Source: Candidatus Hydrogenedentota bacterium
Lineage (GTDB): Bacteria; Hydrogenedentota; Hydrogenedentia; Hydrogenedentales; JAEUWI01
Assembly (NCBI GenBank): GCA_016791475.1
Contig: JAEUWI010000042.1
Coordinates: forward strand, 1-64,000
Length of the DNA: 64,000 bases
Direction: 5' to 3'
The position numbers and the translations under genes were made by a program. The notes under the pieces were generated by a model. That model was not told the DNA's origin. It saw only the letters and a list, made by a program, of their open reading frames with translations, and searched no databases. Below, in pieces: positions 1-64,000 of the stretch (position 1 is the stretch's first letter; the number at the start of each line of letters is the position of its first letter).

Positions 1-84
1 CCATAAGACCCATAAGACCCATAAGACCCATAAGACCCATAAGACCCATAAGACCCATACGACCCATACGACCCATACGACCCA
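1..84. repeat. 9-bp tandem repeat array
   Basis: Six copies of CCATAAGAC (1-54) are followed by three of CCATACGAC (55-81) and a partial CCA. The array runs directly into the stop codon of the membrane protein gene on the minus strand (TCA at 85-87), so it forms the 3' untranslated region of that gene. It touches the window edge and may be longer. The unit length of 9 bp recurs in other spacers of this window with different words. Confidence 0.95.
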
Positions 85-2007
85 TCAGGGTGCGCGTTTC
101 AACACCAGATACCCCGCACTTTCCCCCTTCGGGGGCCAGGGCACATACACCTTTCCCTCGGTCAGGCTCAGCACGATGGTAGCACGTTCCGCGTGGTCTT
201 CCACACGCCCGTACCAGTCGAGGTGCACCCGCGAATCCGCGTGGAACCAGCGGTGGGCATCGGTGATTTTCTCTCCTGAAACCAATGTCACGATGACCGA
301 CCGGTCGCGCATGAAATCGATGGCGGTGATGCCGGCGTCGGATTCTTTTTCGGCCTCGCCACGGGGCTGGCTGCTCAGTCCGGCCACTTCCCAGTGGCCC
401 ATGACGGCCATGGCCTCGCGCCAGTAGGCCTTCTCGCCGAAGCGCAGGCGCGCGCCTTCGACGGGGCCGTCCTGCATGGCCATGCTGATGCCGGTGATGG
501 CGACCAGGATTATCGGCGTGGCGATGCAGGTAACGTAGAAGTTTGTACTCAGACGCCACACAGAATCATCCGCCGCTACAGCCGCGTCGGGCGACTTCCG
601 GGCATATTTCGGTTGGCCCAGCATCAGCAGCAACGCCGTGGCGGCGCCCGCGAAGGCGAGGAAGGTCATGTCCACGATGGGGTGCTCCTCTCCCTTGCCG
701 CCCGGCAGCATCTGGGCAAAACCGGTGACGACCGTGGCCCACATCAAGAAGAGCAGCACGAAAGAACCCTTGCCAAATGCGGTCTGTGGCGCGAGGGCGA
801 GTTGATCGCGACCGTAGAGGCGCAATGCGTAGACCCCGAGCGCGCTGAGCACGAGTCCGCCGATGACATACCAGATCCATGGGGGAAGTCCCGCCACGGG
901 ATCGTGGGTGATGACCTCGTAGCGGTAGAGCCAACGCTCGGGCCCGCGGCGAACGTTCATCCAGAGCAGGGCGATGATCACCACGAAAACGGCGAACACA
1001 TCCAGCGGCTTGCGCGGCGCGTCTTCTTCGGCCGGAGCCAGGCCGCCGCGCAGCAGCCTCGCGACACCGAGGGCTATGGCGAGGCCCATGAGTAATCCGA
1101 AGGTCTCTTCGGCGATCTTCCACTGCATCATGCCGCCCCAGGAGGCAAAGGGGCCCCATTCCACGCGAATGGGATGGCGGATGAATACCGCGAGGGCAAA
1201 AGCAAGTCCGCCGCCGACGATGCCATAGCACGCGAGGAGCAGGGCTGCGCGGTTGCGGGTGCGCACGAGGTAAACCAGCAGGGTGATGAGAATGCCGAGC
1301 ACGCCCCCCCAGCTTTCGCTGCGATAGGGCGGGCCGAGTTGGAGTCCCCCGAATTTCGTCAGGCAGAGATAGCCCGCGAGCCACGCGACCGCGCCCCATA
1401 CGAAGAGCATGGCCTCGCGACGCTCGGCAGGACGCAGAATGGCGTGAAGACCGCAGGCCAGGAGTGTTATGACCGCCGCGAAGATGTCGCCATCGTCAAA
1501 GTGCTGTGCGACGAGGCGTTCGTAGCTGTCGCGGATGCCGTGGTTGAAGAAAAGGAAGAGATAGACCGCGAGAAAGGCCGCCGACATCGTGATGAAAGGC
1601 CGCACAAGGCGGTCCAGCGCGGAGCGCGGCAGGGTGAAGGCCAGGCCGAGAATCGCGCCGCCAATCCCGGCCCAGAGCGCGCCGAAAAAGAAAAGCATGG
1701 CATACGCGTAAAGCACATCGGGAAAGGAGTCGCTCACGGCGTACATGGTCTGCTCCATGTAACTCAGGGAGCCACCCCAGGCCCAGCCTACCGCTCCGCA
1801 CAGGCCCGCTACCGCACTTCGTCGGAACCAGTCGGTGCGACCGGAGGCCAGGCAGAGCGCCAGCCCCAGCAGCGCTCCCGGCACCATGGCGCCCCCTTCA
1901 TGACCCACAATACCCCGATAGCCCCAGCCATAGGCCATGACGAGCGCGGTGAGGAGGTAGAGGGGGGCTAGACTCGATCTACTGACTTTCGATTCCTGTG
2001 TTGCCAT
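85..2007 (-). CDS. Polytopic membrane protein of unknown function
   Basis: A 640-residue protein with many hydrophobic segments (roughly 12 or more predicted by eye, spread over residues 12-500), followed by a soluble C-terminal part of about 120 residues. The region after the Lys-rich stretch near residue 465 contains another membrane segment before this soluble tail. The ATG at 2007 has a GGAGAG sequence just upstream. No catalytic motif or transporter signature is recognisable to me, and I would not assign a function. It is followed at its stop codon by the 9-bp repeat array at 1-84. The upstream neighbour is a secreted hydrolase on the same strand, 79 bp away, so cotranscription is possible. 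The spacer between them (2008-2086) has weak 9-bp periodicity built from ACTGAGTGG-like and GTCCACC-like words. Confidence 0.8.
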   Translation of the reverse strand: MATQESKVSRSSLAPLYLLTALVMAYGWGYRGIVGHEGGAMVPGALLGLALCLASGRTDWFRRSAVAGLCGAVGWAWGGSLSYMEQTMYAVSDSFPDVLYAYAMLFFFGALWAGIGGAILGLAFTLPRSALDRLVRPFITMSAAFLAVYLFLFFNHGIRDSYERLVAQHFDDGDIFAAVITLLACGLHAILRPAERREAMLFVWGAVAWLAGYLCLTKFGGLQLGPPYRSESWGGVLGILITLLVYLVRTRNRAALLLACYGIVGGGLAFALAVFIRHPIRVEWGPFASWGGMMQWKIAEETFGLLMGLAIALGVARLLRGGLAPAEEDAPRKPLDVFAVFVVIIALLWMNVRRGPERWLYRYEVITHDPVAGLPPWIWYVIGGLVLSALGVYALRLYGRDQLALAPQTAFGKGSFVLLFLMWATVVTGFAQMLPGGKGEEHPIVDMTFLAFAGAATALLLMLGQPKYARKSPDAAVAADDSVWRLSTNFYVTCIATPIILVAITGISMAMQDGPVEGARLRFGEKAYWREAMAVMGHWEVAGLSSQPRGEAEKESDAGITAIDFMRDRSVIVTLVSGEKITDAHRWFHADSRVHLDWYGRVEDHAERATIVLSLTEGKVYVPWPPKGESAGYLVLKRAP

Positions 2008-2086
2008 GCGCTCTCCAAGTGAACTGAGTGGACTGTGTGAATCAGGTCCACCGTGTCCATTCTCCGCGGCGAATCCACGGTCTCCA

Positions 2087-3253
2087 CTACCGCTTTACGC
2101 CAAACTGCTGGTCGATCCAGGCATAGGCCATTTCACGGCCCTCTTTCGGAAAGCGGTGCTTCCCCGGAACCAGTTCGCCATGAAAGCGGCTCTCCTTGCC
2201 ATAAATCGCGTAGACGCTCTTGATCTGCTCATAAACGTCGGCGAGGTTGGCCGTTTCAGGGAAAATGTCATCTTCCAGCGTGGCCCAGTTGAAATAGGGC
2301 CGGGGCGCGAGGCAGGCCGCAATTTCGTGCCAGTCCAGGGGGGCCGAGGCCACATCCTCCACATAGAATCCCATGCGTGGCATGAGGGCCGTCAGATGGC
2401 TCCACCGATCCGGTCGGGGATCGGTGCGCAGGGTGGTGTAGCCACAACTGGCGACCACCAGGCTGATGCGCGGCTCGTGAATCGCCGCCATGATGGAACC
2501 ATAGGCCCCGTGGGAATGGCCGATGATTCCGATACGCCGTTTGTCCACATCGCCCCGCAAGTGAAGAAAGTCCACCACCCGGGAAATGTCCCAGTTCATC
2601 TTGCCGAAATAGGACCACTTCGGGTGGCGCTCGTAGAGCTTCATCGCATCGTGGTAGGGCTGCTCACCCGCGGGGATCCGCTCGCCGAAGCCAATCGCGT
2701 CGGGCACGATGCAGATATAACCGCGTTTCGCCAGTTCATCCGCGAAGGCCATCTCCGGGTCACCCGTGATGCCGCAGGCCTCATCTTTGCCTGGGGCCTG
2801 TGTCTGGTGGAGCACGATCATCGTGGGGGCCGGTGTGGAAACGGGTTTATCGGGCAGGAGCAGGTAGGCGGGAATAGCGTCATTCCACTCGCCGGGAATG
2901 TACAGGTGGATGCGCACGTAGCCCTCCATCGTCTCCGTGCCGAACATTTCCGGATCGGTTTTCACCCGCTCCAGTTCACCGGGCTGGCCCAGGATCGCCG
3001 CCAGGGTGGCCTTGATGTCATCGCGCTTGGCCTCCCAGGCGGCCGGGGTCGAAATCTTCTCCGTGGCGCCGGGCGCTGGATCGAGGAGGGGCAGCAGAGT
3101 CTTGAGGCCCGCCTGGGGCGTATTCAGGGCGGGCTTCTGCTCGCCCGTGGCCTTCTGCCAGTCTTCCCAGACGAAGCCGGGCCAGGCGGATGCGGCCTGC
3201 GCGATGGAGAACAGGATCGCGGCGGCGATCACGGCGGTCAGACGATTCTTCAT
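2087..3253 (-). CDS. Secreted alpha/beta hydrolase (dienelactone hydrolase / acetyl-xylan-esterase-like)
   Basis: A 388-residue protein with a Sec signal peptide (residues 1-23, ending ASA-W). The alpha/beta-hydrolase nucleophile elbow is GHSHG with Ser about 247. A likely acid residue lies in the DD pair of LEDDIFPE, and the catalytic His in PGKHRF near the C-terminus. The oxyanion region is around VLHQT (residues 147-151). The layout resembles the large dienelactone-hydrolase/acetyl-xylan-esterase relatives common in polysaccharide-degrading bacteria, so ester deacylation of an exported or polymeric substrate is inferred; the substrate is unknown. The start ATG at 3253 has GAAGGA about 8 nt upstream. 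Confidence 0.85.
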   Translation of the reverse strand: MKNRLTAVIAAAILFSIAQAASAWPGFVWEDWQKATGEQKPALNTPQAGLKTLLPLLDPAPGATEKISTPAAWEAKRDDIKATLAAILGQPGELERVKTDPEMFGTETMEGYVRIHLYIPGEWNDAIPAYLLLPDKPVSTPAPTMIVLHQTQAPGKDEACGITGDPEMAFADELAKRGYICIVPDAIGFGERIPAGEQPYHDAMKLYERHPKWSYFGKMNWDISRVVDFLHLRGDVDKRRIGIIGHSHGAYGSIMAAIHEPRISLVVASCGYTTLRTDPRPDRWSHLTALMPRMGFYVEDVASAPLDWHEIAACLAPRPYFNWATLEDDIFPETANLADVYEQIKSVYAIYGKESRFHGELVPGKHRFPKEGREMAYAWIDQQFGVKR

Positions 3254-3372
3254 GGTCGGTTCCTTCTCAATCCTTGCGCTTCGCGCCCCCGCGTGGGCTA
3301 GTATACGGGCGCGGGCCTCCCCCCGGCATGTGCCGCCCGCGACGGATTGTTATACGAATAAAGGAACTCGAA

Positions 3373-4410
3373 ATGCCAGCTTCCCCCCGCCCCCCCCTTG
3401 GCGCCGCGATCGTCGGTGCGGGTTTCATGGGCCAGACCTACGCCCGCTGTATTACGACCCTGGTGCCGGACTTGACCCTGCGCGCGGTGGCCGTGGGAAG
3501 CCGCGCGGGCGCGCTGGCGGAGGAGTACGGCGTCGCGCTGGAACCGAACCTGGAGGCGCTGCTGGCCCGGGACGACATCGACGTGGTGTGCATCGCGACG
3601 CCCCACGGGGTCCACGGGGCGCAGGCCCTGGCGGCGGCCGAGGCGGGCAAGCACCTCCTCATCGACAAGCCCATGGCCTGCACGGCGGCGGAATGCGATG
3701 CGATCCTGGCGGCCTGCGCGGAGCGCGAGCTGCGCTGCGACATCACCTATACCCAGCGACAGCGCATCGTCAACACGGAAATGAAACGACTCATCGACGA
3801 AGGCGCCCTGGGGCGGGTGCTGCACATTCACAATACGCAGGTGGTGCCCGAGGGCATGAAGACCACGCCGCAGTGGCAGTTGAGAAAAGAGAACGTGGGC
3901 GTTCTCATGGGGCACGGCATCCACAACATCGACCAGATCCGCTGGCTCACCGGCCGGGAGGTGGTGAAGGTTTTCGGCAAGGTGCGCGCCTTTGGACCCG
4001 ACTATGAAGTCGACTCGACCTCCGACCTGGTGCTCACGTTGGAAGATGGCACCGTGTGCACGATCTTCTGCACCTTCGAGGCGACCGCGCCGGGCATTCC
4101 CCGCATGGGCGGCTCCACCCAGGTGCTCCTGGAGCGCGGCAGCATCGACGCCGACTGGTACGGCGAACTCCGGGTGGCGGAGCAGGGCGGGGAATGGCGC
4201 GTGGTGGCGGCGCAGGAGAAAATCGACTGGCAGGGCAAGGGATTTCTCGATCCCGTGCGACTCGCCACGTATGCGAAGACCCTGCAGGCGCTGGTCGACG
4301 GCATTTACAGCGGCGATCTGCGGGGGACCGGTTGGGACGGACGGCAGGCGGTGGCCATCGCCGAAGCGGCCTACGAATCCAGCAGAACGGGTCAAGAGAT
4401 TAGCCTCTGA
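3373..4410 (+). CDS. Gfo/Idh/MocA family NAD(P)-dependent oxidoreductase
   Basis: A 345-residue cytosolic oxidoreductase. The N-terminal Rossmann motif GAGFMG lies at about residues 15-20, followed by the family signature DKPMA in the position of the usual EKP. The C-terminal half is the alpha/beta substrate domain with GHGIHNID, where the conserved His and Asp sit. I chose the ATG at 3373 because AAGGA lies at 3361-3365, and the reading frame upstream has no family similarity. Substrates in this family are sugars, inositols or related polyols; which one cannot be told. It diverges from the secreted hydrolase at 3253. Its stop codon overlaps an 18-bp palindrome. Confidence 0.9.
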   Translation: MPASPRPPLGAAIVGAGFMGQTYARCITTLVPDLTLRAVAVGSRAGALAEEYGVALEPNLEALLARDDIDVVCIATPHGVHGAQALAAAEAGKHLLIDKPMACTAAECDAILAACAERELRCDITYTQRQRIVNTEMKRLIDEGALGRVLHIHNTQVVPEGMKTTPQWQLRKENVGVLMGHGIHNIDQIRWLTGREVVKVFGKVRAFGPDYEVDSTSDLVLTLEDGTVCTIFCTFEATAPGIPRMGGSTQVLLERGSIDADWYGELRVAEQGGEWRVVAAQEKIDWQGKGFLDPVRLATYAKTLQALVDGIYSGDLRGTGWDGRQAVAIAEAAYESSRTGQEISL

Positions 4411-4426
4411 TTACAAATTTGTAATC
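4409..4426. repeat. Perfect 18-bp palindrome
   Basis: GATTACAAATTTGTAATC is a perfect palindrome with no loop, overlapping the last two bases of the TGA stop of the upstream oxidoreductase. It is AT-rich in a GC-rich setting. It could be an operator for the gene at 4568 or a weak 3' structure; there is no T-run after it, so a classical terminator is unlikely. Confidence 0.8.
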
Positions 4427-4567
4427 TCAGCACATCCAGATCCGTAACCCACGGGTGGCACCCTTCCGCCGAGGCAAGGATCAAGCGCCAGAGGCCGCAG
4501 CCGTGCAGTACGCTGCGACTCCACATATCAGGCGCTCCGACCCTGCCATAGCCGGAGGAATTCCGCC

Positions 4568-5200
4568 ATGCTTCGATGGGCCACAATTGCTTCACTGGTC
4601 GCGCTGAATCTCAGCATCTGGTATGGACCCTTTGAGTCCATCCGCGCCACAACCACCGCGGGCGACGGCACGGCGCAATCCACGACTACGGCCGAATTAC
4701 TCGCCCACGAAGGCAATCTGGACGCTGCACTGACGGCGTACCGGGATGCGGTATCCGCGCGGCCGGAGGATCCGACGGCCCACTTCGAGTACGCCCTGTT
4801 CTGCTACATGTACGCCGACTATCTGCGCGACGAAGCCGGATGGCGAATGGAGAACATCGTGTTGACGGTGCGGGACGGATTCTACCGAGCCCGGCGACTC
4901 GCGCCGGACAATTTTGAGCTGGCGTCGCAGTACGCCCTCTATCTCATGGACACCGAGTTCTTCGGCCAGTCGGTCAGCCGCGATCAGACGCTGGAGGCCT
5001 GGGACCATGTCATCGCTCTGATTCAAGAGCGCCACAGCGACGATCCCGCCTGGCCCTTCTTCACGGAGCACCTGAGCTACGCGCTATTGCAGCGCGCCCG
5101 GACCGAATCACGCTATGGCGAGACGGCAAACGCGGAGGCTACCCTCGCGGAAGTGCGGAAACTGTCTCCCGAATTCAGGATTCCGACCCACCTGGAATAG
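4568..5200 (+). CDS. TPR-like envelope protein, paralogue 1
   Basis: A 210-residue protein starting with a hydrophobic export signal or anchor (about residues 1-20). It continues with TPR-like helices: an AxxxGNLDAALTAYRDAVSxxPED unit at about residues 50-75 and further helical pairs. It is a clear paralogue of the gene at 5675: the same N-terminus (IASLxxLNLSxW), the same central YALxLMDxEFFG and the same C-terminal PEFRIP/PELRIP ending. Function unknown; a periplasmic TPR scaffold is inferred. The next paralogue begins about 470 bp downstream across a palindrome-rich spacer. Confidence 0.8.
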   Translation: MLRWATIASLVALNLSIWYGPFESIRATTTAGDGTAQSTTTAELLAHEGNLDAALTAYRDAVSARPEDPTAHFEYALFCYMYADYLRDEAGWRMENIVLTVRDGFYRARRLAPDNFELASQYALYLMDTEFFGQSVSRDQTLEAWDHVIALIQERHSDDPAWPFFTEHLSYALLQRARTESRYGETANAEATLAEVRKLSPEFRIPTHLE

Positions 5201-5249
5201 CCGTCCGCGTTGCGCCCGCACTACAGCAACGTTCATTCGGTCCCGGCCA

Positions 5250-5265
5250 CCTACCTATAGGTAGG
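5250..5265. repeat. Perfect 16-bp palindrome
   Basis: CCTACCTATAGGTAGG is fully self-complementary, about 50 bp after the stop of the first TPR-like paralogue. It has no T-run and may be a protein-binding site. Confidence 0.8.
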
Positions 5266-5463
5266 ACACAACTGTCCAAATTGAATCGACCACGCACCGT
5301 AGCGAACGCTGGCGTGCCGCTGGGCGTAGGTTTCCGCAACAGGAGTGACGTCCACGGGGCCGCGGCGATCTCCCGCAACCTGTTTTCAATAAACAACTTA
5401 ACACCAAAGAACCGGACCGCATCGCCCTGTGAAGATGGATGACCGGACACCATGCCAGATTTT

Positions 5464-5479
5464 TGGCACCAAACCTGCT
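5464..5479 (+). promoter_or_regulatory. Candidate sigma-54 promoter
   Basis: TGGCACCAAACCTGCT has the diagnostic GG (5465-5466) and GC (5477-5478) doublets exactly 10 bases apart. It matches the TGGCAC-N5-TTGC consensus at all positions except the first T of TTGC, and a T-run precedes it. It lies about 195 bp upstream of the second TPR-like paralogue. One chance match in 64 kb is possible. Confidence 0.45.
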
Positions 5480-5492
5480 TTGTGTGTGCATA

Positions 5493-5514
5493 CGCGATGT
5501 AACGTTGTATCGCG
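5493..5514. repeat. 22-bp near-palindrome
   Basis: Outer arms CGCGAT/ATCGCG surround a central AACGTT. The two unpaired dinucleotides would form G-U wobbles in RNA, so the transcript can fold perfectly. It lies just downstream of the candidate sigma-54 promoter. Confidence 0.7.
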
Positions 5515-5674
5515 CTCACACCCGGCGCCGGGAATCCCCGGGGCCGAAGGAATACCCGCCACGATTCGTGTCGGCAACGACGATTCTTGAGTAGTGCTTC
5601 GATCGTTCCGCTGCGTTCAGCCGCACCCCGGCGCCACCAGCCTGTCGAAGGTCCATCAACAAAGGAAGTGCATC

Positions 5675-6313
5675 ATGTTGAGAATGGCCCTGATTGCTAG
5701 TTTAATCGTTTTGAACTTATCTGTCTGGATGGGTCCGGCGGAAGTGCTTGCCGCGCGCGGCAAGGCTCTGCTCGATCGCGCACCGCGCTACGAGCGCGCC
5801 CAGCAATACGCCTACAAGGGCGACGTGAAGTCCGCCCTTGCGGAATACGAAGCCTTGATTCAGGCGGAGCCGAAGAACGCGAGCTATCGCGCGGAGTACG
5901 CGCTCCTCTGCTACAACGAGAGCGATTTGCTCGTGGGGACCCTTGGTCGGAGCCGCGCCGAGGTAATCGCCACCGTGCAGCGGGAAATGATGGCGGCGCG
6001 GGATCTGTCCCCGAAGGACTACAGCGCATCGGCACAGTACGCCCTGGCCTTGATGGACGAGGAATTCTTCGGCACCGAACTCCCGATTGAGGTCATTGTG
6101 GAGGCGTGGAACCACACCATCGCCCTGGTGCGCGAACTTCGCGAAAACACGCCCGGCTGGACCGACTACGACATGGCCATCGCCCACGCGTGCCTCCAGT
6201 TGGCCCGGGCGGAACACCGCTACGGTCGCGACGCGGAAGTGAACCGCTATCTGAAGCAGGCGCTGGATCTGGAACCTGAGCTGAGAATTCCCAGTGACCT
6301 GATCGAGTCTTGA
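5675..6313 (+). CDS. TPR-like envelope protein, paralogue 2
   Basis: A 212-residue protein, paralogous to the gene at 4568. An N-terminal hydrophobic signal or anchor (residues 1-25) is followed by a TPR-like unit (YKGDVKSALAEYEALIQAEP, about residues 45-64) and three further helical pairs. It shares YALALMDEEFFG and the PELRIP end with its neighbour. I chose the ATG at 5675 because AAAGGAAG lies at 5661-5668 with 6-7 nt spacing; the frame upstream has no similarity to the paralogue. The pair probably arose by tandem duplication. Function unknown. A sigma-54-like promoter and a near-palindrome lie upstream. Confidence 0.85.
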   Translation: MLRMALIASLIVLNLSVWMGPAEVLAARGKALLDRAPRYERAQQYAYKGDVKSALAEYEALIQAEPKNASYRAEYALLCYNESDLLVGTLGRSRAEVIATVQREMMAARDLSPKDYSASAQYALALMDEEFFGTELPIEVIVEAWNHTIALVRELRENTPGWTDYDMAIAHACLQLARAEHRYGRDAEVNRYLKQALDLEPELRIPSDLIES

Positions 6314-6323
6314 ACGACCCCGG

Positions 6324-9179
6324 CTATTTCACCGCCACCTTGAGCGTGGCGGTGATTTGCCGTGCCCAGACGTCCGCCTCGCGCTGCCAGTTCTCCGCGC
6401 CATAGGACGTGGGGTATTGGGCGCCACGGCGCCAGCCACCGAGGATCCAGTAGCGGAAGCGGTTGCCGTCAGGCTTGCATACCGCCCGCCGCTCCACATC
6501 AAGCTGCTGCACGGTGGGTTTTGCGGAACCGTCCAGCGCCAACGCGAGGCCGATCTCACCAATATCGTCGCCCTGGCGCCCCCAGACGGACAGCACGTTG
6601 CCGGAGCGCCCATTGACACCTTCCGCCAGGTTCATCAGTCCGGGCGCGATGGTGGCTCCCTCCAGCCCTTCGGGCAACTGGACATTGATCTCGGTCCCCG
6701 CGTTGCGTGCATAGATGAAGCAGCGCAGGTTGACCTTCTTCTCGGGCTGATCGGGGAAGACATTGCTGGCGATAATCTCCACCGCCGCGCGCACGGGACC
6801 GGAACCAAGCACCTTGTGCTCGAAGGTCACGTGCCCCTCCCCCGCCGGACTCTGTACGGGGTATTCCTTGCCGTCGAGATAAATCGTCAGGCCGCCGAGG
6901 CCGCTGGTCTTGCCTACATGGAGCGCGTCGATGCCCCAGTCTTGCTCGGCGTGGTAGTTTACGTCGATGATCGGGTAGATCAACCGTTCCGCGCGCGGCT
7001 TGAGCTGCACCTGCTTGCCGAAGAAATCGAACTGGCCGGTGTAGAAGCGGAACGCGCCCGCGTCGGATTCCCAGGCGACATAGGCCGGGTTGTCGAGGAC
7101 GGCGTTGGTGAGTTTGGGGTATTCCTGAGAAGCATCACCCTCGGGCATGTAGTACACATGGAAGGTCGTCTTTCCCGACGCGGGAACGTCGGAGACGAAA
7201 GTCAGCTCCTCCTTCCCATCATGGCCCCAGTTGTCCATCTGATGCGCAAGCACCCGCCAGTCTACCCGGCGGTCCCCATGAACCACGGCGCAGTCTCTAC
7301 CGTTGAAGTCCGCCGCCTGCGCACGAAGCGAGTCCACGTCGATGGCCACGGGTCGGTCCTGCAACACGGGGACACTCGCGAGACTGCCGTGGTCACCGAT
7401 CACGAGGGTAACCCGCTTCGTATACGTCTTCCCATTCAAGGTCAACGCCGGAATCGCCTTCGGGTCCCGCTTCAGGCTGGCGACCTTTGCGAGTTCCTTC
7501 GCCGCGCCGGCATAGTCGCCGGCGCTGTAGGCCTTATCCACCTTCTCCCAGCCCAACTTCTCGCCCAATGCGGCCTTTGCGGCAACGAAGACTTTGTCCC
7601 GCGCCAGCTCTACGTAAAAGCGAGCACCAGCGGGGGTATTGCGGATTCGCTGACCGATTTCGGTCTCGGGGTGAACATCCGCGAGGGGGCCGCTGAAGTA
7701 GTCGATGACGGCCTGCGCGTCGGCGGGCGTTGAGCCCAGGGCCTCCGTGGCGGTGTCGATGAAGTGCTGGCCGTCTTTCAGTGCCCTTTCGATGGCGGGC
7801 TTGTAGACGCCGGGCAGTGCTTCGAATTCGAGGGCGTAGGTCTTGTCGCCGGGCTTCAGCATCTGGCGAATGTCAATGGCGCCGTCCGCGTTCACGTCGA
7901 TGGCGCGGGTATCGAGCTGGCCGTCGCCATCTTCGTCTTTCCAGGTCTGGGCGGCATCGAGCACGCCATCCAGATTGAAATCGATGTCCATGTAACCGTA
8001 CTCGGCCCCCATGAGGTGGAGGCGCTGATCGACTTCATCAAAGTACAGCGCCAAAGGCGACGCGGGCTTCGCGGTCACTTCCACGCGCTTGTTGAAGGGC
8101 GACGAGGGCGGACCGCCGACCTGTTCGAAGTCGCCGTGCTTGGATTTGGCGTTGAGGATGCCCTCCCACCGCTCGTGGGGATCCTGCTCGGGTTTCTCGT
8201 CCGTGTTGCTGTTGATCTCGTCCCACGTGAGCATGGCCTTGCCCCACTTTGCCTGCTGGCCGAATTCCTTCGTCTTGTTCCAGGGCAACAGGGGCAGGGT
8301 ATCCACGCCGCGAATGTTCAGCGCCTCCGTGTGCCATGCGGCGGAGGACAAGCCCTCGGCGGGCGGCAGGGCGGTGACGGAGAAGTCATAATTGTGCGTG
8401 TCGCGGCCATAGGCGTCGTCGTCCGCGTCGATGCTGTAGCGGAGGTTCTTCACGGCCTCGCCCACGGCGCTGACGCGCACCACGACTTCGCTGGCCTGAT
8501 CACCGTCCGGGTCGTAGAATGCAAAGGGATCTTCCCACACGTTCACCCACTTTTCATCGTCCACGGTAAGCCGGAACTGATAGAAAAGCTCGTCACCGCT
8601 GAAGTGCGTGCGCCACTGACACAAAGGCTGGTAATAGGTGCCGTTGACGTCGTACCAGAGGAGGTTGTCGTCGCCGATGTCCATGGCCCACCAGACGGTC
8701 ATGTCATCCTTCTGGTCCTGCCAGTTCTTGTTGTAATAGAGCCCCATCTGGTCCACATCGTTGTCGCCGTCGTCGTCCACGTAGTCCGCCACCACGTCGA
8801 TGTAGCCGTCCGCGTCCCAGTCGAAGAAGTAGAGATCGCTGTCCGTGTCGGGTCGCCCAGTTTTGTCGAAGTCGCCATCTTCATCCACGGCGCGCACGAG
8901 AATGATTTCCTTGTCGTGGCGGTAGGCCGTATCGATGTACCAGGCTTCATCCGTCTGCCCGTCGCCGTTGGTGTCCAGCGCCAGCTTTTCTCCGGCGGGC
9001 AGGGCCTTCACCTCGGCGATGCGCTCGGGGGCAATGAGGCGGGACTTGCCGAAAATGCGCTCGAATACGATGGTATTCTTCGGCGATCCGACGGCGTCCT
9101 CCTGGGCGCGGGCTACGGAAGCGGCGGCGAAGATCGGCAGTAAAAGGGCAAGATAAGCACAAGGCAAATAGGGGCGCAT
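6324..9179 (-). CDS. Secreted DUF4861-like protein with Asp-rich calcium-loop repeats
   Basis: A 951-residue exported protein. The start ATG at 9179 gives a clean Sec signal (residues 1-25, ending ARA-Q); the frame continues upstream without a signal. The N-terminal half has many Asp-rich EF-hand or thrombospondin-3-like loops of the type DxNxDGxxD and DxDxDGxxD (TNGDGQTD, DEDGDFD, DADGYID, NLDGVLD, DEDGDGQLD, NADGAID). The C-terminal part from about residue 640 contains VAWESDAGAFRFY and YHAEQDWGIDALHVGKTSGLGG, which I recognise as the DUF4861 type seen in polysaccharide-degrading bacteria. A role in handling extracellular polysaccharide is inferred only. The gene converges with the TPR-like paralogue at 5675. 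Confidence 0.8.
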   Translation of the reverse strand: MRPYLPCAYLALLLPIFAAASVARAQEDAVGSPKNTIVFERIFGKSRLIAPERIAEVKALPAGEKLALDTNGDGQTDEAWYIDTAYRHDKEIILVRAVDEDGDFDKTGRPDTDSDLYFFDWDADGYIDVVADYVDDDGDNDVDQMGLYYNKNWQDQKDDMTVWWAMDIGDDNLLWYDVNGTYYQPLCQWRTHFSGDELFYQFRLTVDDEKWVNVWEDPFAFYDPDGDQASEVVVRVSAVGEAVKNLRYSIDADDDAYGRDTHNYDFSVTALPPAEGLSSAAWHTEALNIRGVDTLPLLPWNKTKEFGQQAKWGKAMLTWDEINSNTDEKPEQDPHERWEGILNAKSKHGDFEQVGGPPSSPFNKRVEVTAKPASPLALYFDEVDQRLHLMGAEYGYMDIDFNLDGVLDAAQTWKDEDGDGQLDTRAIDVNADGAIDIRQMLKPGDKTYALEFEALPGVYKPAIERALKDGQHFIDTATEALGSTPADAQAVIDYFSGPLADVHPETEIGQRIRNTPAGARFYVELARDKVFVAAKAALGEKLGWEKVDKAYSAGDYAGAAKELAKVASLKRDPKAIPALTLNGKTYTKRVTLVIGDHGSLASVPVLQDRPVAIDVDSLRAQAADFNGRDCAVVHGDRRVDWRVLAHQMDNWGHDGKEELTFVSDVPASGKTTFHVYYMPEGDASQEYPKLTNAVLDNPAYVAWESDAGAFRFYTGQFDFFGKQVQLKPRAERLIYPIIDVNYHAEQDWGIDALHVGKTSGLGGLTIYLDGKEYPVQSPAGEGHVTFEHKVLGSGPVRAAVEIIASNVFPDQPEKKVNLRCFIYARNAGTEINVQLPEGLEGATIAPGLMNLAEGVNGRSGNVLSVWGRQGDDIGEIGLALALDGSAKPTVQQLDVERRAVCKPDGNRFRYWILGGWRRGAQYPTSYGAENWQREADVWARQITATLKVAVK

Positions 9180-9372
9180 GACGTGTGGGTATCCTCTTGG
9201 GCCTGGGAGTTGTTCCGTCTCTATGGCCCGGCACCGCGCCGTCCGTGATGGGCGATCCTCGGAAGGCAACGACGGCTACGGACCCCTCGCGATCACGCGG
9301 GCATCCAGATGCCAATAGAGACTGACACGCCTAGTCTACAATTCCCCGCCCCCTTAATGGAATAAGCCCGAT

Positions 9373-10296
9373 TCAGTTGTCGGCGGCCGCCGCGCCGGGC
9401 GGATTTATTCCGCCCGCCGCTTCCTCAGGACGGATCTCGCGGTCCTGCTCCAGCACCAGTTCGCCCGCCCCCTGAACCGACTCCAGGCCGGTGGATTCTT
9501 CCTCGTCCGGCACGGCGACGACGAACTCGACCCGCCGGTTTCGGGCGCGGTTGTCGGGAGTCTCGTTGTCGGAAATTGGACGAAACTCGCCATAACCGCT
9601 CGCGGAGAGGAGTGTCGGGGGAAGGCCAAACTGGTTCTGCATATACAGCAGGACGTTGGCCGCCCGCGCGGCGGATAATTGCCAGTTGCTCTGGAACTGG
9701 GGGGTATTGATGGGTACGTTGTCGGTGTGCCCTTCAATCTTCACGGGAAGCTTCAAGGGGAGAAGAATCGCGGCCATCTCCTCCAGCATGGGCACGGCGG
9801 ACGGCTCCATGTCGGCGCTGCCCGGCTGAAAGAGCAGGGAAGCCGCGAGCCGGATTGAGACCTCTCGAAAATCCTCGGAGACGGACACCATGATCTCGTC
9901 TTTTGAATCTTCCCCCAACAGCTTGCTCACGACCTCATCGCGAAGGCGTTCGGCCTTTTCCCGCCGGAGCTCCTGCTGGCTCTTTGCATCCTGCGCCGGG
10001 GGCGAGGGAGGCGCCGGGGCCGGAGGAGGTGGCGGATCGCCTTGGAGCACGCGTCGGCCTCGCTCGCCCTCGCGGCGCAGCGGCGGATTCAGATCGAGGT
10101 CGACGGGCGTCACCTGGCGTGGCCCCAGCGATTCGCTGAGGGAAGCGGCCAGCTTTTCGTATTTTTTCGAGTCGACGTTGGACATGGCGTACAGCACGAC
10201 AAAGAAGGCCATGAGCAGCGTGATCATGTCGGCGTAACTCAGGAGCCAGCGCTCCTCATTTTCGTGTTCGTGCTCGGTTTGTCTCTTCTTGCCCAT
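9373..10296 (-). CDS. motB: Flagellar motor stator protein MotB
   Basis: A 307-residue stator subunit that anchors MotA to peptidoglycan. It has a cytoplasmic charged N-terminus, then a single membrane helix with the ion-binding Asp in LLSYADMITLL (about residue 22). A variable periplasmic linker with a Pro-rich stretch (about residues 85-100) follows. The C-terminal OmpA-like peptidoglycan-binding domain contains EGHTDNVPI and NRARNRRVEF. It lies 8 nt after motA, so the two are translated as an operon. No other flagellar gene is in the window. Confidence 0.95.
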   Translation of the reverse strand: MGKKRQTEHEHENEERWLLSYADMITLLMAFFVVLYAMSNVDSKKYEKLAASLSESLGPRQVTPVDLDLNPPLRREGERGRRVLQGDPPPPPAPAPPSPPAQDAKSQQELRREKAERLRDEVVSKLLGEDSKDEIMVSVSEDFREVSIRLAASLLFQPGSADMEPSAVPMLEEMAAILLPLKLPVKIEGHTDNVPINTPQFQSNWQLSAARAANVLLYMQNQFGLPPTLLSASGYGEFRPISDNETPDNRARNRRVEFVVAVPDEEESTGLESVQGAGELVLEQDREIRPEEAAGGINPPGAAAADN

Positions 10297-10304
10297 GGCG
10301 ACCG

Positions 10305-11096
10305 CTATTTCTCACCGTCGTCGGACGGCATCGCCCCAAGGTGACCGTGCTCCGCTCGGGGGATGAGGGACAGAATCTTTTGCTGGACAGTCCGGGGATT
10401 GTCGCCGCTCTGAATGCTGATAAGCCCCTCGATGGTGATCATCCCCAGCTCGACTTCCTGATGGGCGCGAAAACCGATCTTCTTCCCGAGGGGCAGCAGT
10501 ACGAGGTTGGCCAGACCGATACCATAGAGCGTGGCCAGGAAGGCGCCCGCGATGGAGTGGCCGAGCTTTTCAGGCTCGGAAAGATTTCCCAACACGTGAA
10601 AGAGGCCGATTACGGTGCCGATGATGCCCATGGTCGGGGCGAATCCACCCGCGGCGGCGTAGATGCTCGCCTGGGTCTTGAGCCGGGTCTCTTCCGTCGC
10701 CAGGGCCGACGTGAGAATGTCCTTGAGCAGCTCGGGCGCCGTTCCGTCGACGAGCAGTTGAATTCCACGCCGGAGGAAGTCGTTCTTATAGCGGGTGGAA
10801 AGCTGCTCCAACGCGAGCACGCCCTCGCGGCGGGCGACCGTGGCCATTTCAGAGAATGCCTGATACAGCTCTTTGGGATCGGTAGAGGGCTTCCGGATGG
10901 TCTCCAGGGTGGAGGAAAAGAGCCCCATCATCTCCGGCATGGAAAAGCAGGCCGAGGTTGCTCCCAGGGTCCCGCCGCCGATCAGCAGCATGGCCGCCGG
11001 GTGGAACAGGGACCCGAGATGGGTGCCTTCCAGAATCGCCGAGAGCAGAATGGCGGAAAACCCGCCGATGATGCCCATAATGGTTATCGGATCCAT
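10305..11096 (-). CDS. motA: Flagellar motor stator protein MotA
   Basis: A 263-residue inner-membrane protein forming the stator ion channel with MotB. Four membrane helices are visible: two near the N-terminus (residues 1-50) and two after residue 140, including the family motif APTMGIIGTVIGL. The cytoplasmic loop with FLRRGIQLLVDGTAPELL carries the conserved charged residues that touch the rotor. The distantly related ExbB/TolQ fold is excluded by length and by the adjacent motB. It is the first gene of the motAB pair and diverges from the heparinase-like gene. Confidence 0.95.
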   Translation of the reverse strand: MDPITIMGIIGGFSAILLSAILEGTHLGSLFHPAAMLLIGGGTLGATSACFSMPEMMGLFSSTLETIRKPSTDPKELYQAFSEMATVARREGVLALEQLSTRYKNDFLRRGIQLLVDGTAPELLKDILTSALATEETRLKTQASIYAAAGGFAPTMGIIGTVIGLFHVLGNLSEPEKLGHSIAGAFLATLYGIGLANLVLLPLGKKIGFRAHQEVELGMITIEGLISIQSGDNPRTVQQKILSLIPRAEHGHLGAMPSDDGEK

Positions 11097-11439
11097 GGTA
11101 CGCGTTGCCTTTCTCTTGCTTACCGCCGGCCTGAACCGAAGTGAATCGTTAAACTGTAGACGTGTGACGCGACTTCAAGATTGAAACATCAACCGGACAG
11201 GTCAGGAACCCGCAGCGGCTTCCAAATCCATTTCGAAGGAGCCCGTCCGAACGCGAAAGACTCCGAGGACTATGGCATTAAGAAGACAGCTTTTGCGAGC
11301 GACGCGCATAGCACCTCCGCCTCAAGGACGCACAGCCGTGCGCGCCCGCGGAGACACGGGTTTCCGCGCGGGAAACTTCGCGTTTCCCGGACCGCTATGG
11401 TAGTCTAGACGCAACGTTTGACTTGCGGAAATCCCCACG
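11097..11439. other. Divergent spacer motA / heparinase-like gene with alternative hairpins
   Basis: No gene is seen. Three alternating arms GTTTCC (11360-11365), GGAAAC (11371-11376) and GTTTCC (11382-11387) can form two mutually exclusive hairpins about 50-80 nt before the ATG at 11440. No clear -35/-10 pair is visible. Confidence 0.6.
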
Positions 11440-14400
11440 ATGAAGTACTCCCTCGAAGTCGTTGCATTGTGCTGCGCCGCCACCGGATTGTTACAGGGTG
11501 CCGGCGCACAGGAAAAGTCCCCCGAGGCCTACATCCACGCCGTGGTGCGCGGCGCGGGCCTGATGCCCTGGCAGGCACCGGGTCTTTCCGAAGCGGAAAG
11601 GAATTTTCGCGCCGAGATTGAGGCCCGAAAGGACGAACTCCTCGCTCGGGCCCAGGCGCTCCATCCTTCGTACTACGACGCGGCCACCATCGCCCAGGCG
11701 AAGGAAAACGTGGCGAATCACGACTGGGCGAAAAAGTGGCTCGACGGCCAGATCGCCTTTTCGGACGAAGTCGTGGCCCAGCCCGCGGGCTGGATAGCCG
11801 CCATGATCCCGAAAGAGGCCCCCGCCCACGCCTACGGGTTTACCTGTCCCGAGTGTGTCGGTGTGAAAAGCCAGGAGGGGGTGGGCGACCCGCTTGTGGC
11901 GTGGAACTACCGAAAGCCGGACGAGTTCTCCTGCGCGGAATGCGGCACGGTCTTTCCCAATGAGAAGTATCCCGAGACCCAGGTCCTTCAGTTGCCCAGA
12001 ACCGGCCACGCGGTGCGCTACTATCTAAACCCCGACGAGCAGGCCAACCCGGAGGACCGGAGCGGCGCGCGGGCCTGGCACTGGGTGGGTTATCCCATGC
12101 ACAACAGCTTTTCCGGCATCATCCGCGAGCGAAAAATCGCCTTCATGCGGAGTGCCGTGCAATCCCTCGGCCTGGCCTTTTTATTCACCGAAGATCCCCG
12201 CTATGCCGCCGCCGCCCGCGACATCCTGGTGCGTTTCGCCGAATGTTACCGCCAGTGGCCCTACCGCGACTACTGGGACACCTACGCCGACTGTGACCCC
12301 CTTTATGCCGCGTGGCACGACAAGGCCCTGCCCATTGAATGGAAGCGCCACCTCTCCGAAGAGGCCTACAAAGGCGACACGATGGAAAAAGCGGCCATGC
12401 TCCAGAATTACTGGGGCGCGGGCCGCATCCACCCGAGCACGGACAACATCAGCGGATTGACGGGCGTGGTTCAGGCCTATGACTTCACGCGCACGGCCCG
12501 GCATGCCGACGGAACACCCGTCTGGGACGATGCCTCGTGTCGCATCGTGGAGCGGGATCTGATTCTGGAATGGGCCATGGGGGCGGAGCCCTACATCGGC
12601 GGCCCAGGCAAGGCGGAGGAGGACAACAACAAGTCGCCCCGTATTTACAACGCCATGGCGGCCCTGGGCAAGTGCCTGGGCATTCCCGAATACGCGGACG
12701 TGGCCCTCCGCGGCTATGAACGGGTCCGCGATGGCTCGTTCTTATACGACGGCTTCAGTTCCGAGAGCCCGTCGTACACCGGCATGTATCTCGATCAGTT
12801 GCTCATCGTGCCGGAGACGCTCCACGGCTACGCCTGGCCGACCGGCTTCTCGGCACGCGGCGGCGTGGTGGACCTATATCAACAGGATCCCCGGTTGCGG
12901 CTCATGTACCGCTCGGTGCTGGACACCCTCCTGCCCGACGGCCGCTATCTGCCTCTGAGCGACACACGGTTACCGGCGAAGCCGTCCTCGGATATCGTGC
13001 AGATGGGCGCGCGCCGCTACCCCGAGTACTTTGGGGGCGTGCTCCCCCAGATTCACCCGAAAGCCTCCGGCGAGTATGCGGTGTTCAACCTCACCGACGA
13101 AATCCTTCGAGACGCCCGGCCCCTGCCCCTGGCGGAGATCTACCACCCCGCCTGGAAGACGGCGGTGCTCCGTCACGGTTCGGGACCGGATGGGGACACC
13201 CTGACCCTGGCTTTCAATCCGCCGGGCGGGCACCGGCACTTTGACAATCTGGCGTTGTTTTACGCCGATGGACCGCGAACGCTGGCGGGCGATCTGGGGT
13301 ACCTCGGCGACATGCCCGTGAACAAATGGATCCGGAGCACGGCAAGCCACAATCTGGTGATCGTGGACGGCGCGGAGCAGGAGTTCAGCGGAAGGAAGAC
13401 GGAATTCGGTTTCATGGCCACGTCCCCCCTGGCGTCGGTCGTTGAAGCGAGCTCCACAGCCTATCCCCAGTGCGCGGAATACCGGCGCAGGGTCGTGCTG
13501 GTGAAGCTGGAGAACAATCGGAGTTTCGCCATTGACCTGTTCAGCGTTGATGGGGGCGCCGAGCATCGCTACAGGGCCTACAGCGAGCTGGCGTCGAGCG
13601 ATGCCGCCGAAGGGCGGTTGACATTCAGCGGCGTTGCGATGCCCGCGGAAACGCCCTTGCCCAGGATTGGCGAGAGCCTGGCCGAAGCGGATATCTTCGG
13701 CCTTCGTGATGTGAGAGCGGCCGCCCCCGAGGAGGACGCGTGGCAGGCAACCTGGCAGCAAGACAGCGGCGCCTGCCGATTGTGGTTAGACGCCCCCGAC
13801 ACAACGGTGGAGGCGTCCAACGGTCCCGGACAACGCACCCATGAAGAGGCGGGGCGCCGCGTTCGCTATGTGGATGCGGTGCGGCGCGGCGAAGCGCTCG
13901 AAAGCCGCTTTGCGGCGGTGCGCGAATCCCGCGCCGGCGATGACGACTTCTTGATTCAGTCGGTCGTCCGCGTACCCGTTGACGCGGGCCCCGATGCGAT
14001 TGCGCTTCAGATCGAGACGACGGCGGGCACCTTCGCCGCGTTGAATAATTTCGACAGGCCGACCGAACTGGGTGGATTCACCTTTCAGGGGACCTTCGCG
14101 CTGCTTCACCGCCGTGTGGATGGCGGCATTGATGCCCTTACCGTGGGCGCGAAATTTCTGAAACTGGGCAGTGAGATCGTTGTCGATGGCGCGCCGATTT
14201 GGAAGTCGGCGGCGACCATGCAGTCGAGCGAAACCTTTACCATCGATGCTGAAGCGCCCGCGGGTTGGTCGTATGCGCCGGGCGAAGCGCGGGGCTACGC
14301 CCGAGTGAATGTCGCGGGCGACTGGACGGGCTTCCCCATCGAGCGCGTGTCGGAACGGACGGTCACGACGTCGCGCTTTCCCGCACAACCCATCGCGGCT

Positions 14401-14448
14401 ATCGAGATACCGGCGGTCACCTATCTGCGAGGGGATTCTAAACCGTAG
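11440..14448 (+). CDS. Secreted heparinase II/III-like polysaccharide lyase family protein
   Basis: A 1002-residue exported protein with a Sec signal at residues 1-23. An alpha-helical toroid-like N-terminal half contains a zinc-ribbon insertion with CPEC (C136, C139) and CAEC (C165, C168). A central heparinase-II/III-type beta domain follows with GGHRHFDNLALFYADG (about residues 595-610) in the position of the family GHxHxD signature. The C-terminus is rich in beta strands. Family members cleave uronic-acid-containing polysaccharides such as heparan, alginate or ulvan-like polymers; the substrate here is unknown. The start ATG at 11440 gives the signal peptide directly. The gene ends 84 bp before a membrane M28-like gene on the same strand. 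Confidence 0.8.
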   Translation: MKYSLEVVALCCAATGLLQGAGAQEKSPEAYIHAVVRGAGLMPWQAPGLSEAERNFRAEIEARKDELLARAQALHPSYYDAATIAQAKENVANHDWAKKWLDGQIAFSDEVVAQPAGWIAAMIPKEAPAHAYGFTCPECVGVKSQEGVGDPLVAWNYRKPDEFSCAECGTVFPNEKYPETQVLQLPRTGHAVRYYLNPDEQANPEDRSGARAWHWVGYPMHNSFSGIIRERKIAFMRSAVQSLGLAFLFTEDPRYAAAARDILVRFAECYRQWPYRDYWDTYADCDPLYAAWHDKALPIEWKRHLSEEAYKGDTMEKAAMLQNYWGAGRIHPSTDNISGLTGVVQAYDFTRTARHADGTPVWDDASCRIVERDLILEWAMGAEPYIGGPGKAEEDNNKSPRIYNAMAALGKCLGIPEYADVALRGYERVRDGSFLYDGFSSESPSYTGMYLDQLLIVPETLHGYAWPTGFSARGGVVDLYQQDPRLRLMYRSVLDTLLPDGRYLPLSDTRLPAKPSSDIVQMGARRYPEYFGGVLPQIHPKASGEYAVFNLTDEILRDARPLPLAEIYHPAWKTAVLRHGSGPDGDTLTLAFNPPGGHRHFDNLALFYADGPRTLAGDLGYLGDMPVNKWIRSTASHNLVIVDGAEQEFSGRKTEFGFMATSPLASVVEASSTAYPQCAEYRRRVVLVKLENNRSFAIDLFSVDGGAEHRYRAYSELASSDAAEGRLTFSGVAMPAETPLPRIGESLAEADIFGLRDVRAAAPEEDAWQATWQQDSGACRLWLDAPDTTVEASNGPGQRTHEEAGRRVRYVDAVRRGEALESRFAAVRESRAGDDDFLIQSVVRVPVDAGPDAIALQIETTAGTFAALNNFDRPTELGGFTFQGTFALLHRRVDGGIDALTVGAKFLKLGSEIVVDGAPIWKSAATMQSSETFTIDAEAPAGWSYAPGEARGYARVNVAGDWTGFPIERVSERTVTTSRFPAQPIAAIEIPAVTYLRGDSKP

Positions 14449-14532
14449 TGGCGGCGGATTCCGGGCGAGAACACGCATTCCCCGTATTCCAGCGGCCAGG
14501 CGGCTCTGGATCGGTCTTGGAGGAAATCCCAT

Positions 14533-15708
14533 TTGGGTCTGGCACAGATAAACGATGACCTGATGCACCTGGCGGGTCGCCTTTCCCACCGGAGCGCGCA
14601 AAGCGATCAGGAGCGGAAGGCGGGCCTGTATATTGAAGCCCGGCTGGGCCAGTATACGCCGAATGTTTCGGTCGAATCTTTCCATGCGCCGGAAAACTAC
14701 TTCCTGTTGTTTGCCTCCTACCTGGCGGAGTTCCTCTTTGTGGGCGTGATCGCCCTGGGGTGGCCCCCGGCGGCCTTCGGCTACGGCCTGGGGGTGTTTC
14801 TTCTCTATCTCTACGAGTTCTGCGGCTACCGGGGGCTCTCGCGCTTCCTGCCGCAGTATCCCTCGCAAAACATCATCGGGCGCTTCCTGGGCACCCGCCC
14901 CAAAGGTCTCATCATCGTCGCGGCCTACTACGACAGCGGCTCGGCCACGCCGCTCTCCGCACCGGGGATGGTGCCGTGGCTTCGGCCCCTGCACCTCGCA
15001 TTGATGGCGGCCATGGCCCTTGTCATCGCCACTTGCGCGGCGGACGCCTTCTCCACCCACGATCCATCGGGGTTGAGCGTGGCCGCCATCCTCCGCTGGT
15101 TCGCCATTCTGCTCCTGCTGTGCGGCGCGCTGGGGCTCTACTGGAGCGCGTCCCAGGGAGAGGATATTCGGGGGGCGAATCACAACGCCTCCGGCGTCGC
15201 GGCGCTCCTGGGCCTCGCGGAGAAGCTCCACGCACAGCCCATCGAAGAGTTTGATGTCTGGATCGCGGCCACCGGATCGCATGAATCCTGGATGGCGGGC
15301 ATGCGACACCTGCTTGCCGACCCCGGCCTGAATCGTGCGCAAACCTGGATCGTCAATCTGGAGGGCGTGGGTGCCGGGAGTCTCCACTATCTGGAGGAGG
15401 AGGGCTTCATGCACGCGCTGAGACCCGATCGGGAGTTGCTGCAACGCGCGGCGGCGCTGCGGGTGGGCCGGCCGGTCCGCGCGGGAAAACTGCGCGCGAT
15501 ACCCACCGCAGCCCATGTGCCCCTGATGCGCGGTATGAAGGCCATCACCCTGATGGGGCTGGATCGCGACGGACTGCCCCCCTGCTGGAACCAGGTTGCG
15601 GACCGCATCGGCGATGTGGACGAGACGGGCGTGGCGGAGACCATCGAATTCACCGATCTGCTGCTGCGCGGGCTGGCCGCGAACCGCGCCGCTACAAAGA
15701 CGCAATAA
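14533..15708 (+). CDS. Membrane-embedded M28-like peptidase homologue with altered metal site
   Basis: A 391-residue protein with about four membrane segments: two at residues 55-100 and two at about residues 150-205, the latter inserted between blocks of the peptidase fold. The M28 blocks are recognisable but substituted. AAYYDS (Y132, D134) stands for AHYDS, GANHN (H217) for GANDN, GSHES (H250, E251) for the EE pair, NLEGVG (E277) for NLDMIG; the last His (H328, AAHVPL) is kept. An aminopeptidase role is therefore uncertain; it may bind a different metal or be non-catalytic. The start is a TTG at 14533, supported by GGAGGA at 14519-14524 with 8 nt spacing. Confidence 0.75.
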   Translation: MGLAQINDDLMHLAGRLSHRSAQSDQERKAGLYIEARLGQYTPNVSVESFHAPENYFLLFASYLAEFLFVGVIALGWPPAAFGYGLGVFLLYLYEFCGYRGLSRFLPQYPSQNIIGRFLGTRPKGLIIVAAYYDSGSATPLSAPGMVPWLRPLHLALMAAMALVIATCAADAFSTHDPSGLSVAAILRWFAILLLLCGALGLYWSASQGEDIRGANHNASGVAALLGLAEKLHAQPIEEFDVWIAATGSHESWMAGMRHLLADPGLNRAQTWIVNLEGVGAGSLHYLEEEGFMHALRPDRELLQRAAALRVGRPVRAGKLRAIPTAAHVPLMRGMKAITLMGLDRDGLPPCWNQVADRIGDVDETGVAETIEFTDLLLRGLAANRAATKTQ

Positions 15709-15721
15709 ATCGCGACGGCGG

Positions 15722-16051
15722 CTATTCCCCCTCGCCGACCGGCTTCGGCTCCCGAACGTCGAATTCTTCCGCGAGCTGGGCCTGCACAACCTCTAGAGCC
15801 GCCCGGTCCAGGCCGGTGATCCAGAGGTTGTCCGGCATTACCAGCGCATTGGGTCCTTCTTCGCAGCGGTCCATGCATCCCGATTTGCAGATGCGGACGT
15901 GGCGCTTGAGCCCGTTGCGGGCCACCCACTCCTTGAGTTCGGCGTGGAGCGCGACGCTGTCCCGGCCCGCGCAACAGACGCGCTCGCCGGGCTCCCGACT
16001 GTTGGTGCATACCAGTATGATTTTCTTGAACGGAAGGGGATGTGTATCCAT
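15722..16051 (-). CDS. Thioredoxin-like [2Fe-2S] ferredoxin-domain protein
   Basis: A 109-residue soluble protein. The cysteine pattern CTNSREPGERVCC near the N-terminus and CKSGCMDRC in the middle matches the thioredoxin-fold [2Fe-2S] ferredoxin family (NuoE-like; small stand-alone (2Fe-2S) proteins). The long-spaced first cysteine pair and the CxxxC second pair bind the cluster. A role in electron transfer is inferred; the partner is not visible nearby. It converges with the M28-like gene, 13 bp away. Confidence 0.85.
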   Translation of the reverse strand: MDTHPLPFKKIILVCTNSREPGERVCCAGRDSVALHAELKEWVARNGLKRHVRICKSGCMDRCEEGPNALVMPDNLWITGLDRAALEVVQAQLAEEFDVREPKPVGEGE

Positions 16052-16191
16052 CGGGCAAACCCTTTGGCCGGGCGGGGGGCGCGGCGGTGCTGCGTGGGCG
16101 GTTGTCTCCCCTATTATGCCCGATCACCGCGCCCGGGTCCCAGCGCCGAAATTGGATAGACCGGCCGGGGCGCGATGGGTATACTTGGGGC

Positions 16192-17055
16192 ATGGCGGGT
16201 CGAAGAGAAAGCCGAATTTGGTGGATTGGGACAAAGGCCTGGTGCCTTGTGTTGGCCCTGGCCTGCCCCTGCCTCGAATCCGCGGCGGAGGACTGGGCGA
16301 CCTCGATGGAGGGGGCGAAAGCCGCCCGCAACTGGTATTACTTCATCGCCGCTGTAAACGTCTATCCGGGTCTGGAATCGGAAGAATTGATCAACAAGAC
16401 CCTTGAACCGGTGCTGCGCGCCTTATCCCCCGGCCACGAGGGGGTGTACACCGTCAGCGATCTCCGGGATGACCACGGGCTCTGGCCGCCCCACATCGGC
16501 GTGGGCAGAAATCTCAACGAAAAGTGGTCCGTGTTTCTGGAAGCGGGGTATACCGCGGGCAAAGTGCGGACTAAGAATGATCGGCGGAGCATCCTGCTTC
16601 TGCCACTCCATACCGATTTTGAGATTCACCGCAGTGCGGTCTTCGCCGGCGTCGGGCTGGACTATTTCCCCTGGGGCATGGCCGAGCAGCGGACCTACGA
16701 CGGCCTGGGTGACCGCCTGTCCAACGTAAGACCGTTTCTGGGAACCCGCCTTACCTGGACTCATGCGACCTTTCGCGCGAAGGCAAAACTCGGGCTCGCG
16801 CCCCTGCCCAATTTCGTGAATCTGGAACTGGGCGATGCCTGGACCCTGCCGAGCGCGACCATCGTGGGTGGAGTGGATTTCCCCCTTTCACAAGACACGA
16901 CGCTCACGGTGAACGCGGGCTATAACCACTTCTGGGATCGGGAGTTCGACTTCGAGGGCTATGCCTTTACGATCCAGTGGCGGCGCTACATCATCGGACC
17001 GCGATCCGGGGGCCGGACGACGGGGCCGCCGGGTGCGCGTTCCGGTGCGCCGTGA
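16192..17055 (+). CDS. Secreted beta-barrel-like envelope protein
   Basis: A 287-residue protein with an export signal around residues 1-30, following a basic N-terminus (MAGRRESR). The body is a series of amphipathic beta strands in the style of small outer-membrane barrels: GVGRNLNEKWSVFLEAGYTAGKV, AVFAGVGLDYFPWG and TLTVNAGYNHF. The chain ends with FTIQWRRYI plus a Gly/Arg/Pro-rich tail. An outer-membrane location is inferred and no transport or enzyme function is recognisable. I chose the ATG at 16192 because it gives the signal peptide; the open frame upstream overlaps the divergent ferredoxin gene. Confidence 0.7.
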   Translation: MAGRRESRIWWIGTKAWCLVLALACPCLESAAEDWATSMEGAKAARNWYYFIAAVNVYPGLESEELINKTLEPVLRALSPGHEGVYTVSDLRDDHGLWPPHIGVGRNLNEKWSVFLEAGYTAGKVRTKNDRRSILLLPLHTDFEIHRSAVFAGVGLDYFPWGMAEQRTYDGLGDRLSNVRPFLGTRLTWTHATFRAKAKLGLAPLPNFVNLELGDAWTLPSATIVGGVDFPLSQDTTLTVNAGYNHFWDREFDFEGYAFTIQWRRYIIGPRSGGRTTGPPGARSGAP

Positions 17056-17118
17056 ATTTTGCGGGCCCGGTTCCGGGGCGCATACTGACCTGCCGTTGCA
17101 CCGGGGCGCGGTCGCCGC

Positions 17119-17151
17119 TTTAACACCGCCTTAACAATCCGATGCGATAAT
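17119..17151 (+). promoter_or_regulatory. PHO-box-like promoter of phoB
   Basis: TTAACA occurs at 17120-17125 and 17131-17136, an exact 11-bp period. A -10 hexamer GATAAT follows at 17146-17151, 9 bp after the second repeat. This is the layout of PhoB/PhoP-activated promoters, in which the box replaces the -35. Autoregulation of phoBR is inferred. Confidence 0.7.
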
Positions 17152-17193
17152 AGCGAGACACAACCCCGCAGAAGTACTTGATAAGGGCATTCC

Positions 17194-17880
17194 ATGGCCA
17201 ACGAAACCATACTCATCGTCGAAGACGAGGGCGATATCCTCGAATTGCTGCGCTACAACCTCAACCGCGAGGGCTACCGGGTACTTGAGGCCACCTCGGG
17301 AGAGACGGCGCTGGACATAATCCGCAAGGAAGCGCCGGATCTCGTCCTGCTGGACCTGATGCTCCCCAAGATCGGCGGGCTTGAAGTGTGTCGGCGCGTC
17401 CGGAGCGACGGGAGCCACCGCTCCGTGCCCATTATCATGCTGACGGCCAAGGGCGAAGAGGCGGACGTCGTGGCGGGCCTGGAACTGGGGGCCGATGACT
17501 ATATGACCAAGCCCTTCAGCCCACGGGTATTGCTGGCCCGGGTGCGCGCCGTGCTCCGCCGCAACGCGATGGACATGCCGGGCGACGACGAGAGCCTCCA
17601 CATCCACGAACTCGTGATTCACCCGGGGCGCCACGAAGTGCTCGTCGCCGGCGAGGCCATCACGCTTACCCGTACCGAATTTCAAGTCCTCCACTACCTT
17701 GCCCGACGCCCCGGATGGGTTTTCACGCGGTACCAGATTGTGGACGCAGTCCATGGGGACGACTATGCGGTGACCGAGCGCAGCGTGGACGTGCAGATCG
17801 TCGGTCTCCGCAAGAAACTGGGCGATGCGGGAAAATATATTGAAACGGTGCGGGGCGTGGGGTATCGTTTCAGTTCCTGA
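17194..17880 (+). CDS. phoB: Phosphate regulon response regulator PhoB
   Basis: A 228-residue OmpR/PhoB-family regulator. Receiver domain: residues 4-118, with acidic pocket E10-D11, phospho-acceptor D54 (LLDLMLP) and conserved K106 (TKPF). Winged-helix DNA-binding domain: residues 130-228, with LTRTEFQVLHYLARRPGWVFTR and the C-terminal VRGVGYRF. It pairs with the kinase gene directly downstream. Gene order with pstSCAB-phoU supports PhoB over other OmpR-family members. AAGGG lies 6 nt before the ATG. A PHO-box-like promoter lies 43-75 bp upstream. Confidence 0.93.
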   Translation: MANETILIVEDEGDILELLRYNLNREGYRVLEATSGETALDIIRKEAPDLVLLDLMLPKIGGLEVCRRVRSDGSHRSVPIIMLTAKGEEADVVAGLELGADDYMTKPFSPRVLLARVRAVLRRNAMDMPGDDESLHIHELVIHPGRHEVLVAGEAITLTRTEFQVLHYLARRPGWVFTRYQIVDAVHGDDYAVTERSVDVQIVGLRKKLGDAGKYIETVRGVGYRFSS

Positions 17881-17980
17881 TGCGGCCATTCCGTTGATGC
17901 GCCGCTTTCCCCGATGGCGGGGAAAGCCTCGGTTTGGTCGCGACACGCACACGAGCCAGGGGAGAGTAGCGAGAGAGTCT

Positions 17981-19753
17981 ATGGCGCGCAAACGGTTCAT
18001 GCTTCAAATACTCCCCGCATTCATGGCCATCACGTTCCTTTCGCTTATCTTGCTGGCCTTTGTGGCCACTCGGACGATTGAAACCATCGAAACCGAAAAA
18101 GCGGCACAGGATCTGGCGGCGCGGGCGATTTTGTTTCGCGCGGCCATCGAGGCGCAGCCGGAAACCGCCGGAAACGAGGCCATCCAGGCCCTGTGTGAGC
18201 GGCTCGGCGCCGAGTCGCGAACGCGCCTCACGGTGATCAACCCGGACGGCTCCGTATTGGCGGACTCGGACGAGTCCCCCGCCGATATGGACAATCACGC
18301 CACCCGGCCCGAGGTGGCCCAGGCGCTGAAGGGGCTGACCGGCGCGTCCACACGCTTCAGCTATACGGTCAATGAAAAGATGGTCTACGTGGCGATGCCG
18401 GTCGGGACCGCGCCCGATTCTCGTGTCATCCGCGCGTCGTTCCCGCTTACCTCAATTGACGCCACCATCGCGGCGATTTATCGCCGTATGGGCGGGGCCG
18501 TTCTGATTGTGACGCTTTGCGCCGCGCTTCTCAGTTGGGCCGTCTCCAGGCGGCTCGTGCGGCCCGTCATGGCCCTCAAAGCCGGGGCTGCGCGCTTCGC
18601 CTGCGGCGACTTCGCCAGCCCCCTCGCCATCCCGGACTCGGAAGAATTCGGTAGTCTGGCGGAGGCGTTGAACGAGATGGCGCGCCAGTGCGCCTTTCGC
18701 ATCGAGGCAATGGAACAGCAGCGCAACGAGCAGGACGCCGTGTTTTCCAGCCTGATGGAAGGCGTTTTTGCCGTCGATTCGGAGTTGCGCATCATCAGCA
18801 TGAATGAAGCGGCCAGCACCCTGCTCCGTGTCGACGCCAACGCGGTCAAGGGCCGCCCCATTCTGGAGGCCGTGCGAAACACCGCACTGCGCGACTTCGT
18901 CCAGGGAGCCCTGGTGAGCGATGCGCCGGTGGAAGCGGAATTGTCCGTCGGCCAGCGCGAACCGCTCCTGCTCAAGGCGCAGGGCGCCATGCTCCACGAC
19001 GGGTCCGGTCGCACGCTGGGCGCGGTCGTTGTGCTGAACGATATCACCCGCCTCCGGCGCCTCGAAGAAGTGCGGCAGGACTTCGTGGCCAATGTCTCCC
19101 ACGAGCTGAAGACTCCCATCACCTCCATTAAGGGCTTTGTGGAAACGCTGCTGGACGACCCGGACCCCGCCCCCGAGAATACGCGGCGCTTCCTTCAGAT
19201 CGTCGAGAAACAGGCCAATCGCCTGGACGCCATTATCGAAGATCTCCTGTCCTTGTCTCGTCTGGAGCAGACCAAGGGCGCCGCGTCCTTGAAAATCGAA
19301 CAGGCGCCGGTTCTGCCGGTAATCAATGCCGCCGTCGAACTCTGCCAGCATCAGGCCGACCTGCGTGAGATTCGTATTCAAATACAATGCCCTCAGGACC
19401 TGGCCGCCAACATCAATCCCCCGCTGCTGGAGCAGGGGCTGGTGAACTTGATCAACAACGCGGTGAAATACAGCGATGACGGCCAGGCGGTCCTGGTCCG
19501 GGCCGCCGAGAAGGATGGCGGGTTGGTAATCGACGTGATCGATGAAGGTACCGGCATTCACGCCAATGAGCTGGACCGGATATTCGAGCGCTTCTATCGG
19601 ATCGACAAGGCCCGGAGCCGGGATCTGGGCGGCACGGGACTCGGACTCTCTATCGTCAAACATATCGCCCAGGCGCACTCGGGCAGCGTTTCGGTGATCA
19701 GCACACCGGGGGAAGGCAGCACGTTTACCCTCCGCTTTCCTCTGGAACGGTGA
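17981..19753 (+). CDS. phoR: Phosphate regulon sensor histidine kinase PhoR
   Basis: A 590-residue membrane sensor kinase. TM1 is at about residues 8-30, a periplasmic loop of about 135 residues follows, and TM2 is at about 170-188. Then come a HAMP domain, a PAS domain (about 250-350), a HisKA domain with phospho-acceptor H374 in NVSHELKTP, and a HATPase domain ending in GGTGLGLSIVKHI. This is the PhoR layout with a larger periplasmic region than in E. coli. I chose ATG 17981 because the first membrane helix begins immediately after it; an ATG at 17897 in frame is the alternative. It lies 100 bp after phoB and is probably cotranscribed. Confidence 0.92.
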   Translation: MARKRFMLQILPAFMAITFLSLILLAFVATRTIETIETEKAAQDLAARAILFRAAIEAQPETAGNEAIQALCERLGAESRTRLTVINPDGSVLADSDESPADMDNHATRPEVAQALKGLTGASTRFSYTVNEKMVYVAMPVGTAPDSRVIRASFPLTSIDATIAAIYRRMGGAVLIVTLCAALLSWAVSRRLVRPVMALKAGAARFACGDFASPLAIPDSEEFGSLAEALNEMARQCAFRIEAMEQQRNEQDAVFSSLMEGVFAVDSELRIISMNEAASTLLRVDANAVKGRPILEAVRNTALRDFVQGALVSDAPVEAELSVGQREPLLLKAQGAMLHDGSGRTLGAVVVLNDITRLRRLEEVRQDFVANVSHELKTPITSIKGFVETLLDDPDPAPENTRRFLQIVEKQANRLDAIIEDLLSLSRLEQTKGAASLKIEQAPVLPVINAAVELCQHQADLREIRIQIQCPQDLAANINPPLLEQGLVNLINNAVKYSDDGQAVLVRAAEKDGGLVIDVIDEGTGIHANELDRIFERFYRIDKARSRDLGGTGLGLSIVKHIAQAHSGSVSVISTPGEGSTFTLRFPLER

Positions 19754-19940
19754 TACGAACTCCACGCACCGACGGTGGTTCGCGGGTTGCGCCCATGGCG
19801 GTGGCCCCCCTGCCCGAACAGCCCCTGCTTTGGCGTCCCCAGTTTTTGGATTACCCACTGCGGCGGCGCTGTTTTCACCGGTGTACCACAGACCCATTTG
19901 CTTGATGTCGTGCCACAATACGAGTTGGCACGAAGCGAAA

Positions 19941-19957
19941 TGTTAGCCTAATGTTAG
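19941..19957 (-). promoter_or_regulatory. Possible further PHO-box half-site pair
   Basis: TGTTAG at 19941-19946 and 19952-19957 (CTAACA on the minus strand) are 11 bp apart, like the boxes before phoB and pstS. No -10 stands at the right distance on the minus strand, and the second copy is also part of an inverted repeat CCTAA-TG-TTAGG, so this site is less certain. Confidence 0.4.
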
Positions 19958-20170
19958 GACTCTGCGGTTCGAATGAGCGCGGGCACCCTCCTGACCTCAA
20001 CCTTCAAGGTCGGCCCGCAGCCAAGCCGACCGCGATCAGCTTTGCAAATTGATGGTAAGAAACAACTTACAGAATCCATCACCCGCACATACGGCCCACC
20101 TGGCACGGGACAGGACCCGTGCGAAACCTCAAGACCCAGCGAGGCTTCCAACACAGGAACGCAGCAATTT

Positions 20171-20203
20171 CCTAATCAAATCCTAACCCCGGAAGGGTAT
20201 TAT
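20171..20203 (+). promoter_or_regulatory. PHO-box-like promoter of the pst operon
   Basis: CCTAAT (20171-20176) and CCTAAC (20182-20187) repeat with an 11-bp period. The -10 hexamer TATTAT (20198-20203) follows after 10 bp. The geometry equals that before phoB, supporting PhoB-dependent transcription of pstSCAB-phoU. Confidence 0.65.
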
Positions 20204-20461
20204 TACGCCGTAAACTGGATCGGGCTTGGGACCCGCTCCAGAATGAGAAAGCCCGCTGGAATCAGTCGGGCCAACTGCGAAATGGATACGCTCATTTGCT
20301 TGCCCTTCATCCCCCACGCACATGAGCGAGTCAGCGGGTGAATTACCCCGGAACATGGAATCCCCCAGGATCAACAACACGTTGTAATGTCACCAGGTAC
20401 GATAACCGTACGGATGAACGAACCCATGTAATCCATGAGCGGGCCATCAAAGGCCCCGAAG

Positions 20462-20491
20462 CATCCCAGAAGCGGGCCGTACCGCGGGATG
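20462..20491 (+). other. Hairpin in the pstS leader
   Basis: Outer arms CATCCC/GGGATG with inner arms GCGG/CCGC can fold in the transcript about 140 nt before the pstS start. There is no T-run, so it is not a classical terminator. Confidence 0.5.
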
Positions 20492-20629
20492 TCACTCCTT
20501 GAACCCATCGCTACCCCGCCGCAAGTGGGGTGCGTTCACGATCTTCCAAGCAACCACAAAAACAGCAATTGAAAGGCCCGCACACGATTCGCGGGCCGCA
20601 ACAGAAATCCCTTACGAAAGGATAACTCA

Positions 20630-21598
20630 ATGCAGAAACTGTCTCGAATAATCCTCGCCGGCGCAGCACTCGCCATGACCGGCACCGCGGCTTTCGCCGT
20701 GGAAGTGGACAAAGCGCTCCCCGCCTACGAAAAGGTTCAGGGCGTCGGCGGCAACCTGGACAGCATCGGTTCGGACACGCTGAACAACCTTATGACCTTC
20801 TGGGCCGAGGGCTTCCGCGAGTTGTATTCCAACGTCCACATCCAGATTGAGGGCAAGGGCTCCAGCACGGCGCCTCCGGCGCTCATTTCCGGCACCGCGC
20901 AGCTCGGCCCCATGTCCCGCATGATGAAGTCGTCCGAAATCGACGAATTCGAGAAGAAGTACGGATTCAAGCCCACGGCCGTCGGCGTGGCCCTGGACTC
21001 TCTTGCCGTTTACGTGAACAAGGACAACCCCCTCGAGTCCCTGACGCTGCCGCAGGTGGATGCGATCTTCTCCAAGACCCGCAGCGGCGGCCAACCCGCC
21101 GACATCAAGATTTGGGGCGAGCTTGGGCTGAAGGACACCTGGGCGGCGCTGCCGCTCAGTCTCTACGGGCGCAACTCGGCCTCGGGCACCTACGCCTTCT
21201 TCAAGGAAACGGCCCTTTATAAGGGCGACTTCAAAGACACCGTCAAAGAGCAGCCCGGTTCCGCTTCGGTCGTAATGGGCGTATCGGAAGACAAGCAGGG
21301 CATCGGGTACTCCGGCATCGGCTACAAGACTTCCGGCGTCAAGACAGTGGCCCTGGCCAAGGATGCCAAAGGAAAGGCTTTCGAGCCCACCTATGAGAAC
21401 GTGCTGAGCGGTGACTATCCCCTCGGACGCATGCTGTACGTCTACATCGCCAAGGACCCGAAGCAGCCGCTTTCGCCCGTGACGCGCGAGTTTCTCAAGT
21501 ATGTGCTCTCCAAGGCCGGTCAGGAAGTCGTCTTGAAAGACGGTTATCTTCCCCTTCCCGCGAAGCTCGCGGAAAAGCAGATGGCCCTGCTTGATTGA
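20630..21598 (+). CDS. pstS: Phosphate ABC transporter substrate-binding protein PstS
   Basis: A 322-residue periplasmic phosphate-binding protein with a Sec signal (residues 1-23, ending AFA-V). The ligand loops are recognisable: [10 protein letters not shown] at about residues 45-55, [11 protein letters not shown] in the second loop, and [15 protein letters not shown] in the domain containing the Arg and Ser/Thr ligands. It captures phosphate for PstCAB. AAAGGA stands 8 nt before the ATG. A strong hairpin follows the gene, before pstC. Confidence 0.95.
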
Positions 21599-21625
21599 TG
21601 GCCGAAAGGTAGCTGAAGCTCTGGA

Positions 21626-21664
21626 GAACCTGCCCTGTGCGCTGTCCAGCCGCGGGGCAGGTTC
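21626..21664 (+). other. Intercistronic hairpin between pstS and pstC
   Basis: GAACCTGCCC (21626-21635) and GGGCAGGTTC (21655-21664) form a perfect 10-bp stem with a 19-nt loop. There is no T-run after it. Such structures commonly protect the highly expressed binding-protein message from decay, letting pstS exceed the permease genes. It also argues that pstC starts after the hairpin. Confidence 0.75.
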
Positions 21665-21696
21665 CTGCTCGTTTCCCAGCCTGTGGAGTTAATCCT

Positions 21697-23931
21697 TTGT
21701 TCTCCTCGAAAAGCCCGCATCGCCGGGCCAACCTTATCGACCGAATCGCCACCGTGGTCATCACCTCGGGCGGCATCGCCATTATCGGCGCGGTTATCCT
21801 GATCCTCGTGCTGATCTTCCAGGTCGCCTTCCCCCTGCTGAAGTCCCCGGACGCAACCGAGGTCGCATCAATCTCAATTCCCGCCACGCCGGGGCGGGCC
21901 GAAATTGCGGCGCTCTGCATGGATGAGTACCTGGAAACCGTCGGGACGCTCGACCGGAGCGGCCTGTTTCAGTTTTTCACGATTGCCGACGGCAAGGTAA
22001 CGGCGGAGCACCGGATCGCGGCGCCAGGCGATCCCGCCGCAACGATCCTGAGCGCGGAGTTGTTTGGCAACTTGCAGTACAGCGTCCACTGGAGCAATCA
22101 CGAGGTAACGTTGGTCAAAGTCGGATTTGCGACGGATCACTCCGGCGACGGGGCCCGTGTTGTGGTACCGTCGGTAAAGGAGGAAGCGAGCTTCGCCGCG
22201 CCCGAGGGCGTCGTGCCAACATTCGCGGTCGGTCGCATAGGGCAGGAAGACGGGCGGATTCGTGTGGATCAGACCGGCCCTTCCTCACTCCTTGTTTCGC
22301 AAATCGCCGTCAAGACGGATTTCCTCGGGAATGAGACCGTCACCTCGGAGACCACCCCCCTAACGGTGGAAGGCACCGAGATTCGTTCGCTGGCGCTGGA
22401 TTCTCACGGCGCGGGGCTATACGCGGGAACCGCCAATGGTCGGATTCTGCGGTGGTCTATCGGCGAACCCGGCGAAGTCACTTTGATGGACGATGTGGCC
22501 TTTGACGGGTCCGGCCTGCCGGTCACCCGGGTGGGCCTCGTCTTCGGCGACATCTCACTCGCCGCCGTCAACGAAGCGGGCGTGTACAGCACGTGGTTTC
22601 CCGTGGAAAACGCGGCCGAAGGCACCCGCCCACTCACGCGCATCCATACCCTGGAATCTGCAGATTCCGGCACCCAGGCGTTGCTCCAGTCGCGCCGCAA
22701 CAAGATGATGCTGCGGCTCCTCGACGACGGCACAATGAATTTTGACTACCCGACAAATGAACGGCACCTGCTGAGTATCCGCCCGGAGAAGCCTCTGGCG
22801 CAGGTGGCAATGAACACGCGGGCCAACGGGATCGCGGGCCTCGATAAAGAGGGCACCCTTCATGTCTGGGAGCTGGATGCCCCCCACCCCGAGATCAGCC
22901 TGGGAACACTGTTTGGAAAAATCTGGTACGAGAACTATCCCCAGCCGGAATCCACCTGGCAATCTTCGGCGTCCTCCGACGACTTCGAACCGAAGTTCAG
23001 CCTGGTGCCGCTGATATTCGGCAGCTTCAAGGGCACGGTCTATGCCATGTTCTTTGCGGTGCCTTTGGCCTTGCTGGGTGCGATCTACACCAGCCAGTTC
23101 ACGAACCGGACCATGCAAAGCATCATCAAGTCCACCCTCGAGATCATGGCCGCCGTACCGTCCGTGGTTATTGGCTTTCTGATCGCTCTCTGGCTCGCCC
23201 CCATCGTGGAGACGAACGTGCTCTCTTTCATGTGCAGCGTCGCTCTTTTTCCCATTTGTTACATTCTCTTTGTCATGGCCTGTCAGCCCGTGCGTGAAAC
23301 CGCCCTGTTCAAAAAACTCGAGCGGGGCAATGAGTTCCTCGTTATGATCCCGGTGACTCTCCTTGCCGGCGTCTGCGCCTGGCAGTTGGGCGGAATCCTG
23401 GAATCCGCCGTTTTCACCGGAGATTTCAAAGCCTGGCTCTACACTCAGGGCGAGACGCGCTATGATCAGCGCAACTGCATCATCATCGCCTTTGGTCTCG
23501 GATTTGCCGTTATCCCAATTATCTTCACAATATCGGAGGACGCCCTTTCGAACATTCCAGGCAGTCTCAAGGCGGCCTCCCAGGCCCTGGGCGCCACCCG
23601 CTGGCAGACGGTCTGGCGCGTCATCCTCCCCACCGCGAGCCCCGGTATTTTCGCCGGCATCATCATCGGCTTCGGGCGCGCCGTGGGCGAGACCATGATC
23701 GTGCTGATGGCCACCGGCAATACCCCCTTCCTGGACTGGAGCCCCTTCAACGGCATGCGCACCCTCTCGGCAAACATCGCCGTGGAAATACCGGAAGCGC
23801 CCGTCGGCGGCACGCTCTACCGCGTGCTGTTTCTGTCCGCCGTGCTCCTTCTCCTGCTGACGTCTATATTGAACACGATGGCCGAACTTATCCGGCAACA
23901 CCTGAGAAATAAATATGGCCTCTCCCAATAA
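21697..23931 (+). CDS. pstC: Phosphate ABC transporter permease PstC with large periplasmic domain
   Basis: A 744-residue permease, more than twice the size of E. coli PstC. TM1 lies at about residues 20-45. A beta-propeller-like periplasmic domain of about 370 residues follows (LDSHGAGLYAGTANGRILRWSI and IAGLDKEGTLHVWEL are WD-like). The standard transmembrane domain follows from about residue 440, with the EAA-type loop before GRAVGETMIVLMATGN. Long PstC forms like this are known in Pseudomonas and relatives. The TTG at 21697 is preferred because GGAG stands 8 nt upstream and the intercistronic hairpin ends before it; a GTG at 21637 lies in the hairpin loop. The 3' end overlaps pstA. Confidence 0.88.
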   Translation: MFSSKSPHRRANLIDRIATVVITSGGIAIIGAVILILVLIFQVAFPLLKSPDATEVASISIPATPGRAEIAALCMDEYLETVGTLDRSGLFQFFTIADGKVTAEHRIAAPGDPAATILSAELFGNLQYSVHWSNHEVTLVKVGFATDHSGDGARVVVPSVKEEASFAAPEGVVPTFAVGRIGQEDGRIRVDQTGPSSLLVSQIAVKTDFLGNETVTSETTPLTVEGTEIRSLALDSHGAGLYAGTANGRILRWSIGEPGEVTLMDDVAFDGSGLPVTRVGLVFGDISLAAVNEAGVYSTWFPVENAAEGTRPLTRIHTLESADSGTQALLQSRRNKMMLRLLDDGTMNFDYPTNERHLLSIRPEKPLAQVAMNTRANGIAGLDKEGTLHVWELDAPHPEISLGTLFGKIWYENYPQPESTWQSSASSDDFEPKFSLVPLIFGSFKGTVYAMFFAVPLALLGAIYTSQFTNRTMQSIIKSTLEIMAAVPSVVIGFLIALWLAPIVETNVLSFMCSVALFPICYILFVMACQPVRETALFKKLERGNEFLVMIPVTLLAGVCAWQLGGILESAVFTGDFKAWLYTQGETRYDQRNCIIIAFGLGFAVIPIIFTISEDALSNIPGSLKAASQALGATRWQTVWRVILPTASPGIFAGIIIGFGRAVGETMIVLMATGNTPFLDWSPFNGMRTLSANIAVEIPEAPVGGTLYRVLFLSAVLLLLLTSILNTMAELIRQHLRNKYGLSQ

Positions 23932-25519
23932 CATGGCGCGCAATCGCGGAATCTGGTCTACCGGCGAGCCCTTCGTGTGGCTTACCGCCGGCGCCCTGTC
24001 GGTGACCATCCTCTCCATCGTCATCTTGATCCTGGTGGTGGCGACCAATGGTCTCGGCGTGATGTGGCCCGCGACGGTCACGCGGTTTACACAGACCGAC
24101 GGCCAGGTTGTCGTGGGCAATATCACGGGCCGGGACAAGGCCGGTATCGACACGCCCGCGCGGTATCAGGTCAAGACGGCCAACCGCGACCTCTATGGCC
24201 TGGATTTCCGCTGGATACCGGAGGATACGATCGCCAAGACCGATCACCCGGAAGAAGTGGTGATGGTGGAACGGCGCGAGTGGGGCAACTTCTGCGGATT
24301 CCTGAAATCCCTGCCCGAAAGCGGCGGCGCGTCGGACTGGGCCTCCTTCCAGGCGGCGCTGGCCGAAGTCGAGGTCCAGAAGGAAGCGCTGGACGAGTTC
24401 GCCGTGCAGATGAGCGCGCTGAATCAGCAATTGCTTGGCTACAAAGACGCCCTGGCGAAACTTGTGTATGAGAAAGGACCGGAGGAGACGCGGCAGGAGC
24501 TGAGCAACCAAATCAGTGCGGTGGAAGGCGAGTTTGAAGGACTTCTGGCCCAGCAGACGAGCGCCAATGATCGTGTGCGGTCGAAGACGGCCATCTTCGC
24601 GGACGGATCGGGCACGGAGCAGACGATTGTCCTGGCGGACATTGTGCGGGCTTACCAGCCCAATGCCATGGGCGCCCTGGCGAAGTCCTCATTTTACATG
24701 GAAAAGCTGTGGGAGCTGATCTTTGATGAGCCCCGCGAGTCCAACACCGAAGGGGGACTTTTCCCGGCGATTTTCGGCACGATCATCCTGATCTTCCTCA
24801 TGAGCGTGCTTTCATTTCCACTGGGCGTGATCGCCGGGGTCTACCTTCGGCTCTACGCGAAGAACGGCCCCCTGCTGTATGTCGTGCGCATCGCGGTCAA
24901 CAACCTGGCCGGTATCCCCTCCATCGTGTACGGAATCTTCGGCCTGGGCTTTTTCGTCTACGGTATCGGCGGTTCAATCGACTCATTGTTCTACCCGCAT
25001 CGGCTGCCGACGCCCACCTTTGGCACCGGTGGCATCCTGTGGGCGAGCTTGACGTTGGGCCTGCTGACGGTGCCCGTCGTAATCGTGGCGACGGAAGAGG
25101 GCCTGGGCTCTATTCCGAGAAGCATGCGCGAGGGCTCCTACGCGCTGGGGGCCACGCGCTTCCAGACGCTGGTCCGGGTGCTGCTGCCCATGGCCGCGCC
25201 GGGGATCATGACCGGGTTTATCCTCGCCATGGCCCGCGCCGCGGGCGAGGTCGCCCCCCTCATGATCACGGGGGTGGTGAAACTGGCGCCGACCCTGCCG
25301 GTGGATGGCAACTTCCCCTACTTTCACCTGGAGCGAAAGTTCATGCACCTGGGCTTTCACATCTTCGATATCGGCTTTCAATCGCCCAATGTCGAAGCCG
25401 CCAAGCCCATGGTCTTCGTGACCACCCTCCTGCTCGTACTCATCGTCATGATCATGAGCAGCGTCGCCATTTACCTTCGCAACCAGATCCGCAAACGCCA
25501 CAGCGTAACCCACCTGTAG
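23915..25519 (+). CDS. pstA: Phosphate ABC transporter permease PstA with periplasmic insertion
   Basis: A 534-residue permease, much longer than the usual 280-300. TM1 is at about residues 22-45. An insertion of about 210 residues follows, containing a probable coiled coil (residues 140-205, rich in [14 protein letters not shown]-type heptads). The ABC permease core starts at about residue 285 and includes [30 protein letters not shown], the EAA loop contacting PstB. Its start overlaps the end of pstC by 17 nt, which implies translational coupling. The paired enlargements of PstC and PstA suggest that their periplasmic parts contact each other or PstS. Confidence 0.9.
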
Positions 25520-25542
25520 GCGGACGCGTTTGGAGTAATCCC

Positions 25543-26433
25543 ATGACTGGTAGTACTATAGCCGAAATGAACCCATCAGGAACGAAACCCATGGAAGCTA
25601 CCAATTCCCCGTCGACCGAAACCACGCCCGCCGTTCGGCCCCTGGCCACGGTCCGGGAGCGGGAAGCGCCGGCCTCCGATCACACCAAGATCGAGATTCG
25701 GAATCTGAGCTTCTTCTACGGCGAGACGAAGGCCCTCTCCAACATCAACATGAATATTCCGGAGAATCAGGTTACCGCGTTGATCGGACCGTCCGGCTGT
25801 GGCAAATCGACCTTGCTGCGGAACTTTAACCGCATGAACGATATTATCCAGGGAACGCGGGTTGAAGGGCAGATCCTGATCAACGGCGAGGACATCTACC
25901 GGAAGGGCCTCTATGTCGACGAACTGCGCAAGCACGTGGGCATGGTGTTCCAGAAGCCGAATCCATTTCCGAAGACCATCTATGAGAATGTGGCCTATGG
26001 CCCGCGAATTCACGGCACGAACAAGCAGCGCGACCTGGACCCCATCGTGGAGCAGAGCCTTATCCGCGCCGCACTCTGGGACGAGGTGAAGGACCGGCTC
26101 CACGCCAGCGCCATGACCCTCTCGGGCGGGCAGCAGCAACGTCTTTGCATTGCCCGCGCGCTGGCGGTCGGACCGGACATCCTGCTGATGGACGAGCCGA
26201 CCTCCGCGCTGGATCCCAAGTCCACGGCGCGCATTGAAGACCTGATCGATGAGTTGCGCGGTGACTACACCATCGTAATTGTCACCCACAACATGCAGCA
26301 GGCCTCCCGCATCTCCGATCGAACCGGCTTCATGTATGAGGGCGTCCTGATCGAATATGGCGCAACCAACAAGATTTTCCTCTCGCCGGACAAGAAGCAG
26401 ACCGAAGACTATATCACCGGTCGCTTCGGGTGA
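25543..26433 (+). CDS. pstB: Phosphate ABC transporter ATP-binding protein PstB
   Basis: A 296-residue ATPase with an extra N-terminal tail of about 45 residues rich in Thr/Pro. Walker [10 protein letters not shown], the Q-loop [18 protein letters not shown] typical of PstB, signature LSGGQQQR, Walker [13 protein letters not shown] and the switch His in VTHNMQQA are all intact. It powers phosphate uptake with PstC and PstA. I chose the ATG at 25543 because GGAG stands 6-7 nt upstream; an ATG at 25567 and another at 25591 in frame would give shorter tails. The gene lies 23 bp after pstA. Confidence 0.95.
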
Positions 26434-26517
26434 GCCCGGCGAAACAGTACGCGGCCGCACCCGGCCATAAAGAGCCTTGAACCCTGGCGCCGCCAGGCGA
26501 GGAGTTGATCACACACC

Positions 26518-27207
26518 ATGCCCATTCACATCCAGCGTGCCATTGACACCCTGAACCAGAAAATCCTCCTCCTCGGCACGCGCGTGGAAGAGAATGTCCG
26601 CCTGGCGGTAAACGCCATCGAACAGCGTGATTCGGCCATGGCCGCCCGCGCGATCGACAATGACGATGAAATCGACAACATGGAGGTGGATGTGGAGGAG
26701 GAGTGTCTGAAGATGCTCGCCCTCTATCAACCCGTCGCCACCGACCTGCGCCTGATCGTTGCCGCGCTGAAGATCAACAACGACCTGGAGCGGGTCGGCG
26801 ATCTGGCCGTAAATATTGCCGAGCGCGCCCTCTTCCTGGCCACGCAGAAGCCGGTCGAAATTGCCTTTGATTTCCGGCTCATGGGCGAGAAAACCCAGGC
26901 CATGCTCGCCAAGAGCCTGGATGCGCTGGTCCGCACGGACACCGCCCTCGCCCGGCAGGTCTGCAAGAGCGACGATGAGGTGGATGCGATGAACCGCAAA
27001 GTCTACCTGCGCGTCCAGGATGCGATCCGGAAGAATCCAGAAGATCTCGAGTCCCTCATCCACCTGCTGAGCGTGAGCCGTCACCTGGAGCGCATCGCCG
27101 ATCTGGCCACCAACGTGGCGGAGGATGTGATCTACATGGCCGAGGGCGAAATTGTACGCCACCACGTGGAGGACTACATCGCCCTGCAGGAAACACCTCG
27201 GCGCTGA
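26518..27207 (+). CDS. phoU: Phosphate signalling regulator PhoU
   Basis: A 229-residue all-helical protein of two three-helix bundles. The metal-binding repeats of the family are visible: DLRLIVAALKINNDLERVGDLAVNIAER in the first half and SVSRHLERIADLATNVAEDVIYM in the second. PhoU links the Pst transporter to PhoR and turns the regulon off when phosphate is plentiful. It closes the pst operon, 84 bp after pstB, and is followed by a terminator-like hairpin. Confidence 0.95.
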   Translation: MPIHIQRAIDTLNQKILLLGTRVEENVRLAVNAIEQRDSAMAARAIDNDDEIDNMEVDVEEECLKMLALYQPVATDLRLIVAALKINNDLERVGDLAVNIAERALFLATQKPVEIAFDFRLMGEKTQAMLAKSLDALVRTDTALARQVCKSDDEVDAMNRKVYLRVQDAIRKNPEDLESLIHLLSVSRHLERIADLATNVAEDVIYMAEGEIVRHHVEDYIALQETPRR

Positions 27208-27224
27208 TTGCCAATTGATTCCAC

Positions 27225-27270
27225 GCGGCGCACCCGGAGCCATCGCGGTCCAGGCGCGCCGCTTCTTTTT
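27225..27270 (+). terminator. Rho-independent terminator after phoU
   Basis: GCGGCGC (27225-27231) pairs with GCGCCGC (27256-27262), followed by TTCTTTTT. The loop is long, so efficiency is uncertain, but it stands at the end of the pst operon. Confidence 0.65.
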
Positions 27271-27303
27271 CTCTAATTGAACCTGACCAGAGGATCCCCC
27301 ATA

Positions 27304-28332
27304 ATGTTCCCGTGCGACCGGCGTATCGCTTCCGTCGCCATTACGGATGCGGATAGAAACATGTTCATGAAACGCATGGGGTTCACCCTGATCGAACTAC
27401 TGGTGGTCATCGCCATCATCGGAATCCTTGCGGCCATTCTGCTGCCCGCGCTCGCCCGTGCCCGCGAAGCCGCCCGACGGGCGAGTTGCCAGAACAACCT
27501 GAAGCAATTCGGGCTGGTCTTCAAGATGTATGCCTCGGAATCAAAAGGGAAATTCCCCCCTCTCTCCCCCTATGGAAGTGTGCGGGCCGATACCCGCTCG
27601 AGCCCGCTCTGGAGCGCGCCAGCGGCATCCACCATCTTCCCGGAGTACCTGAACGACACAGGAACGGCCCACTGCCCCTCAGACAGCGGAGGCGATCCCG
27701 GCTGGCTGAGTGTAGCCGCCCGGGTGCCCGCGGATGGCGGCACATTCGACTCGTGGAAGGCGGCGGCGCAGGCCGCGGGTGACAAGGTGTCGTACGACTA
27801 CTACGCCACCGGGGAACTGGGCCGATCGTACATCTACAAGGGCTACCTGATCAGCAATAACGCGGAGTTCTACGGCCTCTGGGGCGCTGCGGCCACCAAT
27901 GCCATAGTGGGAACGACGGCGATACTCGGACTGGGCAATGTTCACCTGAAGGATTACGAGGGCGACCTGCCGCTGGCAGGGAGCGCCCCCTGGCCGCCCT
28001 GGGTGCCGGCCGCGCCGCTGGCTCAGGGTTCCGCCGGCGGAAGCGCGCTGCTGCGACTACGGGAGGGGATCGAGCGTTTCCTGATTACCGACATCAACAA
28101 TGCGGGCGCGAGCGCCCGGGCGGAGAGCACCCTGCCGATCTTATGGGATGCCTACGGCAGTGAAGAATTCACGGACAACAGCAACGGCACGGTGAATTTC
28201 AACCACCTGCCGGGCGGCTGCAATGTGCTTTACATGGACGGGCACGTAGCTTTTGTAAAGTACCCCGGAGCCTTTCCTATCACGGATGACGATCAGGTCG
28301 TGAAGGAAAACAGCCACTACGGACTGGGGTGA
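27304..28332 (+). CDS. DUF1559-type prepilin / pseudopilin
   Basis: A class III/IV-type prepilin-like protein. The cleavage motif [34 protein letters not shown] is at about residues 25-60 and the glycosylated or globular domain follows. The C-terminal motif [17 protein letters not shown] is the hallmark of the DUF1559 family abundant in planctomycete-like bacteria. I used the ATG at 27304 because AGAGGA stands 9 nt upstream, giving a 26-residue leader; the ATGs at 27361 and 27367 would give the short leader found in the second copy at 63837. A secretion pseudopilin or surface fibre subunit is likely. It converges with bioB. Confidence 0.85.
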
Positions 28333-28341
28333 TGGAGCGCC

Positions 28342-29325
28342 CTAAACCCGCTCCAGCTCCAGCGGCTCCAGACCCAGCTTGTTGAACAGCGCCTTGTCCC
28401 GGTCTTCGCCCGGATTCGGCGTGGTCAGCAGCTTCTCGCCCGCGAAGATGGAATTCGCGCCTGCCAGGAAGCAAAGCGCCTGGGTCTCGTCACTCATGGA
28501 CGTGCGGCCCGCGCTGAGGCGCACCATCGCACCCGGCATGGCAATACGCGCCGTGGCAATCATGCGCACCATGACGAGCGGGTCCACGGGGGCCTGATCG
28601 GCCAGCGGCGTGCCCTCAACAGCGACGAGCGCATTAATCGGCACACTTTCGGGATGGGGATTGTGCCCGGCGAGTACCGCCAGCATTGCGATGCGATCTT
28701 TCACCGTCTCCCCCATGCCCACGATGCCGCCGGAGCACACCGTAACGCCCGCCTTGCGAATATTCTGAATTGTGTTCAACCGGTCGTCATAGGTGCGGGT
28801 CGAGATGATCTCTTTGTAAAAATCAGGGCCGGAATCGAGGTTGTGGTTGTAGGCATCCAGGCCGGCCTCGGCAAGGCGACGGGCTTGATCTTCGTTCACC
28901 ATGCCCAGCGTGCAGCAGGCCTCCATGCCCAGCGCCTTGACGCCCCGGACCATTTCGAGCACCCGGTCAAACTGCTCTCCATCGCGCACTTCGCGCCAGG
29001 CCGCCCCCATGCAAAAACGGGTCGAACCATTTTCCCTGGCGGCACGGGCGGCTTCCAGCGCCCCTTCCACGTCGATGAGCGGCTCTTTGTCCAGACCCGT
29101 GTTGTGATGGGCGCTTTGCGGACAGTAGGAGCAATCTTCGGGGCAGGCCCCAGTCTTGATGCTCAAAAGGGTGCACTGCTGCACCTTATTCGGATCGTGA
29201 TACTGACGATGAACAGACTGGGCCTGATAGACCAGCTCCGTCAGGGGAAGATTGTAGATCGCGTCCAGTTCCGCTTCGGTCCAGTCGTAACGAAGCGCGC
29301 CAAAGGGGCTTGCCGATTCAGCCAT
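28342..29325 (-). CDS. bioB: Biotin synthase BioB
   Basis: A 327-residue radical SAM enzyme that inserts sulfur into dethiobiotin to make biotin. The CxxxCxxC cluster motif is [10 protein letters not shown] (C61, C65, C68), with the BioB signatures [18 protein letters not shown] and the downstream [16 protein letters not shown] that carries the second-cluster and substrate residues. I chose the ATG at 29325 (MAESASPFG), with GGAG 12 nt upstream; the frame extends to 29385 without family similarity. It is the last gene of the minus-strand bio operon, separated from bioA by a spacer of 9-bp repeats. Confidence 0.95.
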
Positions 29326-29409
29326 GGGATATAAGAACTCCAGGTGGGGAAAATATCGATCAAATGAGCCGATAGCATAGCACAAAGTGGTGCGCGGGTG
29401 CCTCTTGGC

Positions 29410-29472
29410 AATCAGGCCAATCAGACCGATCGGGCAAATCGATCAGATCCGTCCGATCCGTCCGATTTCCCC
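29410..29472. repeat. 9-bp degenerate tandem repeat array
   Basis: Seven consecutive 9-mers: AATCAGGCC, AATCAGACC, GATCGGGCA, AATCGATCA, GATCCGTCC twice, GATTTCCCC. The array lies between bioA and bioB and touches the bioA stop region. The period is the same as at 1-84. Confidence 0.9.
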
Positions 29473-29473
29473 G

Positions 29474-30793
29474 TCAACCCTCGCCAATTGCCCGCGCCAA
29501 TATCCCTATCATCGCTCCCAATTCCTCCTCCGTGGCCGTGAGCGGCGGCCACAGGTACAGCACTTCGCCCAGGGGCCGAATATAGAGCCCCAGTTCACTC
29601 GCCCGCGCCACGATAGCCCGCGCCCGCACCGCGCCACCCGCCTTTTCCGAAATCGCACACATGCCGATCAAGCCCAGGCTCTTCTGGTAGGCCACGGAGG
29701 GCAAATTCCCGATACGCTTCATGCCCTCGGCGAGTTGGGCATAGCGCGGCGCGCAATGCTCAACGAGATTCAGTTCCTCCATCACATCCAACGCGGCCAG
29801 CGCCGCTGCCGAGGTAGTGGGATTGCCGCAGAAGGTGTGACCATCGTAAAACACCCGTGGCGTCTCGTCGGGACGACGAAACGCGTTGAAGATCCGGTCG
29901 GTGGCGATGGCCGCGCTCATGGGCAGGTGTCCCGCCGTGAGGGCCTTGCCGAGACACATAATGTCGGGAACAATACCGGCGACCTCGCACGCAAACATCT
30001 TGCCCGTGCGCCCGAAGCCCACGGCCACCTCATCGGCGATGAGCAGCACGTCGCGCGCATCGCAGAGCGCGCGAAGTTTGCGCAGGTAGCTCGCAGGATA
30101 AATGCGAATACCCGCAGAACCCAGGCAGAGCGGCTCGACAACCACCGCCGCCAATTCTTCGTGATGGGCGAGAACCATCCGCTCCATCTCGGCGAAGGCT
30201 TCGTCCGCGGCGCGCTCTTCCTCGGGATCGCCGGTGTCGCACGGCGCAAAAGGCGTGGGCGCGATCAGGGCTTGTGTCACCAGCGCGCCATAGGGCGCTT
30301 GAAACCACGACGTGAAGCCCACGCCCATCGCGCCGATGGTGTCACCATGGTATGCGTCCCGCAAGCCCACAAAGCGCGTCTTCTTCGGCTTGCCTTGATA
30401 GATCCAGTATTGCGCAGCCATCTTCAACGCCGCCTCCACCGCACTCGATCCGTCTGCCGCGAAATAGCAGCGGTTCAGATCGCCCGGGGCGATTTCCGCC
30501 AGCCGCGCGGCGAGTTGCACCGCCGGGGCATTGGCCTGCATGGCAAACACGTGGTGCTGCAACACCGCCGCCTGCGCCTGAATCGCCGCGACGACCTTCG
30601 GGTGACTATGCCCCAGCGCCACGGCCCACCACGACGCAATCCCGTCATAAAGCTTGCGGCCATCCGCCGTATGGAGATAAACACCCTCTGCCCGCTCGAT
30701 GCACGTATAGGGGGCGGCTTCATAGGTAACGGCGTCCGTGTAGGGATGCCAGGAATGGCGGTGGTCAAGAGTCTTGAGTTCTGAAAGGTTCAT
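29474..30793 (-). CDS. bioA: Adenosylmethionine-8-amino-7-oxononanoate aminotransferase BioA
   Basis: A 439-residue PLP aminotransferase of class III that converts KAPA to DAPA with SAM as amino donor. It has the BioA-specific SWHPYTDA start, SWWAVALGHSHP, the DGSSAVEAALKMA PLP-phosphate site, DEVAVGFGRTG with the PLP-binding Asp, and the Schiff-base Lys in CLGKALTAG. I chose the ATG at 30793 (MNLSELKTLDHRHSW), with GGGA about 7 nt upstream. It lies 56 bp after bioD. Confidence 0.95.
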   Translation of the reverse strand: MNLSELKTLDHRHSWHPYTDAVTYEAAPYTCIERAEGVYLHTADGRKLYDGIASWWAVALGHSHPKVVAAIQAQAAVLQHHVFAMQANAPAVQLAARLAEIAPGDLNRCYFAADGSSAVEAALKMAAQYWIYQGKPKKTRFVGLRDAYHGDTIGAMGVGFTSWFQAPYGALVTQALIAPTPFAPCDTGDPEEERAADEAFAEMERMVLAHHEELAAVVVEPLCLGSAGIRIYPASYLRKLRALCDARDVLLIADEVAVGFGRTGKMFACEVAGIVPDIMCLGKALTAGHLPMSAAIATDRIFNAFRRPDETPRVFYDGHTFCGNPTTSAAALAALDVMEELNLVEHCAPRYAQLAEGMKRIGNLPSVAYQKSLGLIGMCAISEKAGGAVRARAIVARASELGLYIRPLGEVLYLWPPLTATEEELGAMIGILARAIGEG

Positions 30794-30849
30794 GTACTGT
30801 CCCGACTGAATTACGATTCTAAGGTGCAACTTTCGTCGCCGTGGCGGCT

Positions 30850-31578
30850 CTACTCCGGCGAGAAATACGAAGCGATCTTCGCGAGCCCCGGCACGCTGGC
30901 ATCAAAGCGCTCCCAGGCCGCATCGCCCTCCACATCGCCCAGCCACGGCACGTTCCCCAGCACCTCCACCGCGCCAAACTGCGCCACGGCTTCGGGATTG
31001 TCGCGCCCGATAAAGTCTTCGCCTTCGCCGGGGGCCGTGGCGTTGAAGATCACCCCCGCAATCGGCACCTCGGCCTCGCGCAGCGTTTCGAGGGTCAGCA
31101 GGCAATGGCTGATGGTGCCCAGGCCGATGTGGGCCACGAGAAGCACGGGCGCGCCGAACTGGATGACAAGTCCCAACTGAGTCTCTTCTTCGTTGAGCGG
31201 GACCATGAGTCCACCGGCCCCTTCGATAAGCACGCCCTGGTGCGCGGCGGCCAGATGCTCGCCGCAGGACTGGCAGTGGTCCAGATTCACGTAGTGATTG
31301 CCCAGTCGGCCCGCCAGATGCGGCGAGCACGCGGGCTCGTAGACGTAAGGGCTCATCAGCGCGCGCTCTTCCGACGTGATGCTCAAGCCCGAAATCGCGA
31401 GATGAAAATCCAAGTCGGGTGCCGACAATCCTTCGGCCCCGGGAAGCCCGCCCGTCTGCACGGGCTTCATGGATACCACGTCGAGGCCCTGCTTTCGGAG
31501 ATGGCGCATAATACCCGCCGTCACCAGTGTCTTGCCGACGCCCGTGTTGGTGCCTGCTATGAAAAGTCCATTGCGCAC
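30850..31578 (-). CDS. bioD: Dethiobiotin synthetase BioD
   Basis: A 242-residue ATP-dependent enzyme that closes the ureido ring of dethiobiotin. The P-loop is GTNTGVGKT near the N-terminus, followed by MKPVQTG and the EGAGGLMVPL signature that binds substrate and ATP. The start is GTG at 31578: AGGAG stands 8 nt upstream. The ATG at 31608 in the same frame has no ribosome binding site and would place the Shine-Dalgarno inside the coding region. It is the second gene of the bioFDAB operon. Confidence 0.93.
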   Translation of the reverse strand: MRNGLFIAGTNTGVGKTLVTAGIMRHLRKQGLDVVSMKPVQTGGLPGAEGLSAPDLDFHLAISGLSITSEERALMSPYVYEPACSPHLAGRLGNHYVNLDHCQSCGEHLAAAHQGVLIEGAGGLMVPLNEEETQLGLVIQFGAPVLLVAHIGLGTISHCLLTLETLREAEVPIAGVIFNATAPGEGEDFIGRDNPEAVAQFGAVEVLGNVPWLGDVEGDAAWERFDASVPGLAKIASYFSPE

Positions 31579-31669
31579 GTTGCACGCTCCTGTGGTTATC
31601 ATGTTCATGTGTTGGTCGGAAAGTTATCCAGCGGCAGAACTAGAACGTAGAGTTGGTCTTTGCGAATCC

Positions 31670-31765
31670 GGGTCTTACCCCCCTGGCCCCCAGCAAGCGG
31701 GGGGAACCCTACTCTCCATAGTGAACCTCTTGGTCCCCCGCGCTTGCGGGGGGTAAGTGGGGTGA
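31670..31765. repeat. G/C-run inverted repeat between bioF and bioD
   Basis: CTTACCCCCC (near 31675) is the reverse complement of GGGGGGTAAG (near 31755), with GCAAGCGGGGGGA and TCCCCCGCGCTTGC between them. The long spacer and absence of a T-run argue against a terminator. It resembles a small dispersed repeat element in the operon. Confidence 0.6.
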
Positions 31766-31786
31766 GCCCAGGCAATGTCTTGTCCT

Positions 31787-32971
31787 TTATGAGTGAAGCG
31801 AAGCGTCATGGGCAACTTTACCATCCCCCACCAACACCCGCGCCACCAGCTCCGCCGCTTCACACAGCACTTCTTCTCCATGACCCAGTGTCACCGAAAA
31901 TCGCAGCCGCGCCGTGCCCTCGGGCACCGTGGGCGGGCGAATCGCCGTCACGATCAATCCCTCCGCCAACAGCGCCTCGGAAAGATCCACCGCGCGCTGG
32001 TTGTCCCCCACCATGATGGGAACGATCTGGGTCGTGCTGCGCACGATGGGCACGTCGCGCGCAGCAAGCTGCTCCTGGAAAAAAGCGGATCGCGCCAGCA
32101 ATGCCTCACCCATCGTTGGCTCGGCCTCGATCAATTTCACCGCCGCGAGACCCGCCGCCGCGTTCATGGGCGTCAGGCCCGTGCTGTAGATGAAGCTCCG
32201 CGCCTTATTGACCAGCAGGTCGCGAAACACCGCGCCGCCCGCCGCGAAAGCACCGCCGGAGCCAAGCGACTTCCCCAGTGTCCCCGTGATTAGATCGGGC
32301 TTAATCTCCAGCCCTTTGCACACACCACCACCTTCGCCCCAGATGCCGATTGCATGGGCTTCATCCACCACAAACACGGCCTCGTATTCTCGAGCCAGCG
32401 CCGACAGTTCGGTCACCGGCGCGAGATCGCCATCCATACTGAACACCGAATCCGTCACGATTATCTTACCCCCCGTGGACGGCGCGGCGGCGAGCAACTC
32501 CGCAAGATGGCTGGTATCGTTGTGCCGATAGACCTGTATGTCCGCGCGGGAAAGTCGCGCCCCATCGATGATACTCGCGTGGTTCAATGCGTCCGAAAAA
32601 ATTGTATCGCCTCGGCCCGCCAGCGCCGAGAGCACGCCCACATTCGTCTGGTAGCCGCTGGGAAACACCAGCGTCGACTCCTGGCCGCAAAACTTCGTAA
32701 TAGCCGCCTCCAGCGCCTCGTGAATGCTAAGATTCCCGGACATCAGGCGCGAAGCCGTGGCGCCACAGGCAGTATTTTCGAGAACCTCCCGCACCAAAGC
32801 CTTTAGCGCCGGGTGATTCGCGAGATCCAGGTAGTCATTTGACGAGAAATTAAGATAGCGGCGGCCATCATGCTGAAACACCCCGCCCGCACCCTGCCAT
32901 TCACGTAGAAAACGCCACCGGCGATCGTCCCGAATGGCCTGCAGATCGGCCTCATAAGCATGAGAATTCAC
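31787..32971 (-). CDS. bioF: 8-amino-7-oxononanoate synthase BioF
   Basis: A 394-residue PLP-dependent alpha-oxoamine synthase that joins pimeloyl-thioester and L-alanine. It has NFSSNDYLDLANHP near the N-terminus, GATASRLMSGN, the PLP-contacting VDEAHAIGIWG and the Schiff-base lysine K234 in TLGKSLGSGG. It is the first gene of the operon bioF-bioD-bioA-bioB; bioC and bioH, which supply the pimeloyl moiety, are not in this window. No BirA-type operator is recognisable upstream. Confidence 0.95.
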   Translation of the reverse strand: MNSHAYEADLQAIRDDRRWRFLREWQGAGGVFQHDGRRYLNFSSNDYLDLANHPALKALVREVLENTACGATASRLMSGNLSIHEALEAAITKFCGQESTLVFPSGYQTNVGVLSALAGRGDTIFSDALNHASIIDGARLSRADIQVYRHNDTSHLAELLAAAPSTGGKIIVTDSVFSMDGDLAPVTELSALAREYEAVFVVDEAHAIGIWGEGGGVCKGLEIKPDLITGTLGKSLGSGGAFAAGGAVFRDLLVNKARSFIYSTGLTPMNAAAGLAAVKLIEAEPTMGEALLARSAFFQEQLAARDVPIVRSTTQIVPIMVGDNQRAVDLSEALLAEGLIVTAIRPPTVPEGTARLRFSVTLGHGEEVLCEAAELVARVLVGDGKVAHDASLHS

Positions 32972-33020
32972 GGACCCACCTTACCGCAAAGAAGAGTATT
33001 ACCACGTCGCATTGAAGCCA

Positions 33021-33056
33021 AATCCTTGTTATCCGTGTCATCCGTGCAATCCCTGG
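33021..33056. repeat. 9-bp degenerate tandem repeat
   Basis: AATCCTTGT, TATCCGTGT, CATCCGTGC and AATCCCTGG follow one another with a strict 9-bp period in the spacer between bioF and the phosphomannomutase gene. Confidence 0.8.
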
Positions 33057-33161
33057 TATGGATTCTTAAAGAAAAATATGGATTCTGGAAAGCACGAGCC
33101 CCGTTCCTTTATTATCTCGCGTATCATCACGCCAAATCCACAACCGCGGAGTGGAACCTAC

Positions 33162-34544
33162 ATGAAGCTGAATCCTGAAATTTTTCGAGAATACGACATC
33201 CGGGGTATCGCCGGGAAAGACCTCGACGCGAGCACCTATGAAACGCTGGGCAAGGCCTATGCCGCCTACATGCGCGGAAAGCGCCAGTACAATACCGTCG
33301 TCGTCGGTCGCGACGGACGCCTCACCGGCAAGGAGTATGCCGCCGCATTGATCGACGGCCTCACCGCCTGCGGCTTCAATGTAATCGACATCGGCCAGGT
33401 GCCCAGCCCCGTGCTCTACTTCGCCCTCAACACCCTCAAGGTGGATGGCGGCCTCATGCTCACGGCAAGCCACAACCCGAAAGAATACAACGGACTCAAG
33501 GTCGGCGTAGGAAAGACCACCATCTACGGCGCGGAGATCCAGAAACTCCGCAAGATCGCCGAGGCCGGCGTGTTCCCCGTGGTAAACAAGACCACCACCA
33601 TAACCCGTATGGATCTGGTGCCTAAGTATATTGCCCGGATTACGAAAGGTATCACTCTCAAGCGCAAGCTGAAGGTCGTGGTCGATGCGGCCAACGGCGT
33701 GGGCGGCGTGGTCGCCGTGCCGCTTTATGAAAAACTCGGCTGCGAGGTTATCCCGCTCTTCTGCGAAGTCGATGGCAACTTCCCCAACCACCATGCCGAC
33801 CCCACGAAGGAAGCGAACCTCCAGGACATCATCAAGGCCGTGAAAAAGCACGGCGCCGATTTGGGCATCGCCTTTGACGGCGACGTGGACCGTCTGGGCG
33901 GCTGCGATGAACTGGGCAATCCCCTCTGGGGCGACCGCCTCGTCTCCGTATTCGCGGAGCAGATTCTCAAGGACAAGCCCGGCTCCACCATCATCGGCGA
34001 GGTAAAGTGCAGCCGTAGCATGTACGCCCACATCGAAAAGTGCGGCGGCAAAGCCGTCATGTGGCGTACCGGCCATTCCCACCTCAAGGCCGCGCTGAAG
34101 GAATTCCACGCCCAGCTCGCCGGTGAAATGAGCGGGCACATCTTCTTCAAGCACCGCTGGTACGGTTTCGACGACGCCATCTACTCCGGCGCACGGCTTC
34201 TCGAAATTCTGGCCGGCGGCCGCAAGCCCCTCAGCAGCCACTTCAAAAATATTCCCGTTCGCCCCATCACGCCCGAACTGGAATATGACTGTGCTGACGC
34301 GATCAAATTCGACGTGATCGCGAAGGCCCGGGATTACTTCCAGAAAGATCTCGGGCTCGATGTCGTCACCATCGACGGTGCCCGCATCGAGTTCAAAGAC
34401 GGCTGGGGCCTTCTCCGCGCCTCCAACACCAGCCCCAAGCTGGTCGTTCGCGTGGAAGCCGACACCGACAAGCGCAAGAACGAAATCCTCAAAATGATTG
34501 AGGACAAACTGGCCTCGCTCGGCGTTTCGCTGAACAAGCACTAA
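33162..34544 (+). CDS. Phosphomannomutase / phosphoglucomutase
   Basis: A 460-residue alpha-D-phosphohexomutase that interconverts hexose 1- and 6-phosphates for sugar-nucleotide synthesis. The four domains are in order: FREYDIRG at the N-terminus, the phosphoserine loop TASHNPKEYNG, the metal loop DGDVDR and the C-terminal phosphate-binding loop RASNTSPKLVVRVE. The metal loop keeps all three Asp residues but has Val (V242) where Gly is nearly invariant. The ATG at 33162 begins directly at the family N-terminus; the open frame upstream is not conserved sequence. A strong terminator follows. Confidence 0.92.
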   Translation: MKLNPEIFREYDIRGIAGKDLDASTYETLGKAYAAYMRGKRQYNTVVVGRDGRLTGKEYAAALIDGLTACGFNVIDIGQVPSPVLYFALNTLKVDGGLMLTASHNPKEYNGLKVGVGKTTIYGAEIQKLRKIAEAGVFPVVNKTTTITRMDLVPKYIARITKGITLKRKLKVVVDAANGVGGVVAVPLYEKLGCEVIPLFCEVDGNFPNHHADPTKEANLQDIIKAVKKHGADLGIAFDGDVDRLGGCDELGNPLWGDRLVSVFAEQILKDKPGSTIIGEVKCSRSMYAHIEKCGGKAVMWRTGHSHLKAALKEFHAQLAGEMSGHIFFKHRWYGFDDAIYSGARLLEILAGGRKPLSSHFKNIPVRPITPELEYDCADAIKFDVIAKARDYFQKDLGLDVVTIDGARIEFKDGWGLLRASNTSPKLVVRVEADTDKRKNEILKMIEDKLASLGVSLNKH

Positions 34545-34564
34545 GTTCCTGGACCAACCCGCTC

Positions 34565-34600
34565 CGGGGCTGCCCGCAACGCGCGGCAGCCCCGTTTTTC
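34565..34600 (+). terminator. Rho-independent terminator of the phosphomannomutase gene
   Basis: CGGGGCTGCC (34565-34574) pairs with GGCAGCCCCG (34585-34594), followed by TTTTTCTTT. Strong stem and T-run. Confidence 0.92.
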
Positions 34601-34727
34601 TTTCAACGGTCCTCTGCAGAAAAGCACCGAGACGCTCCCCCCCAAAAAGTAGCCCACGACGCGGTCCGACCTCTACAATGGTTATGGCACGTCTACACCC
34701 CAGCCTCAATCCAGAAGGATGAACGAC

Positions 34728-35348
34728 ATGACTGCACGTTTTCACCCGGTCTTTCGGACCGCCATCGCCACCGCGGGTGCCCTGTTCATCTTCCTGACCC
34801 TTTCGGGCTGCCCCGCCGATCCTATCGGCGGCAGTGAAACCACGCTGACCATCCAGAACCAGTTCTCCCAGTTCAACATTACCAACATCCGCATGATCGG
34901 CCCCGATGACAGCCTTCCGAGCGACAACATACTCGCGGGCCCAGTGCCCAACGGGACCGGCGTCGAGATCGTCCTGACCGCCCCGGATCGCGAAACCAGC
35001 CCCGACGGCGTCGCCTGGACCCTGCTTGTGGGCGGACAATTGCAGTTGCGCGTGAAACAGAACACCCCCAACGACATCCGCCCCGCCCTCAACGCGAACT
35101 TCAATGACCTCGATGTGGACAACAACGACGCCCTGAGCCTTACGGAAGTACAGTCGGGATTCCCCGAATTCTCCCAGTTCGACCTGGACACCTTCGACCT
35201 GAACAACAGCGGCGCGATAGAACTCAGCGAGACCGGCGCCCTCCTGCGCTTCGCCACCGCCACCTTTACCTGCGTCCACGAAGGCGACCAGCTCGTTTGG
35301 ACCTTCAACGGGGATTCACTCGAAGACGTCTGCGCCGACGCCCCCTGA
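34728..35348 (+). CDS. Lipoprotein with paired EF-hand loops
   Basis: A 206-residue lipoprotein: basic N-terminus, hydrophobic stretch and lipobox LSGC at about residues 27-30. A beta-rich middle is followed by two 12-residue EF-hand loops: DVDNNDALSLTE and DLNNSGAIELSE, each with Asp at position 1 and Glu at position 12. It is predicted to bind calcium at the cell envelope. The ATG at 34728 is chosen because AGAAGGA lies at 34713-34719 with 8 nt spacing; the ATG at 34719 would overlap the ribosome binding site. Function unknown. Confidence 0.85.
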   Translation: MTARFHPVFRTAIATAGALFIFLTLSGCPADPIGGSETTLTIQNQFSQFNITNIRMIGPDDSLPSDNILAGPVPNGTGVEIVLTAPDRETSPDGVAWTLLVGGQLQLRVKQNTPNDIRPALNANFNDLDVDNNDALSLTEVQSGFPEFSQFDLDTFDLNNSGAIELSETGALLRFATATFTCVHEGDQLVWTFNGDSLEDVCADAP

Positions 35349-35464
35349 CGCGGCCAGGAAGCCACGACGGAAACCCTGCGCGGCGCAGTGCGAGGGGTCC
35401 ACTGCAAGAAGCAGATCACCCGAACTCGGCACTCGGGATTCAGCACCGGAAGGAAGACCCAGCA

Positions 35465-35725
35465 ATGGAAAAAAAGATGATCACCTTCAAGCTCAAAGAA
35501 GAGCTCGCGGAAGACGCCCGGCAGGAAATCGAAGGGCTCCTCGCCAAGCGACTCAAGGCCACCATCGCCAGGGACAAGACCAAAGGCAACAAAGGCCGAT
35601 GGGTCCTGAAGCTGAAAAAGCCCGAAGAATTGACCGTGGAGGCCCTCGAACAAATCTTCAAGAAAGCGGGCGTCAAAAAAATCCTGCGCGACGTCAGCAT
35701 CGGCGAGGACGATGGCGACGACTGA
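35465..35725 (+). CDS. Small charged protein of unknown function
   Basis: An 86-residue soluble protein, Lys/Glu-rich with an acidic tail (GEDDGDD). Predicted helices are at about residues 10-30 and 55-68, and strands around ITFKL and WVLKLK. It resembles a small ferredoxin-like alpha/beta fold but no family is recognised. The ATG at 35465 has GGAAGGAAG about 8 nt upstream, which is a strong ribosome binding site. It could share a transcript with the EF-hand lipoprotein 116 bp upstream. Confidence 0.7.
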   Translation: MEKKMITFKLKEELAEDARQEIEGLLAKRLKATIARDKTKGNKGRWVLKLKKPEELTVEALEQIFKKAGVKKILRDVSIGEDDGDD

Positions 35726-35743
35726 AGCCCCGTCTGACCCCAA

Positions 35744-35781
35744 GAGCGAAAAAGCCCGCGCGCCAAAATTAGCACGCGGGC
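35744..35781 (-). terminator. Terminator of tRNA-Arg
   Basis: On the minus strand GCCCGCG (35781-35775) pairs with CGCGGGC (35760-35754) and is followed by TTTTT. It stands 18 nt downstream of the tRNA 3' end. On the plus strand no T-run follows, so it serves the tRNA. Confidence 0.8.
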
Positions 35782-35798
35782 CGAAACAATCAAAAAAA

Positions 35799-35875
35799 TG
35801 GCGCGCCCGACAGGATTCGAACCTGTGGCCTCTTGCTCCGGAGGCAAGCGCTCTATCCAGCTGAGCTACGGGCGC
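35799..35875 (-). tRNA. tRNA-Arg (anticodon CCG)
   Basis: A complete cloverleaf on the minus strand. The acceptor stem GCGCCCG pairs with CGGGCGC; the D-arm contains AGCTCAGCTGGATAGAGC. The anticodon stem CTTGC/GCAAG encloses loop CTCCGGA with anticodon CCG, which reads CGG. The T-arm contains GGTTCGAATCC. The terminal CCA is encoded (35799-35801). Confidence 0.97.
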
Positions 35876-36002
35876 GTAACTGCCCGCATAGTAGCATGAG
35901 CATCGTCGCGAAGTCTAGCAAATCACCCGAACTCCTGACGCAGGCACGCGTTCAGACATGTTACCCCTGTGGAGCCGGTTCCGCCTTTCCAGGGCGCCGT
36001 GT

Positions 36003-38762
36003 TCAAGCGACGTTTCTGGACGCGATCGACTCTTCAATCGTGCGGAAGAGGTGGGCGACTTCAAAGGGCTTGCGGAGCACCTGGCGGGTGGCGCCGCCAT
36101 AGCCGGCCACGTCTTCCACGTTGGCTGCGGCACCGACGAGCAGGATGACGGGAATTTCCGGGCGGCGTTTCTGAATCTCGTCGACCAGCGCCTGGGGCGC
36201 GTTGACCCCGGGGACGTTGCCGTCGAGCATCACGAGATCGACCCGGTGGGCAATGACCTCCGCGAGGGCTTCGAGTCCATCCGAGGCCGTACGCACCCGG
36301 TAGCCCCGGCTGCGCAGTGCTTCGGCCAGGACTTCTCGCAATTCAGAATCACTGTCCACAAGCAAGAGGCTGCCCTTGCTGTCCAGAGCGACCCGGGAAG
36401 CGGGCGGCGTAGCGGGCTCCGCCGGAAACGTCGAGGCGGGTTGGGGAGAAGGCTCCTGACGCATATTTTCATTGCGGGCTTGAAGGGCGGCTTCCACTTC
36501 GGGGGCGAGGCGAGGCTGAGCGCGCCGGGGCTCTACGCCTTGCTCGACCAAAGGATGCTGCGCAATCCCCGAGGAATTGCCACGGAGGCCATCGTCCGCG
36601 GTCGCAACGGGCGTTGTCCGTTCCGACGCCACGGGCAGCGTCAAGGTGCAGGTCGTGCCAGAGCCTTCCTGACTGTGCAGCGTGATGGTGCCACGGTGAG
36701 CGTCCACGATCCCGTGACAGACGGCCAGGCCCATCCCCGTGCCTTCATTGCCGCTGTGGGTCGTGAAGAAGGGCTCGAACACCTTGTCCATCACATCGGC
36801 TGGAATACCCTGGCCCGTGTCGATGAATTGAATGATCACGGCGGTGCGGTCCTGATTGGGCCGCACGCGGATCGTAAGCTTGTCGCCCTGGCGGGCCATG
36901 GCCTGCTCAGCATTCTTCAGGATGTTCTGAAACACCTGCTCCATCTGTACGCGGTCAAGCTGGACCGCGGGCAGATCGGGCGCGTAGTCTTCGACCAGTT
37001 GGATGCCTTCGTCTTCCAGGCGCTTCCGCACGCGATCAACCGTGGCCTGCAGCAACTGGCTGACGCGGCTGGGGGTAAGCTGGGGCGGGTTGGGCCGGGC
37101 AAACTGGAGGAGATCGCGCAGAATGCCGCTGGCGCGCTGGCTATGCTCGATAATGACCTCAAGGGCACGCTGGTCCTCCGGGCGCTGCGCGCTGCCCAGG
37201 AGCAACTGCGCCTTGCCGGATATGACGGCCAGGGGATTGTTGATTTCGTGGGCCGCACCCGCGGCCATTTTGCCGACGCTAATCAGGCGCTCGGTCTTGC
37301 GATCGTGGCGGTGGGTCAGTTCCTGCTTCCAAACCGCCGCGGCGAGGGATTCCGCTTCCTCGTTGGCGCCGCGTACGGCGTTGCAACGGGCAAGGGCCGT
37401 GCCGGCGGCCCGCATGAACCGCATCAGCGAATTGAGGAAGTTCTCCGAGAGCACGGGACCGCCCTGACCGCTTTGGAAAATGAGCTGGCCCACGCTTCGG
37501 TTGCTGTGGAACAGGGGCAGCGCCATGAAGCCATGGCGGTGGACCGCCGAGGCCGGCGCACGCCCGCTCGCATCGCGGGGACCGCCCAGGGCGGATATGA
37601 GTTCGTCGAGGGAGGCCGCCGCCAGGCCACCGTTCTCTTCGCGTAGTGGCACCACCTCCGGGGTTTCCGCCAGGCTGTGCCAGCGCAAGACGACCTGGGC
37701 TCCCGAACGCTCTTCCGTCAGGTAGCACAAGCCCGCGGGAATGGCGAAAGCCTGTCGCAACGCGTCGATGAGAAGCGTGAGCTGGCCGGTAGTGGAGAGG
37801 CCGGGTTCCAGGCGCTCATAGAGGTTGCAGAGCGCCTCGTAGTATTCCCGTTCCTGTCGCAGGCGGCCCACGTCTTCGCGCACATCGGAGCGCGACGCAC
37901 TCTCGCCCCGAGGCGCGGGGCGTACGGGCGCATCAAGCCGCTCCTCGGAGGAACTGCGCAGCATCTCGATTACATCGACGCGCTCAAGGCCAAGGCGCAT
38001 CCAGCGCTGCTCGTCCATCGCGGCCATGCGCTCCTGCGGGGGCGCTTCCAATTCGTCGCCATGGGCGAGAAAATTGGCCAGCGCCACAATCTCGATCAGT
38101 TGCACGGGATAGGGGGTATTGTCGAGGGTTCCGGGCGGATGGTGGTGAAGCCAGATCGCGGCGACCAGGGTCGAGGGCAATCCCCAACCTTCGGCGAGCC
38201 ATTTTCCCGCCACGGTATGGTCGGCGCCGAGCTCTCTTCGCTCCGCTTCCAGCGCATAGAGCCCCTGCTGGCGAACAAGCTCAAGCGCCCGTGTGTAACC
38301 GCGCACCACGACGCGATCAAGGGCCGGCTTCCCGATGTCATGCAGCAGGCCCGCCACATAGGCCAGGGCCTCGTAGCGGCTGTTTATCTTCCGGGCGATA
38401 TTGCGCGCATAGCGGGCGGTCGTGAAGGCGTGGGTCCAGAACCCCTTGAGATCGATCCCGTGACTGCGGGGTTCGTCGAAGAGGTTGGGCGCGATCTGGG
38501 CGAAGACCACTTCCGCAACGCGGGCGATGCCAAGACCGAGCATGTGATCTTCGAGCGGTGCGTGGGCACTCGCATGGTTTTCACTGATGGACGCGGCGCG
38601 CAGGGCCATCGACATCTCATCATCGAACGCGGCAATCGCCGCAAGCTCTTCCCAATGAACGGAACCGGCATCCAGAGACAGCAGAATCTCCCGTGCCAGG
38701 TGGGGCAGCACAGGTAGTTGCTGTAAAGAGCTAATCCTCTGTTTTACATCCGTGTTCGTCAT
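36003..38762 (-). CDS. Hybrid histidine kinase with N-terminal HDOD domain
   Basis: A 919-residue cytosolic hybrid sensor. An HDOD domain occupies residues 1-230, starting ISSLQQLPVLPHLAREIL and retaining the HD motif in GLLHDIGKP. A GAF-like domain follows (about 310-470), then HisKA with H505 in GAAHEINNPLAVISGKAQLLL and HATPase (about 600-720, ending GTGMGLAVCHGI). After a Pro/Ser/Thr-rich linker comes a C-terminal receiver (about 795-915) with D847 in VMLDGNVPG. No membrane segment is visible, so it senses a cytoplasmic signal. HDOD at the input end of a kinase is uncommon, and the partner regulator is not adjacent. Confidence 0.9.
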   Translation of the reverse strand: MTNTDVKQRISSLQQLPVLPHLAREILLSLDAGSVHWEELAAIAAFDDEMSMALRAASISENHASAHAPLEDHMLGLGIARVAEVVFAQIAPNLFDEPRSHGIDLKGFWTHAFTTARYARNIARKINSRYEALAYVAGLLHDIGKPALDRVVVRGYTRALELVRQQGLYALEAERRELGADHTVAGKWLAEGWGLPSTLVAAIWLHHHPPGTLDNTPYPVQLIEIVALANFLAHGDELEAPPQERMAAMDEQRWMRLGLERVDVIEMLRSSSEERLDAPVRPAPRGESASRSDVREDVGRLRQEREYYEALCNLYERLEPGLSTTGQLTLLIDALRQAFAIPAGLCYLTEERSGAQVVLRWHSLAETPEVVPLREENGGLAAASLDELISALGGPRDASGRAPASAVHRHGFMALPLFHSNRSVGQLIFQSGQGGPVLSENFLNSLMRFMRAAGTALARCNAVRGANEEAESLAAAVWKQELTHRHDRKTERLISVGKMAAGAAHEINNPLAVISGKAQLLLGSAQRPEDQRALEVIIEHSQRASGILRDLLQFARPNPPQLTPSRVSQLLQATVDRVRKRLEDEGIQLVEDYAPDLPAVQLDRVQMEQVFQNILKNAEQAMARQGDKLTIRVRPNQDRTAVIIQFIDTGQGIPADVMDKVFEPFFTTHSGNEGTGMGLAVCHGIVDAHRGTITLHSQEGSGTTCTLTLPVASERTTPVATADDGLRGNSSGIAQHPLVEQGVEPRRAQPRLAPEVEAALQARNENMRQEPSPQPASTFPAEPATPPASRVALDSKGSLLLVDSDSELREVLAEALRSRGYRVRTASDGLEALAEVIAHRVDLVMLDGNVPGVNAPQALVDEIQKRRPEIPVILLVGAAANVEDVAGYGGATRQVLRKPFEVAHLFRTIEESIASRNVA

Positions 38763-39035
38763 CTTTACCCGTAGGAGGTCGACGCCACATTCACTGTAAA
38801 GTCATTCAAATCGCAGGGTTCCCTGGGGGAAGTCACCCCGAAGCCCTGTCCCATGGGAGTACTATATCATGTAGATCCAAAATTGGCCAAACACAACATA
38901 TCCCGATTTTCCGCGAATTCCCAATCACACGCACCGGGGAGTCCCAAATCTTCCCGGCGTCGCTCCCTCCACGATCCTAACGGATAGTAGCAGTATCGGC
39001 CGCATAAGTGTCAAATTTCTGCCGCCTGCCCTGGA

Positions 39036-40253
39036 CTAGCCCGCCAGGTCGTGGTAGAGCCGGGCGCTCAACGCCACACGCGACGGTTCGCTCGACGTGC
39101 GCCATGCGTTCAGCAACGCCCTGACCTGAGGCCGACTTGCTCGCAGGCCCCACTTTATCCGCTCGTACAGCGCGGTATCGGATTCGGTCGACGCCACTTC
39201 GAGGAGCCGGATAATCACTTCCTCATCCTTGGGGGACACGGCGGCCAGTCCGTAGTAGATCGCATTATGCCGGACCAGCGCCGCCTCGTCGCGGCTCAGC
39301 TTTAACAGGGTATCCACCGCCCGGGGGTGCATGTGGGTCGCCGCCAGAACCCACCGTTCACCAATCAGGCGGGCCGCGAGCGCCCGGACACGAGGGTCCG
39401 AATCGGAAGCGCACCGTGAGAAAGCGGCCAGCACGCTCTCGGGAAGGATTGGAAGAACGTCATTGCGCTGAACGAATTCGAGTGCTGCGTTGCGCCCATC
39501 CGACGTGCCCGAGTCCAATTCCCTGAGTATTTCTGGGAGCCTGTCGCCGAATTTATCGAGAGCGCGGGCCCGGTTGCGATCGCGGACCCAGTCCTGCGCC
39601 TTGAGTTCCCGGTTCCAGAGCTTCCGAATGATCGCCAGCTTCTCACGGTCGACATCGCCCCCGTGCGCGGTGTAATCGTCAAGTATGGCCAGCGCCTCGC
39701 TGCGTTGATCGGCAATGGCCCATACCACCCGGCTGAGTTCGTCGCCATCTTCGGATGCGAGACTGAGCGCCGCCAGCGCCCGGAGCACGTTGGGCGGCAG
39801 GGGTCGCACGACGGACACGCCAAACCGAAGGGCGGCGCTTCTGGCCTCCGCAGCCCCCGCCTGTTCCTGGTCGATGTCCAGCGCGTGGTACATGATCTCC
39901 ACCGCGTTCCCGTCCTGCGTGGATTGACCTTCCACAAAGCGGCGACCCAGCCAACGGAGAAGCTCGGCGCGATCTCCCCTGTAGTGGCGAAAGCCCTGAC
40001 GAACCGTTGCGAAGACGCGCGATTTATCCGCTTCATCCCGATTCGGAGCGGCCCAGAGCGCCGCCAATTCCGCGGCGCCCTGAGCGCTATCGGGAAAGAA
40101 CCCTTCAAAGTTTGGCGGTAAATAGCGGTCTTCCGCGCACCAGGCAAGGTCCCTATCGGGATGGTCCGCCGCCCCGACCTGGCGCGGGGACACGAGGTAG
40201 AACGTGAAGTAACAGAGAAGGACCAGCCCGTGTGCGGCACCCGTTCGACGCAT
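39036..40253 (-). CDS. Secreted HEAT-like repeat protein
   Basis: A 405-residue protein with a Sec signal (residues 1-28, ending VGA-A). The mature part is helical and built of HEAT-like repeats; the clearest units are CASDSDPRVRALAARLIGE and RDEAALVRHNAIYYGLA. It probably serves as a periplasmic interaction scaffold; no enzymatic motif is seen. It is followed on the same strand by nothing close, and preceded at 40275 by a zinc-ribbon membrane protein 21 bp upstream, so the two probably form an operon. Confidence 0.75.
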   Translation of the reverse strand: MRRTGAAHGLVLLCYFTFYLVSPRQVGAADHPDRDLAWCAEDRYLPPNFEGFFPDSAQGAAELAALWAAPNRDEADKSRVFATVRQGFRHYRGDRAELLRWLGRRFVEGQSTQDGNAVEIMYHALDIDQEQAGAAEARSAALRFGVSVVRPLPPNVLRALAALSLASEDGDELSRVVWAIADQRSEALAILDDYTAHGGDVDREKLAIIRKLWNRELKAQDWVRDRNRARALDKFGDRLPEILRELDSGTSDGRNAALEFVQRNDVLPILPESVLAAFSRCASDSDPRVRALAARLIGERWVLAATHMHPRAVDTLLKLSRDEAALVRHNAIYYGLAAVSPKDEEVIIRLLEVASTESDTALYERIKWGLRASRPQVRALLNAWRTSSEPSRVALSARLYHDLAG

Positions 40254-40274
40254 CCTTCCCCTCCTTTGGCGCCC

Positions 40275-41324
40275 CTAAAGCGCTATGGCCGCGACGATAC
40301 CCTGCACCAGGCGGTGAATCACAAACGTGCAGGGCCAGAGCAGCAATGAACAAAGCAACCAGGAAAGACAGAAGCTGATGGCGCTTTCGAGGCGCAGCGG
40401 ATAGCGCTCCGCAATCATCATCAGTTTTATCATCAGCGCAATCGTCGCCGCGAGCCCCACCAGAATGCGGTAGAGCATCATAAACACCATGAAGTAGGTT
40501 GCGGCAAGCGTGACCAGTTCATTGAGAATGGTGAACACAACCGCGAGGTAGGCGACCGTCGGCCAGTTCTCCTCGATTCCCCCCTCGTAGGCCAGGCGGG
40601 ACCATGCCAGTGCGGCGTAGAGCGTTATCCCCTGGCCCAGGGTGCTGACGGCAATATTTACCCCCCGGACTACCCAGTGCCACGCCGTGGGCAGATCGGC
40701 CGCCTTCTCCATATCGGACATAAAGAGTGTGGCCATCCACCGCTCCACCGGAAGCACGTTGATGGCGACAAGCGCGACCGCGGCGACGACGGAGAGGGTG
40801 ATGATTTCCTTGCGCTTTCTTCTCTCTTTCTCTTCCGCCTCGGGGTGGGGCTGCTGGTGCATTTTGCGCGGGGGCGCGGGCCGATAGAGTTCGCGCCGGA
40901 GCCAGTCTTCCGGCTTTATATAATCCTTCTCCGCCTGGGTGTGGCAGATATGGCACACCACCCCGTCCGGGTGACGGTGCATGTCCCAGTCTCCGCGAAA
41001 CTCGCGCTGACACCGGGCGCAGCGCGCCTCGGCGTCCGGGGTGCGGACCGCCTCGCGCACTCGCCCCTCCCATGCGCGCTGAACAGGCGGGGGCGACGCT
41101 TCCTCCGCAACACCCGAGGGACTTTCAAAGGCGTGGGTCGTGCTGAACTCCCCTCCATTGTCCCCGGGGAGACCTCCGACCACGGGGCTGAACTCTTCGG
41201 CCTTGTAGTCACCACCGCCGGAGCGAAGGGGCTGACCGCAGGCGAGGCAACAGGGTACCTCGCCGAATCCGAATCCATCGATGTTGTTTCGCTGCCCGCA
41301 TGAGCAAATAATTGATCGCCCCAT
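40275..41324 (-). CDS. Zinc-ribbon membrane protein
   Basis: A 349-residue protein with two cysteine-rich zinc-finger-like modules before the membrane part: CSCG...CCLACG at about residues 6-35, and CARCQREF...CHIC at about residues 95-122. A basic stretch of Lys/Arg (about residues 155-165) precedes about five membrane helices in the C-terminal half. Related predicted proteins are uncharacterised. The start ATG at 41324 has AGAGG 4-5 nt upstream; a GTG at 41336 in frame is the alternative. It diverges from rsgA. Confidence 0.75.
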   Translation of the reverse strand: MGRSIICSCGQRNNIDGFGFGEVPCCLACGQPLRSGGGDYKAEEFSPVVGGLPGDNGGEFSTTHAFESPSGVAEEASPPPVQRAWEGRVREAVRTPDAEARCARCQREFRGDWDMHRHPDGVVCHICHTQAEKDYIKPEDWLRRELYRPAPPRKMHQQPHPEAEEKERRKRKEIITLSVVAAVALVAINVLPVERWMATLFMSDMEKAADLPTAWHWVVRGVNIAVSTLGQGITLYAALAWSRLAYEGGIEENWPTVAYLAVVFTILNELVTLAATYFMVFMMLYRILVGLAATIALMIKLMMIAERYPLRLESAISFCLSWLLCSLLLWPCTFVIHRLVQGIVAAIAL

Positions 41325-41462
41325 GATGCCTCTCACTGGTTGAGTGCCCTGTTTAGCCCTCTTCTACGCCAATCCCCGTGCGAAACGCAAACCGGATGCG
41401 CATATCCGGATACAATCAGGGGGGAACATGCATTCAACCTCACCCCTTCGGGAGATCGAGAA

Positions 41463-42536
41463 GTGGAAGAATCACTGGCGTCTCTGGGCTTCCTGCCCTG
41501 CTTCCAGACGGCCATGGAAGAACACGGCTGGGCCCATCTTGAACCCGGTCGGGTGGTCGAGGCTCACCTGGAAAAATACCTCGTGCGCAGCGCGCAGGGC
41601 CTCCACAAAGCCGAAATATCCGGAAAACTGCGGTTTTCACTCGACGAGCGCTCCGATTTCCCCACCGTGGGGGATTGGGTGGCCATCGCAGTTTTCGATG
41701 ATGGCACGGCGGTGGTCCACCAGCTCCTGCCGCGAAAGACCGCGCTCTGTCGGCGCGCCGCGGCCCATCAGTCGACCCGGCAAGTCATCGGCGCAAACAT
41801 CGATGTAGCCCTTATTGTCCAGGCTGTCGAACGCGACTTTAACCTGAACCGTCTGGAGCGCTATCTGGCTGCTGCGCACGGCGGCGGCATCGAGCCTGTG
41901 GTGGTCTTGAGCAAGTGCGACTTGATGGCGCCGGAAGAAGTGGAGGCCCAAACCGCAAGAATCGAGTCGAGACACCCCGGCCAGCGGGTACTCCACACCA
42001 GCAGCATGGAAGCCGGCGGACTGGAAGCGCTCAGGACCTTTCTGGAAGACGGCAAGACCTATTGTGTGCTCGGTTCTTCCGGCGTGGGCAAGTCCACGCT
42101 GATCAACGGGCTCCTCGGAGAGGAATTGTTGGATACCCAGGAACTGAGCGATTGGAATCAGCGGGGCAAGCACACGACGACCCACCGCGCCCTTTTTCTG
42201 GTTCCATCCGGCGGCATTCTCATCGACACACCGGGCATGCGGGAATTGGGGCTGGCGGACGGCGAAGGAGGACTCGACCGGACATTCGCCGACATTGTCG
42301 CCCTCGCGGAGAACTGCCGATTCAGCGACTGCAGCCACGGCGACGAACCCGGCTGCGCCGTCGTCGCGGCACTGGAATCCGGGGAACTGGACCCGGAAAA
42401 ACTGGAGAACTACGAAAAGATTCGCCGGGAAGCCGCGCACTATGAAGCATCGGCCGCGGAGAAGCGCAAGAAGGACCGCAACTTCGGTAAGCTCGTCAAA
42501 CGCATCAAGAAGGAGAAGTATGGGAAGCACTTCTGA
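41463..42536 (+). CDS. rsgA: Small-ribosomal-subunit biogenesis GTPase RsgA
   Basis: A 357-residue circularly permuted GTPase that assists late maturation of the 30S subunit. An N-terminal OB-like fold is followed by G4 SKCDL, then G1 LGSSGVGKSTLIN and G3 DTPGMRELGL. The C-terminal zinc site is CRFSDCSHGDEPGC and the chain ends in a Lys-rich tail. The start is a GTG at 41463, with GGGAGA at 41450-41455 and 7 nt spacing; frame sequence further upstream is not RsgA-like. It converges with the acyltransferase gene. Confidence 0.93.
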   Translation: MEESLASLGFLPCFQTAMEEHGWAHLEPGRVVEAHLEKYLVRSAQGLHKAEISGKLRFSLDERSDFPTVGDWVAIAVFDDGTAVVHQLLPRKTALCRRAAAHQSTRQVIGANIDVALIVQAVERDFNLNRLERYLAAAHGGGIEPVVVLSKCDLMAPEEVEAQTARIESRHPGQRVLHTSSMEAGGLEALRTFLEDGKTYCVLGSSGVGKSTLINGLLGEELLDTQELSDWNQRGKHTTTHRALFLVPSGGILIDTPGMRELGLADGEGGLDRTFADIVALAENCRFSDCSHGDEPGCAVVAALESGELDPEKLENYEKIRREAAHYEASAAEKRKKDRNFGKLVKRIKKEKYGKHF

Positions 42537-42569
42537 GGCGCGCGCGATACACTCGCAATTCGACGGAAG

Positions 42570-43190
42570 TTATTTCCCGGTCGGCTCCTCAGACGGTGGC
42601 TCTTCGGTTGGCGAATCAAACCCGTAGAGCGCCAGCAGATCGGCATGGCGCTTCAACGCGCTGCCACTGGAGGAACCGTCCCGATGGCCAATCAACTGGG
42701 CGCTGGGCGCCCCGGCCCAAATTTCCCCCGGTCCCACGTCCTTCTTGATAATACTGCGGGGCACGATGACGGCCCCGTCACCCATGGTAACCCCGGGCAT
42801 GATATAGCTGTGGGCACCGATGAAGCAGTTCTTCCCGATGCGTATCGGAGCCGTCTGGTGCGGTGTCAGGCGCCAATGAACGTCCGTACCGTGAAAGGTG
42901 TGGTTCATGTCGCGCAATACGGCGTAGGCCTCCACCGAGGTACCATCACCGATCTCTACGTATTCATTGCCGGCGACCAGCACATGGTCTCCCAGCGTGA
43001 CGTCGTTGCCCAGCACGATCTTGCCGAGCCTGTGGGTGCGCAGAAGCACGTTGTTACCCAGTATCACGCGATCACCCAGTTCCACATGACCTTTGATTTC
43101 AAGATAAGTGGCGAGAAACTGACAGTCCTTCCCCACCTTTTCAAACTGCTTCGCGAAGTTGCGCGCGCGTAGGCTTTGCATAATTCCCAT
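42570..43190 (-). CDS. Hexapeptide-repeat acyltransferase (LbetaH, WbbJ/maltose-acetyltransferase-like)
   Basis: A 206-residue left-handed beta-helix acyltransferase. About eight hexapeptide turns run from residue 30 to 165 (VELGDRVILGNNVLL, IVLGNDVTLGDHVLV, IRIGKNCFIGAHSYIMPGVTMGDGAVIVPRS). The loop with DMNHTFHGTD contains a candidate catalytic His. It probably acetylates a sugar or lipid-linked substrate from acetyl-CoA. The ATG at 43190 has AAGGAA 8 nt upstream. It diverges from the radical-SAM-like gene across a 385-bp spacer, so an operator there could act on both. Confidence 0.85.
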   Translation of the reverse strand: MGIMQSLRARNFAKQFEKVGKDCQFLATYLEIKGHVELGDRVILGNNVLLRTHRLGKIVLGNDVTLGDHVLVAGNEYVEIGDGTSVEAYAVLRDMNHTFHGTDVHWRLTPHQTAPIRIGKNCFIGAHSYIMPGVTMGDGAVIVPRSIIKKDVGPGEIWAGAPSAQLIGHRDGSSSGSALKRHADLLALYGFDSPTEEPPSEEPTGK

Positions 43191-43434
43191 TACGTAGATT
43201 CCTTCAATGCCATTTTACCGGTCCACCACACCGTGGCACAATGCCCAAAGCCTTGTCACCACTTGTGGGCGCGAGTTCTCCCGCAAATGCCGTATCAAAT
43301 CACTACACCCGCTTCCACTTTCTACCAAATCCCCAGTTTTCACCCTGAGACTATTCACCCGCCTTGAATTGCGCAAAGTGTTTTGTGGCAAGGACTAAGA
43401 TATGTCTGCCGCCCCGAAGAAGCCAAAAAATGGT

Positions 43435-43448
43435 GTACATTTTTGTAC
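43435..43448. promoter_or_regulatory. GTACA-N4-TGTAC operator-like inverted repeat
   Basis: GTACATTTTTGTAC has perfect 5-bp arms and a TTTT centre. It directly abuts the -35 hexamer that begins at 43449, the position of an activator or repressor site. Confidence 0.65.
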
Positions 43449-43477
43449 TTGCACAGTTTTTGTATACGTGCTAGTAT
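43449..43477 (+). promoter_or_regulatory. Sigma-70 promoter of the radical-SAM-like / ketosynthase / kinase operon
   Basis: TTGCAC (43449-43454) and TAGTAT (43472-43477) are separated by 17 bp. Transcription would begin about 90 nt before the ATG at 43576. Confidence 0.65.
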
Positions 43478-43575
43478 GTTGCTCAATATATAGCGTCACT
43501 TTATCTTCGTTTGGTCTACATATTGTGTATGGCACGGCTCGCCTACGGGAAGAGCCTGGGACGAAACAATTATCC

Positions 43576-45255
43576 ATGGGTAGTCGAATCCACCTATATG
43601 CGCTTCCGGGATTGCCCATTCACGTGGACGATCTCATGCCGCAGCCCATGCTGGCGCGGTGCAGCGGCACCCTTGTCGCCCAGGGCCATTCGGTACTGAT
43701 TATCGACGAAGGGTCCGTGGACTGCCTCGACGCCGCCTGCTGCCCCGCCCTGAACCATGCCCTGGCCGATCACCTGGACCACGTGGAAGGCCGCCTCGAA
43801 GGCTGGGCCGGCAGATTTTCGTCGCGAGAACGCCACCTGCGACGTGCCGTGGACAGGTTTCGTGGCGAACGCGTCGCCCGCGTCATCGCCCGACACGCGG
43901 CAGCGCCTCCCGACCTGGCCCTGATCCAGATTCATCGCCCGAAGGACGTGGCCGATGCCCGCCTCCTCGCGCAAGGGCTCAAGGAGCGCCATCCCGGCCT
44001 TGTTGTGGCGGTCGCGGGTGAATTTGTAGAGAATTTTGCACGGCTGCTCCTTCACGGCAGCGCCGAATTTGACGCCGCCTGCCTGGAGTCCCCCGAATCC
44101 GTGCTCACCGGTCTTGCCCGAAGTCTTGCCGCGCGGGAGCAGTGGGCCTCTGTTTCCGGCCTGCTGTTTCGGGATGGCGCCCGTCTGGTGGAAGGCGCGG
44201 GCGGCGCGCTCCAAATCGATCCGCGCTTTTCCTCCGCGGACTACCATCCGGCCCGGTATCCCGGCCTGCTGGACGGCGGCAAGATCAAGCTCTTCACACT
44301 GCCCCAGACCACGGGCCACGCCCACCGCGGGCATTACCGCGGGGGCTCCCCGCCGCGCAAGCGCGTGGTGCGAGAGTGCCGCCAGTTGCGATCGGACCTT
44401 GAGCAACTGCACCGCCTCTACGGGGCGGAGATCTTCCACGTCAGTGGAAGCCACACACCGGCCGAAATGGTGCAGGGCTTCGCATCGGAGTGCCTGGGCC
44501 TTCCCTTTTCCATTCGCTACAGCCGCGATGCCCACGTACACGAACTGGGCGCGGACGCGGTCCACGCCTTGAGCGTTTCAGGTTGCGAGGCCGTGGGATT
44601 GACCCTTCTTACGGGCAGCCAGTGGACACTGTCGGACTACTACGGCGAAAACTGGACCATCAGCGAAGCGGAGACCTGCCTGCGGCACATTCGTTCCCAT
44701 GGGCTGTACGTCCACACGACTTTTACCTTCCCCTGCCCGGTGGACGACTACCACACCCGCGCGGAGACCTTCCGAATCGTCCGCCGGAACCGTCCGGATG
44801 GAATTCGGTTGAGCCTTCCGACGCTGGCGCCCGGGAGCGCCTGGTTTCAACATGCCAGTGAGTTTAATTTCGACCTTTCGCTTAAGAAACTCGAGGCCTG
44901 GGTCTGCAATCCCCCCTTCACCGCGAACCTGCGGGATGAGGCGGCCAGCCTCCCATTCCAGATCGGCTCGCTCCGGGCAACCGGTGTGGCGGGACGCTGC
45001 GCCGAGGCGTCCGCGGAGCTGGCGGAACTGGAGATCGCGGAAGTCGCCGGTGCGGCCGTCGCCCTTATGGCCCGGGTATCGGGATACGCCGGTCATGAAT
45101 CCGAGTATACGCGCACGCTCGAAGACGCGGCGCTCCGCCTGGATCTCGGCCACCTGCGCGAGGCCATCGAACTATTCAACGTCCGGGCGACCGCCTCGAT
45201 CAATACCATCGACCTGTTCCCGGCGGTTCCGGTCAAGAAAGTTGTGGGGAATTAG
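43576..45255 (+). CDS. B12-binding/radical-SAM-like protein lacking the cluster cysteines
   Basis: A protein of 559 residues laid out like B12-dependent radical SAM enzymes (BchE/HpnR style). A Rossmann-like N-terminal domain (LVAQGHSVLIIDEG; ADARLLAQGLKERHPGLVVAV) is followed by a hinge (VSGLLFRDGARLVEG) and a TIM-barrel-like part: LRSDLEQLHRLYGAEIFHVSG, GCEAVGLTLLTGS, RSHGLYVHTTFTFPCP and LAPGSAWFQHA. The place of CxxxCxxC (about 44290-44370) reads TLPQTTGHAHRGHY and has no cysteine, so it cannot bind the SAM cluster in the usual way. The B12 motif DxHxxG is also absent. It is probably non-catalytic or remodelled. The start is uncertain: ATG 43576 follows the promoter but has only a weak ribosome binding site. 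Confidence 0.7.
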   Translation: MGSRIHLYALPGLPIHVDDLMPQPMLARCSGTLVAQGHSVLIIDEGSVDCLDAACCPALNHALADHLDHVEGRLEGWAGRFSSRERHLRRAVDRFRGERVARVIARHAAAPPDLALIQIHRPKDVADARLLAQGLKERHPGLVVAVAGEFVENFARLLLHGSAEFDAACLESPESVLTGLARSLAAREQWASVSGLLFRDGARLVEGAGGALQIDPRFSSADYHPARYPGLLDGGKIKLFTLPQTTGHAHRGHYRGGSPPRKRVVRECRQLRSDLEQLHRLYGAEIFHVSGSHTPAEMVQGFASECLGLPFSIRYSRDAHVHELGADAVHALSVSGCEAVGLTLLTGSQWTLSDYYGENWTISEAETCLRHIRSHGLYVHTTFTFPCPVDDYHTRAETFRIVRRNRPDGIRLSLPTLAPGSAWFQHASEFNFDLSLKKLEAWVCNPPFTANLRDEAASLPFQIGSLRATGVAGRCAEASAELAELEIAEVAGAAVALMARVSGYAGHESEYTRTLEDAALRLDLGHLREAIELFNVRATASINTIDLFPAVPVKKVVGN

Positions 45256-45261
45256 CGAACT

Positions 45262-46506
45262 ATGGAAATCAATGCGGTAGTCGTAACCGGCATGGGCGTA
45301 TTGTCCTGCAACGGCATTGGACGCGAGGCCTACTGGGACGCCATTGCGGCGGGGCGCACGGGCATACGCAATATAAAGCGCTTCGACGCCTCGGACCTGC
45401 CCTGCCAGATCGCGGGAGAACTCTGGGATTTCAATCCCGAAGATTTCATGAAAAAGAGCGTGGTGCGCAACTGGAACCGCCATGTCCACCAGGCCATCGC
45501 CGCGGCGCGCCTGGCGGTTCAGGACGCGGGCCTGAAGGCCGCGGGCTACGATCCGGAGCGGATCGGTGTTTCGGTGGGCACGAGTATCGGCTCACCGGAC
45601 GAGGCCTACAAGGGCCACATGGAGGCGATGGAGACGGCGGGCTACAAGAAGATTAACAAGCTGGCTTCGTCGGCCTTTTCCGGACATTCGGCCACGGTGC
45701 ACGTGTCGATCGATATCGGTGTTCGCGGACCGGCCATCACGATTGCCAGCGGCTGCGCCACGGGGCTGGACGTGTTGAACTGGGGCTACAATCAGATTCG
45801 CATGGGCTATGTCGACGCGGCGGTGGTGGGCGCGACGGAATCCCCTATTTTCCCCCTCTCCATCGCCTCAGCCTGTTCGCTGGGCATTCTTTCGCGGCGC
45901 AACAACGATCCAGGCGGCGCCATGCGCCCCTATGATCGGCACCGCGACGGAATTGTGCTCAGCGAGGGCGCATGCACGCTGGTGCTGGAACGGGCGGACA
46001 AGGCGCGCGCCCGTGGTGCGCGCATCTTCGCCGAAGTGGCGGGCACTGGCTCGGCCGCCGAGGGCCAGAACCCTCTGGTGCTGGAGGCGGAAGGCAAGAC
46101 CCTGGCCCGGGCAATCCAGTCCGCCATGACCACCGCGGGGATGGGGCGCAGCGATGTCGGCTGCATTCAGGCCCACGGCGTATCCCTCGAAATGTATGAC
46201 CGCTGCGAAACCAATGCCTATAAGCGGGTATTCGGCGAGCAGGCCTACCGCATCCCGGTCAGCGCGGTCAAGTCGATGATTGGCCAGTCCTATTCCACGG
46301 GCGGCCTGATGGGGGTGGGCGCCGCCCTGATGACACTCGAGCGGGGTATCCTTTCGCCGACGGTGAACCTGGAGGATCCCGATCCCGCCTGCGACCTCGA
46401 TTTTGTGCCGTTGAAGGCGCGGATGAACGATATTGACTCGGCGCTCGTGGTCTCCATCAGCTTCGGCGGGACCCACTGCGCCACCGTACTGCGGAAGGTT
46501 GCCTGA
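45262..46506 (+). CDS. Beta-ketoacyl synthase (FabF-like) with Cys-His-Gln active site
   Basis: A 414-residue thiolase-fold condensing enzyme clearly related to KAS II. The nucleophile C165 (SGCATG) and the first His H305 (QAHGVS) are present. The second catalytic His, normally in KSMxGH, is Gln (Q342, KSMIGQSYSTGG), and the FGGTN loop near the C-terminus reads FGGTH (H405). This is unlike housekeeping FabF, where both His are invariant and Asn follows FGGT. The chemistry may be altered (e.g. non-decarboxylating, acyl-transfer or chain-length-setting). It begins 6 nt after the radical-SAM-like gene and ends 2 nt before the kinase gene, so it belongs to the same operon. Confidence 0.9.
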   Translation: MEINAVVVTGMGVLSCNGIGREAYWDAIAAGRTGIRNIKRFDASDLPCQIAGELWDFNPEDFMKKSVVRNWNRHVHQAIAAARLAVQDAGLKAAGYDPERIGVSVGTSIGSPDEAYKGHMEAMETAGYKKINKLASSAFSGHSATVHVSIDIGVRGPAITIASGCATGLDVLNWGYNQIRMGYVDAAVVGATESPIFPLSIASACSLGILSRRNNDPGGAMRPYDRHRDGIVLSEGACTLVLERADKARARGARIFAEVAGTGSAAEGQNPLVLEAEGKTLARAIQSAMTTAGMGRSDVGCIQAHGVSLEMYDRCETNAYKRVFGEQAYRIPVSAVKSMIGQSYSTGGLMGVGAALMTLERGILSPTVNLEDPDPACDLDFVPLKARMNDIDSALVVSISFGGTHCATVLRKVA

Positions 46507-46508
46507 AC

Positions 46509-49025
46509 GTGGCCGATATCTCCGCGATAGCGACCTCGACGCTGCTGATAACAGCCGCGGTGTCGAGCTGCCTCCTGGGCCTGCTGGTCCTGGTGCGCAA
46601 TCCGGAGCGGAACACCCATCGATTTTTCGCCCTCCTGACCCTGAACCTCGCCCTGTGGTCGGCGGGTGTGTTTTTCATCATTCACTCCCACACCGAGGAA
46701 AGCGCGCGCAACTGGATTATGGTCACCTTTGCCGTGGCCAGCTTCCTCCCCGCCACCTTCTATCATTTCATCGGCTATTTCCCCGATCAGAAGTTCAAGG
46801 GAATGACGTGGTACCTCTACCTGCTCTATGCCGCGGCCATCACCCTCACGGGGCTGGTGAATACCCGTTGGTATATTGTCACGCTTCATCCCTTCGAAGA
46901 CGCGCCGCCCCAGGCAACCTATGGACGGGTGTTCGACGTCTATTCGATCATGATCGTGGCGACGATGACCCTGATGTTCGTCAACCTGTTCCGGAAACTC
47001 CGCCACAGCCAGGGCATCCAGCGGCGACAGATCGAGCATGTCATCGCCTCCATCTTCGCCGGCGTGGGGCTGGCTTCCGCCACGAACGTCATCGCGCTGG
47101 CCCTTTTCGGCGTGGACAGCATGCAGCAGTATGGGCCCTGCTTCATGGTGCTGATGATGGCGGGCCTCGCCTACTCGATGGTCCGCTACCACCTGCTGGA
47201 CATCTGGTTCATCCTCTCGCGGACTACGGTATACGCCTTCGTTACCGTCTTCGTCTTCATCCTCTATTTTTCGGTCGTTACACTCGTCCACGCCGTCTTC
47301 AGCCAGGCGGGCCGCGCCTACGACATGCTCAGCATCGCCCTGACCTCCATGGTCGTGGCGGTGGTCATTCAGCCCCTCCGCGAGCGCGCCCAGCTCCTGC
47401 TGGACCGGGTCATCCGGCACCGCCGCTACGATACGGAAGCCCTCAGCCAACGCATCACGCGTCTGGCCAATCAATATGTTCAATTGGAGCACATCATGGA
47501 GCGGGTGTCGGCGGATTTGCGCCAGACCCTCGGCGTCACGGGCCTGCGGGTGCTGCTGGTGGACAAGGGCAAAGACCCGCTGGTCTATACGGCCTACTCG
47601 ACCCGGGACACCAACCCCGCGCCGGACGCATCGATCGGATTCGTGCTGGACTACGTGGCCGGCAATTTCGAGCCCCTTATCCTGGAAGAGTTGGAGCACC
47701 GCTCCCCCATCCCCCAGACCGCCCGCCTGGCCAAGAGCCTCCGGGCGCTCGGTGCGCAGGTCGTGATTCCCCTGGTCACCCAGTCCGGCGTGCTCGGGCT
47801 GATCGTCCTGGAGGACAAAGAAACCCACGACGTCTACACCTACGACGACTGGCGGGTTTTTTCCACCATCGCCGGCCCCCTCGCGACGGCGATAGAAAAC
47901 TCCCGCCTCTACGGCCAGCTCGAAGAATTGAACGTGCACCTGGAACTAATTCTGCGCAACATGCGTGGTACGGTTATCGCCGTGGACACGAATGGCGTCA
48001 TCAAGACGATCAATCAGGAGGGCCGTTCCGTGCTGGGTCCCGTCAGCCCCGGCATGTCGCTGGGGGTACTCGACACCAAGGTGGCCCACCTCCTCCAGAT
48101 GACCCTGGACAACAAGCGCGGCATCGTGGATGTGGAGACCAATATTATCAATGGGGTTGGCGAGGAAATGCCGGTGGCCATGTCCACCTCGTGCCTGGAT
48201 ATGCCGGGCCAGGGCATGAAGGGGGCGATGGTGCTGATCCACAACATGACCCAGATCAAACGCCTTGAATCCAATGTACAGCGCGCGGACCGGCTCAATT
48301 CCATCGGCACGATGGCCGCCGGCATGGCCCACGAAATCAAGAACCCGCTCCAGTCCATCAAGACATTCACCCAACTGCTCCTGGACCGTTACGACGATGC
48401 CGACTTTCGAAATACCTTCGCCGAAGTGGTTCCACCCGAAGTGGACCGCATCGACAACATCGTGACGCGCCTGCTCCACTTCGCGCGGCCGCAACCGGTT
48501 TCCTTCCGCCTTCACGACATCCGCCAGATACTGACCAACGTCTTCGCGCTGGTGGAAAACCAGATGCGGAAGTCCGGCGTGGCGCTGCATCTGGACATGC
48601 CGGAGAACGGCGTGGGCGTGATGGCCGACAATCAGCAGTTGCATCAGGTCTTTCTTAATCTGGTGCTCAATGCCATCGAGTCGATGACGGACTCGCCCAA
48701 CCCCATGATCGAAGTCAAGGTGAGCACGGGCCACGGGCGGCTGCAACAGAAGGGCTCCGTGCTTCGTCACGACGTGCCCTGCGTCCGCACCGTCATCCGT
48801 GATCGGGGCTGCGGGATCTCTCGCGAGCACCTGAAACAGTTGTTCACGCCGTTCTTCACGACCAAGGCCGATGGCAGCGGGCTGGGGCTGTCGGTGGTGC
48901 ATGGAATTATCACGGAACATCAGGGTGTCATTGATGTAAGCAGTACCCCCGGCGCCGGTTCGTCCTTTACTGTAACTTTCCCGCTGGCGGGGAGCACCGA
49001 ATCCATCGAAAGGGTCGGGCTATGA
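46509..49025 (+). CDS. 7TM sensor histidine kinase
   Basis: An 838-residue membrane kinase. About seven to eight N-terminal membrane helices (residues 5-290) resemble the 7TM histidine-kinase input module. Then follow a GAF-like domain (about 320-470), a PAS-like domain (about 475-590), HisKA with H608 in GMAHEIKNPLQSIKTF and a HATPase with all boxes: NLVLNAIES, RDRGCGIS and GSGLGLSVVHG. The kinase is predicted to be active. It starts with GTG 2 nt after the ketosynthase stop, so it is translationally coupled to it. Its stop overlaps the next kinase by ATGA. Confidence 0.9.
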   Translation: MADISAIATSTLLITAAVSSCLLGLLVLVRNPERNTHRFFALLTLNLALWSAGVFFIIHSHTEESARNWIMVTFAVASFLPATFYHFIGYFPDQKFKGMTWYLYLLYAAAITLTGLVNTRWYIVTLHPFEDAPPQATYGRVFDVYSIMIVATMTLMFVNLFRKLRHSQGIQRRQIEHVIASIFAGVGLASATNVIALALFGVDSMQQYGPCFMVLMMAGLAYSMVRYHLLDIWFILSRTTVYAFVTVFVFILYFSVVTLVHAVFSQAGRAYDMLSIALTSMVVAVVIQPLRERAQLLLDRVIRHRRYDTEALSQRITRLANQYVQLEHIMERVSADLRQTLGVTGLRVLLVDKGKDPLVYTAYSTRDTNPAPDASIGFVLDYVAGNFEPLILEELEHRSPIPQTARLAKSLRALGAQVVIPLVTQSGVLGLIVLEDKETHDVYTYDDWRVFSTIAGPLATAIENSRLYGQLEELNVHLELILRNMRGTVIAVDTNGVIKTINQEGRSVLGPVSPGMSLGVLDTKVAHLLQMTLDNKRGIVDVETNIINGVGEEMPVAMSTSCLDMPGQGMKGAMVLIHNMTQIKRLESNVQRADRLNSIGTMAAGMAHEIKNPLQSIKTFTQLLLDRYDDADFRNTFAEVVPPEVDRIDNIVTRLLHFARPQPVSFRLHDIRQILTNVFALVENQMRKSGVALHLDMPENGVGVMADNQQLHQVFLNLVLNAIESMTDSPNPMIEVKVSTGHGRLQQKGSVLRHDVPCVRTVIRDRGCGISREHLKQLFTPFFTTKADGSGLGLSVVHGIITEHQGVIDVSSTPGAGSSFTVTFPLAGSTESIERVGL

Positions 49026-50935
49026 ACGTGTTGCTGGTCATTGCCGAAGACAGGAGCGTTTGGGAGGCGCTGCGCGCCTCGCTGCCGGAGGGCGACTTGA
49101 TCCTGCATGAGCCCAGCGTGGCCACCGCCCGCCGCCGGATCGCATCGGTAACGGTGGACGCGATATTTCTGGACGACACCTCCCTCAGCGGCGAGAACCT
49201 GGTCGAGGCGGTGAAGGACATGGCGCCGGGCGTTCCCCTCGCGGTCCTCTCCAATCGCGAGGACCTGCTGACCCAGGCGGCCCTCACCCGATCGGGCGCG
49301 AATGCCGTACTCACCAAGCCGTTTTCCTGCGATTCCCTACAGGAGGCCCTGGCTTCCCTGGTTCATACGACGGTCATGGCGAGCGTGGTGCAGCCCCACC
49401 TGGAAGTGCCGAGCCACCAGCCGATTTTCCTGGGCCAGCACCAGATGGCCCTTCGCTGGATCAGCCGCCTGACCGGATGCAAGGATGACATGGACCGGTT
49501 GGCCCGCCGCCTGATGGAGGCCACGGTAGACATTTTCGACGCGACCCGCTGCTGCCTGCTGCTGGAAAAAGGCGGGCGCGTATCCGTGGGCGCGTCCCAC
49601 GGGCTCAATGAGCACATCACCGGCCAGCTCCGCCTTTCCTTCAGCGCTGGACTGATGCACTGGTTTGACAGCCACGCGTGCCTCTTTGATGTCCACGCCA
49701 TTCGCTCCTCGCCCCAGGCGCTGAAAGAACTGCAAGTCCTCAACGGCATCCTGGCGGCGCCCCTCATGCGGGATGGCCAGGTCTTCGGCGCGCTGGTTCT
49801 CGGTGAAAAGGCCTCGGGGCTCTCCTATGTGCAGGAAGAGCGCGAGCTACTCTCGCTCTTCGTGCGCTCCGTGGAGATCCTCTTCGAAGACATGTCGCCC
49901 TACCGGCGCATCGAACACGAAACGCCGTCGGTCATGGCGGGCGATCTTCCGGTCGGCCTGGTCTCCGTTTCCGGAGATCGCAAAATCATGGCGCTGAACA
50001 AGCGGGCGGAGATCCTCCTGCAACTGTCCGCGGCGAAGGTGCTGGGGTCCAGCGTGCAGAAGCTCGGCTCCGCTTTTGCCGATGTCATCCTCCGGAGCAT
50101 GGCGCGCAAGGAATCGCGCTTCAATGAGGTCATTCGCGATCCCGTTTCCAAAGGCCAGCTCTCCCTCAATGTGGCCCCCGACCCCCACGGCGGCGCGACG
50201 GTTGTCTTCCAGGCCCACGCCGAGGATCGGGTCTCCCAGGAAGAAATCGCCTACAGCCCCTTCTGGGAATATCTCTCCACCCGCGTCGCCCAGGAAATCA
50301 AGAACCCGATGGTGGCCATCAACACCTTCGCCCAGCTCCTGCCGCGCAAGTATGAGTCCGAAGACTTCCGGGACGCCTTCAGCCGGGTGGTCCAGCAGGA
50401 AGTGGAGCGCATCAACCGGGTCGTGGAGACCCTCTTCGAATTTGCGCGCAACCCCAACCTGCGCCTCCAGCAATGCGACATCAATGAGACCGTCCGGTCG
50501 GTATTGAGCTCTTTCGAGACCGAGCTGGCAAATCGCTCCATCAAACTGGCGCAGAATTACGATCCGGACCTGGACGAGACCGACATGGACCCGGTCTTCT
50601 TCTCCCAGGCCCTCCACAATGTGGTGCAGAACTCCATCGAGGCGGTGCCTCCAGGTGGTACAATACAGGTCAGCACGGCGCGCAAGGACAACTCAATCGA
50701 GATACGCATCGCGGATTCCGGCCCCGGCGTGCCCAAAGAAGAGACGGACCGCATTTTTCTGCCCTTCTACAGTACGAAGGAGCACGGGATGGGTCTGGGC
50801 CTGACGATCGCCAATCGCATTCTCCACCAGCATCAGGGCGCCATTCGGTGGGTCACTGATGAAAAGGACGGCAATTATTTCGCCCTTCAGATACCGACTA
50901 CGGAGCTGAGCCATGCAGACCATTCTGGCGATTGA
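49022..50935 (+). CDS. Receiver-GAF-PAS-HATPase pseudokinase (phospho-acceptor His replaced by Gln)
   Basis: A 637-residue soluble protein with an N-terminal receiver-like domain (residues 1-115; acidic E9-D10, DD at about 51-52 in IFLDDTSLSG, Lys in LTKPF). A GAF-like domain (about 150-280) and a PAS-like domain (about 295-400) follow, then a HisKA-type helix pair and HATPase with NSIEAV, DSGPGVP and GMGLGLTIANRIL. The H-box reads VAQEIKNPMVAINTFAQLL: Gln at residue 424 (CAG, 50291-50293) stands where the upstream kinase has His. ATP binding is probably retained but autophosphorylation cannot occur. It starts by a 4-nt overlap with the active kinase. Confidence 0.9.
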   Translation: MNVLLVIAEDRSVWEALRASLPEGDLILHEPSVATARRRIASVTVDAIFLDDTSLSGENLVEAVKDMAPGVPLAVLSNREDLLTQAALTRSGANAVLTKPFSCDSLQEALASLVHTTVMASVVQPHLEVPSHQPIFLGQHQMALRWISRLTGCKDDMDRLARRLMEATVDIFDATRCCLLLEKGGRVSVGASHGLNEHITGQLRLSFSAGLMHWFDSHACLFDVHAIRSSPQALKELQVLNGILAAPLMRDGQVFGALVLGEKASGLSYVQEERELLSLFVRSVEILFEDMSPYRRIEHETPSVMAGDLPVGLVSVSGDRKIMALNKRAEILLQLSAAKVLGSSVQKLGSAFADVILRSMARKESRFNEVIRDPVSKGQLSLNVAPDPHGGATVVFQAHAEDRVSQEEIAYSPFWEYLSTRVAQEIKNPMVAINTFAQLLPRKYESEDFRDAFSRVVQQEVERINRVVETLFEFARNPNLRLQQCDINETVRSVLSSFETELANRSIKLAQNYDPDLDETDMDPVFFSQALHNVVQNSIEAVPPGGTIQVSTARKDNSIEIRIADSGPGVPKEETDRIFLPFYSTKEHGMGLGLTIANRILHQHQGAIRWVTDEKDGNYFALQIPTTELSHADHSGD

Positions 50936-52298
50936 TGATGAACTGAGCATCCGGGAATCCTACCGGATAATTCTCAGCGACGACTACCGGGTGTACCTGG
51001 CGGAAGATGGCGCGACGGGCCTCCAGATCCTTTCCGAGAAGCATGTGGACCTGATCCTCCTCGATCTCACCATGCCCGGCATGACGGGGATGGACTTTCT
51101 GGAGCGCCTCGACGAACGGGGCGAGATGGTTCCCGTACTGATTGTGACCGGCTCCAACACCGTGGATATTGCGGTAAAGGCCATGAAGAAGGGCGCGCGC
51201 GAATTCGTTATCAAGCCTTTCGACGTCGACGATCTCACCACGCTCGTGGAGCGCACCCTGGAGGAGCTGCGGGAAAAGCGCGAGCTGTCCACGCTGCGCG
51301 AGCAGGGCTCGGCGGGTTTTGAGCACATTATCGGAGAGGCCCCGTCCCTGCTGGAAGCCCTGGCCAAGGCGCGTCAGGCGATGGAAGTGGACTCCACGGT
51401 GCTGATCACGGGCGAAACGGGCACCGGCAAGGACGTCCTGGCCCGGGCGATTCACTTCGGCGGCAAACGCAAAGCCGACCCCTTCGTTCCCCTTTCGTGC
51501 TGCGCCATTCCGGCGAACCTGGTGGAGAGCGAACTTTTCGGTCTCACCAAGGGCGCCTTCACCGGCGCCACCGAAAGCCGTGTGGGCAAGATGCAGGTGG
51601 CCGATCGCGGAACGCTCTTCCTGGACGAAATCGGCGAGATGCCCATCGAGGCCCAATCCAAGCTCCTGCGCGTCCTCCAGGAAGGCACCTTTTATCCGGT
51701 GGGCGGCAATCGTGAAATCGAGGTCGATGTACGCTTCATCTGCGCGACCAATCGCCCCTTCGACAAGGCCATCGAGGAAGGACTCTTTCGCCAGGACCTC
51801 TATTACCGCATCAACGTGCTCCCCATCACCATGCCGCCCCTGCGCAAGCGACGGGAAGACATACCCAAGCTCATTGCCCACTTCGTGGCCAAGCACGGCC
51901 CGCGGGTCAACTCTCGCGTCCAGGATTTCGAGGCCCGGGCCATGTCGCGCCTCATGGCCTGCCAGTGGCCGGGCAATATACGTGAACTCGAAAACACCGT
52001 GGAGCGCATTCTCGTCTGCCACAGCGGCGAACGCATTATCCGCGCGGAATACCTGAACGGTATCGTAGCCGGCGAGGGCGGCGTCGAGGTCAATGGCCTG
52101 GAAGACTTCGCCGGACTCCCCCTCCAGGAGGCCACCCAGCGCCTCGAACGACACCTGATCAAGAAAGCGCTGGAGCAATGCAACTACGTCCAGTCCCAGG
52201 CGGCGGATGCCCTCGGGACAACCCGGCGTATCCTCAAGTACAAGATGGACCAGTTGGGCATCAGCGACCAGGAAGACAAACAGTCCCTGGCGAGTTGA
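50913..52298 (+). CDS. NtrC-family sigma-54-dependent response regulator
   Basis: A 461-residue activator. Receiver: residues 1-120, phospho-acceptor D51 (LLDLTMP), Lys in VIKPF. AAA+ domain: Walker A GETGTGKD (about 167-174), GAFTGA loop (214-219) for contact with sigma-54, Walker B LFLDEIGEM. A Fis-type HTH (about 430-455) ends with TTRRILKYKMDQLGI. It therefore drives sigma-54 promoters. It overlaps the pseudokinase gene by 23 nt, so the three signalling genes are coupled. The target is unknown; a candidate sigma-54 site at 5464 lies far away. Confidence 0.93.
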   Translation: MQTILAIDDELSIRESYRIILSDDYRVYLAEDGATGLQILSEKHVDLILLDLTMPGMTGMDFLERLDERGEMVPVLIVTGSNTVDIAVKAMKKGAREFVIKPFDVDDLTTLVERTLEELREKRELSTLREQGSAGFEHIIGEAPSLLEALAKARQAMEVDSTVLITGETGTGKDVLARAIHFGGKRKADPFVPLSCCAIPANLVESELFGLTKGAFTGATESRVGKMQVADRGTLFLDEIGEMPIEAQSKLLRVLQEGTFYPVGGNREIEVDVRFICATNRPFDKAIEEGLFRQDLYYRINVLPITMPPLRKRREDIPKLIAHFVAKHGPRVNSRVQDFEARAMSRLMACQWPGNIRELENTVERILVCHSGERIIRAEYLNGIVAGEGGVEVNGLEDFAGLPLQEATQRLERHLIKKALEQCNYVQSQAADALGTTRRILKYKMDQLGISDQEDKQSLAS

Positions 52299-52557
52299 CA
52301 CACGCCCTTTCATCCCCCTTCGAGGCAAGAATCCGACCTATCCGGGTAACTTGTAGTGAATCTTTGACGCCCCGCCTGGACTACGAAAACCCCCGGTTTC
52401 ATGGCGGGCCAGTACTGCATGAGCCAAACCGGATTTGCTATCATTCCACACAATCCCATGAAGCCGTACACCCATTCGTCCTGCTTCGCTACGCTCTCTT
52501 GTCTCAAAATCGCCACGTTCCCTGAACGTCGCCCGCTACAACAAGGAACATCACTTC

Positions 52558-53457
52558 ATGAGCATTACCGTCGTTGGCTCTGTTGGCCTGGATACTGTGG
52601 AAACGCCTTCGGGCCGCAATGAGGAGGGCCTGGGCGGGGCGGCGGTGTACTTCTCCCTCGCCGCGGCCAACTTTGTACCTGTCAATCTGGTCGGTATCGT
52701 GGGTGAGGACTTCCCCGCCGAGCACGTGGCGCTCCTGGAATCGAAACAGATCAATCTGGAGGGCCTGGAACGGGCGGAGGGAAAGACCTTCCGCTGGTCC
52801 GGAAAGTACCACGACGATGTGAACGAGCGGGACACGCTCGACACGCAGTTGAATGTCTTCGAGACCTTCCACCCCAAGCTCCCCGAATCAACCCGGAACG
52901 CGCCCTATCTCTTCCTCGGCAACATCCATCCGGCCCTCCAGCTTGAAGTGCTGGACCAGGCCCAGCCGAAGTTCATCGCCCTGGACACGATGAACCTGTG
53001 GCTCACCATCACCCTCGGCGAGGTGAAAAAAGTGCTCGCCCGCGTGAACTGCCTGATCATCAACGATGGCGAAGCGAAGCAGCTCACCGGCGAAATGAAT
53101 CTGCGCGATGCGGCGCGGGCGATCCGCGCCATGGGACCCTCCATCGTGGTCATCAAGAAAGGCGAGCACGGCTGCATGCTCTTCGGCGCGGACGGCGAGA
53201 TTTTCTCGATTCCCGCCCTGCCGCTGGAGGTGGTCATGGACCCGACCGGTGCGGGCGACAGTTTCGCCGGGGGCTTCATGGGCCATATCGCCCGGAGCGA
53301 CGCCACCGACTTTGAGACCCTGAAGCAGGCCGTAGTGTATGGCAGCGCCTCGGCCTCCTGCACCTGCGAAGCCTTCGGCCCCGACGCCCTGGCGGCGGCG
53401 GACACTGCGAAGATTCAAGAACGCTACGCGGCCTTCAAACAACTGACGTCCTTCTAA
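52558..53457 (+). CDS. PfkB-family carbohydrate kinase
   Basis: A 299-residue ribokinase/PfkB-type kinase. The N-terminal glycine motif EEGLGGAAVYFSLAAA and the C-terminal signature DPTGAGDSFAGGFMG with catalytic D234 are intact. Substrate-specific lid residues do not tell the sugar. It phosphorylates a sugar or nucleoside in the cytosol. AAGGAA precedes the ATG by 9 nt. It is followed 51 bp later by an exported Gfo/Idh/MocA enzyme, and a terminator follows that gene, so a two-gene operon for catabolism of one polyol or sugar is plausible. Confidence 0.9.
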   Translation: MSITVVGSVGLDTVETPSGRNEEGLGGAAVYFSLAAANFVPVNLVGIVGEDFPAEHVALLESKQINLEGLERAEGKTFRWSGKYHDDVNERDTLDTQLNVFETFHPKLPESTRNAPYLFLGNIHPALQLEVLDQAQPKFIALDTMNLWLTITLGEVKKVLARVNCLIINDGEAKQLTGEMNLRDAARAIRAMGPSIVVIKKGEHGCMLFGADGEIFSIPALPLEVVMDPTGAGDSFAGGFMGHIARSDATDFETLKQAVVYGSASASCTCEAFGPDALAAADTAKIQERYAAFKQLTSF

Positions 53458-53508
53458 TCAAGAAACTTTTCGCCGCCGCGCGGCGCCACCCACAGGAGCA
53501 GTACCACG

Positions 53509-54762
53509 ATGAAAACGACCCCGACCCGTCGTGAATTTCTCAAGACGGCCTCCCTCAGCGCCGCGGCGGTTTCCATGAGCGCGGCAAGCTATGCCCGCGT
53601 CAAAGGCGCCAATGACCGCATCAACATCGGCCAGATCGGCTGTGGCCGTCGCGGCGTGGGCGCCCACATGGATGGCGTCCATAACCACGACAAGGACCTG
53701 AACGTCCAGTATGTGGCCGTTTGCGATCCCTGGAAAGTCTCGCGCGAAAATGCCGCCGCGCGGATCAAAGAATGGTACGGCCTCGACGCCATGCACTTCG
53801 TGCACTATGAAGAACTTTTGGCGAAGGACGACATCGACGCCGTCATGATCGCTTCGTGCGACCACCAGCACACCACCCACCTGGAAGCCGCGGCGAAAGC
53901 CGGCAAGGACACCTACTGCGAGAAACCCCTGGCCATGGACCTCAAATCGCTGAATGCCGCGGTGGAGGCTGTGGAGAAGAGCGGGATCATCTGCCAGATC
54001 GGCACCCAGCTCCGCAGTTATCCCAGCTTCGGCGGTGCGAAAGCCATCATCGATTCCGGAGCCCTCGGCACAATCCACCGCATCGAGCAGGTGCGCAATG
54101 CGGCGGAACCCTATTGGTACGGCTACCTGCAGGAAGTGAAGAAAGAAGACGTGGAATGGGACATCTTCCTCATGGATGCGCCAAAACGCGAATTCAGTGC
54201 CGTGGCCTATTCCGGCTGGATGGGCTACATGGACTTCTGCCACGGCCCTGTGCCCCAGTTGGGCGTGCACTTTCTGGATCTCGTGCATTACATGACCGGG
54301 GCCCACTGCCCCAGCAGCGCCACGTGCCACGGCGGCACCTTCGTCTGGAAGGATGACCACAAGTTCGACACGCCGGACCAGGTCAGCGCCCAGTACACCT
54401 ACCCCGAAGGCTTCATGGTGTCCTACACGTCCGACTTCGCCAACGGCGACGGCAACGTGTTCAAAGTCTACGGCACCAAAGGCACGCTGGACCTGACCGA
54501 TTGGAACAACCCGAAGATTTCCGCAAAAGGCGCACGCAAAGGCGAGACGCCCCTCGATCCGGGTGATGGAAACATCCCCCCGGTGGAGCGCCCAAACCAC
54601 ATGCTGAACTGGCTCCAGTGCCTCCGCTCCCGCGAGACGCCCTTCGCGCCGATCCAGTCGGGCTACGACCACTCCGTCGCGTCCATCATGGCAACCCAGG
54701 CCCTGGCCACAGGTCATCGCCAGGTGTACGACGCAGAAAAGAAGACCATTAAGAACGCCTGA
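53509..54762 (+). CDS. Tat-exported Gfo/Idh/MocA family oxidoreductase
   Basis: A 417-residue oxidoreductase with a twin-arginine signal (TRREFLKTASLSAAAVSMSAASYA). The Rossmann part contains GCGRRG, and the family signature is CEKPLAMD; the substrate domain has GVHFLDLVHYMTG. Export of a folded, NAD-loaded enzyme to the periplasm is common in planctomycete-like bacteria. The substrate is unknown. It lies downstream of the PfkB-family kinase and before a strong terminator. Confidence 0.92.
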   Translation: MKTTPTRREFLKTASLSAAAVSMSAASYARVKGANDRINIGQIGCGRRGVGAHMDGVHNHDKDLNVQYVAVCDPWKVSRENAAARIKEWYGLDAMHFVHYEELLAKDDIDAVMIASCDHQHTTHLEAAAKAGKDTYCEKPLAMDLKSLNAAVEAVEKSGIICQIGTQLRSYPSFGGAKAIIDSGALGTIHRIEQVRNAAEPYWYGYLQEVKKEDVEWDIFLMDAPKREFSAVAYSGWMGYMDFCHGPVPQLGVHFLDLVHYMTGAHCPSSATCHGGTFVWKDDHKFDTPDQVSAQYTYPEGFMVSYTSDFANGDGNVFKVYGTKGTLDLTDWNNPKISAKGARKGETPLDPGDGNIPPVERPNHMLNWLQCLRSRETPFAPIQSGYDHSVASIMATQALATGHRQVYDAEKKTIKNA

Positions 54763-54777
54763 TAAGAAAACGAATAG

Positions 54778-54813
54778 GCCGCCCCTGAAGACAGCCAGGG
54801 GCGGCGTTTTCTT
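54778..54813 (+). terminator. Rho-independent terminator
   Basis: GCCGCCCCTG (54778-54787) pairs with CAGGGGCGGC (54796-54805), followed by GTTTTCTT. It ends the PfkB/oxidoreductase transcript. Confidence 0.9.
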
Positions 54814-54852
54814 ATTGAGAATTGCAGTGCACTGCCGACTATGCGGGGACGG

Positions 54853-54916
54853 CAGAGACAACAGGGACTTCAGGGACGAATAACCTGTCGTCCCTGCTGT
54901 CTCTGACGTCCCTGTA
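54853..54916. repeat. 9-bp repeats arranged as an inverted pair
   Basis: Three 9-mers CAGAGACAA, CAGGGACTT and CAGGGACGA (54853-54879) face three 9-mers GTCCCTGCT, GTCTCTGAC and GTCCCTGTA (54890-54916). Both arms have a 9-bp period and are reverse complements in their CAGGGAC/GTCCCTG core. Confidence 0.85.
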
Positions 54917-54938
54917 GCCTGAAAAAAGCGCGCGCCCG

Positions 54939-56156
54939 CTACCGCCTTTTCAGCACCGCCAGCCCTTCCACGTGAGGCGTGTGGGGAAACAGGTCAAAGG
55001 CCTCAAGCGAAGTCAGGTCATACGCCTCCGTAAACACCGCCAGCTCCCGCGCCAGCAACTTCGGATTACACGACACATACACGATGTGCTCCGGCTGGAA
55101 CTCCATCAGCCGCTTCAGCGCTTTGGGGTGCAGCGCCGACCGCGGCGGATCCAGCACCACCAGCGCACCGTCGGCCAGGCCGCCGTGATCCCGCTTCGCC
55201 GTGAGATACTTCTCCACCTGGGCCGTCTCAAAGTGGACATTCGTAATGCCGTTCACCTCCGCGTTGTGCCGACCGTCTTCCGTGGCCGGCGCGACTTCCT
55301 CCACGGACCACACGCGCTCCACCAGATCGCTGCAACTGAAGGCAATGCCGCCCGCGCCGCCATAGAGATCGTAGAGACTGTCCGGGGCAATCGCGCGCAC
55401 GTGTCCCCGAATTGCGCCATACAAATTCTCCGTGGCCAGTGGATTGGTCTGGAAAAAACTCAGGGGCGAAATGCGGAAGGTCAGGTCACGCGTCCCTGCT
55501 CCATCCGGCAGGCGCAACGTTTCCGTAATGTGCGGTGCGCCCCAGAGCAGTTCCAGCCGCTCGGCCGTGGCCACATCGCTGCGGCCCGTAAAGAAACCGC
55601 GATAGACACTGGTGGCGCCATAGGATTCGCGCGCGAGTTCCACAAAAGGCTCACAGTCCAACTCGCCCTCGTGGGTAATCAACACCACCATCTTCTCCCC
55701 CGTCCGTTTCCCATCGCGCACGAGGAGATAACGCAGCACGCCGTCCTTTGTGCGGTTGTCCCATGCGCGAATATCGTGCTCGCGATACCAGGCCCGCGTC
55801 GCCTGCAGCAGCGCACTGGCGCCTTCCGGGCCGATGTGGCACTCTTCGATATCCAGCGGCCAGTACCACTGACCCTTCTTCTTGTAGCCCAGCACCGTCT
55901 CGCGAACGAAATCCTTCGGGGGCACTTCGGCATAGCGCATGCGACTGAAGGATGGATCGATTTTGTTCCGATAGTTCCAGATGACAGGCGAGGGCGTCAA
56001 ATGCACCGGCGCAGTCCAGAAGTCGGCAAACAGTACGCCCAGCGCAGCAGATTTCGCCGCGACCTGCGCGGTATAGGCTACGTCTTGCGATTTGCATCCG
56101 CCACAGTCAAGAAAATGGGGACAGCGGACTTCGGCGTTTTCGTGCGAATGGGTCAT
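54939..56156 (-). CDS. RumA/RlmD-type rRNA (uracil-5-)-methyltransferase
   Basis: A 405-residue SAM-dependent methyltransferase acting on U in RNA. The N-terminal [4Fe-4S] site reads CPHFLDCGGC (C12, C18, C21), with a fourth Cys in EECHIGP. The SAM-binding part has YDLYGGAGGIAF. The catalytic Cys is in YVSCNPKLLARE. No TRAM domain is evident before the cluster. The choice between RlmC and RlmD-type is open. The ATG at 56156 starts just before the cluster motif; the longer frame to 56357 lacks similarity. It diverges from the acylase gene. Confidence 0.88.
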   Translation of the reverse strand: MTHSHENAEVRCPHFLDCGGCKSQDVAYTAQVAAKSAALGVLFADFWTAPVHLTPSPVIWNYRNKIDPSFSRMRYAEVPPKDFVRETVLGYKKKGQWYWPLDIEECHIGPEGASALLQATRAWYREHDIRAWDNRTKDGVLRYLLVRDGKRTGEKMVVLITHEGELDCEPFVELARESYGATSVYRGFFTGRSDVATAERLELLWGAPHITETLRLPDGAGTRDLTFRISPLSFFQTNPLATENLYGAIRGHVRAIAPDSLYDLYGGAGGIAFSCSDLVERVWSVEEVAPATEDGRHNAEVNGITNVHFETAQVEKYLTAKRDHGGLADGALVVLDPPRSALHPKALKRLMEFQPEHIVYVSCNPKLLARELAVFTEAYDLTSLEAFDLFPHTPHVEGLAVLKRR

Positions 56157-56365
56157 GGAAATGGAAGACCTGAGAATGAAAGGGTGAGGTGGACAGCGCG
56201 ATTCCGTGGGCGACCTGCCGGAAGGGCTATTGTAACCCGCTGCCGATATTCGATCCAAACCCGGCGCGCCCAAAAGAGGACTGACCACCCCGCCATTGGT
56301 ATAATGACCACACGCTCCCGCTGCCCAGGGCACGCGGTACTTCCCCTGAACCACCACGAGGCCGC

Positions 56366-58567
56366 ATGAAATTTCGCTGGACCCAGATCATCATCGGGGC
56401 ACTTTGCCTGACACTCCTTGTTATCGTTGCGACGCAACTCCCCTATATCCGCTTCAACCCGCCGACACGGCAGCTCATTCCCGCGAAAGGCGCATTCAAC
56501 GTCAAGATTCTTCGCGATACCTGGGGTGTTCCCCACATCTATGGCAAGACCGACGCCGATTGCGCCTATGGCCTGGCCTACGCCCACGCCGAAGATGACT
56601 ACGCGACCATCGAGGAAGCCCTCTATCTCAGCAGGGGCATGTTGGCCATGTTGAAGGGCGAGGAAGCCGCGCCATTTGACTACCTCGTGAAGCTTTTTCG
56701 TTTCCGCGAGATCGTTCAGGAAAAATATGATACCGATCTGAGCCCCGAGGTCCGAAAGATCTGCGAGGCCTACGCGGCCGGCATCAACCACTTCGCCGCG
56801 CTCCACCCCCACGAAGTAACCCCCGGCATCCTCCCCGTTACCGGCCAGGACATCGTGACGGACTTCGTGTTGAAGACGCCCTTCTTTTTTGGACTTGAAG
56901 AGGAGGTGGTCAAGCTCTACGAAAGCAAGCGGGTCCAGTCCGTATCGCCGAATGAGCGGGAATTGAGCGCCCTTCCCGATGTGCTGGCCGACGGCCTCCC
57001 CACCGGCTCCAACACCTTCGCCATCGCCCCCGGGCGCACCCCGGACGGCAAGACCCACCTGGCCATCAATTCGCACCAGCCCTGGAGCGGCCCCGTCGCC
57101 TGGTATGAAGCCCGGATGAAAAGTGAAGAAGGGCTCGATATCGTCGGTGGCGTTTTCCCCGGCACCCCCGTGATTCTCCATGGGCACAACCTCGATCTGG
57201 GATGGGCCCATACCGTGAACAGTCCCGACCTGATCGACATCTACGCGCTGGAGATGAACCCGGACAATCCCGACCAGTACAAGTATGACGGCGAATGGAA
57301 GACCCTCGACAAGAGCACGGTTCCGGTGGTGGTGAACGTATTCGACGGCTTCATGTGGAAAGCAACGCAGGAAGTGCTCTACTCCATCCATGGCCCCGTT
57401 ATCCGCCGCCCCCACGGCGTCTACGCCATCCGCTATGCGGGCTACGGCGATATTCGCCAGGTGGAGCAGTGGTACCGCATGGGCAAATCGAAAAACCTGG
57501 CCGAATTCGATGCCGCCATGGCCATGCAGGCCATCCCCTCCTTCAACGTGGGCTACGCGGACAAGGAAGGCAACATCCAGTATCGTTACAATGCCCTGCT
57601 GCCGCTCCGAAAAGACGGTTACGACTATTCGGGCTACCTTCCCGGTAACGTGTCGGAAAATATCTGGACCAAATACCTGCCCTTCGAGCAATTGCCCGTC
57701 GTCAAGAACCCCGCGTCGGGCTTTGTCGCCAATGCCAACGGCACGCCCTTCCGGACAACAGAAGGTCCGGAGAATCCCGACCCCGCCGCCTTTGCCCCCA
57801 CCTTCGGCATCGAGCCCTTCGACGATATCACCAATCGCCAGCTACGCCTGCTGGAGTTGCTCGCGGCCGATACCTCCATCACGGAAGACGAGTTCTTCCA
57901 GTATAAGTACGATCAGGCCTATTCCCGAAGCGGCAAAGCCGCCGATGTGCTGAAGGAAATTCTGGATGCCCCCGAGCCGGACGATCCGCTATTGAAAGAA
58001 GCCGTGGCCGTCCTCCGCGCCTGGGATTTCAACACGAATCCGGAAAACACCAGCGCGGCCCTCGCCGTCTTGTTCCTCCGCAATGATTCCGGCGATGGCC
58101 TGAAAGGCCGCACCGGCCCCACGGCCATGGAGTTGCTCAAGGAACGCGCAACCCAGTTGAAAGACGCTTTCGGCCGCCTCGATCCGCCCTGGAGCGAGGT
58201 CAACCGCCTCGTGCGCGGCAACATGGACCTCGGCCTCGGCGGCGCGCCGGATGTGCTCAACGCAGTCTACGGCGAGTGGGTCAATGGCCGCTTCGAAGGA
58301 CGCGCGGGCGATTGCTACGTGCTCCTCGCCACCTGGGACGCCGACGGCAAAGTGCACTCGAAAAGTATTCACCAGTTTGGTTCGGCGACGTCGAGGCCCG
58401 ACTCGCCCCACTACGCGGATCAGGCCCCCCTCTTTGTGAAGCAGGAAACCAAACCGGTGTGGCTGAACGAGGCGGAGCTACGCCAGCACTTGGAAAAGGA
58501 ATACGCGCCGGGTTATGAGCCCCGGATCATCGAAGGCAGCGCGCCCAAGATGGAAGACTACGAGTAG
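56366..58567 (+). CDS. Penicillin acylase family Ntn-hydrolase
   Basis: A 733-residue exported or membrane-anchored N-terminal-nucleophile hydrolase precursor. A hydrophobic signal or anchor lies at residues 5-24. The alpha-subunit part contains DTWGVPHIYG and AYGLAYAHAEDD. The self-cleavage and nucleophile site is GSNTFAIAPGRT with S215, preceded by Gly as in the family. The beta subunit then begins and includes HLAINSHQPW and HGHNLDLGWAHTVN. Relatives cleave penicillins, cephalosporins or N-acyl-homoserine lactones; which amide is used here cannot be told. Confidence 0.92.
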   Translation: MKFRWTQIIIGALCLTLLVIVATQLPYIRFNPPTRQLIPAKGAFNVKILRDTWGVPHIYGKTDADCAYGLAYAHAEDDYATIEEALYLSRGMLAMLKGEEAAPFDYLVKLFRFREIVQEKYDTDLSPEVRKICEAYAAGINHFAALHPHEVTPGILPVTGQDIVTDFVLKTPFFFGLEEEVVKLYESKRVQSVSPNERELSALPDVLADGLPTGSNTFAIAPGRTPDGKTHLAINSHQPWSGPVAWYEARMKSEEGLDIVGGVFPGTPVILHGHNLDLGWAHTVNSPDLIDIYALEMNPDNPDQYKYDGEWKTLDKSTVPVVVNVFDGFMWKATQEVLYSIHGPVIRRPHGVYAIRYAGYGDIRQVEQWYRMGKSKNLAEFDAAMAMQAIPSFNVGYADKEGNIQYRYNALLPLRKDGYDYSGYLPGNVSENIWTKYLPFEQLPVVKNPASGFVANANGTPFRTTEGPENPDPAAFAPTFGIEPFDDITNRQLRLLELLAADTSITEDEFFQYKYDQAYSRSGKAADVLKEILDAPEPDDPLLKEAVAVLRAWDFNTNPENTSAALAVLFLRNDSGDGLKGRTGPTAMELLKERATQLKDAFGRLDPPWSEVNRLVRGNMDLGLGGAPDVLNAVYGEWVNGRFEGRAGDCYVLLATWDADGKVHSKSIHQFGSATSRPDSPHYADQAPLFVKQETKPVWLNEAELRQHLEKEYAPGYEPRIIEGSAPKMEDYE

Positions 58568-58569
58568 AC

Positions 58570-58890
58570 CTAATCCCCCACGACACACAGGTGCGCTTCA
58601 ATTGCGGCTTTGGGCCGGACTACAATTTCTACGTCCTGATCGAGGGATTTTAAATAGCACATAAGCCGGTAGATTGAAAAACCCCGAAACTGACCATTCA
58701 GTACCGCACTCACTTTGGCCTGATCGGTTCCAATGATGCGCGCCGCTTCCGTCTGGGATATTCCGCGTTCCTGAATGATGATAGACAGACGGGCGGCCAG
58801 CTTCGCCTTGATGTCGGTTTCTTCCGGGTCGGGTAGACCGAGATCGGTGGCCAGGCTTCCGCTGCTTGCTATGACGTCGCGTTTCGCCAC
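58570..58890 (-). CDS. XRE-family / HigA2-like DNA-binding protein
   Basis: A 106-residue helix-turn-helix protein of the type found as the antitoxin in HigBA-like modules (KLAARLSIIIQERGISQTEAARIIGTDQAKVSAVLNGQFRGFSIYRLMCYLKSL). The start is GTG at 58890, with GGAGGA 7 nt upstream; a TTG at 58920 is the frame-open alternative. No toxin gene lies on either side: the acylase converges at 58567 and an M48 protease gene ends 45 bp upstream. It is either an orphan antitoxin or a free-standing regulator. Confidence 0.85.
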   Translation of the reverse strand: MAKRDVIASSGSLATDLGLPDPEETDIKAKLAARLSIIIQERGISQTEAARIIGTDQAKVSAVLNGQFRGFSIYRLMCYLKSLDQDVEIVVRPKAAIEAHLCVVGD

Positions 58891-58934
58891 TTTACTTTCC
58901 TCCCCAGTCTCCTTTCTCAACTCTAGACTCTACC

Positions 58935-59750
58935 TTATTTCCCCGCATAATGCTGCAAAGCCTCGGGCATATGGGCCTGAATATCCGCAATCCGCGTTGC
59001 CCCGGAAGGGTGGGTGGACATGAACTCGGGTACCTTGGCACCGGCCTGACTGAAGCGTTCCCAGAACTCGATGGCCTTGCGGGGGTCGTAACCCGCCTTG
59101 GCCATCAGCGTCAGGCCGATGCGGTCCGCCTCGGATTCGCGGGAGCGATTGAAGGGCAGGATTACCCCGAAGTTCGAGGTGAGTCCAAAGGCCTGCCCGG
59201 CGAGTTCGCGGGTCCGGGCGGGTTGGGAGGCCATCGCCTCCGACAAGGTCGCCGCGCCGAGTTCGATAAGCAGCGCCTGACTCATACGCTCATTGCCGTG
59301 GCGGGCGATGGCGTGGGCGATCTCGTGGCCCATCACCGTGGCGATGCCGTCGTCGTCTTTGGTGTACTCAAAAATCCCGCTGTAAAACACGATCTTCCCG
59401 CCGGGCAGACAGGTGGCATTCACAATCTCGTCGTTGTCGATGACACTGAATTCCCACTGGTAGACCTCCGTGGGCAGGTTGTTCGCCCGCAGGAATTCTT
59501 CCGTGGCTGCGGCCAGGCGCTTGCCCACACGCAGCACGGGCTCTACATCACCCGGCTGATTGCTCACGGGATGCTCCTGTAACTGCTGCTGATAGGCCTG
59601 CTGACCGAGCGTCACCATTTCCGATTCCGGCAGGAGCGCGAGCTGGCTCCGACCCGTGACGGGGACGGTGGCGCAGGACGTGAGAAGCACGATAAGGGCG
59701 AGGGCCAGCAGGCTATTCGTCACGGATACAAAGGTATTTCTCAGGGTCAT
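58935..59750 (-). CDS. M48-family metalloprotease lipoprotein
   Basis: A 271-residue zinc protease. The N-terminus has a signal peptide with lipobox LTSC, so it is a lipoprotein. The catalytic motif is GHEIAHAIARHG with the HExxH zinc ligands, and the third ligand Glu lies in RESEADRIGL. It resembles the periplasmic BepA/LoiP type of M48 proteases that act on misfolded outer-membrane proteins. There is no TPR domain, so the LoiP/YcaL type is closer. The ATG at 59750 begins right before the hydrophobic signal. Confidence 0.92.
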   Translation of the reverse strand: MTLRNTFVSVTNSLLALALIVLLTSCATVPVTGRSQLALLPESEMVTLGQQAYQQQLQEHPVSNQPGDVEPVLRVGKRLAAATEEFLRANNLPTEVYQWEFSVIDNDEIVNATCLPGGKIVFYSGIFEYTKDDDGIATVMGHEIAHAIARHGNERMSQALLIELGAATLSEAMASQPARTRELAGQAFGLTSNFGVILPFNRSRESEADRIGLTLMAKAGYDPRKAIEFWERFSQAGAKVPEFMSTHPSGATRIADIQAHMPEALQHYAGK

Positions 59751-59873
59751 CGTCCGGATCCTTCCAGTAGTGCATTGGCTGAAAACAGGCCGTTATTATA
59801 CCATCTTGCGCTTCGTGGAGCGCTGGACCATCGGCATGCGCGTTTACCGCGGTCGATGCCGCAAATAAGTCCT

Positions 59874-59902
59874 TGACGCCCGGCGAGATGAGGAATAGGA
59901 TG
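59874..59902 (+). promoter_or_regulatory. Sigma-70 promoter of the P-type ATPase gene
   Basis: TTGACG (59874-59879) and TAGGAT (59897-59902) are 17 bp apart. It lies 100 bp before the ATPase start; no other gene lies between. Confidence 0.55.
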
Positions 59903-60002
59903 AAATCGTGATCGCGCCCGAAGCCGGCGCCTTCCACGAAGATGGGGTCGGACGCCGCCCCTTGAAGAACTGACTTCCCTTATACCGATACGCGTGTGCG
60001 CT

Positions 60003-62720
60003 ATGAAGAGCCACCAGTTATCCGCCGACGAGGCCCTGCGTGCCCTGCACAGTGGCCCCGAGGGCTTGAGCGATGCCGAAGCCCGGCACCGTGCCCGTGA
60101 GTTTGGCCCCAATCAGCTTCAGGAGATTCGCCACGAGTCGCTTCTCCTCGCCTTTGCCCGTGAGTTTGTACACTTCTTCGCGGTCATACTGTGGATCGCG
60201 GCGGGACTCGCCTTCTTCGCGGAGTGGCGGCAACCCGGCGAGGGCATGGCAACCCTCGGCTTTGCCATCATCGGGGTCATCCTCATCAACGGCGTCTTTT
60301 CCTACTGGCAGGCCTATCGCGCGGAACAGGCGCTCGCCGCACTCAAGAAGCTGTTGCCCACAGTCGTCAAAGTGCTTCGCGCCGGGGCGGTTCGCCAGCT
60401 CCCCGCCGCGGATCTCGTGCCGGGCGATGTGATCCTGCTCGAAGCCGGCGATATGGTGCCGGCGGACTGCCGCCTGATCGAGGCGTTCCGGGTGCGTGTC
60501 AACAACGCCACCATCACGGGCGAATCCGTGCCGGTATCGCGCGATGCCGCCCCCTGCGACGAACCCGAACCCACGCGCAGTCGCAACACCCTTCTCGCGG
60601 GCACTTCCATGGTCTCCGGCGAAGCGAAAGCATTGGTTTTCGCAACCGGCTCCCACTCGGCCTTTGGCAAGATCACCCAGCTCACCCAGGCCACGGCCGA
60701 TACGGTGTCCCCCTTGCAGATTGAGATCGCCCGGGTCACCCGCATCGTCGCGGCCATGGCCCTCGCCCTCGGCGTTAGCTTCTTCTGCATCGGGCAGTTG
60801 ATCGGGCTCACCTTCTGGGAGAACTTCATCTTTGCCATCGGCATCATCGTGGCCAACGTGCCCGAGGGCTTGCTCCCCACGGTCACCCTGGCCCTGGCCA
60901 TGGGTTCGCAACGCATGGCAAAGCGCAATGCCCTTATTCGACACCTGCCCGCCGTCGAGGCCCTCGGTTGCGCCACCGTCATCTGCACGGACAAAACGGG
61001 AACCCTGACCCAGAATCTCATGTCCGCGCGGCGACTCTACATCGCGGGGCGGGCGTACGAAACCGAGGCGGGACCGCTGAACGCCCTCGCCCAATCCCAT
61101 CCCCGCTTTTTCGAGGTGGCCGCCTGCTGCCACGACCTGAAGGATCTCCGCGCCGTGGCGGGCCCCACCTGGCTCGGCGATCCCATGGAGATTGCCCTGG
61201 TCGAACTTGCGGCGGGCGCCCTGCGGGAGTTGCCCCACAGCCCGCGGGTGCATATTATCCCCTTTGACTCCGAACGCAAGCGCCTCTCCACCGTTCACGC
61301 CACGCCGGACGGCCTCAGACTCTACTGCAAGGGGGCGCCGGAAGCCGTCTTACCCCATTGCAGCCATGCGGAGACGGAGAGAGGCTCCGTCGAACTCGCG
61401 GAAGTACTCGTGAACGACTATCGCCACGCCGCGGAAGCCATGGCCGAAAAGGGCCTGCGTGTGCTCGCCTTCGCCTGGCGGGATTTGCACGAAGGGATCC
61501 CGCTGGACGACGCCGAGGAAGAAATGACGCTGGTCGGACTGGTCGGGCTGGAGGATCCCCCCCGTCCGGAAGTGACGGACGCCCTCCGCCGCTGTCACGA
61601 AGCGGGGATCAAGGTCATTATGGTCACGGGCGACCACCCCCACACCGCGAAAGCCATCGCCCGGGAGATCGGCCTGGTTCATTCCGATGCGCCGGTGGTT
61701 GTCACCGGCGAGCAACTGGCCAACTTCTCGGATGTCCGGCTCCAGCTCGTACTGAATGCGCCAGAGATCATTTTCGCCCGCGTGCTGGCGGAGCAGAAAA
61801 TGCGGATCGTGGCGGCGCTCAAGAACAAAGGCGAAATCGTTGCCGTCACTGGAGACGGTGTCAACGACGCCCCCGCCCTCCGGAAAGCCGATGTGGGAAT
61901 TGCCATGGGGCGCAGCGGAACCGACGTCGCCCGCGAGGCCGCCGATATGGTGCTGCTCGACGACAACTTTGCGAGTATCGTTGCCGCGGTTGAGGAGGGC
62001 CGCGCCGTCTTTTCCAACATACGAAGCTTCCTCACCTATATTTTGACCTCGAACGTACCCGAGCTCGTTCCTTATCTTGCCTTCGTGGTCTTCCGGATTC
62101 CGCTCCCGCTCACCATCATCCAGATTCTTGCCGTGGACCTCGGAACCGATCTGCTGCCCGCCCTGGGACTCGGCGCGGAGAAACCCGACCCCGATATCAT
62201 GAAGCAACCGCCCAGGCCCCGCAGCGAGCGCCTCCTTAGCCCGGCATTGCTCGCCCGGGCCTATCTCTTTCTCGGCCCCTTGCAGGCCGTGGCCGCCATG
62301 TGCGCCTATGGGTACATGCTCCAGATCGGCGGCTGGCGGTTCGGCGAATCCCTCGCAGCGCGCGATCCCCTCTACCTGCGGGCGACCACCAGTTGCCTCA
62401 GCGCCATCGTCATCATGCAGGTGGCGAATGTGTTCATCTGCCGGAGCGACCGGCGCTCCTTGTTCGCTCGGGGGCTCTTCAGCAACCGGCTCATCCTCGG
62501 CGGTATCGCCCTGGAGATAACCCTTATCGCCCTGATCGACTACACGCCCTGGGGCAATGCTATTTTCGGCACGGCCCCGATTCCCGCGAACGTGTGGCTG
62601 TTTATTCTCCCCTTTGCCGTGGCGATGCTCCTCCTCGAAGAACTCCGCAAGCGCGTGGCGAAGTATCTGCGCAGCGCCCGGTCCACGGATCAATCAAAGA
62701 CAATGGTCCGATCCCGATAG
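60003..62720 (+). CDS. P-type cation ATPase of the Na+/K+-ATPase-like (type IIC) kind
   Basis: A 905-residue ten-helix P-type pump. Phosphorylation Asp D330 is in CTDKTGTLTQN. Ion-site residues of Na+/K+-ATPase are kept: M4 NVPEGLL (E288), M5 YILTSNVPE (S683, N684, E687), M6 DLGTD (D712, T715, D716), M8 Q806 and M9 E838. The M6-M7 link EKPDPDIMKQPPR and M8 IxQxAxxFIC match alpha-subunit sequence closely. One change is N809 where Na+/K+-ATPase has D926. No beta subunit is visible. Ion specificity is inferred as Na+/K+ or H+/K+. I chose ATG 60003 (MKSHQLSADEALRAL) over an in-frame codon at 59994. Confidence 0.9.
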   Translation: MKSHQLSADEALRALHSGPEGLSDAEARHRAREFGPNQLQEIRHESLLLAFAREFVHFFAVILWIAAGLAFFAEWRQPGEGMATLGFAIIGVILINGVFSYWQAYRAEQALAALKKLLPTVVKVLRAGAVRQLPAADLVPGDVILLEAGDMVPADCRLIEAFRVRVNNATITGESVPVSRDAAPCDEPEPTRSRNTLLAGTSMVSGEAKALVFATGSHSAFGKITQLTQATADTVSPLQIEIARVTRIVAAMALALGVSFFCIGQLIGLTFWENFIFAIGIIVANVPEGLLPTVTLALAMGSQRMAKRNALIRHLPAVEALGCATVICTDKTGTLTQNLMSARRLYIAGRAYETEAGPLNALAQSHPRFFEVAACCHDLKDLRAVAGPTWLGDPMEIALVELAAGALRELPHSPRVHIIPFDSERKRLSTVHATPDGLRLYCKGAPEAVLPHCSHAETERGSVELAEVLVNDYRHAAEAMAEKGLRVLAFAWRDLHEGIPLDDAEEEMTLVGLVGLEDPPRPEVTDALRRCHEAGIKVIMVTGDHPHTAKAIAREIGLVHSDAPVVVTGEQLANFSDVRLQLVLNAPEIIFARVLAEQKMRIVAALKNKGEIVAVTGDGVNDAPALRKADVGIAMGRSGTDVAREAADMVLLDDNFASIVAAVEEGRAVFSNIRSFLTYILTSNVPELVPYLAFVVFRIPLPLTIIQILAVDLGTDLLPALGLGAEKPDPDIMKQPPRPRSERLLSPALLARAYLFLGPLQAVAAMCAYGYMLQIGGWRFGESLAARDPLYLRATTSCLSAIVIMQVANVFICRSDRRSLFARGLFSNRLILGGIALEITLIALIDYTPWGNAIFGTAPIPANVWLFILPFAVAMLLLEELRKRVAKYLRSARSTDQSKTMVRSR

Positions 62721-63544
62721 ACCATGATGCGCGATTCCAGGTGCGCCTTCACCGCCACGGCAAGCACCTGCTTCTCGATGTCGCGCCCCATTGTGATGAG
62801 ATCCTTCACGCTGTGGCTGTGGTTTACGGTCACGCTCGCCTGCTCGATGATGGGTCCCATGTCCAGGTCGGCGGTCACATAGTGGCTCGTGGCGCCGATG
62901 AGCTTCACACCCCGCTCATAGGCCTGGTGGTAGGGGCGGGCCCCCTGAAAGGCCGGCAGGAAGCCGTGATGTACATTGATGATGCGGTTCTTGAAGGGCT
63001 CCACAAGCACAGGCGTCAGAATTTGCATGTAACGCGCCAGCACGATCAGCTCGATCTCGTTCTCGACCATCAAGGCGAGAATGCGCGCCTCCGCCAGGGC
63101 CTTGTCACTGGGTTCCACAGGCACATGGACGAAGGGTACTTCAAAGTGGCGCGCGACGTTCTCGAGATCGCCGTGGTTGCTCACGACGATGGCCACGTCG
63201 GCCGCGAGTTCGCCGTAGCGGTCCCGCAGCAGGAGATCGTAGAGGCAGTGATCGTATTTCGACACCAGGATGGCCACTTTCCGCCGCTCGTGGGAAAAGT
63301 CCAGTCGGTAATCCATGTGAAACTGGGCGGCAAGCCCCCGCAGGTCCTCGCGGAGCTTCTCCGGCGGGAGTCCCATCTCGCTGGCATCGAAATGAACGCG
63401 CATGAAGAAGCGATTGTCGATTTCTTCCCGGTGCTGCTGGGCGTCAATGATATTGCCGCCGCGACTGAAAATGAATCGCGAGACTTCATAGACGATGCCC
63501 TTCGTATCGGGACAATGAAGCAGCAGGGTGGCATCGAGGCTCAT
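62690..63544 (-). CDS. purU: Formyltetrahydrofolate deformylase PurU
   Basis: A 284-residue enzyme that hydrolyses 10-formyl-THF to formate and THF, balancing the folate pool and supplying formate for purine synthesis. An N-terminal ACT domain (about residues 1-80, starting SLDATLLLHCPDTKGIVYEV) is followed by the formyltransferase-like domain with HHGFLPAFQGARPY and the catalytic His/Asp set (GATSHYVTADLDMGPI). The usual HHS is HHG here. I chose the ATG at 63544 because AAGGAAG stands 8 nt upstream and the length is then typical. The gene converges with and overlaps the ATPase end by 31 bp. Confidence 0.93.
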   Translation of the reverse strand: MSLDATLLLHCPDTKGIVYEVSRFIFSRGGNIIDAQQHREEIDNRFFMRVHFDASEMGLPPEKLREDLRGLAAQFHMDYRLDFSHERRKVAILVSKYDHCLYDLLLRDRYGELAADVAIVVSNHGDLENVARHFEVPFVHVPVEPSDKALAEARILALMVENEIELIVLARYMQILTPVLVEPFKNRIINVHHGFLPAFQGARPYHQAYERGVKLIGATSHYVTADLDMGPIIEQASVTVNHSHSVKDLITMGRDIEKQVLAVAVKAHLESRIMVYRDRTIVFD

Positions 63545-63722
63545 GGTGGGAACTTCCTTCATCAATGGGGCCGAAGACCGATAGTGTATCAAATCAGGCA
63601 TGGTGAACCGGACGCCCCGGCTTCGAGCGATGCTTGAATCGGCGAAATTCAAGAAAAGCAACCCATGTCGTGTCAACAGATTAAGCCCGGCGAGCCGCTA
63701 TTGTTGCCCAGTGCGATTAAGA

Positions 63723-63751
63723 TTGACAGATCCACGGGTCTAGTCTATGCT
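63723..63751 (+). promoter_or_regulatory. Consensus sigma-70 promoter of the second prepilin
   Basis: TTGACA (63723-63728) and TATGCT (63746-63751) with a 17-bp spacer, about 85 bp before the prepilin ATG. TTGACA is a perfect -35. Confidence 0.75.
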
Positions 63752-63836
63752 GTAGCAACTTGAGCTGAGGATTGGGCCGCAGTATCGAGTGGAGTCATTT
63801 TTCGATTTATCTATCGAAAGGGAGAGACCTGTAATT

Positions 63837-64000
63837 ATGAAACGTCGTGGCTTTACATTGATCGAACTCCTGGTGGTTATCGCCATCATCGGCATTCTGG
63901 CGGCAATCCTTCTGCCGGCGCTCGCCCGCGCCCGGGAAGCCGCGCGCCGGGCTTCCTGCCAGAACAACCTCAAACAAATGGGCATCATCTACAAGATGTA
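63837..64000 (+). CDS. DUF1559-type prepilin, N-terminal part (cut by the window end)
   Basis: The first 54 residues of a prepilin that continues beyond the window. The short leader MKRRG is followed by the cleavage motif [44 protein letters not shown], almost identical to the copy at 27304. AAGGGAGAG lies at 63818-63826, a strong ribosome binding site, and a consensus promoter is upstream. The start in this copy argues that the prepilin family normally has a short leader. Confidence 0.88.

Follow-up and report, generated by a model that had tools for sequence, protein, structure and literature searches.

What does a fatty-acid-type condensing enzyme do when its gene is packed among those of sensor kinases and a sigma-54 activator? 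The question is raised by the window, the whole stretch of 64,000 nucleotides analyzed here from contig JAEUWI010000042.1 of a Candidatus Hydrogenedentota bacterium, in which a reading of ORFs and domains places five tightly packed same-strand genes at 43576-52298(+). In order, these encode a B12-radical-SAM-like protein, a beta-ketoacyl synthase (KS), two kinases (HK1 and HK2) and an NtrC, and they lie among the following features:

42570..43190, minus strand: hexapeptide-repeat acyltransferase, divergent, an optional companion (PF00132; PRK09677 WbbJ at 64 bits, cut-off 243)
43191..43575, no strand: divergent intergenic region of 385 nt, with no sigma-54-like site at ≤2 mismatches
43576..45255, plus strand: B12-binding radical-SAM-like protein, 559 aa, without CxxxCxxC (weak HpnJ/BchE matches, AlphaFold, Foldseek)
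45262..46506, plus strand: KS, FabF-like beta-ketoacyl synthase (PF00109/PF02801, TIGR03150, residue alignments)
46509..49025, plus strand: HK1, with HisKA_7TM, GAF, HisKA with H-box AHEIKNP, and HATPase (domain matches, H-box alignment)
49022..50935, plus strand: HK2, receiver-like, GAF, PAS, HisKA with AQEIKNP, and HATPase (domain matches, alignments)
50913..52298, plus strand: NtrC-type sigma-54 activator, with receiver, AAA+ with GAFTGA, and Fis HTH (domain matches; GAFTGA read in the translation)
52558..53457, plus strand: PfkB-family sugar kinase (family name by eye), found 3' of NtrC in the window's phylum

A sequence-only reading had described one packed operon, and the coordinates agree with it: the radical-SAM gene is followed by KS after a gap of 6 nt (45256-45261) and KS by HK1 after 2 nt (46507-46508), after which HK1 and HK2 overlap by 4 nt (49022-49025) and HK2 and NtrC by 23 nt (50913-50935). 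The radical-SAM-like ORF opens at 43402, but relatives align from the very first residue of a 559-aa product, which makes 43576 the very likely start of this gene; the divergent intergenic region accordingly comes to 385 nt. The acyltransferase reported beyond this region is indeed present in the window, but it is a partial companion, being divergent upstream in 8/40 relatives' loci (L031, L032, L033, L036, L037, L050, L055 and L070); it stands at another place in L034, and some other relatives' contigs end too soon to judge.

A chance neighborhood of the five genes is ruled out by the recurrence of their order throughout the window's phylum, which bears out the earlier suggestion of a dedicated unit: it is conserved, and it includes sensing proteins. 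HK1 lies next to KS in 36/36 readable loci of this phylum, HK2 and NtrC follow HK1 wherever the contig extends far enough, and the radical-SAM gene precedes KS in 35/37 loci, the remaining two being at contig ends. PfkB comes after NtrC in many loci of this phylum, and we regard it as a frequent neighbor rather than an established part of the unit. The adjacency counts used here and below cover only the KS of the window's clade, separated by score (raw totals of 37/36/36, 24/24/20 and 22/21/19 included other KS genes of the clusters and L259 as readable); they leave out the unreadable loci L032 and L174 (187 nt remaining), L259 (406 nt) and L264 (75 nt), and count L114 and L267, which are one locus, once. 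Judged by score, the KS of the window is a discrete family, since full sequences reach 606-798 bits and the next homolog 346, the lone intermediate (421 bits) being a KS truncated where its contig stops; at E≤1e-100, the clade is present in 38/68 genomes of the phylum.

A scan of GTDB contigs, the listed matches of which contained no record of the window's phylum, yielded at least 80 KS loci, at least four of them beside 7TM kinases among the matches listed (L087, L114, L157 and L104). L087 belongs to Planctomycetes and L114 to Rokubacteria, and in the KS tree both join the window clade (SH-aLRT 98), L157 and L104 being placed elsewhere and FabF separately. The gene order is HK1-KS-HK2-NtrC in L157 (Verrucomicrobia) and KS, a PF07993 reductase, HK1, HK2 and a receiver-HD protein in L104 (Nitrospiraceae). 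L145 holds a relative of the L104 KS, accompanied by PLP-synthase-like, reductase-like and B12-radical-SAM-like genes (by eye) and by no matching kinase. Phylum searches, with a threshold set above the measured KS background, recovered the KS clade in at least 20/392 Planctomycetota genomes (a lower bound, four candidates per genome having been scored) and in 22/95 genomes of the Rokubacteria-type phylum of L114, where loci were examined from 20 of the 22 KS-positive genomes. HK1 follows KS in 20/20 Planctomycetota loci and in 18/18 readable loci of L114's phylum. Relatives with KS and kinases unlinked, which the sequence-only reading had named as refuting, were not seen for this clade wherever the contig was long enough to tell. 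In Planctomycetota, a B12-radical SAM precedes KS in 18/20 loci (the other two holding a fragment at the contig end), an HK2-like gene is found in 17/20 and NtrC in 12/20. Rokubacteria clusters read KS-HK1-HK1'-HK2 and, on contigs that are long enough, include a receiver-kinase hybrid; neither a radical SAM nor an NtrC match came up in those examined. At least three phyla share a core of KS, HK1 and degenerate HK2, to which two of them add B12-radical SAM and NtrC. In a tree of HK1 and other 7TM kinases, the HK1s linked to a KS do not form a group of their own across phyla, and L166, an HK without such a link, is placed next to those of the window's group, although its branch is long and weakly placed; HK1 orthology across phyla therefore rests on synteny and architecture.

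How much of the catalytic machinery survives? Two of the five proteins had been said to lack a hallmark residue; the losses are real, but they number three, namely the radical SAM motif, the second His of KS and the His of HK2. The window KS retains Cys165, His305 and Lys337, has Gln342 in place of the second catalytic His and scores 361 bits against NCBIfam TIGR03150, under the curated cut-off of 493.75; the Cys-His-His plus Lys pattern of KAS II/FabF is thus incomplete. Across the KS sequences aligned from three phyla, truncated L032 being excluded, Cys, first His and Lys never vary (69/69) and Gln takes the place of the second His in 61/69, that is in 29/29 full sequences of the window's phylum, 15/20 of Planctomycetota and 17/20 of Rokubacteria; it is kept in 8/69 members of the clade, with gene order unchanged. 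Because of the three invariant residues, the KS is, on alignment evidence, not a dead relic. With FabF (KAS II) it has in common the fold, the Cys, the first His and the Lys, and it differs in its Gln, in its score under the TIGR03150 cut-off and in forming a separate set in the KS tree.

The two kinases have fared differently. HK1, with a phospho-His-bearing HisKA and a HATPase_c domain, has the make-up of a sensor histidine kinase, and its H-box AHE[IV]KNP is intact in 27/27 readable operon rows of the window's phylum (omitting L045 and L050, truncated, and L067 and L068, unrelated kinases). The phospho-accepting His of HK2 is replaced by Gln in 23/23 readable rows, those omitted from the 27 being L039 and L044, where the row held HK1, and L047 and L048, which have gaps. 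In Rokubacteria, HK2 reads DEIKNP, with Asp for His, in 13/13 selected frames, and the ATP-lid boxes are also gone in the five aligned; in Planctomycetota, 14/17 HK2-like frames are only 466-513 aa long, the three short ones aligned having no H-box, and the remaining three (two long, one partial) read AHY[IM].NH, with His kept and Glu lost. The HK2 of L157 in Verrucomicrobia keeps the His in a box altered to SHELANA, and that of L104 in Nitrospirota keeps HEIRNP and has no HATPase match. HK2 is, as judged from these motifs, degenerate as a kinase by differing routes across lineages. In Caulobacter, the DivL-CckA pair has been described as a case in which a pseudokinase directs the pathway of an active kinase (PMC5361649, PMC4211667). 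As far as the available parts of these sources go, the likeness is one of common logic only, a kinase-dead partner being kept beside an active kinase. DivL itself is not known to combine a receiver-GAF-PAS make-up with a linked KS.

The radical-SAM-like protein had been called cysteine-less, which holds for its iron-sulphur motif and not for the protein as a whole: a three-Cys motif of any spacing was searched for in it and none was found, but it has 12 Cys in total, one of them within the motif region. Its matches to the HpnJ/BchE family are weak, and its AlphaFold model (pLDDT 87, pTM 0.90, from an alignment that included cysteine-bearing relatives) shows a B12-binding domain and a radical-SAM barrel fold; Foldseek with this model returned TsrM 6wte first (E 4e-16, TM 0.61), then AprD4, OxsB, CysS and TokK. 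Among complete operons of the window's phylum, CxxxCxxC is kept in 7/26 and lost in 19/26, with two changes when mapped on the KS+HK1 tree, and other three-cysteine spacings were sought in the motif-less operon radical SAMs of this phylum without any being found. Of 21 KS-less loci with a radical-SAM gene, 19 are clear family matches with the motif in 0/19, and it is present in L183, a weak family match. Identity between the window and L033 is 89% for KS, 74% for HK1 and 46% for the radical SAM, and in the cysteine-bearing pair L051-L057 it is 86%, 77% and 68%, respectively; because its divergence is high relative to that of KS and HK1, the radical SAM seems, in this small comparison, to be under weaker constraint than its neighbors where the motif is lost. 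Planctomycetota homologs carry C-x4-C-x2-C in 18/18 readable loci, and two of them score 126 and 108 bits against the window-family profile. Relatives at E≤0.001 occur in 63/68 genomes of the window's phylum, the weakest possibly belonging to other radical-SAM families. Without KS, HK1 and HK2 in the same stretch, the gene is found beside PfkB in L063, L064 and L066 and beside NtrC in L176, lone loci that look like block losses; because it stands without KS and kinases in some relatives, it is not obligatory to the unit. The view that all five genes are obligatory together is not supported: the radical SAM has no KS or kinases beside it in many relatives and is missing from the Rokubacteria clusters, where NtrC is missing as well, the latter also having been seen in no more than 12/20 Planctomycetota loci.

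Most Planctomycetota carriers of the KS look like anammox bacteria, as a hydrazine synthase alpha domain is matched at 91-108 bits in 14 of their 20 KS genomes (absent in 6), nearly always in frames of 809-831 aa; this is support and not proof, because three contrast genomes, the window's genome included, match the same domain at 38-89 bits. In anammox bacteria, ladderane synthesis has been proposed for kuste2802-2805, that is an "ACP synthase", a B12-radical SAM, FabF and a non-canonical FabB, in two papers in whose accessible text the word "kinase" has 0 occurrences (Rattray 2009, PMC2649909; Javidpour 2016, PMC4790861). Judged by gene content, 6/20 Planctomycetota loci (L229, L231, L235, L236, L242 and L245) resemble this cluster, with two extra KS genes, one a canonical FabF and the other having both His replaced and the Cys displaced by one residue in the alignment; L242 also has an 88-aa ACP-like gene (by eye). 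An attempt to match the non-canonical KS to Kuste2805 by its printed residues failed, Phe163, Asn298 and Glu333 having no counterpart in the six aligned, and because of this mismatch in a comparison by content alone, it is probable rather than proven that the six loci are of the kuste2802-2805 type. What they would have in common is a B12-radical SAM, a KS, a FabF and a non-canonical KS together; unlike kuste2802-2805 as presented in the accessible portions of its papers, where kinases go unmentioned, the set here is accompanied by HK1, NtrC and mostly HK2. We know of no ladderanes in the two other phyla bearing the KS clade.

At the output end, the window NtrC has a Sigma54_activat domain with GAFTGA and a Fis HTH, as a bEBP should. 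A GAFTGA-type motif is present in 18/20 full NtrC of the window's phylum (L051 and L056 being without it), and a sigma-54 factor in 60/68 of its genomes, a near universality that led us to reject sigma-54 as a co-distributed partner; the 6/38 KS-positive genomes without a sigma-54 match are drafts, 60-93% complete. A search for a sigma-54 site near the locus had been suggested; at ≤2 mismatches none was found in the operon's divergent region, and the whole window holds 7 such matches when shuffles average 11.6; an autoregulated sigma-54 promoter at the operon was rejected on both counts. Planctomycetota loci have isolated one-mismatch sites only, in L232, L237 and L240. Genome-wide, strict sites number 69 in 20 genomes versus 24 for a reversed control pattern, and 66 of the 69 were inspected, the other three lying within 1.5 kb of an rpoN match. 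The genes 3' of strict sites include flgB/flgG-like, pilin-like, rpoN, MoxR, PEPCK and AmtB-like genes and four PEP-CTERM genes (by eye); several sites fall inside mechanical ORFs and resemble chance, and nothing among the 66 links them to the operon's NtrC. Those before PEP-CTERM proteins lie at 76-151 nt in L278, L296, L299 and L313 (4/66; genomes G035, G036 and G041), the one of L299 within a mechanical 179-aa ORF.

Known signaling systems offer partial parallels. The best NCBIfam matches are of the AtoS/AtoC type (HK1 271 bits, NtrC 415 bits), under cut-offs of 646 and 714; the sensor part differs, and the operon adds a KS and a pseudokinase. In CqsA/CqsS and LqsA/LqsS quorum sensing, the gene of a lipid-type signal synthase stands beside that of a membrane histidine kinase, this synthase being a PLP enzyme and not a FabF-type KS; no PLP-dependent signal synthase was found among the ten window proteins scanned (36003-52298). 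The earlier statement that no described system has this content holds to the extent that no description of the gene set as a signaling unit was found in open-licence literature, judged by titles and abstract openings, and needs amending in that part of the set resembles the published anammox ladderane-candidate cluster.

We consider the best explanation, at about even confidence, to be a ketosynthase-coupled two-component relay, in which KS would make the ligand or carry the acyl chain, HK1 would sense, HK2 would be a pseudokinase and NtrC would provide the output. KS would load an acyl chain on its Cys and make, modify or present an acyl-derived ligand (we infer that this could be a fatty-acyl signal), the variable tailoring partner being the radical SAM or, in Nitrospirota, an enzyme that resembles thioester reductases. 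HK1 would read the ligand or the membrane state via its 7TM/GAF part and phosphorylate NtrC; HK2, without autophosphorylation via the usual His, may act as a pseudokinase that uses its receiver, GAF and PAS domains to sense or gate HK1/NtrC; and NtrC would open sigma-54 promoters elsewhere in the genome, probably those of envelope or surface genes. The adjacency of KS and HK1 (36/36, 20/20 and 18/18), the invariant Cys, first His and Lys of the KS, the integrity of HK1 while HK2 is degenerate, the apparent block losses, the PF07993 reductase of L104, the sigma-54 factor in 60/68 genomes and the GAFTGA-type motif in 18/20 NtrC argue for this relay. Against it, loss of the second His may abolish the decarboxylation needed for a new chain, the fast-evolving radical SAM with its motif lost in 19/26 is hard to fit to one conserved product, and there are the absence of a sigma-54 site at the operon, the non-uniting HK1 tree, the 2/20 NtrC without GAFTGA and the 6/38 genomes without sigma-54.

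It is somewhat unlikely that the locus is instead a lipid-biosynthesis operon, in which KS and radical SAM would build an unusual acyl lipid, the kinases and NtrC only controlling the pathway. The Planctomycetota loci speak for this idea, through the two extra KS of six of them, the ACP-like gene seen by eye in L242, the three cysteines kept by their radical SAM (18/18) and the similar content of the cluster proposed for ladderanes in the consulted parts of PMC2649909 and PMC4790861, to which the kinase-less L145, with its KS related to that of L104 and enzyme-like genes (names by eye), can be added. However, neither an ACP nor a ketoreductase or dehydratase was noticed among the genes of the unit in the window's phylum or Rokubacteria, only kinases; kinases outnumber enzymes, one being retained despite being kinase-dead, and the radical-SAM motif is lost in most operons of the window's phylum. 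In another alternative, which we judge unlikely, the KS would be no synthase but a subunit with a regulatory task: deficient in condensation, it would sense acyl- or malonyl-ACP, bind to HK1 or HK2 and signal the flux of fatty acids. Its conserved Cys, first His and Lys alongside a second His changed to Gln in 61/69 would suit such a sensor, as both histidines are indispensable for malonyl decarboxylation according to the available text of Rattray et al. (PMC2649909), and partner biosynthesis genes were not noticed in two of the three lineages. On the other hand, the second His is kept in 8/69 with the same gene order, and its loss is therefore not required for the role of the KS. The Asn of Cys-His-Asn KAS III enzymes donates a hydrogen bond and Gln can do much the same, so that condensation may be retained.

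That the operon is the phylum's version of PrsK/PrsR, controlling exosortase/PEP-CTERM surface proteins, seems highly improbable, even though both plans unite a membrane kinase with a sigma-54 activator of the NtrC type. To our knowledge, PrsK/PrsR has neither a KS nor a pseudokinase partner. HK1 reaches 97.3 bits where the cut-off of TIGR02916 is 300, and NtrC 350.4 where that of TIGR02915 is 502.6, so that membership was rejected with both family cut-offs missed; no PrsR over the cut-off was found in 24 genomes (0/24), and other NtrC proteins of the window's own genome score higher. An RpoN-dependent PEP-CTERM gene has been reported, in the accessible part of the source, from a bacterium with PrsK/PrsR (PMC9850573), and the strict sites before four PEP-CTERM proteins (4/66) speak in the same direction, as does the presence of exosortase (E≤1e-20) in 24/38 KS-positive versus 6/30 KS-negative genomes. 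Yet 14/38 KS-positive genomes have no strong exosortase match, so the operon is not co-extensive with exosortase, which was rejected as a co-distributed partner given this partial overlap, and the association may follow kinship.

To return to the relay, we tentatively propose, at somewhat less than even confidence, that it represents a new two-component class, in which a Cys-His-Gln KS is an integral component alongside an active 7TM kinase and its kinase-dead partner. The class would span three phyla or more, two further phyla having looser relatives, and anammox genes of the kuste2802-2805 type would then serve signaling and not ring formation. Overall, our observations point to acyl-linked signaling of an undescribed kind in several phyla, apparently including ladderane-making bacteria. 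That several phyla share a gene arrangement coupling a condensing enzyme of the fatty-acid type with a phosphorelay suggests acyl-based signaling in mostly uncultured bacteria. It also bears on the puzzle of ladderane synthesis, as a candidate-like cluster co-occurs with kinases and its KS clade is also found in two other phyla; if this reading is true, genes long listed as anammox ladderane candidates would belong to a signaling module.

The operon promoter may lie within 43402-43575, because these opening 58 codons of the first open reading frame, which belongs to the radical-SAM-like gene, appear non-coding and a sigma-70-like pair was recognized there by eye:

43449, TTGCAC, upstream element of the pair
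43472, TAGTAT, downstream element, at a spacing of 17 nt

At another locus of the window's phylum (L176), the NtrC gene immediately follows the radical SAM gene and the intervening ketosynthase and two kinase genes are absent, an arrangement that looks like a block deletion.

Outside the phylum, two clusters carry ketosynthases that lie near each other in the ketosynthase tree:

L104:9995-18005 (Nitrospiraceae), ketosynthase, PF07993 reductase, 7TM kinase, HATPase-less GAF-PAS kinase, output protein with receiver and HD domains
L145:7319-14401 (Desulfobacteraceae), radical-SAM-like, PLP-synthase-like, ketosynthase, reductase-like and second radical-SAM-like (B12-type) genes, named by eye

The Nitrospiraceae ketosynthase reads AYGNAT at the first histidine motif, and the catalytic residue lost in this protein therefore differs.

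Elsewhere in the window, one protein combines several signalling domains, and its homologue occupies the equivalent position at L033, in the same phylum:

36003-38762, (-), large HDOD, GAF, histidine kinase and receiver protein

In the window's own genome, four matches to PF18582 (hydrazine synthase alpha domain), scoring 75-89 bits, fall in a stretch of about 11 kb (G000:C54 17451-28353); this organism is not known to be an anammox planctomycete.

As for the genome-wide site search within the phylum, a strict sigma-54 site was found 76-151 nt upstream of a PEP-CTERM protein gene at four loci from three genomes (L278, L296, L299 and L313), the encoded proteins being marked by a PEPA motif and a hydrophobic tail, both C-terminal.

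Follow-up and report, generated by a model that had tools for sequence, protein, structure and literature searches.

The window, a stretch of 64,000 nucleotides from Candidatus Hydrogenedentota (contig JAEUWI010000042.1, assembly GCA_016791475.1), harbors five consecutive genes that encode a radical-SAM-fold protein, a ketosynthase, two sensor kinases (HK1 and HK2) and a σ54 regulator, in this order (Table 1). The coding gaps measure 6 and 2 nt and are followed by overlaps, so that the five genes can be considered an operon. Genes for an ACP, a reductase, a dehydratase or any other pathway enzyme are absent from this operon. No conserved σ54 site was found in the window: the one match, with 1 mismatch, lies far from the operon, and it was dismissed as a promoter candidate because 1.86 such matches are expected by chance. 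A pfkB-like kinase gene near the module, comparable to the one downstream of the operon, is also seen by eye in the sequence of two Methylomirabilota loci (L135 8243-9208; L141 9237-10202), on a different side of the module from that in Hydrogenedentota, where it is confirmed by Pfam.

Table 1. Genes of the operon, its downstream neighbor and the codons of the ketosynthase discussed in the text
Feature	Position in the window	Strand	Remarks
Cobalamin-dependent radical-SAM-fold protein, first operon gene	43576..45255	+	longest ORF from 43402; 43576 likely start (alignment)
Cys-His-Gln ketosynthase (KAS II fold)	45262..46506	+	414 aa
Cys165 codon (FabF Cys163, invariant nucleophile)	45754..45756	+	
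Glu267 codon (FabF Asp265, gate loop 2)	46060..46062	+	PMC7138838
His305 codon (FabF His303, invariant)	46174..46176	+	
Gln342 codon (FabF His340, substituted catalytic His)	46285..46287	+	
His405 codon (FabF Asn404, gate loop 1 flank)	46474..46476	+	PMC7138838
HK1, HisKA_7TM-GAF-HisKA-HATPase sensor kinase, phospho-acceptor His intact	46509..49025	+	2 nt past the ketosynthase stop
HK2, REC-like-GAF-HisKA-HATPase, phospho-acceptor His replaced by Gln (VAQEIKNP)	49022..50935	+	overlaps HK1 by 4 nt
NtrC-type response regulator, REC-σ54 AAA+-Fis HTH, GAFTGA motif	50913..52298	+	overlaps HK2
pfkB-family kinase	52558..53457	+	downstream in 11/20 Hydrogenedentota loci read; uncertain whether it belongs to the module

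The ketosynthase contains Pfam ketoacyl-synt domains, and its residues 5-411 align with FabF (1j3n) at an E value of 6.6e-90 in phmmer. Its AF2 model (pLDDT 91.6) superposes on FabF crystal structures at ~1.6 Å over ~411 residues in Foldseek, so the KAS II fold is present at full length; the best matches are KAS II enzymes, which places the protein outside the KAS III fold and family. What it lacks is the Cys-His-His triad of FabF/KAS II, since Gln342 stands at the position of His340. The spacing of C165, H305 and Q342 (140 + 37) is the same as that of C163, H303 and H340 in FabF, which rules out an alignment shift, and FGGTH405 falls on FabF FGGTN404. An earlier reading of this DNA from sequence alone had pointed out both substitutions, and spacing, phmmer, Foldseek and conservation all bear them out. 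The same reading had the enzyme following KAS II throughout apart from these two positions; the full-length match stands, the exception does not, as Glu349 is replaced by Gly351, Thr305 by Val307, Thr307 by Leu309, Arg206 by Gly208, Gly399 by Ser400 and Asp265 by Glu267. FabF residue numbers exclude Met, and the genome's own FabF and those of Methylomirabilota match the E. coli FabF reference at the positions discussed. Scores against the curated FabF models remain below their cut-offs (361 against 493.75 for TIGR03150, and 345.5 against 387 bits for NF005589).

KAS III-type enzymes carry an amide (Asn) at the third triad position. It was therefore too strong to call the replaced residue essential for decarboxylation, as the sequence-only reading did, while its placing of Q342 at the catalytic His position was right.

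A search of 60 related genomes yielded a one-to-one ketosynthase orthologue at 52-89% identity, and the orthologues in this range belong to Candidatus Hydrogenedentota. The next-nearest ketosynthases, 42-44% identical, belong to the anammox bacteria Brocadia and Jettenia, to other Planctomycetota and to a Rokubacterium. The genome from which the window is taken carries a separate FabF, which is 35% identical to the ketosynthase of the window. The survey covered three phyla, Hydrogenedentota, Planctomycetota and Methylomirabilota. Gln342 is found in 34/34 Hydrogenedentota, 18/19 anammox-group Planctomycetota and 8/11 Methylomirabilota, that is, in 60/64 module ketosynthases with His342 in the other 4/64, and His occupies the position in 10/10 FabF; one of the patterns used in the first scan of contigs included Gln342, and the sets from anammox bacteria, Planctomycetota and Methylomirabilota were drawn partly from whole-protein searches in which residue 342 played no part. 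Its occurrence in 34/34 Hydrogenedentota rules out chance and assembly or sequencing error as the origin of Q342. Among 30 orthologues, Cys165, His305 and Gln342 are all invariant.

The module ketosynthases resemble FabF in fold, in length, in a GFGG-like gate loop and in the equivalents of Cys163, His303, Lys335 and Asp311, which are invariant in all 64 (here Cys165, His305, Lys337 and Asp313). They differ from it, besides His340 to Gln, at Glu349 (Gly/Ser/Asn or Gln), Thr305 (Val/Ala or Asn/Ser), Thr307 (Leu/Ile/Met/Val), Arg206 (Gly, with Asn in two), Gly399 (Ser/Ala/Cys), Asp265 (mostly Glu) and Asn404 (mostly His). Unlike FabF, the window ketosynthase belongs to a dedicated sensor-kinase operon, coexists with a separate FabF in the genome and scores below the curated cut-offs. 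The invariant Cys, His and Lys speak for an enzyme in which an acyl-Cys is still formed. It is also very improbable that the protein is a degenerate pseudoenzyme whose sole remaining role is that of a scaffold: catalytic motifs have indeed been lost in its neighbors, but Cys165, His305, Lys337 and Asp313 are invariant over three phyla, and no other protein of the operon is as well conserved as the ketosynthase (median identity 67.5%; the radical-SAM-fold protein has 29%).

In FabF, Asn404 pairs with Asp265 and couples the two gate loops (PMC7138838). This gate network, which includes the GFGG loop, is absent from the window ketosynthase, where His405, Glu267 and SFGG are found. His occupies position 405 in 32/34 Hydrogenedentota, and Tyr in the other 2. 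The proposal that H405 serves as a base compensating for Q342 is ruled out, as each residue occurs without the other: His342 is combined with His405 in four proteins (L109, L118, L119 and L121), and Gln342 with Val or Ala at 405 in three (L117, L120 and L122). A rewired gate, through the changes of Asn404 to His and of Asp265 mostly to Glu, appears from these alignments to be the simpler reading.

In a tree built with the trait columns removed, the module ketosynthases group without exception in a single clade (SH-aLRT 100), separate from FabF, KS-alpha, CLF-like proteins and the KSa/KSb pair of anammox bacteria. Altered condensation or acyl-transfer chemistry, suggested in the sequence-only reading, would be consistent with such a distinct, conserved clade that keeps its Cys and His. 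At least three changes of state at residue 342 are needed on this tree, and the simplest history, with FabF as the outgroup, would be a single change from His to Gln followed by two from Gln to His. Homologues with His342, which had been named as the finding that would speak against the reading, do exist in the 4/64, and judging from their placement they look like two reversals nested inside the Gln clade. Such reversals suggest that both residues can serve similar roles in the same general reaction.

The planctomycete ketosynthase L154 has a canonical Cys-His-His triad and a FabF-level score, and joins the tree on the stem of the module clade with moderate support (87). Genes resembling HK1, HK2 and the regulator come after it (L154 3257-10506). 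This placement, together with its own kinase neighbors, suggests that Gln arose within a pre-existing ketosynthase-kinase module, of which L154 is possibly the ancestral form; a search for further canonical-type modules among 4 genomes of its class gave nothing new. Both L154, a canonical enzyme in the same arrangement of ketosynthase, HK1, HK2 and regulator, and the near equivalence of Gln and His implied by the two apparent reversals would fit a decarboxylating ketosynthase of the ordinary kind that serves a specialised lipid; Gln342 would then take the part of the KAS III Asn, and the two-component genes would regulate the lipid pathway. The full-length KAS II fold agrees with this as well. 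It is nevertheless an unlikely explanation, because several substrate-handling residues besides His340 are changed, the scores fall below the curated FabF cut-offs, and the operon lacks a reductase, dehydratase or ACP gene.

The gene order of the window is kept in 20/20 Hydrogenedentota loci read, some of them ending at contig or fetch limits. In anammox bacteria the order is HK2-like kinase, regulator, radical SAM, ketosynthase and HK1, and in Methylomirabilota it is ketosynthase, HK1, second kinase, degenerate kinase and regulator. The ketosynthase gene lies directly 5' of HK1 in 20/20 Hydrogenedentota and 10/10 anammox loci, and this pairing also holds in further Planctomycetota and Methylomirabilota loci with readable downstream sequence. 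This gene context, which the sequence-only reading had overlooked, is the principal result. Across 68 Hydrogenedentota genomes, 35 have both the ketosynthase and HK1/HK2, 3 the ketosynthase only, 2 a kinase only and 28 neither (Fisher test, 1.7e-13, ignoring kinship among the 68 genomes); fragmented assemblies may lie behind the 5 discordant cases. That the ketosynthase is so strictly tied to a 7TM kinase suggests sensing of either its product or its acylation state.

The phospho-acceptor His of HK1 is kept in every sequence checked. The equivalent position of HK2 is Gln in 20/20 readable Hydrogenedentota and Asp in the Methylomirabilota counterparts checked, and the His is kept in L148 and L154. 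A conserved HK2 that is predicted to be non-phosphorylatable therefore adjoins an HK1 of the active type. The AF2 model of the radical-SAM-fold protein (pLDDT 88.7) predicts a B12-binding domain plus TIM barrel, and its best Foldseek matches are TsrM, CysS and AprD4 (E 1e-14 to 1e-17). The CxxxCxxC cluster motif is missing from the protein in the window; it is kept in 3/21 Hydrogenedentota copies (L045, L046 and L049; two of the 21 are partial) and is present in the anammox copies checked. This is also the fastest evolving gene of the operon.

The loss of the radical-SAM cysteines and of the HK2 phospho-His, by which the Hydrogenedentota partners appear degenerate too, could be accommodated if the ketosynthase were an acyl-ACP sensor, forming an acyl-Cys adduct without condensation and passing its state to HK1/HK2 by contact, so that the operon would read the status of fatty acid synthesis. 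Without the second His, E349, T305 and T307, malonyl handling would be weakened while Cys, His and Lys stay, the gate residues are rewired, and the strict linkage to HK1 would be expected. This explanation is still rather unlikely, since Arg206, which contacts ACP, is replaced by Gly or Asn, and since the intact radical-SAM motif of anammox bacteria and the additional genes found in some loci point to biosynthesis.

These additional genes are extra ketosynthases and an ACP. Some anammox operons (L145 3485-6066, L147 10704-13869 and L151 4612-7137) add a canonical ketosynthase and a CLF-like one whose Cys is replaced by Ala or Gly, and L147 has an ACP besides; they resemble small type II PKS-like clusters into which sensor kinases are built. 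A Methylomirabilota locus (L142 5713-10993) has the order ketosynthase, ACP, Gln-type ketosynthase and HK1. The CLF-like KSa proteins of these related operons, together with the altered triad, are what could be said for a partner subunit that resembles a chain-length factor but has, unusually, retained its Cys, as the sequence-only reading had also considered. That role is highly improbable: no partner ketosynthase adjoins the gene in the window operon or in 20 Hydrogenedentota loci read, the module clade is separate from CLF-like KSa, which branches elsewhere, and Cys and His never vary, while CLFs have lost the active-site Cys. In Hydrogenedentota, a full biosynthetic pathway is not evident, given that the window operon has no ACP or pathway enzymes and that the radical-SAM motif is lost.

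The reading favored over the acyl-ACP sensor and the specialised elongating enzyme, and tentatively so, as it falls somewhat short of an even chance, is that of an active ketosynthase-fold enzyme acylated at Cys165 that has left FabF elongation and would work inside a dedicated signaling operon, making or processing an acyl-derived ligand. It draws on the single clade apart from FabF, the separate genomic FabF and the linkage to HK1, on the radical-SAM structural relatives CysS and TokK, which act on pantetheinylated substrates, and on the precedent of PqsBC, which is ketosynthase-like, has an altered triad and produces a quorum-sensing signal (PMC4807248). According to this ligand-making model, an acyl group from acyl-ACP or acyl-CoA would load on Cys165, as the invariant Cys, His and Lys and the fold imply. 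His305 and the Gln342 amide would bind the carbonyl of a second substrate, with Gln in the hydrogen-bonding role of the KAS III Asn, and condensation, acyl transfer or cyclisation would yield an acyl-derived product. This product, or its membrane-partitioned form, would be sensed by HK1, given the strict linkage, and HK1 would phosphorylate the σ54 regulator, with HK2 as a probable non-phosphorylatable modulator, judging from the domains. HK1 could instead sense something unrelated, the ketosynthase being the regulated output. The wider proposal of a chemical-signaling family in three phyla, in which the adjacent 7TM kinase would sense the signal of a Cys-His-Gln ketosynthase and control σ54 promoters, is possible but doubtful.

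The Pseudomonas quinolone signal receptor is a LysR-type regulator. AtoS/AtoC and PrsK/PrsR have the same architecture of a GAF/7TM-type kinase with a σ54 NtrC-family regulator; the kinases and the regulator of the window fall far short of the curated cut-offs for AtoS/AtoC- and PrsK/PrsR-like proteins, and neither system is known to include a ketosynthase. PqsBC is likewise a ketosynthase-fold condensing enzyme of a signaling pathway in which the third triad residue is replaced and Cys and His are kept, but it is a KAS III family heterodimer with an Asn to Val change and is not homologous at family level (PMC4807248). The KS domain of the tenuazonic acid synthetase TAS1 is of KAS I/II type, has an amide for the second His (Cys-His-Asn) and performs a cyclisation, but it is a fungal NRPS-PKS domain with Asn, not Gln, and without a signaling operon (PMC4640141). 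The comparisons of Gln342 with KAS III, TAS1 and PqsBC are best taken as analogies.

Divergent FabF paralogues of Kuenenia stuttgartiensis have been proposed to act in ladderane synthesis (PMC2649909). They too are FabF relatives from an anammox bacterium, with altered active sites and with radical SAM genes nearby, but in Table 2 of that paper they have Val, Phe or Ser for Cys and other residues for both His, none being Cys-His-Gln, and kinase genes are not mentioned. An identity with these ladderane paralogues of Rattray 2009 was dismissed, as the active-site residues given there differ.

The open-licence papers searched describe neither a Cys-His-Gln KAS II clade nor a module that joins a ketosynthase to a 7TM kinase, so that the novelty of both is provisional. 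The conserved triad change, together with the constant position before a membrane sensor kinase, suggests a so far undescribed system coupling acyl chemistry to gene regulation. With Gln in place of the second catalytic His over three phyla, the role of this residue can be tested by natural Gln/His swaps, and the near-perfect linkage ties the chemistry of the ketosynthase to a sensor kinase and a σ54 regulator. If the two proteins are a synthase and its receptor, they would represent a bacterial signal system of a new kind, and the module is present in anammox bacteria, which are important for the nitrogen cycle.

Elsewhere in the window, on the reverse strand, three ORFs at 29474-32971 (a class III aminotransferase, a dethiobiotin-synthetase-like ORF and a class I/II aminotransferase) resemble a bioA-bioD-bioF-type biotin cluster, and a large HDOD-HD-HisKA-HATPase-REC hybrid protein is encoded at 36003-38762.
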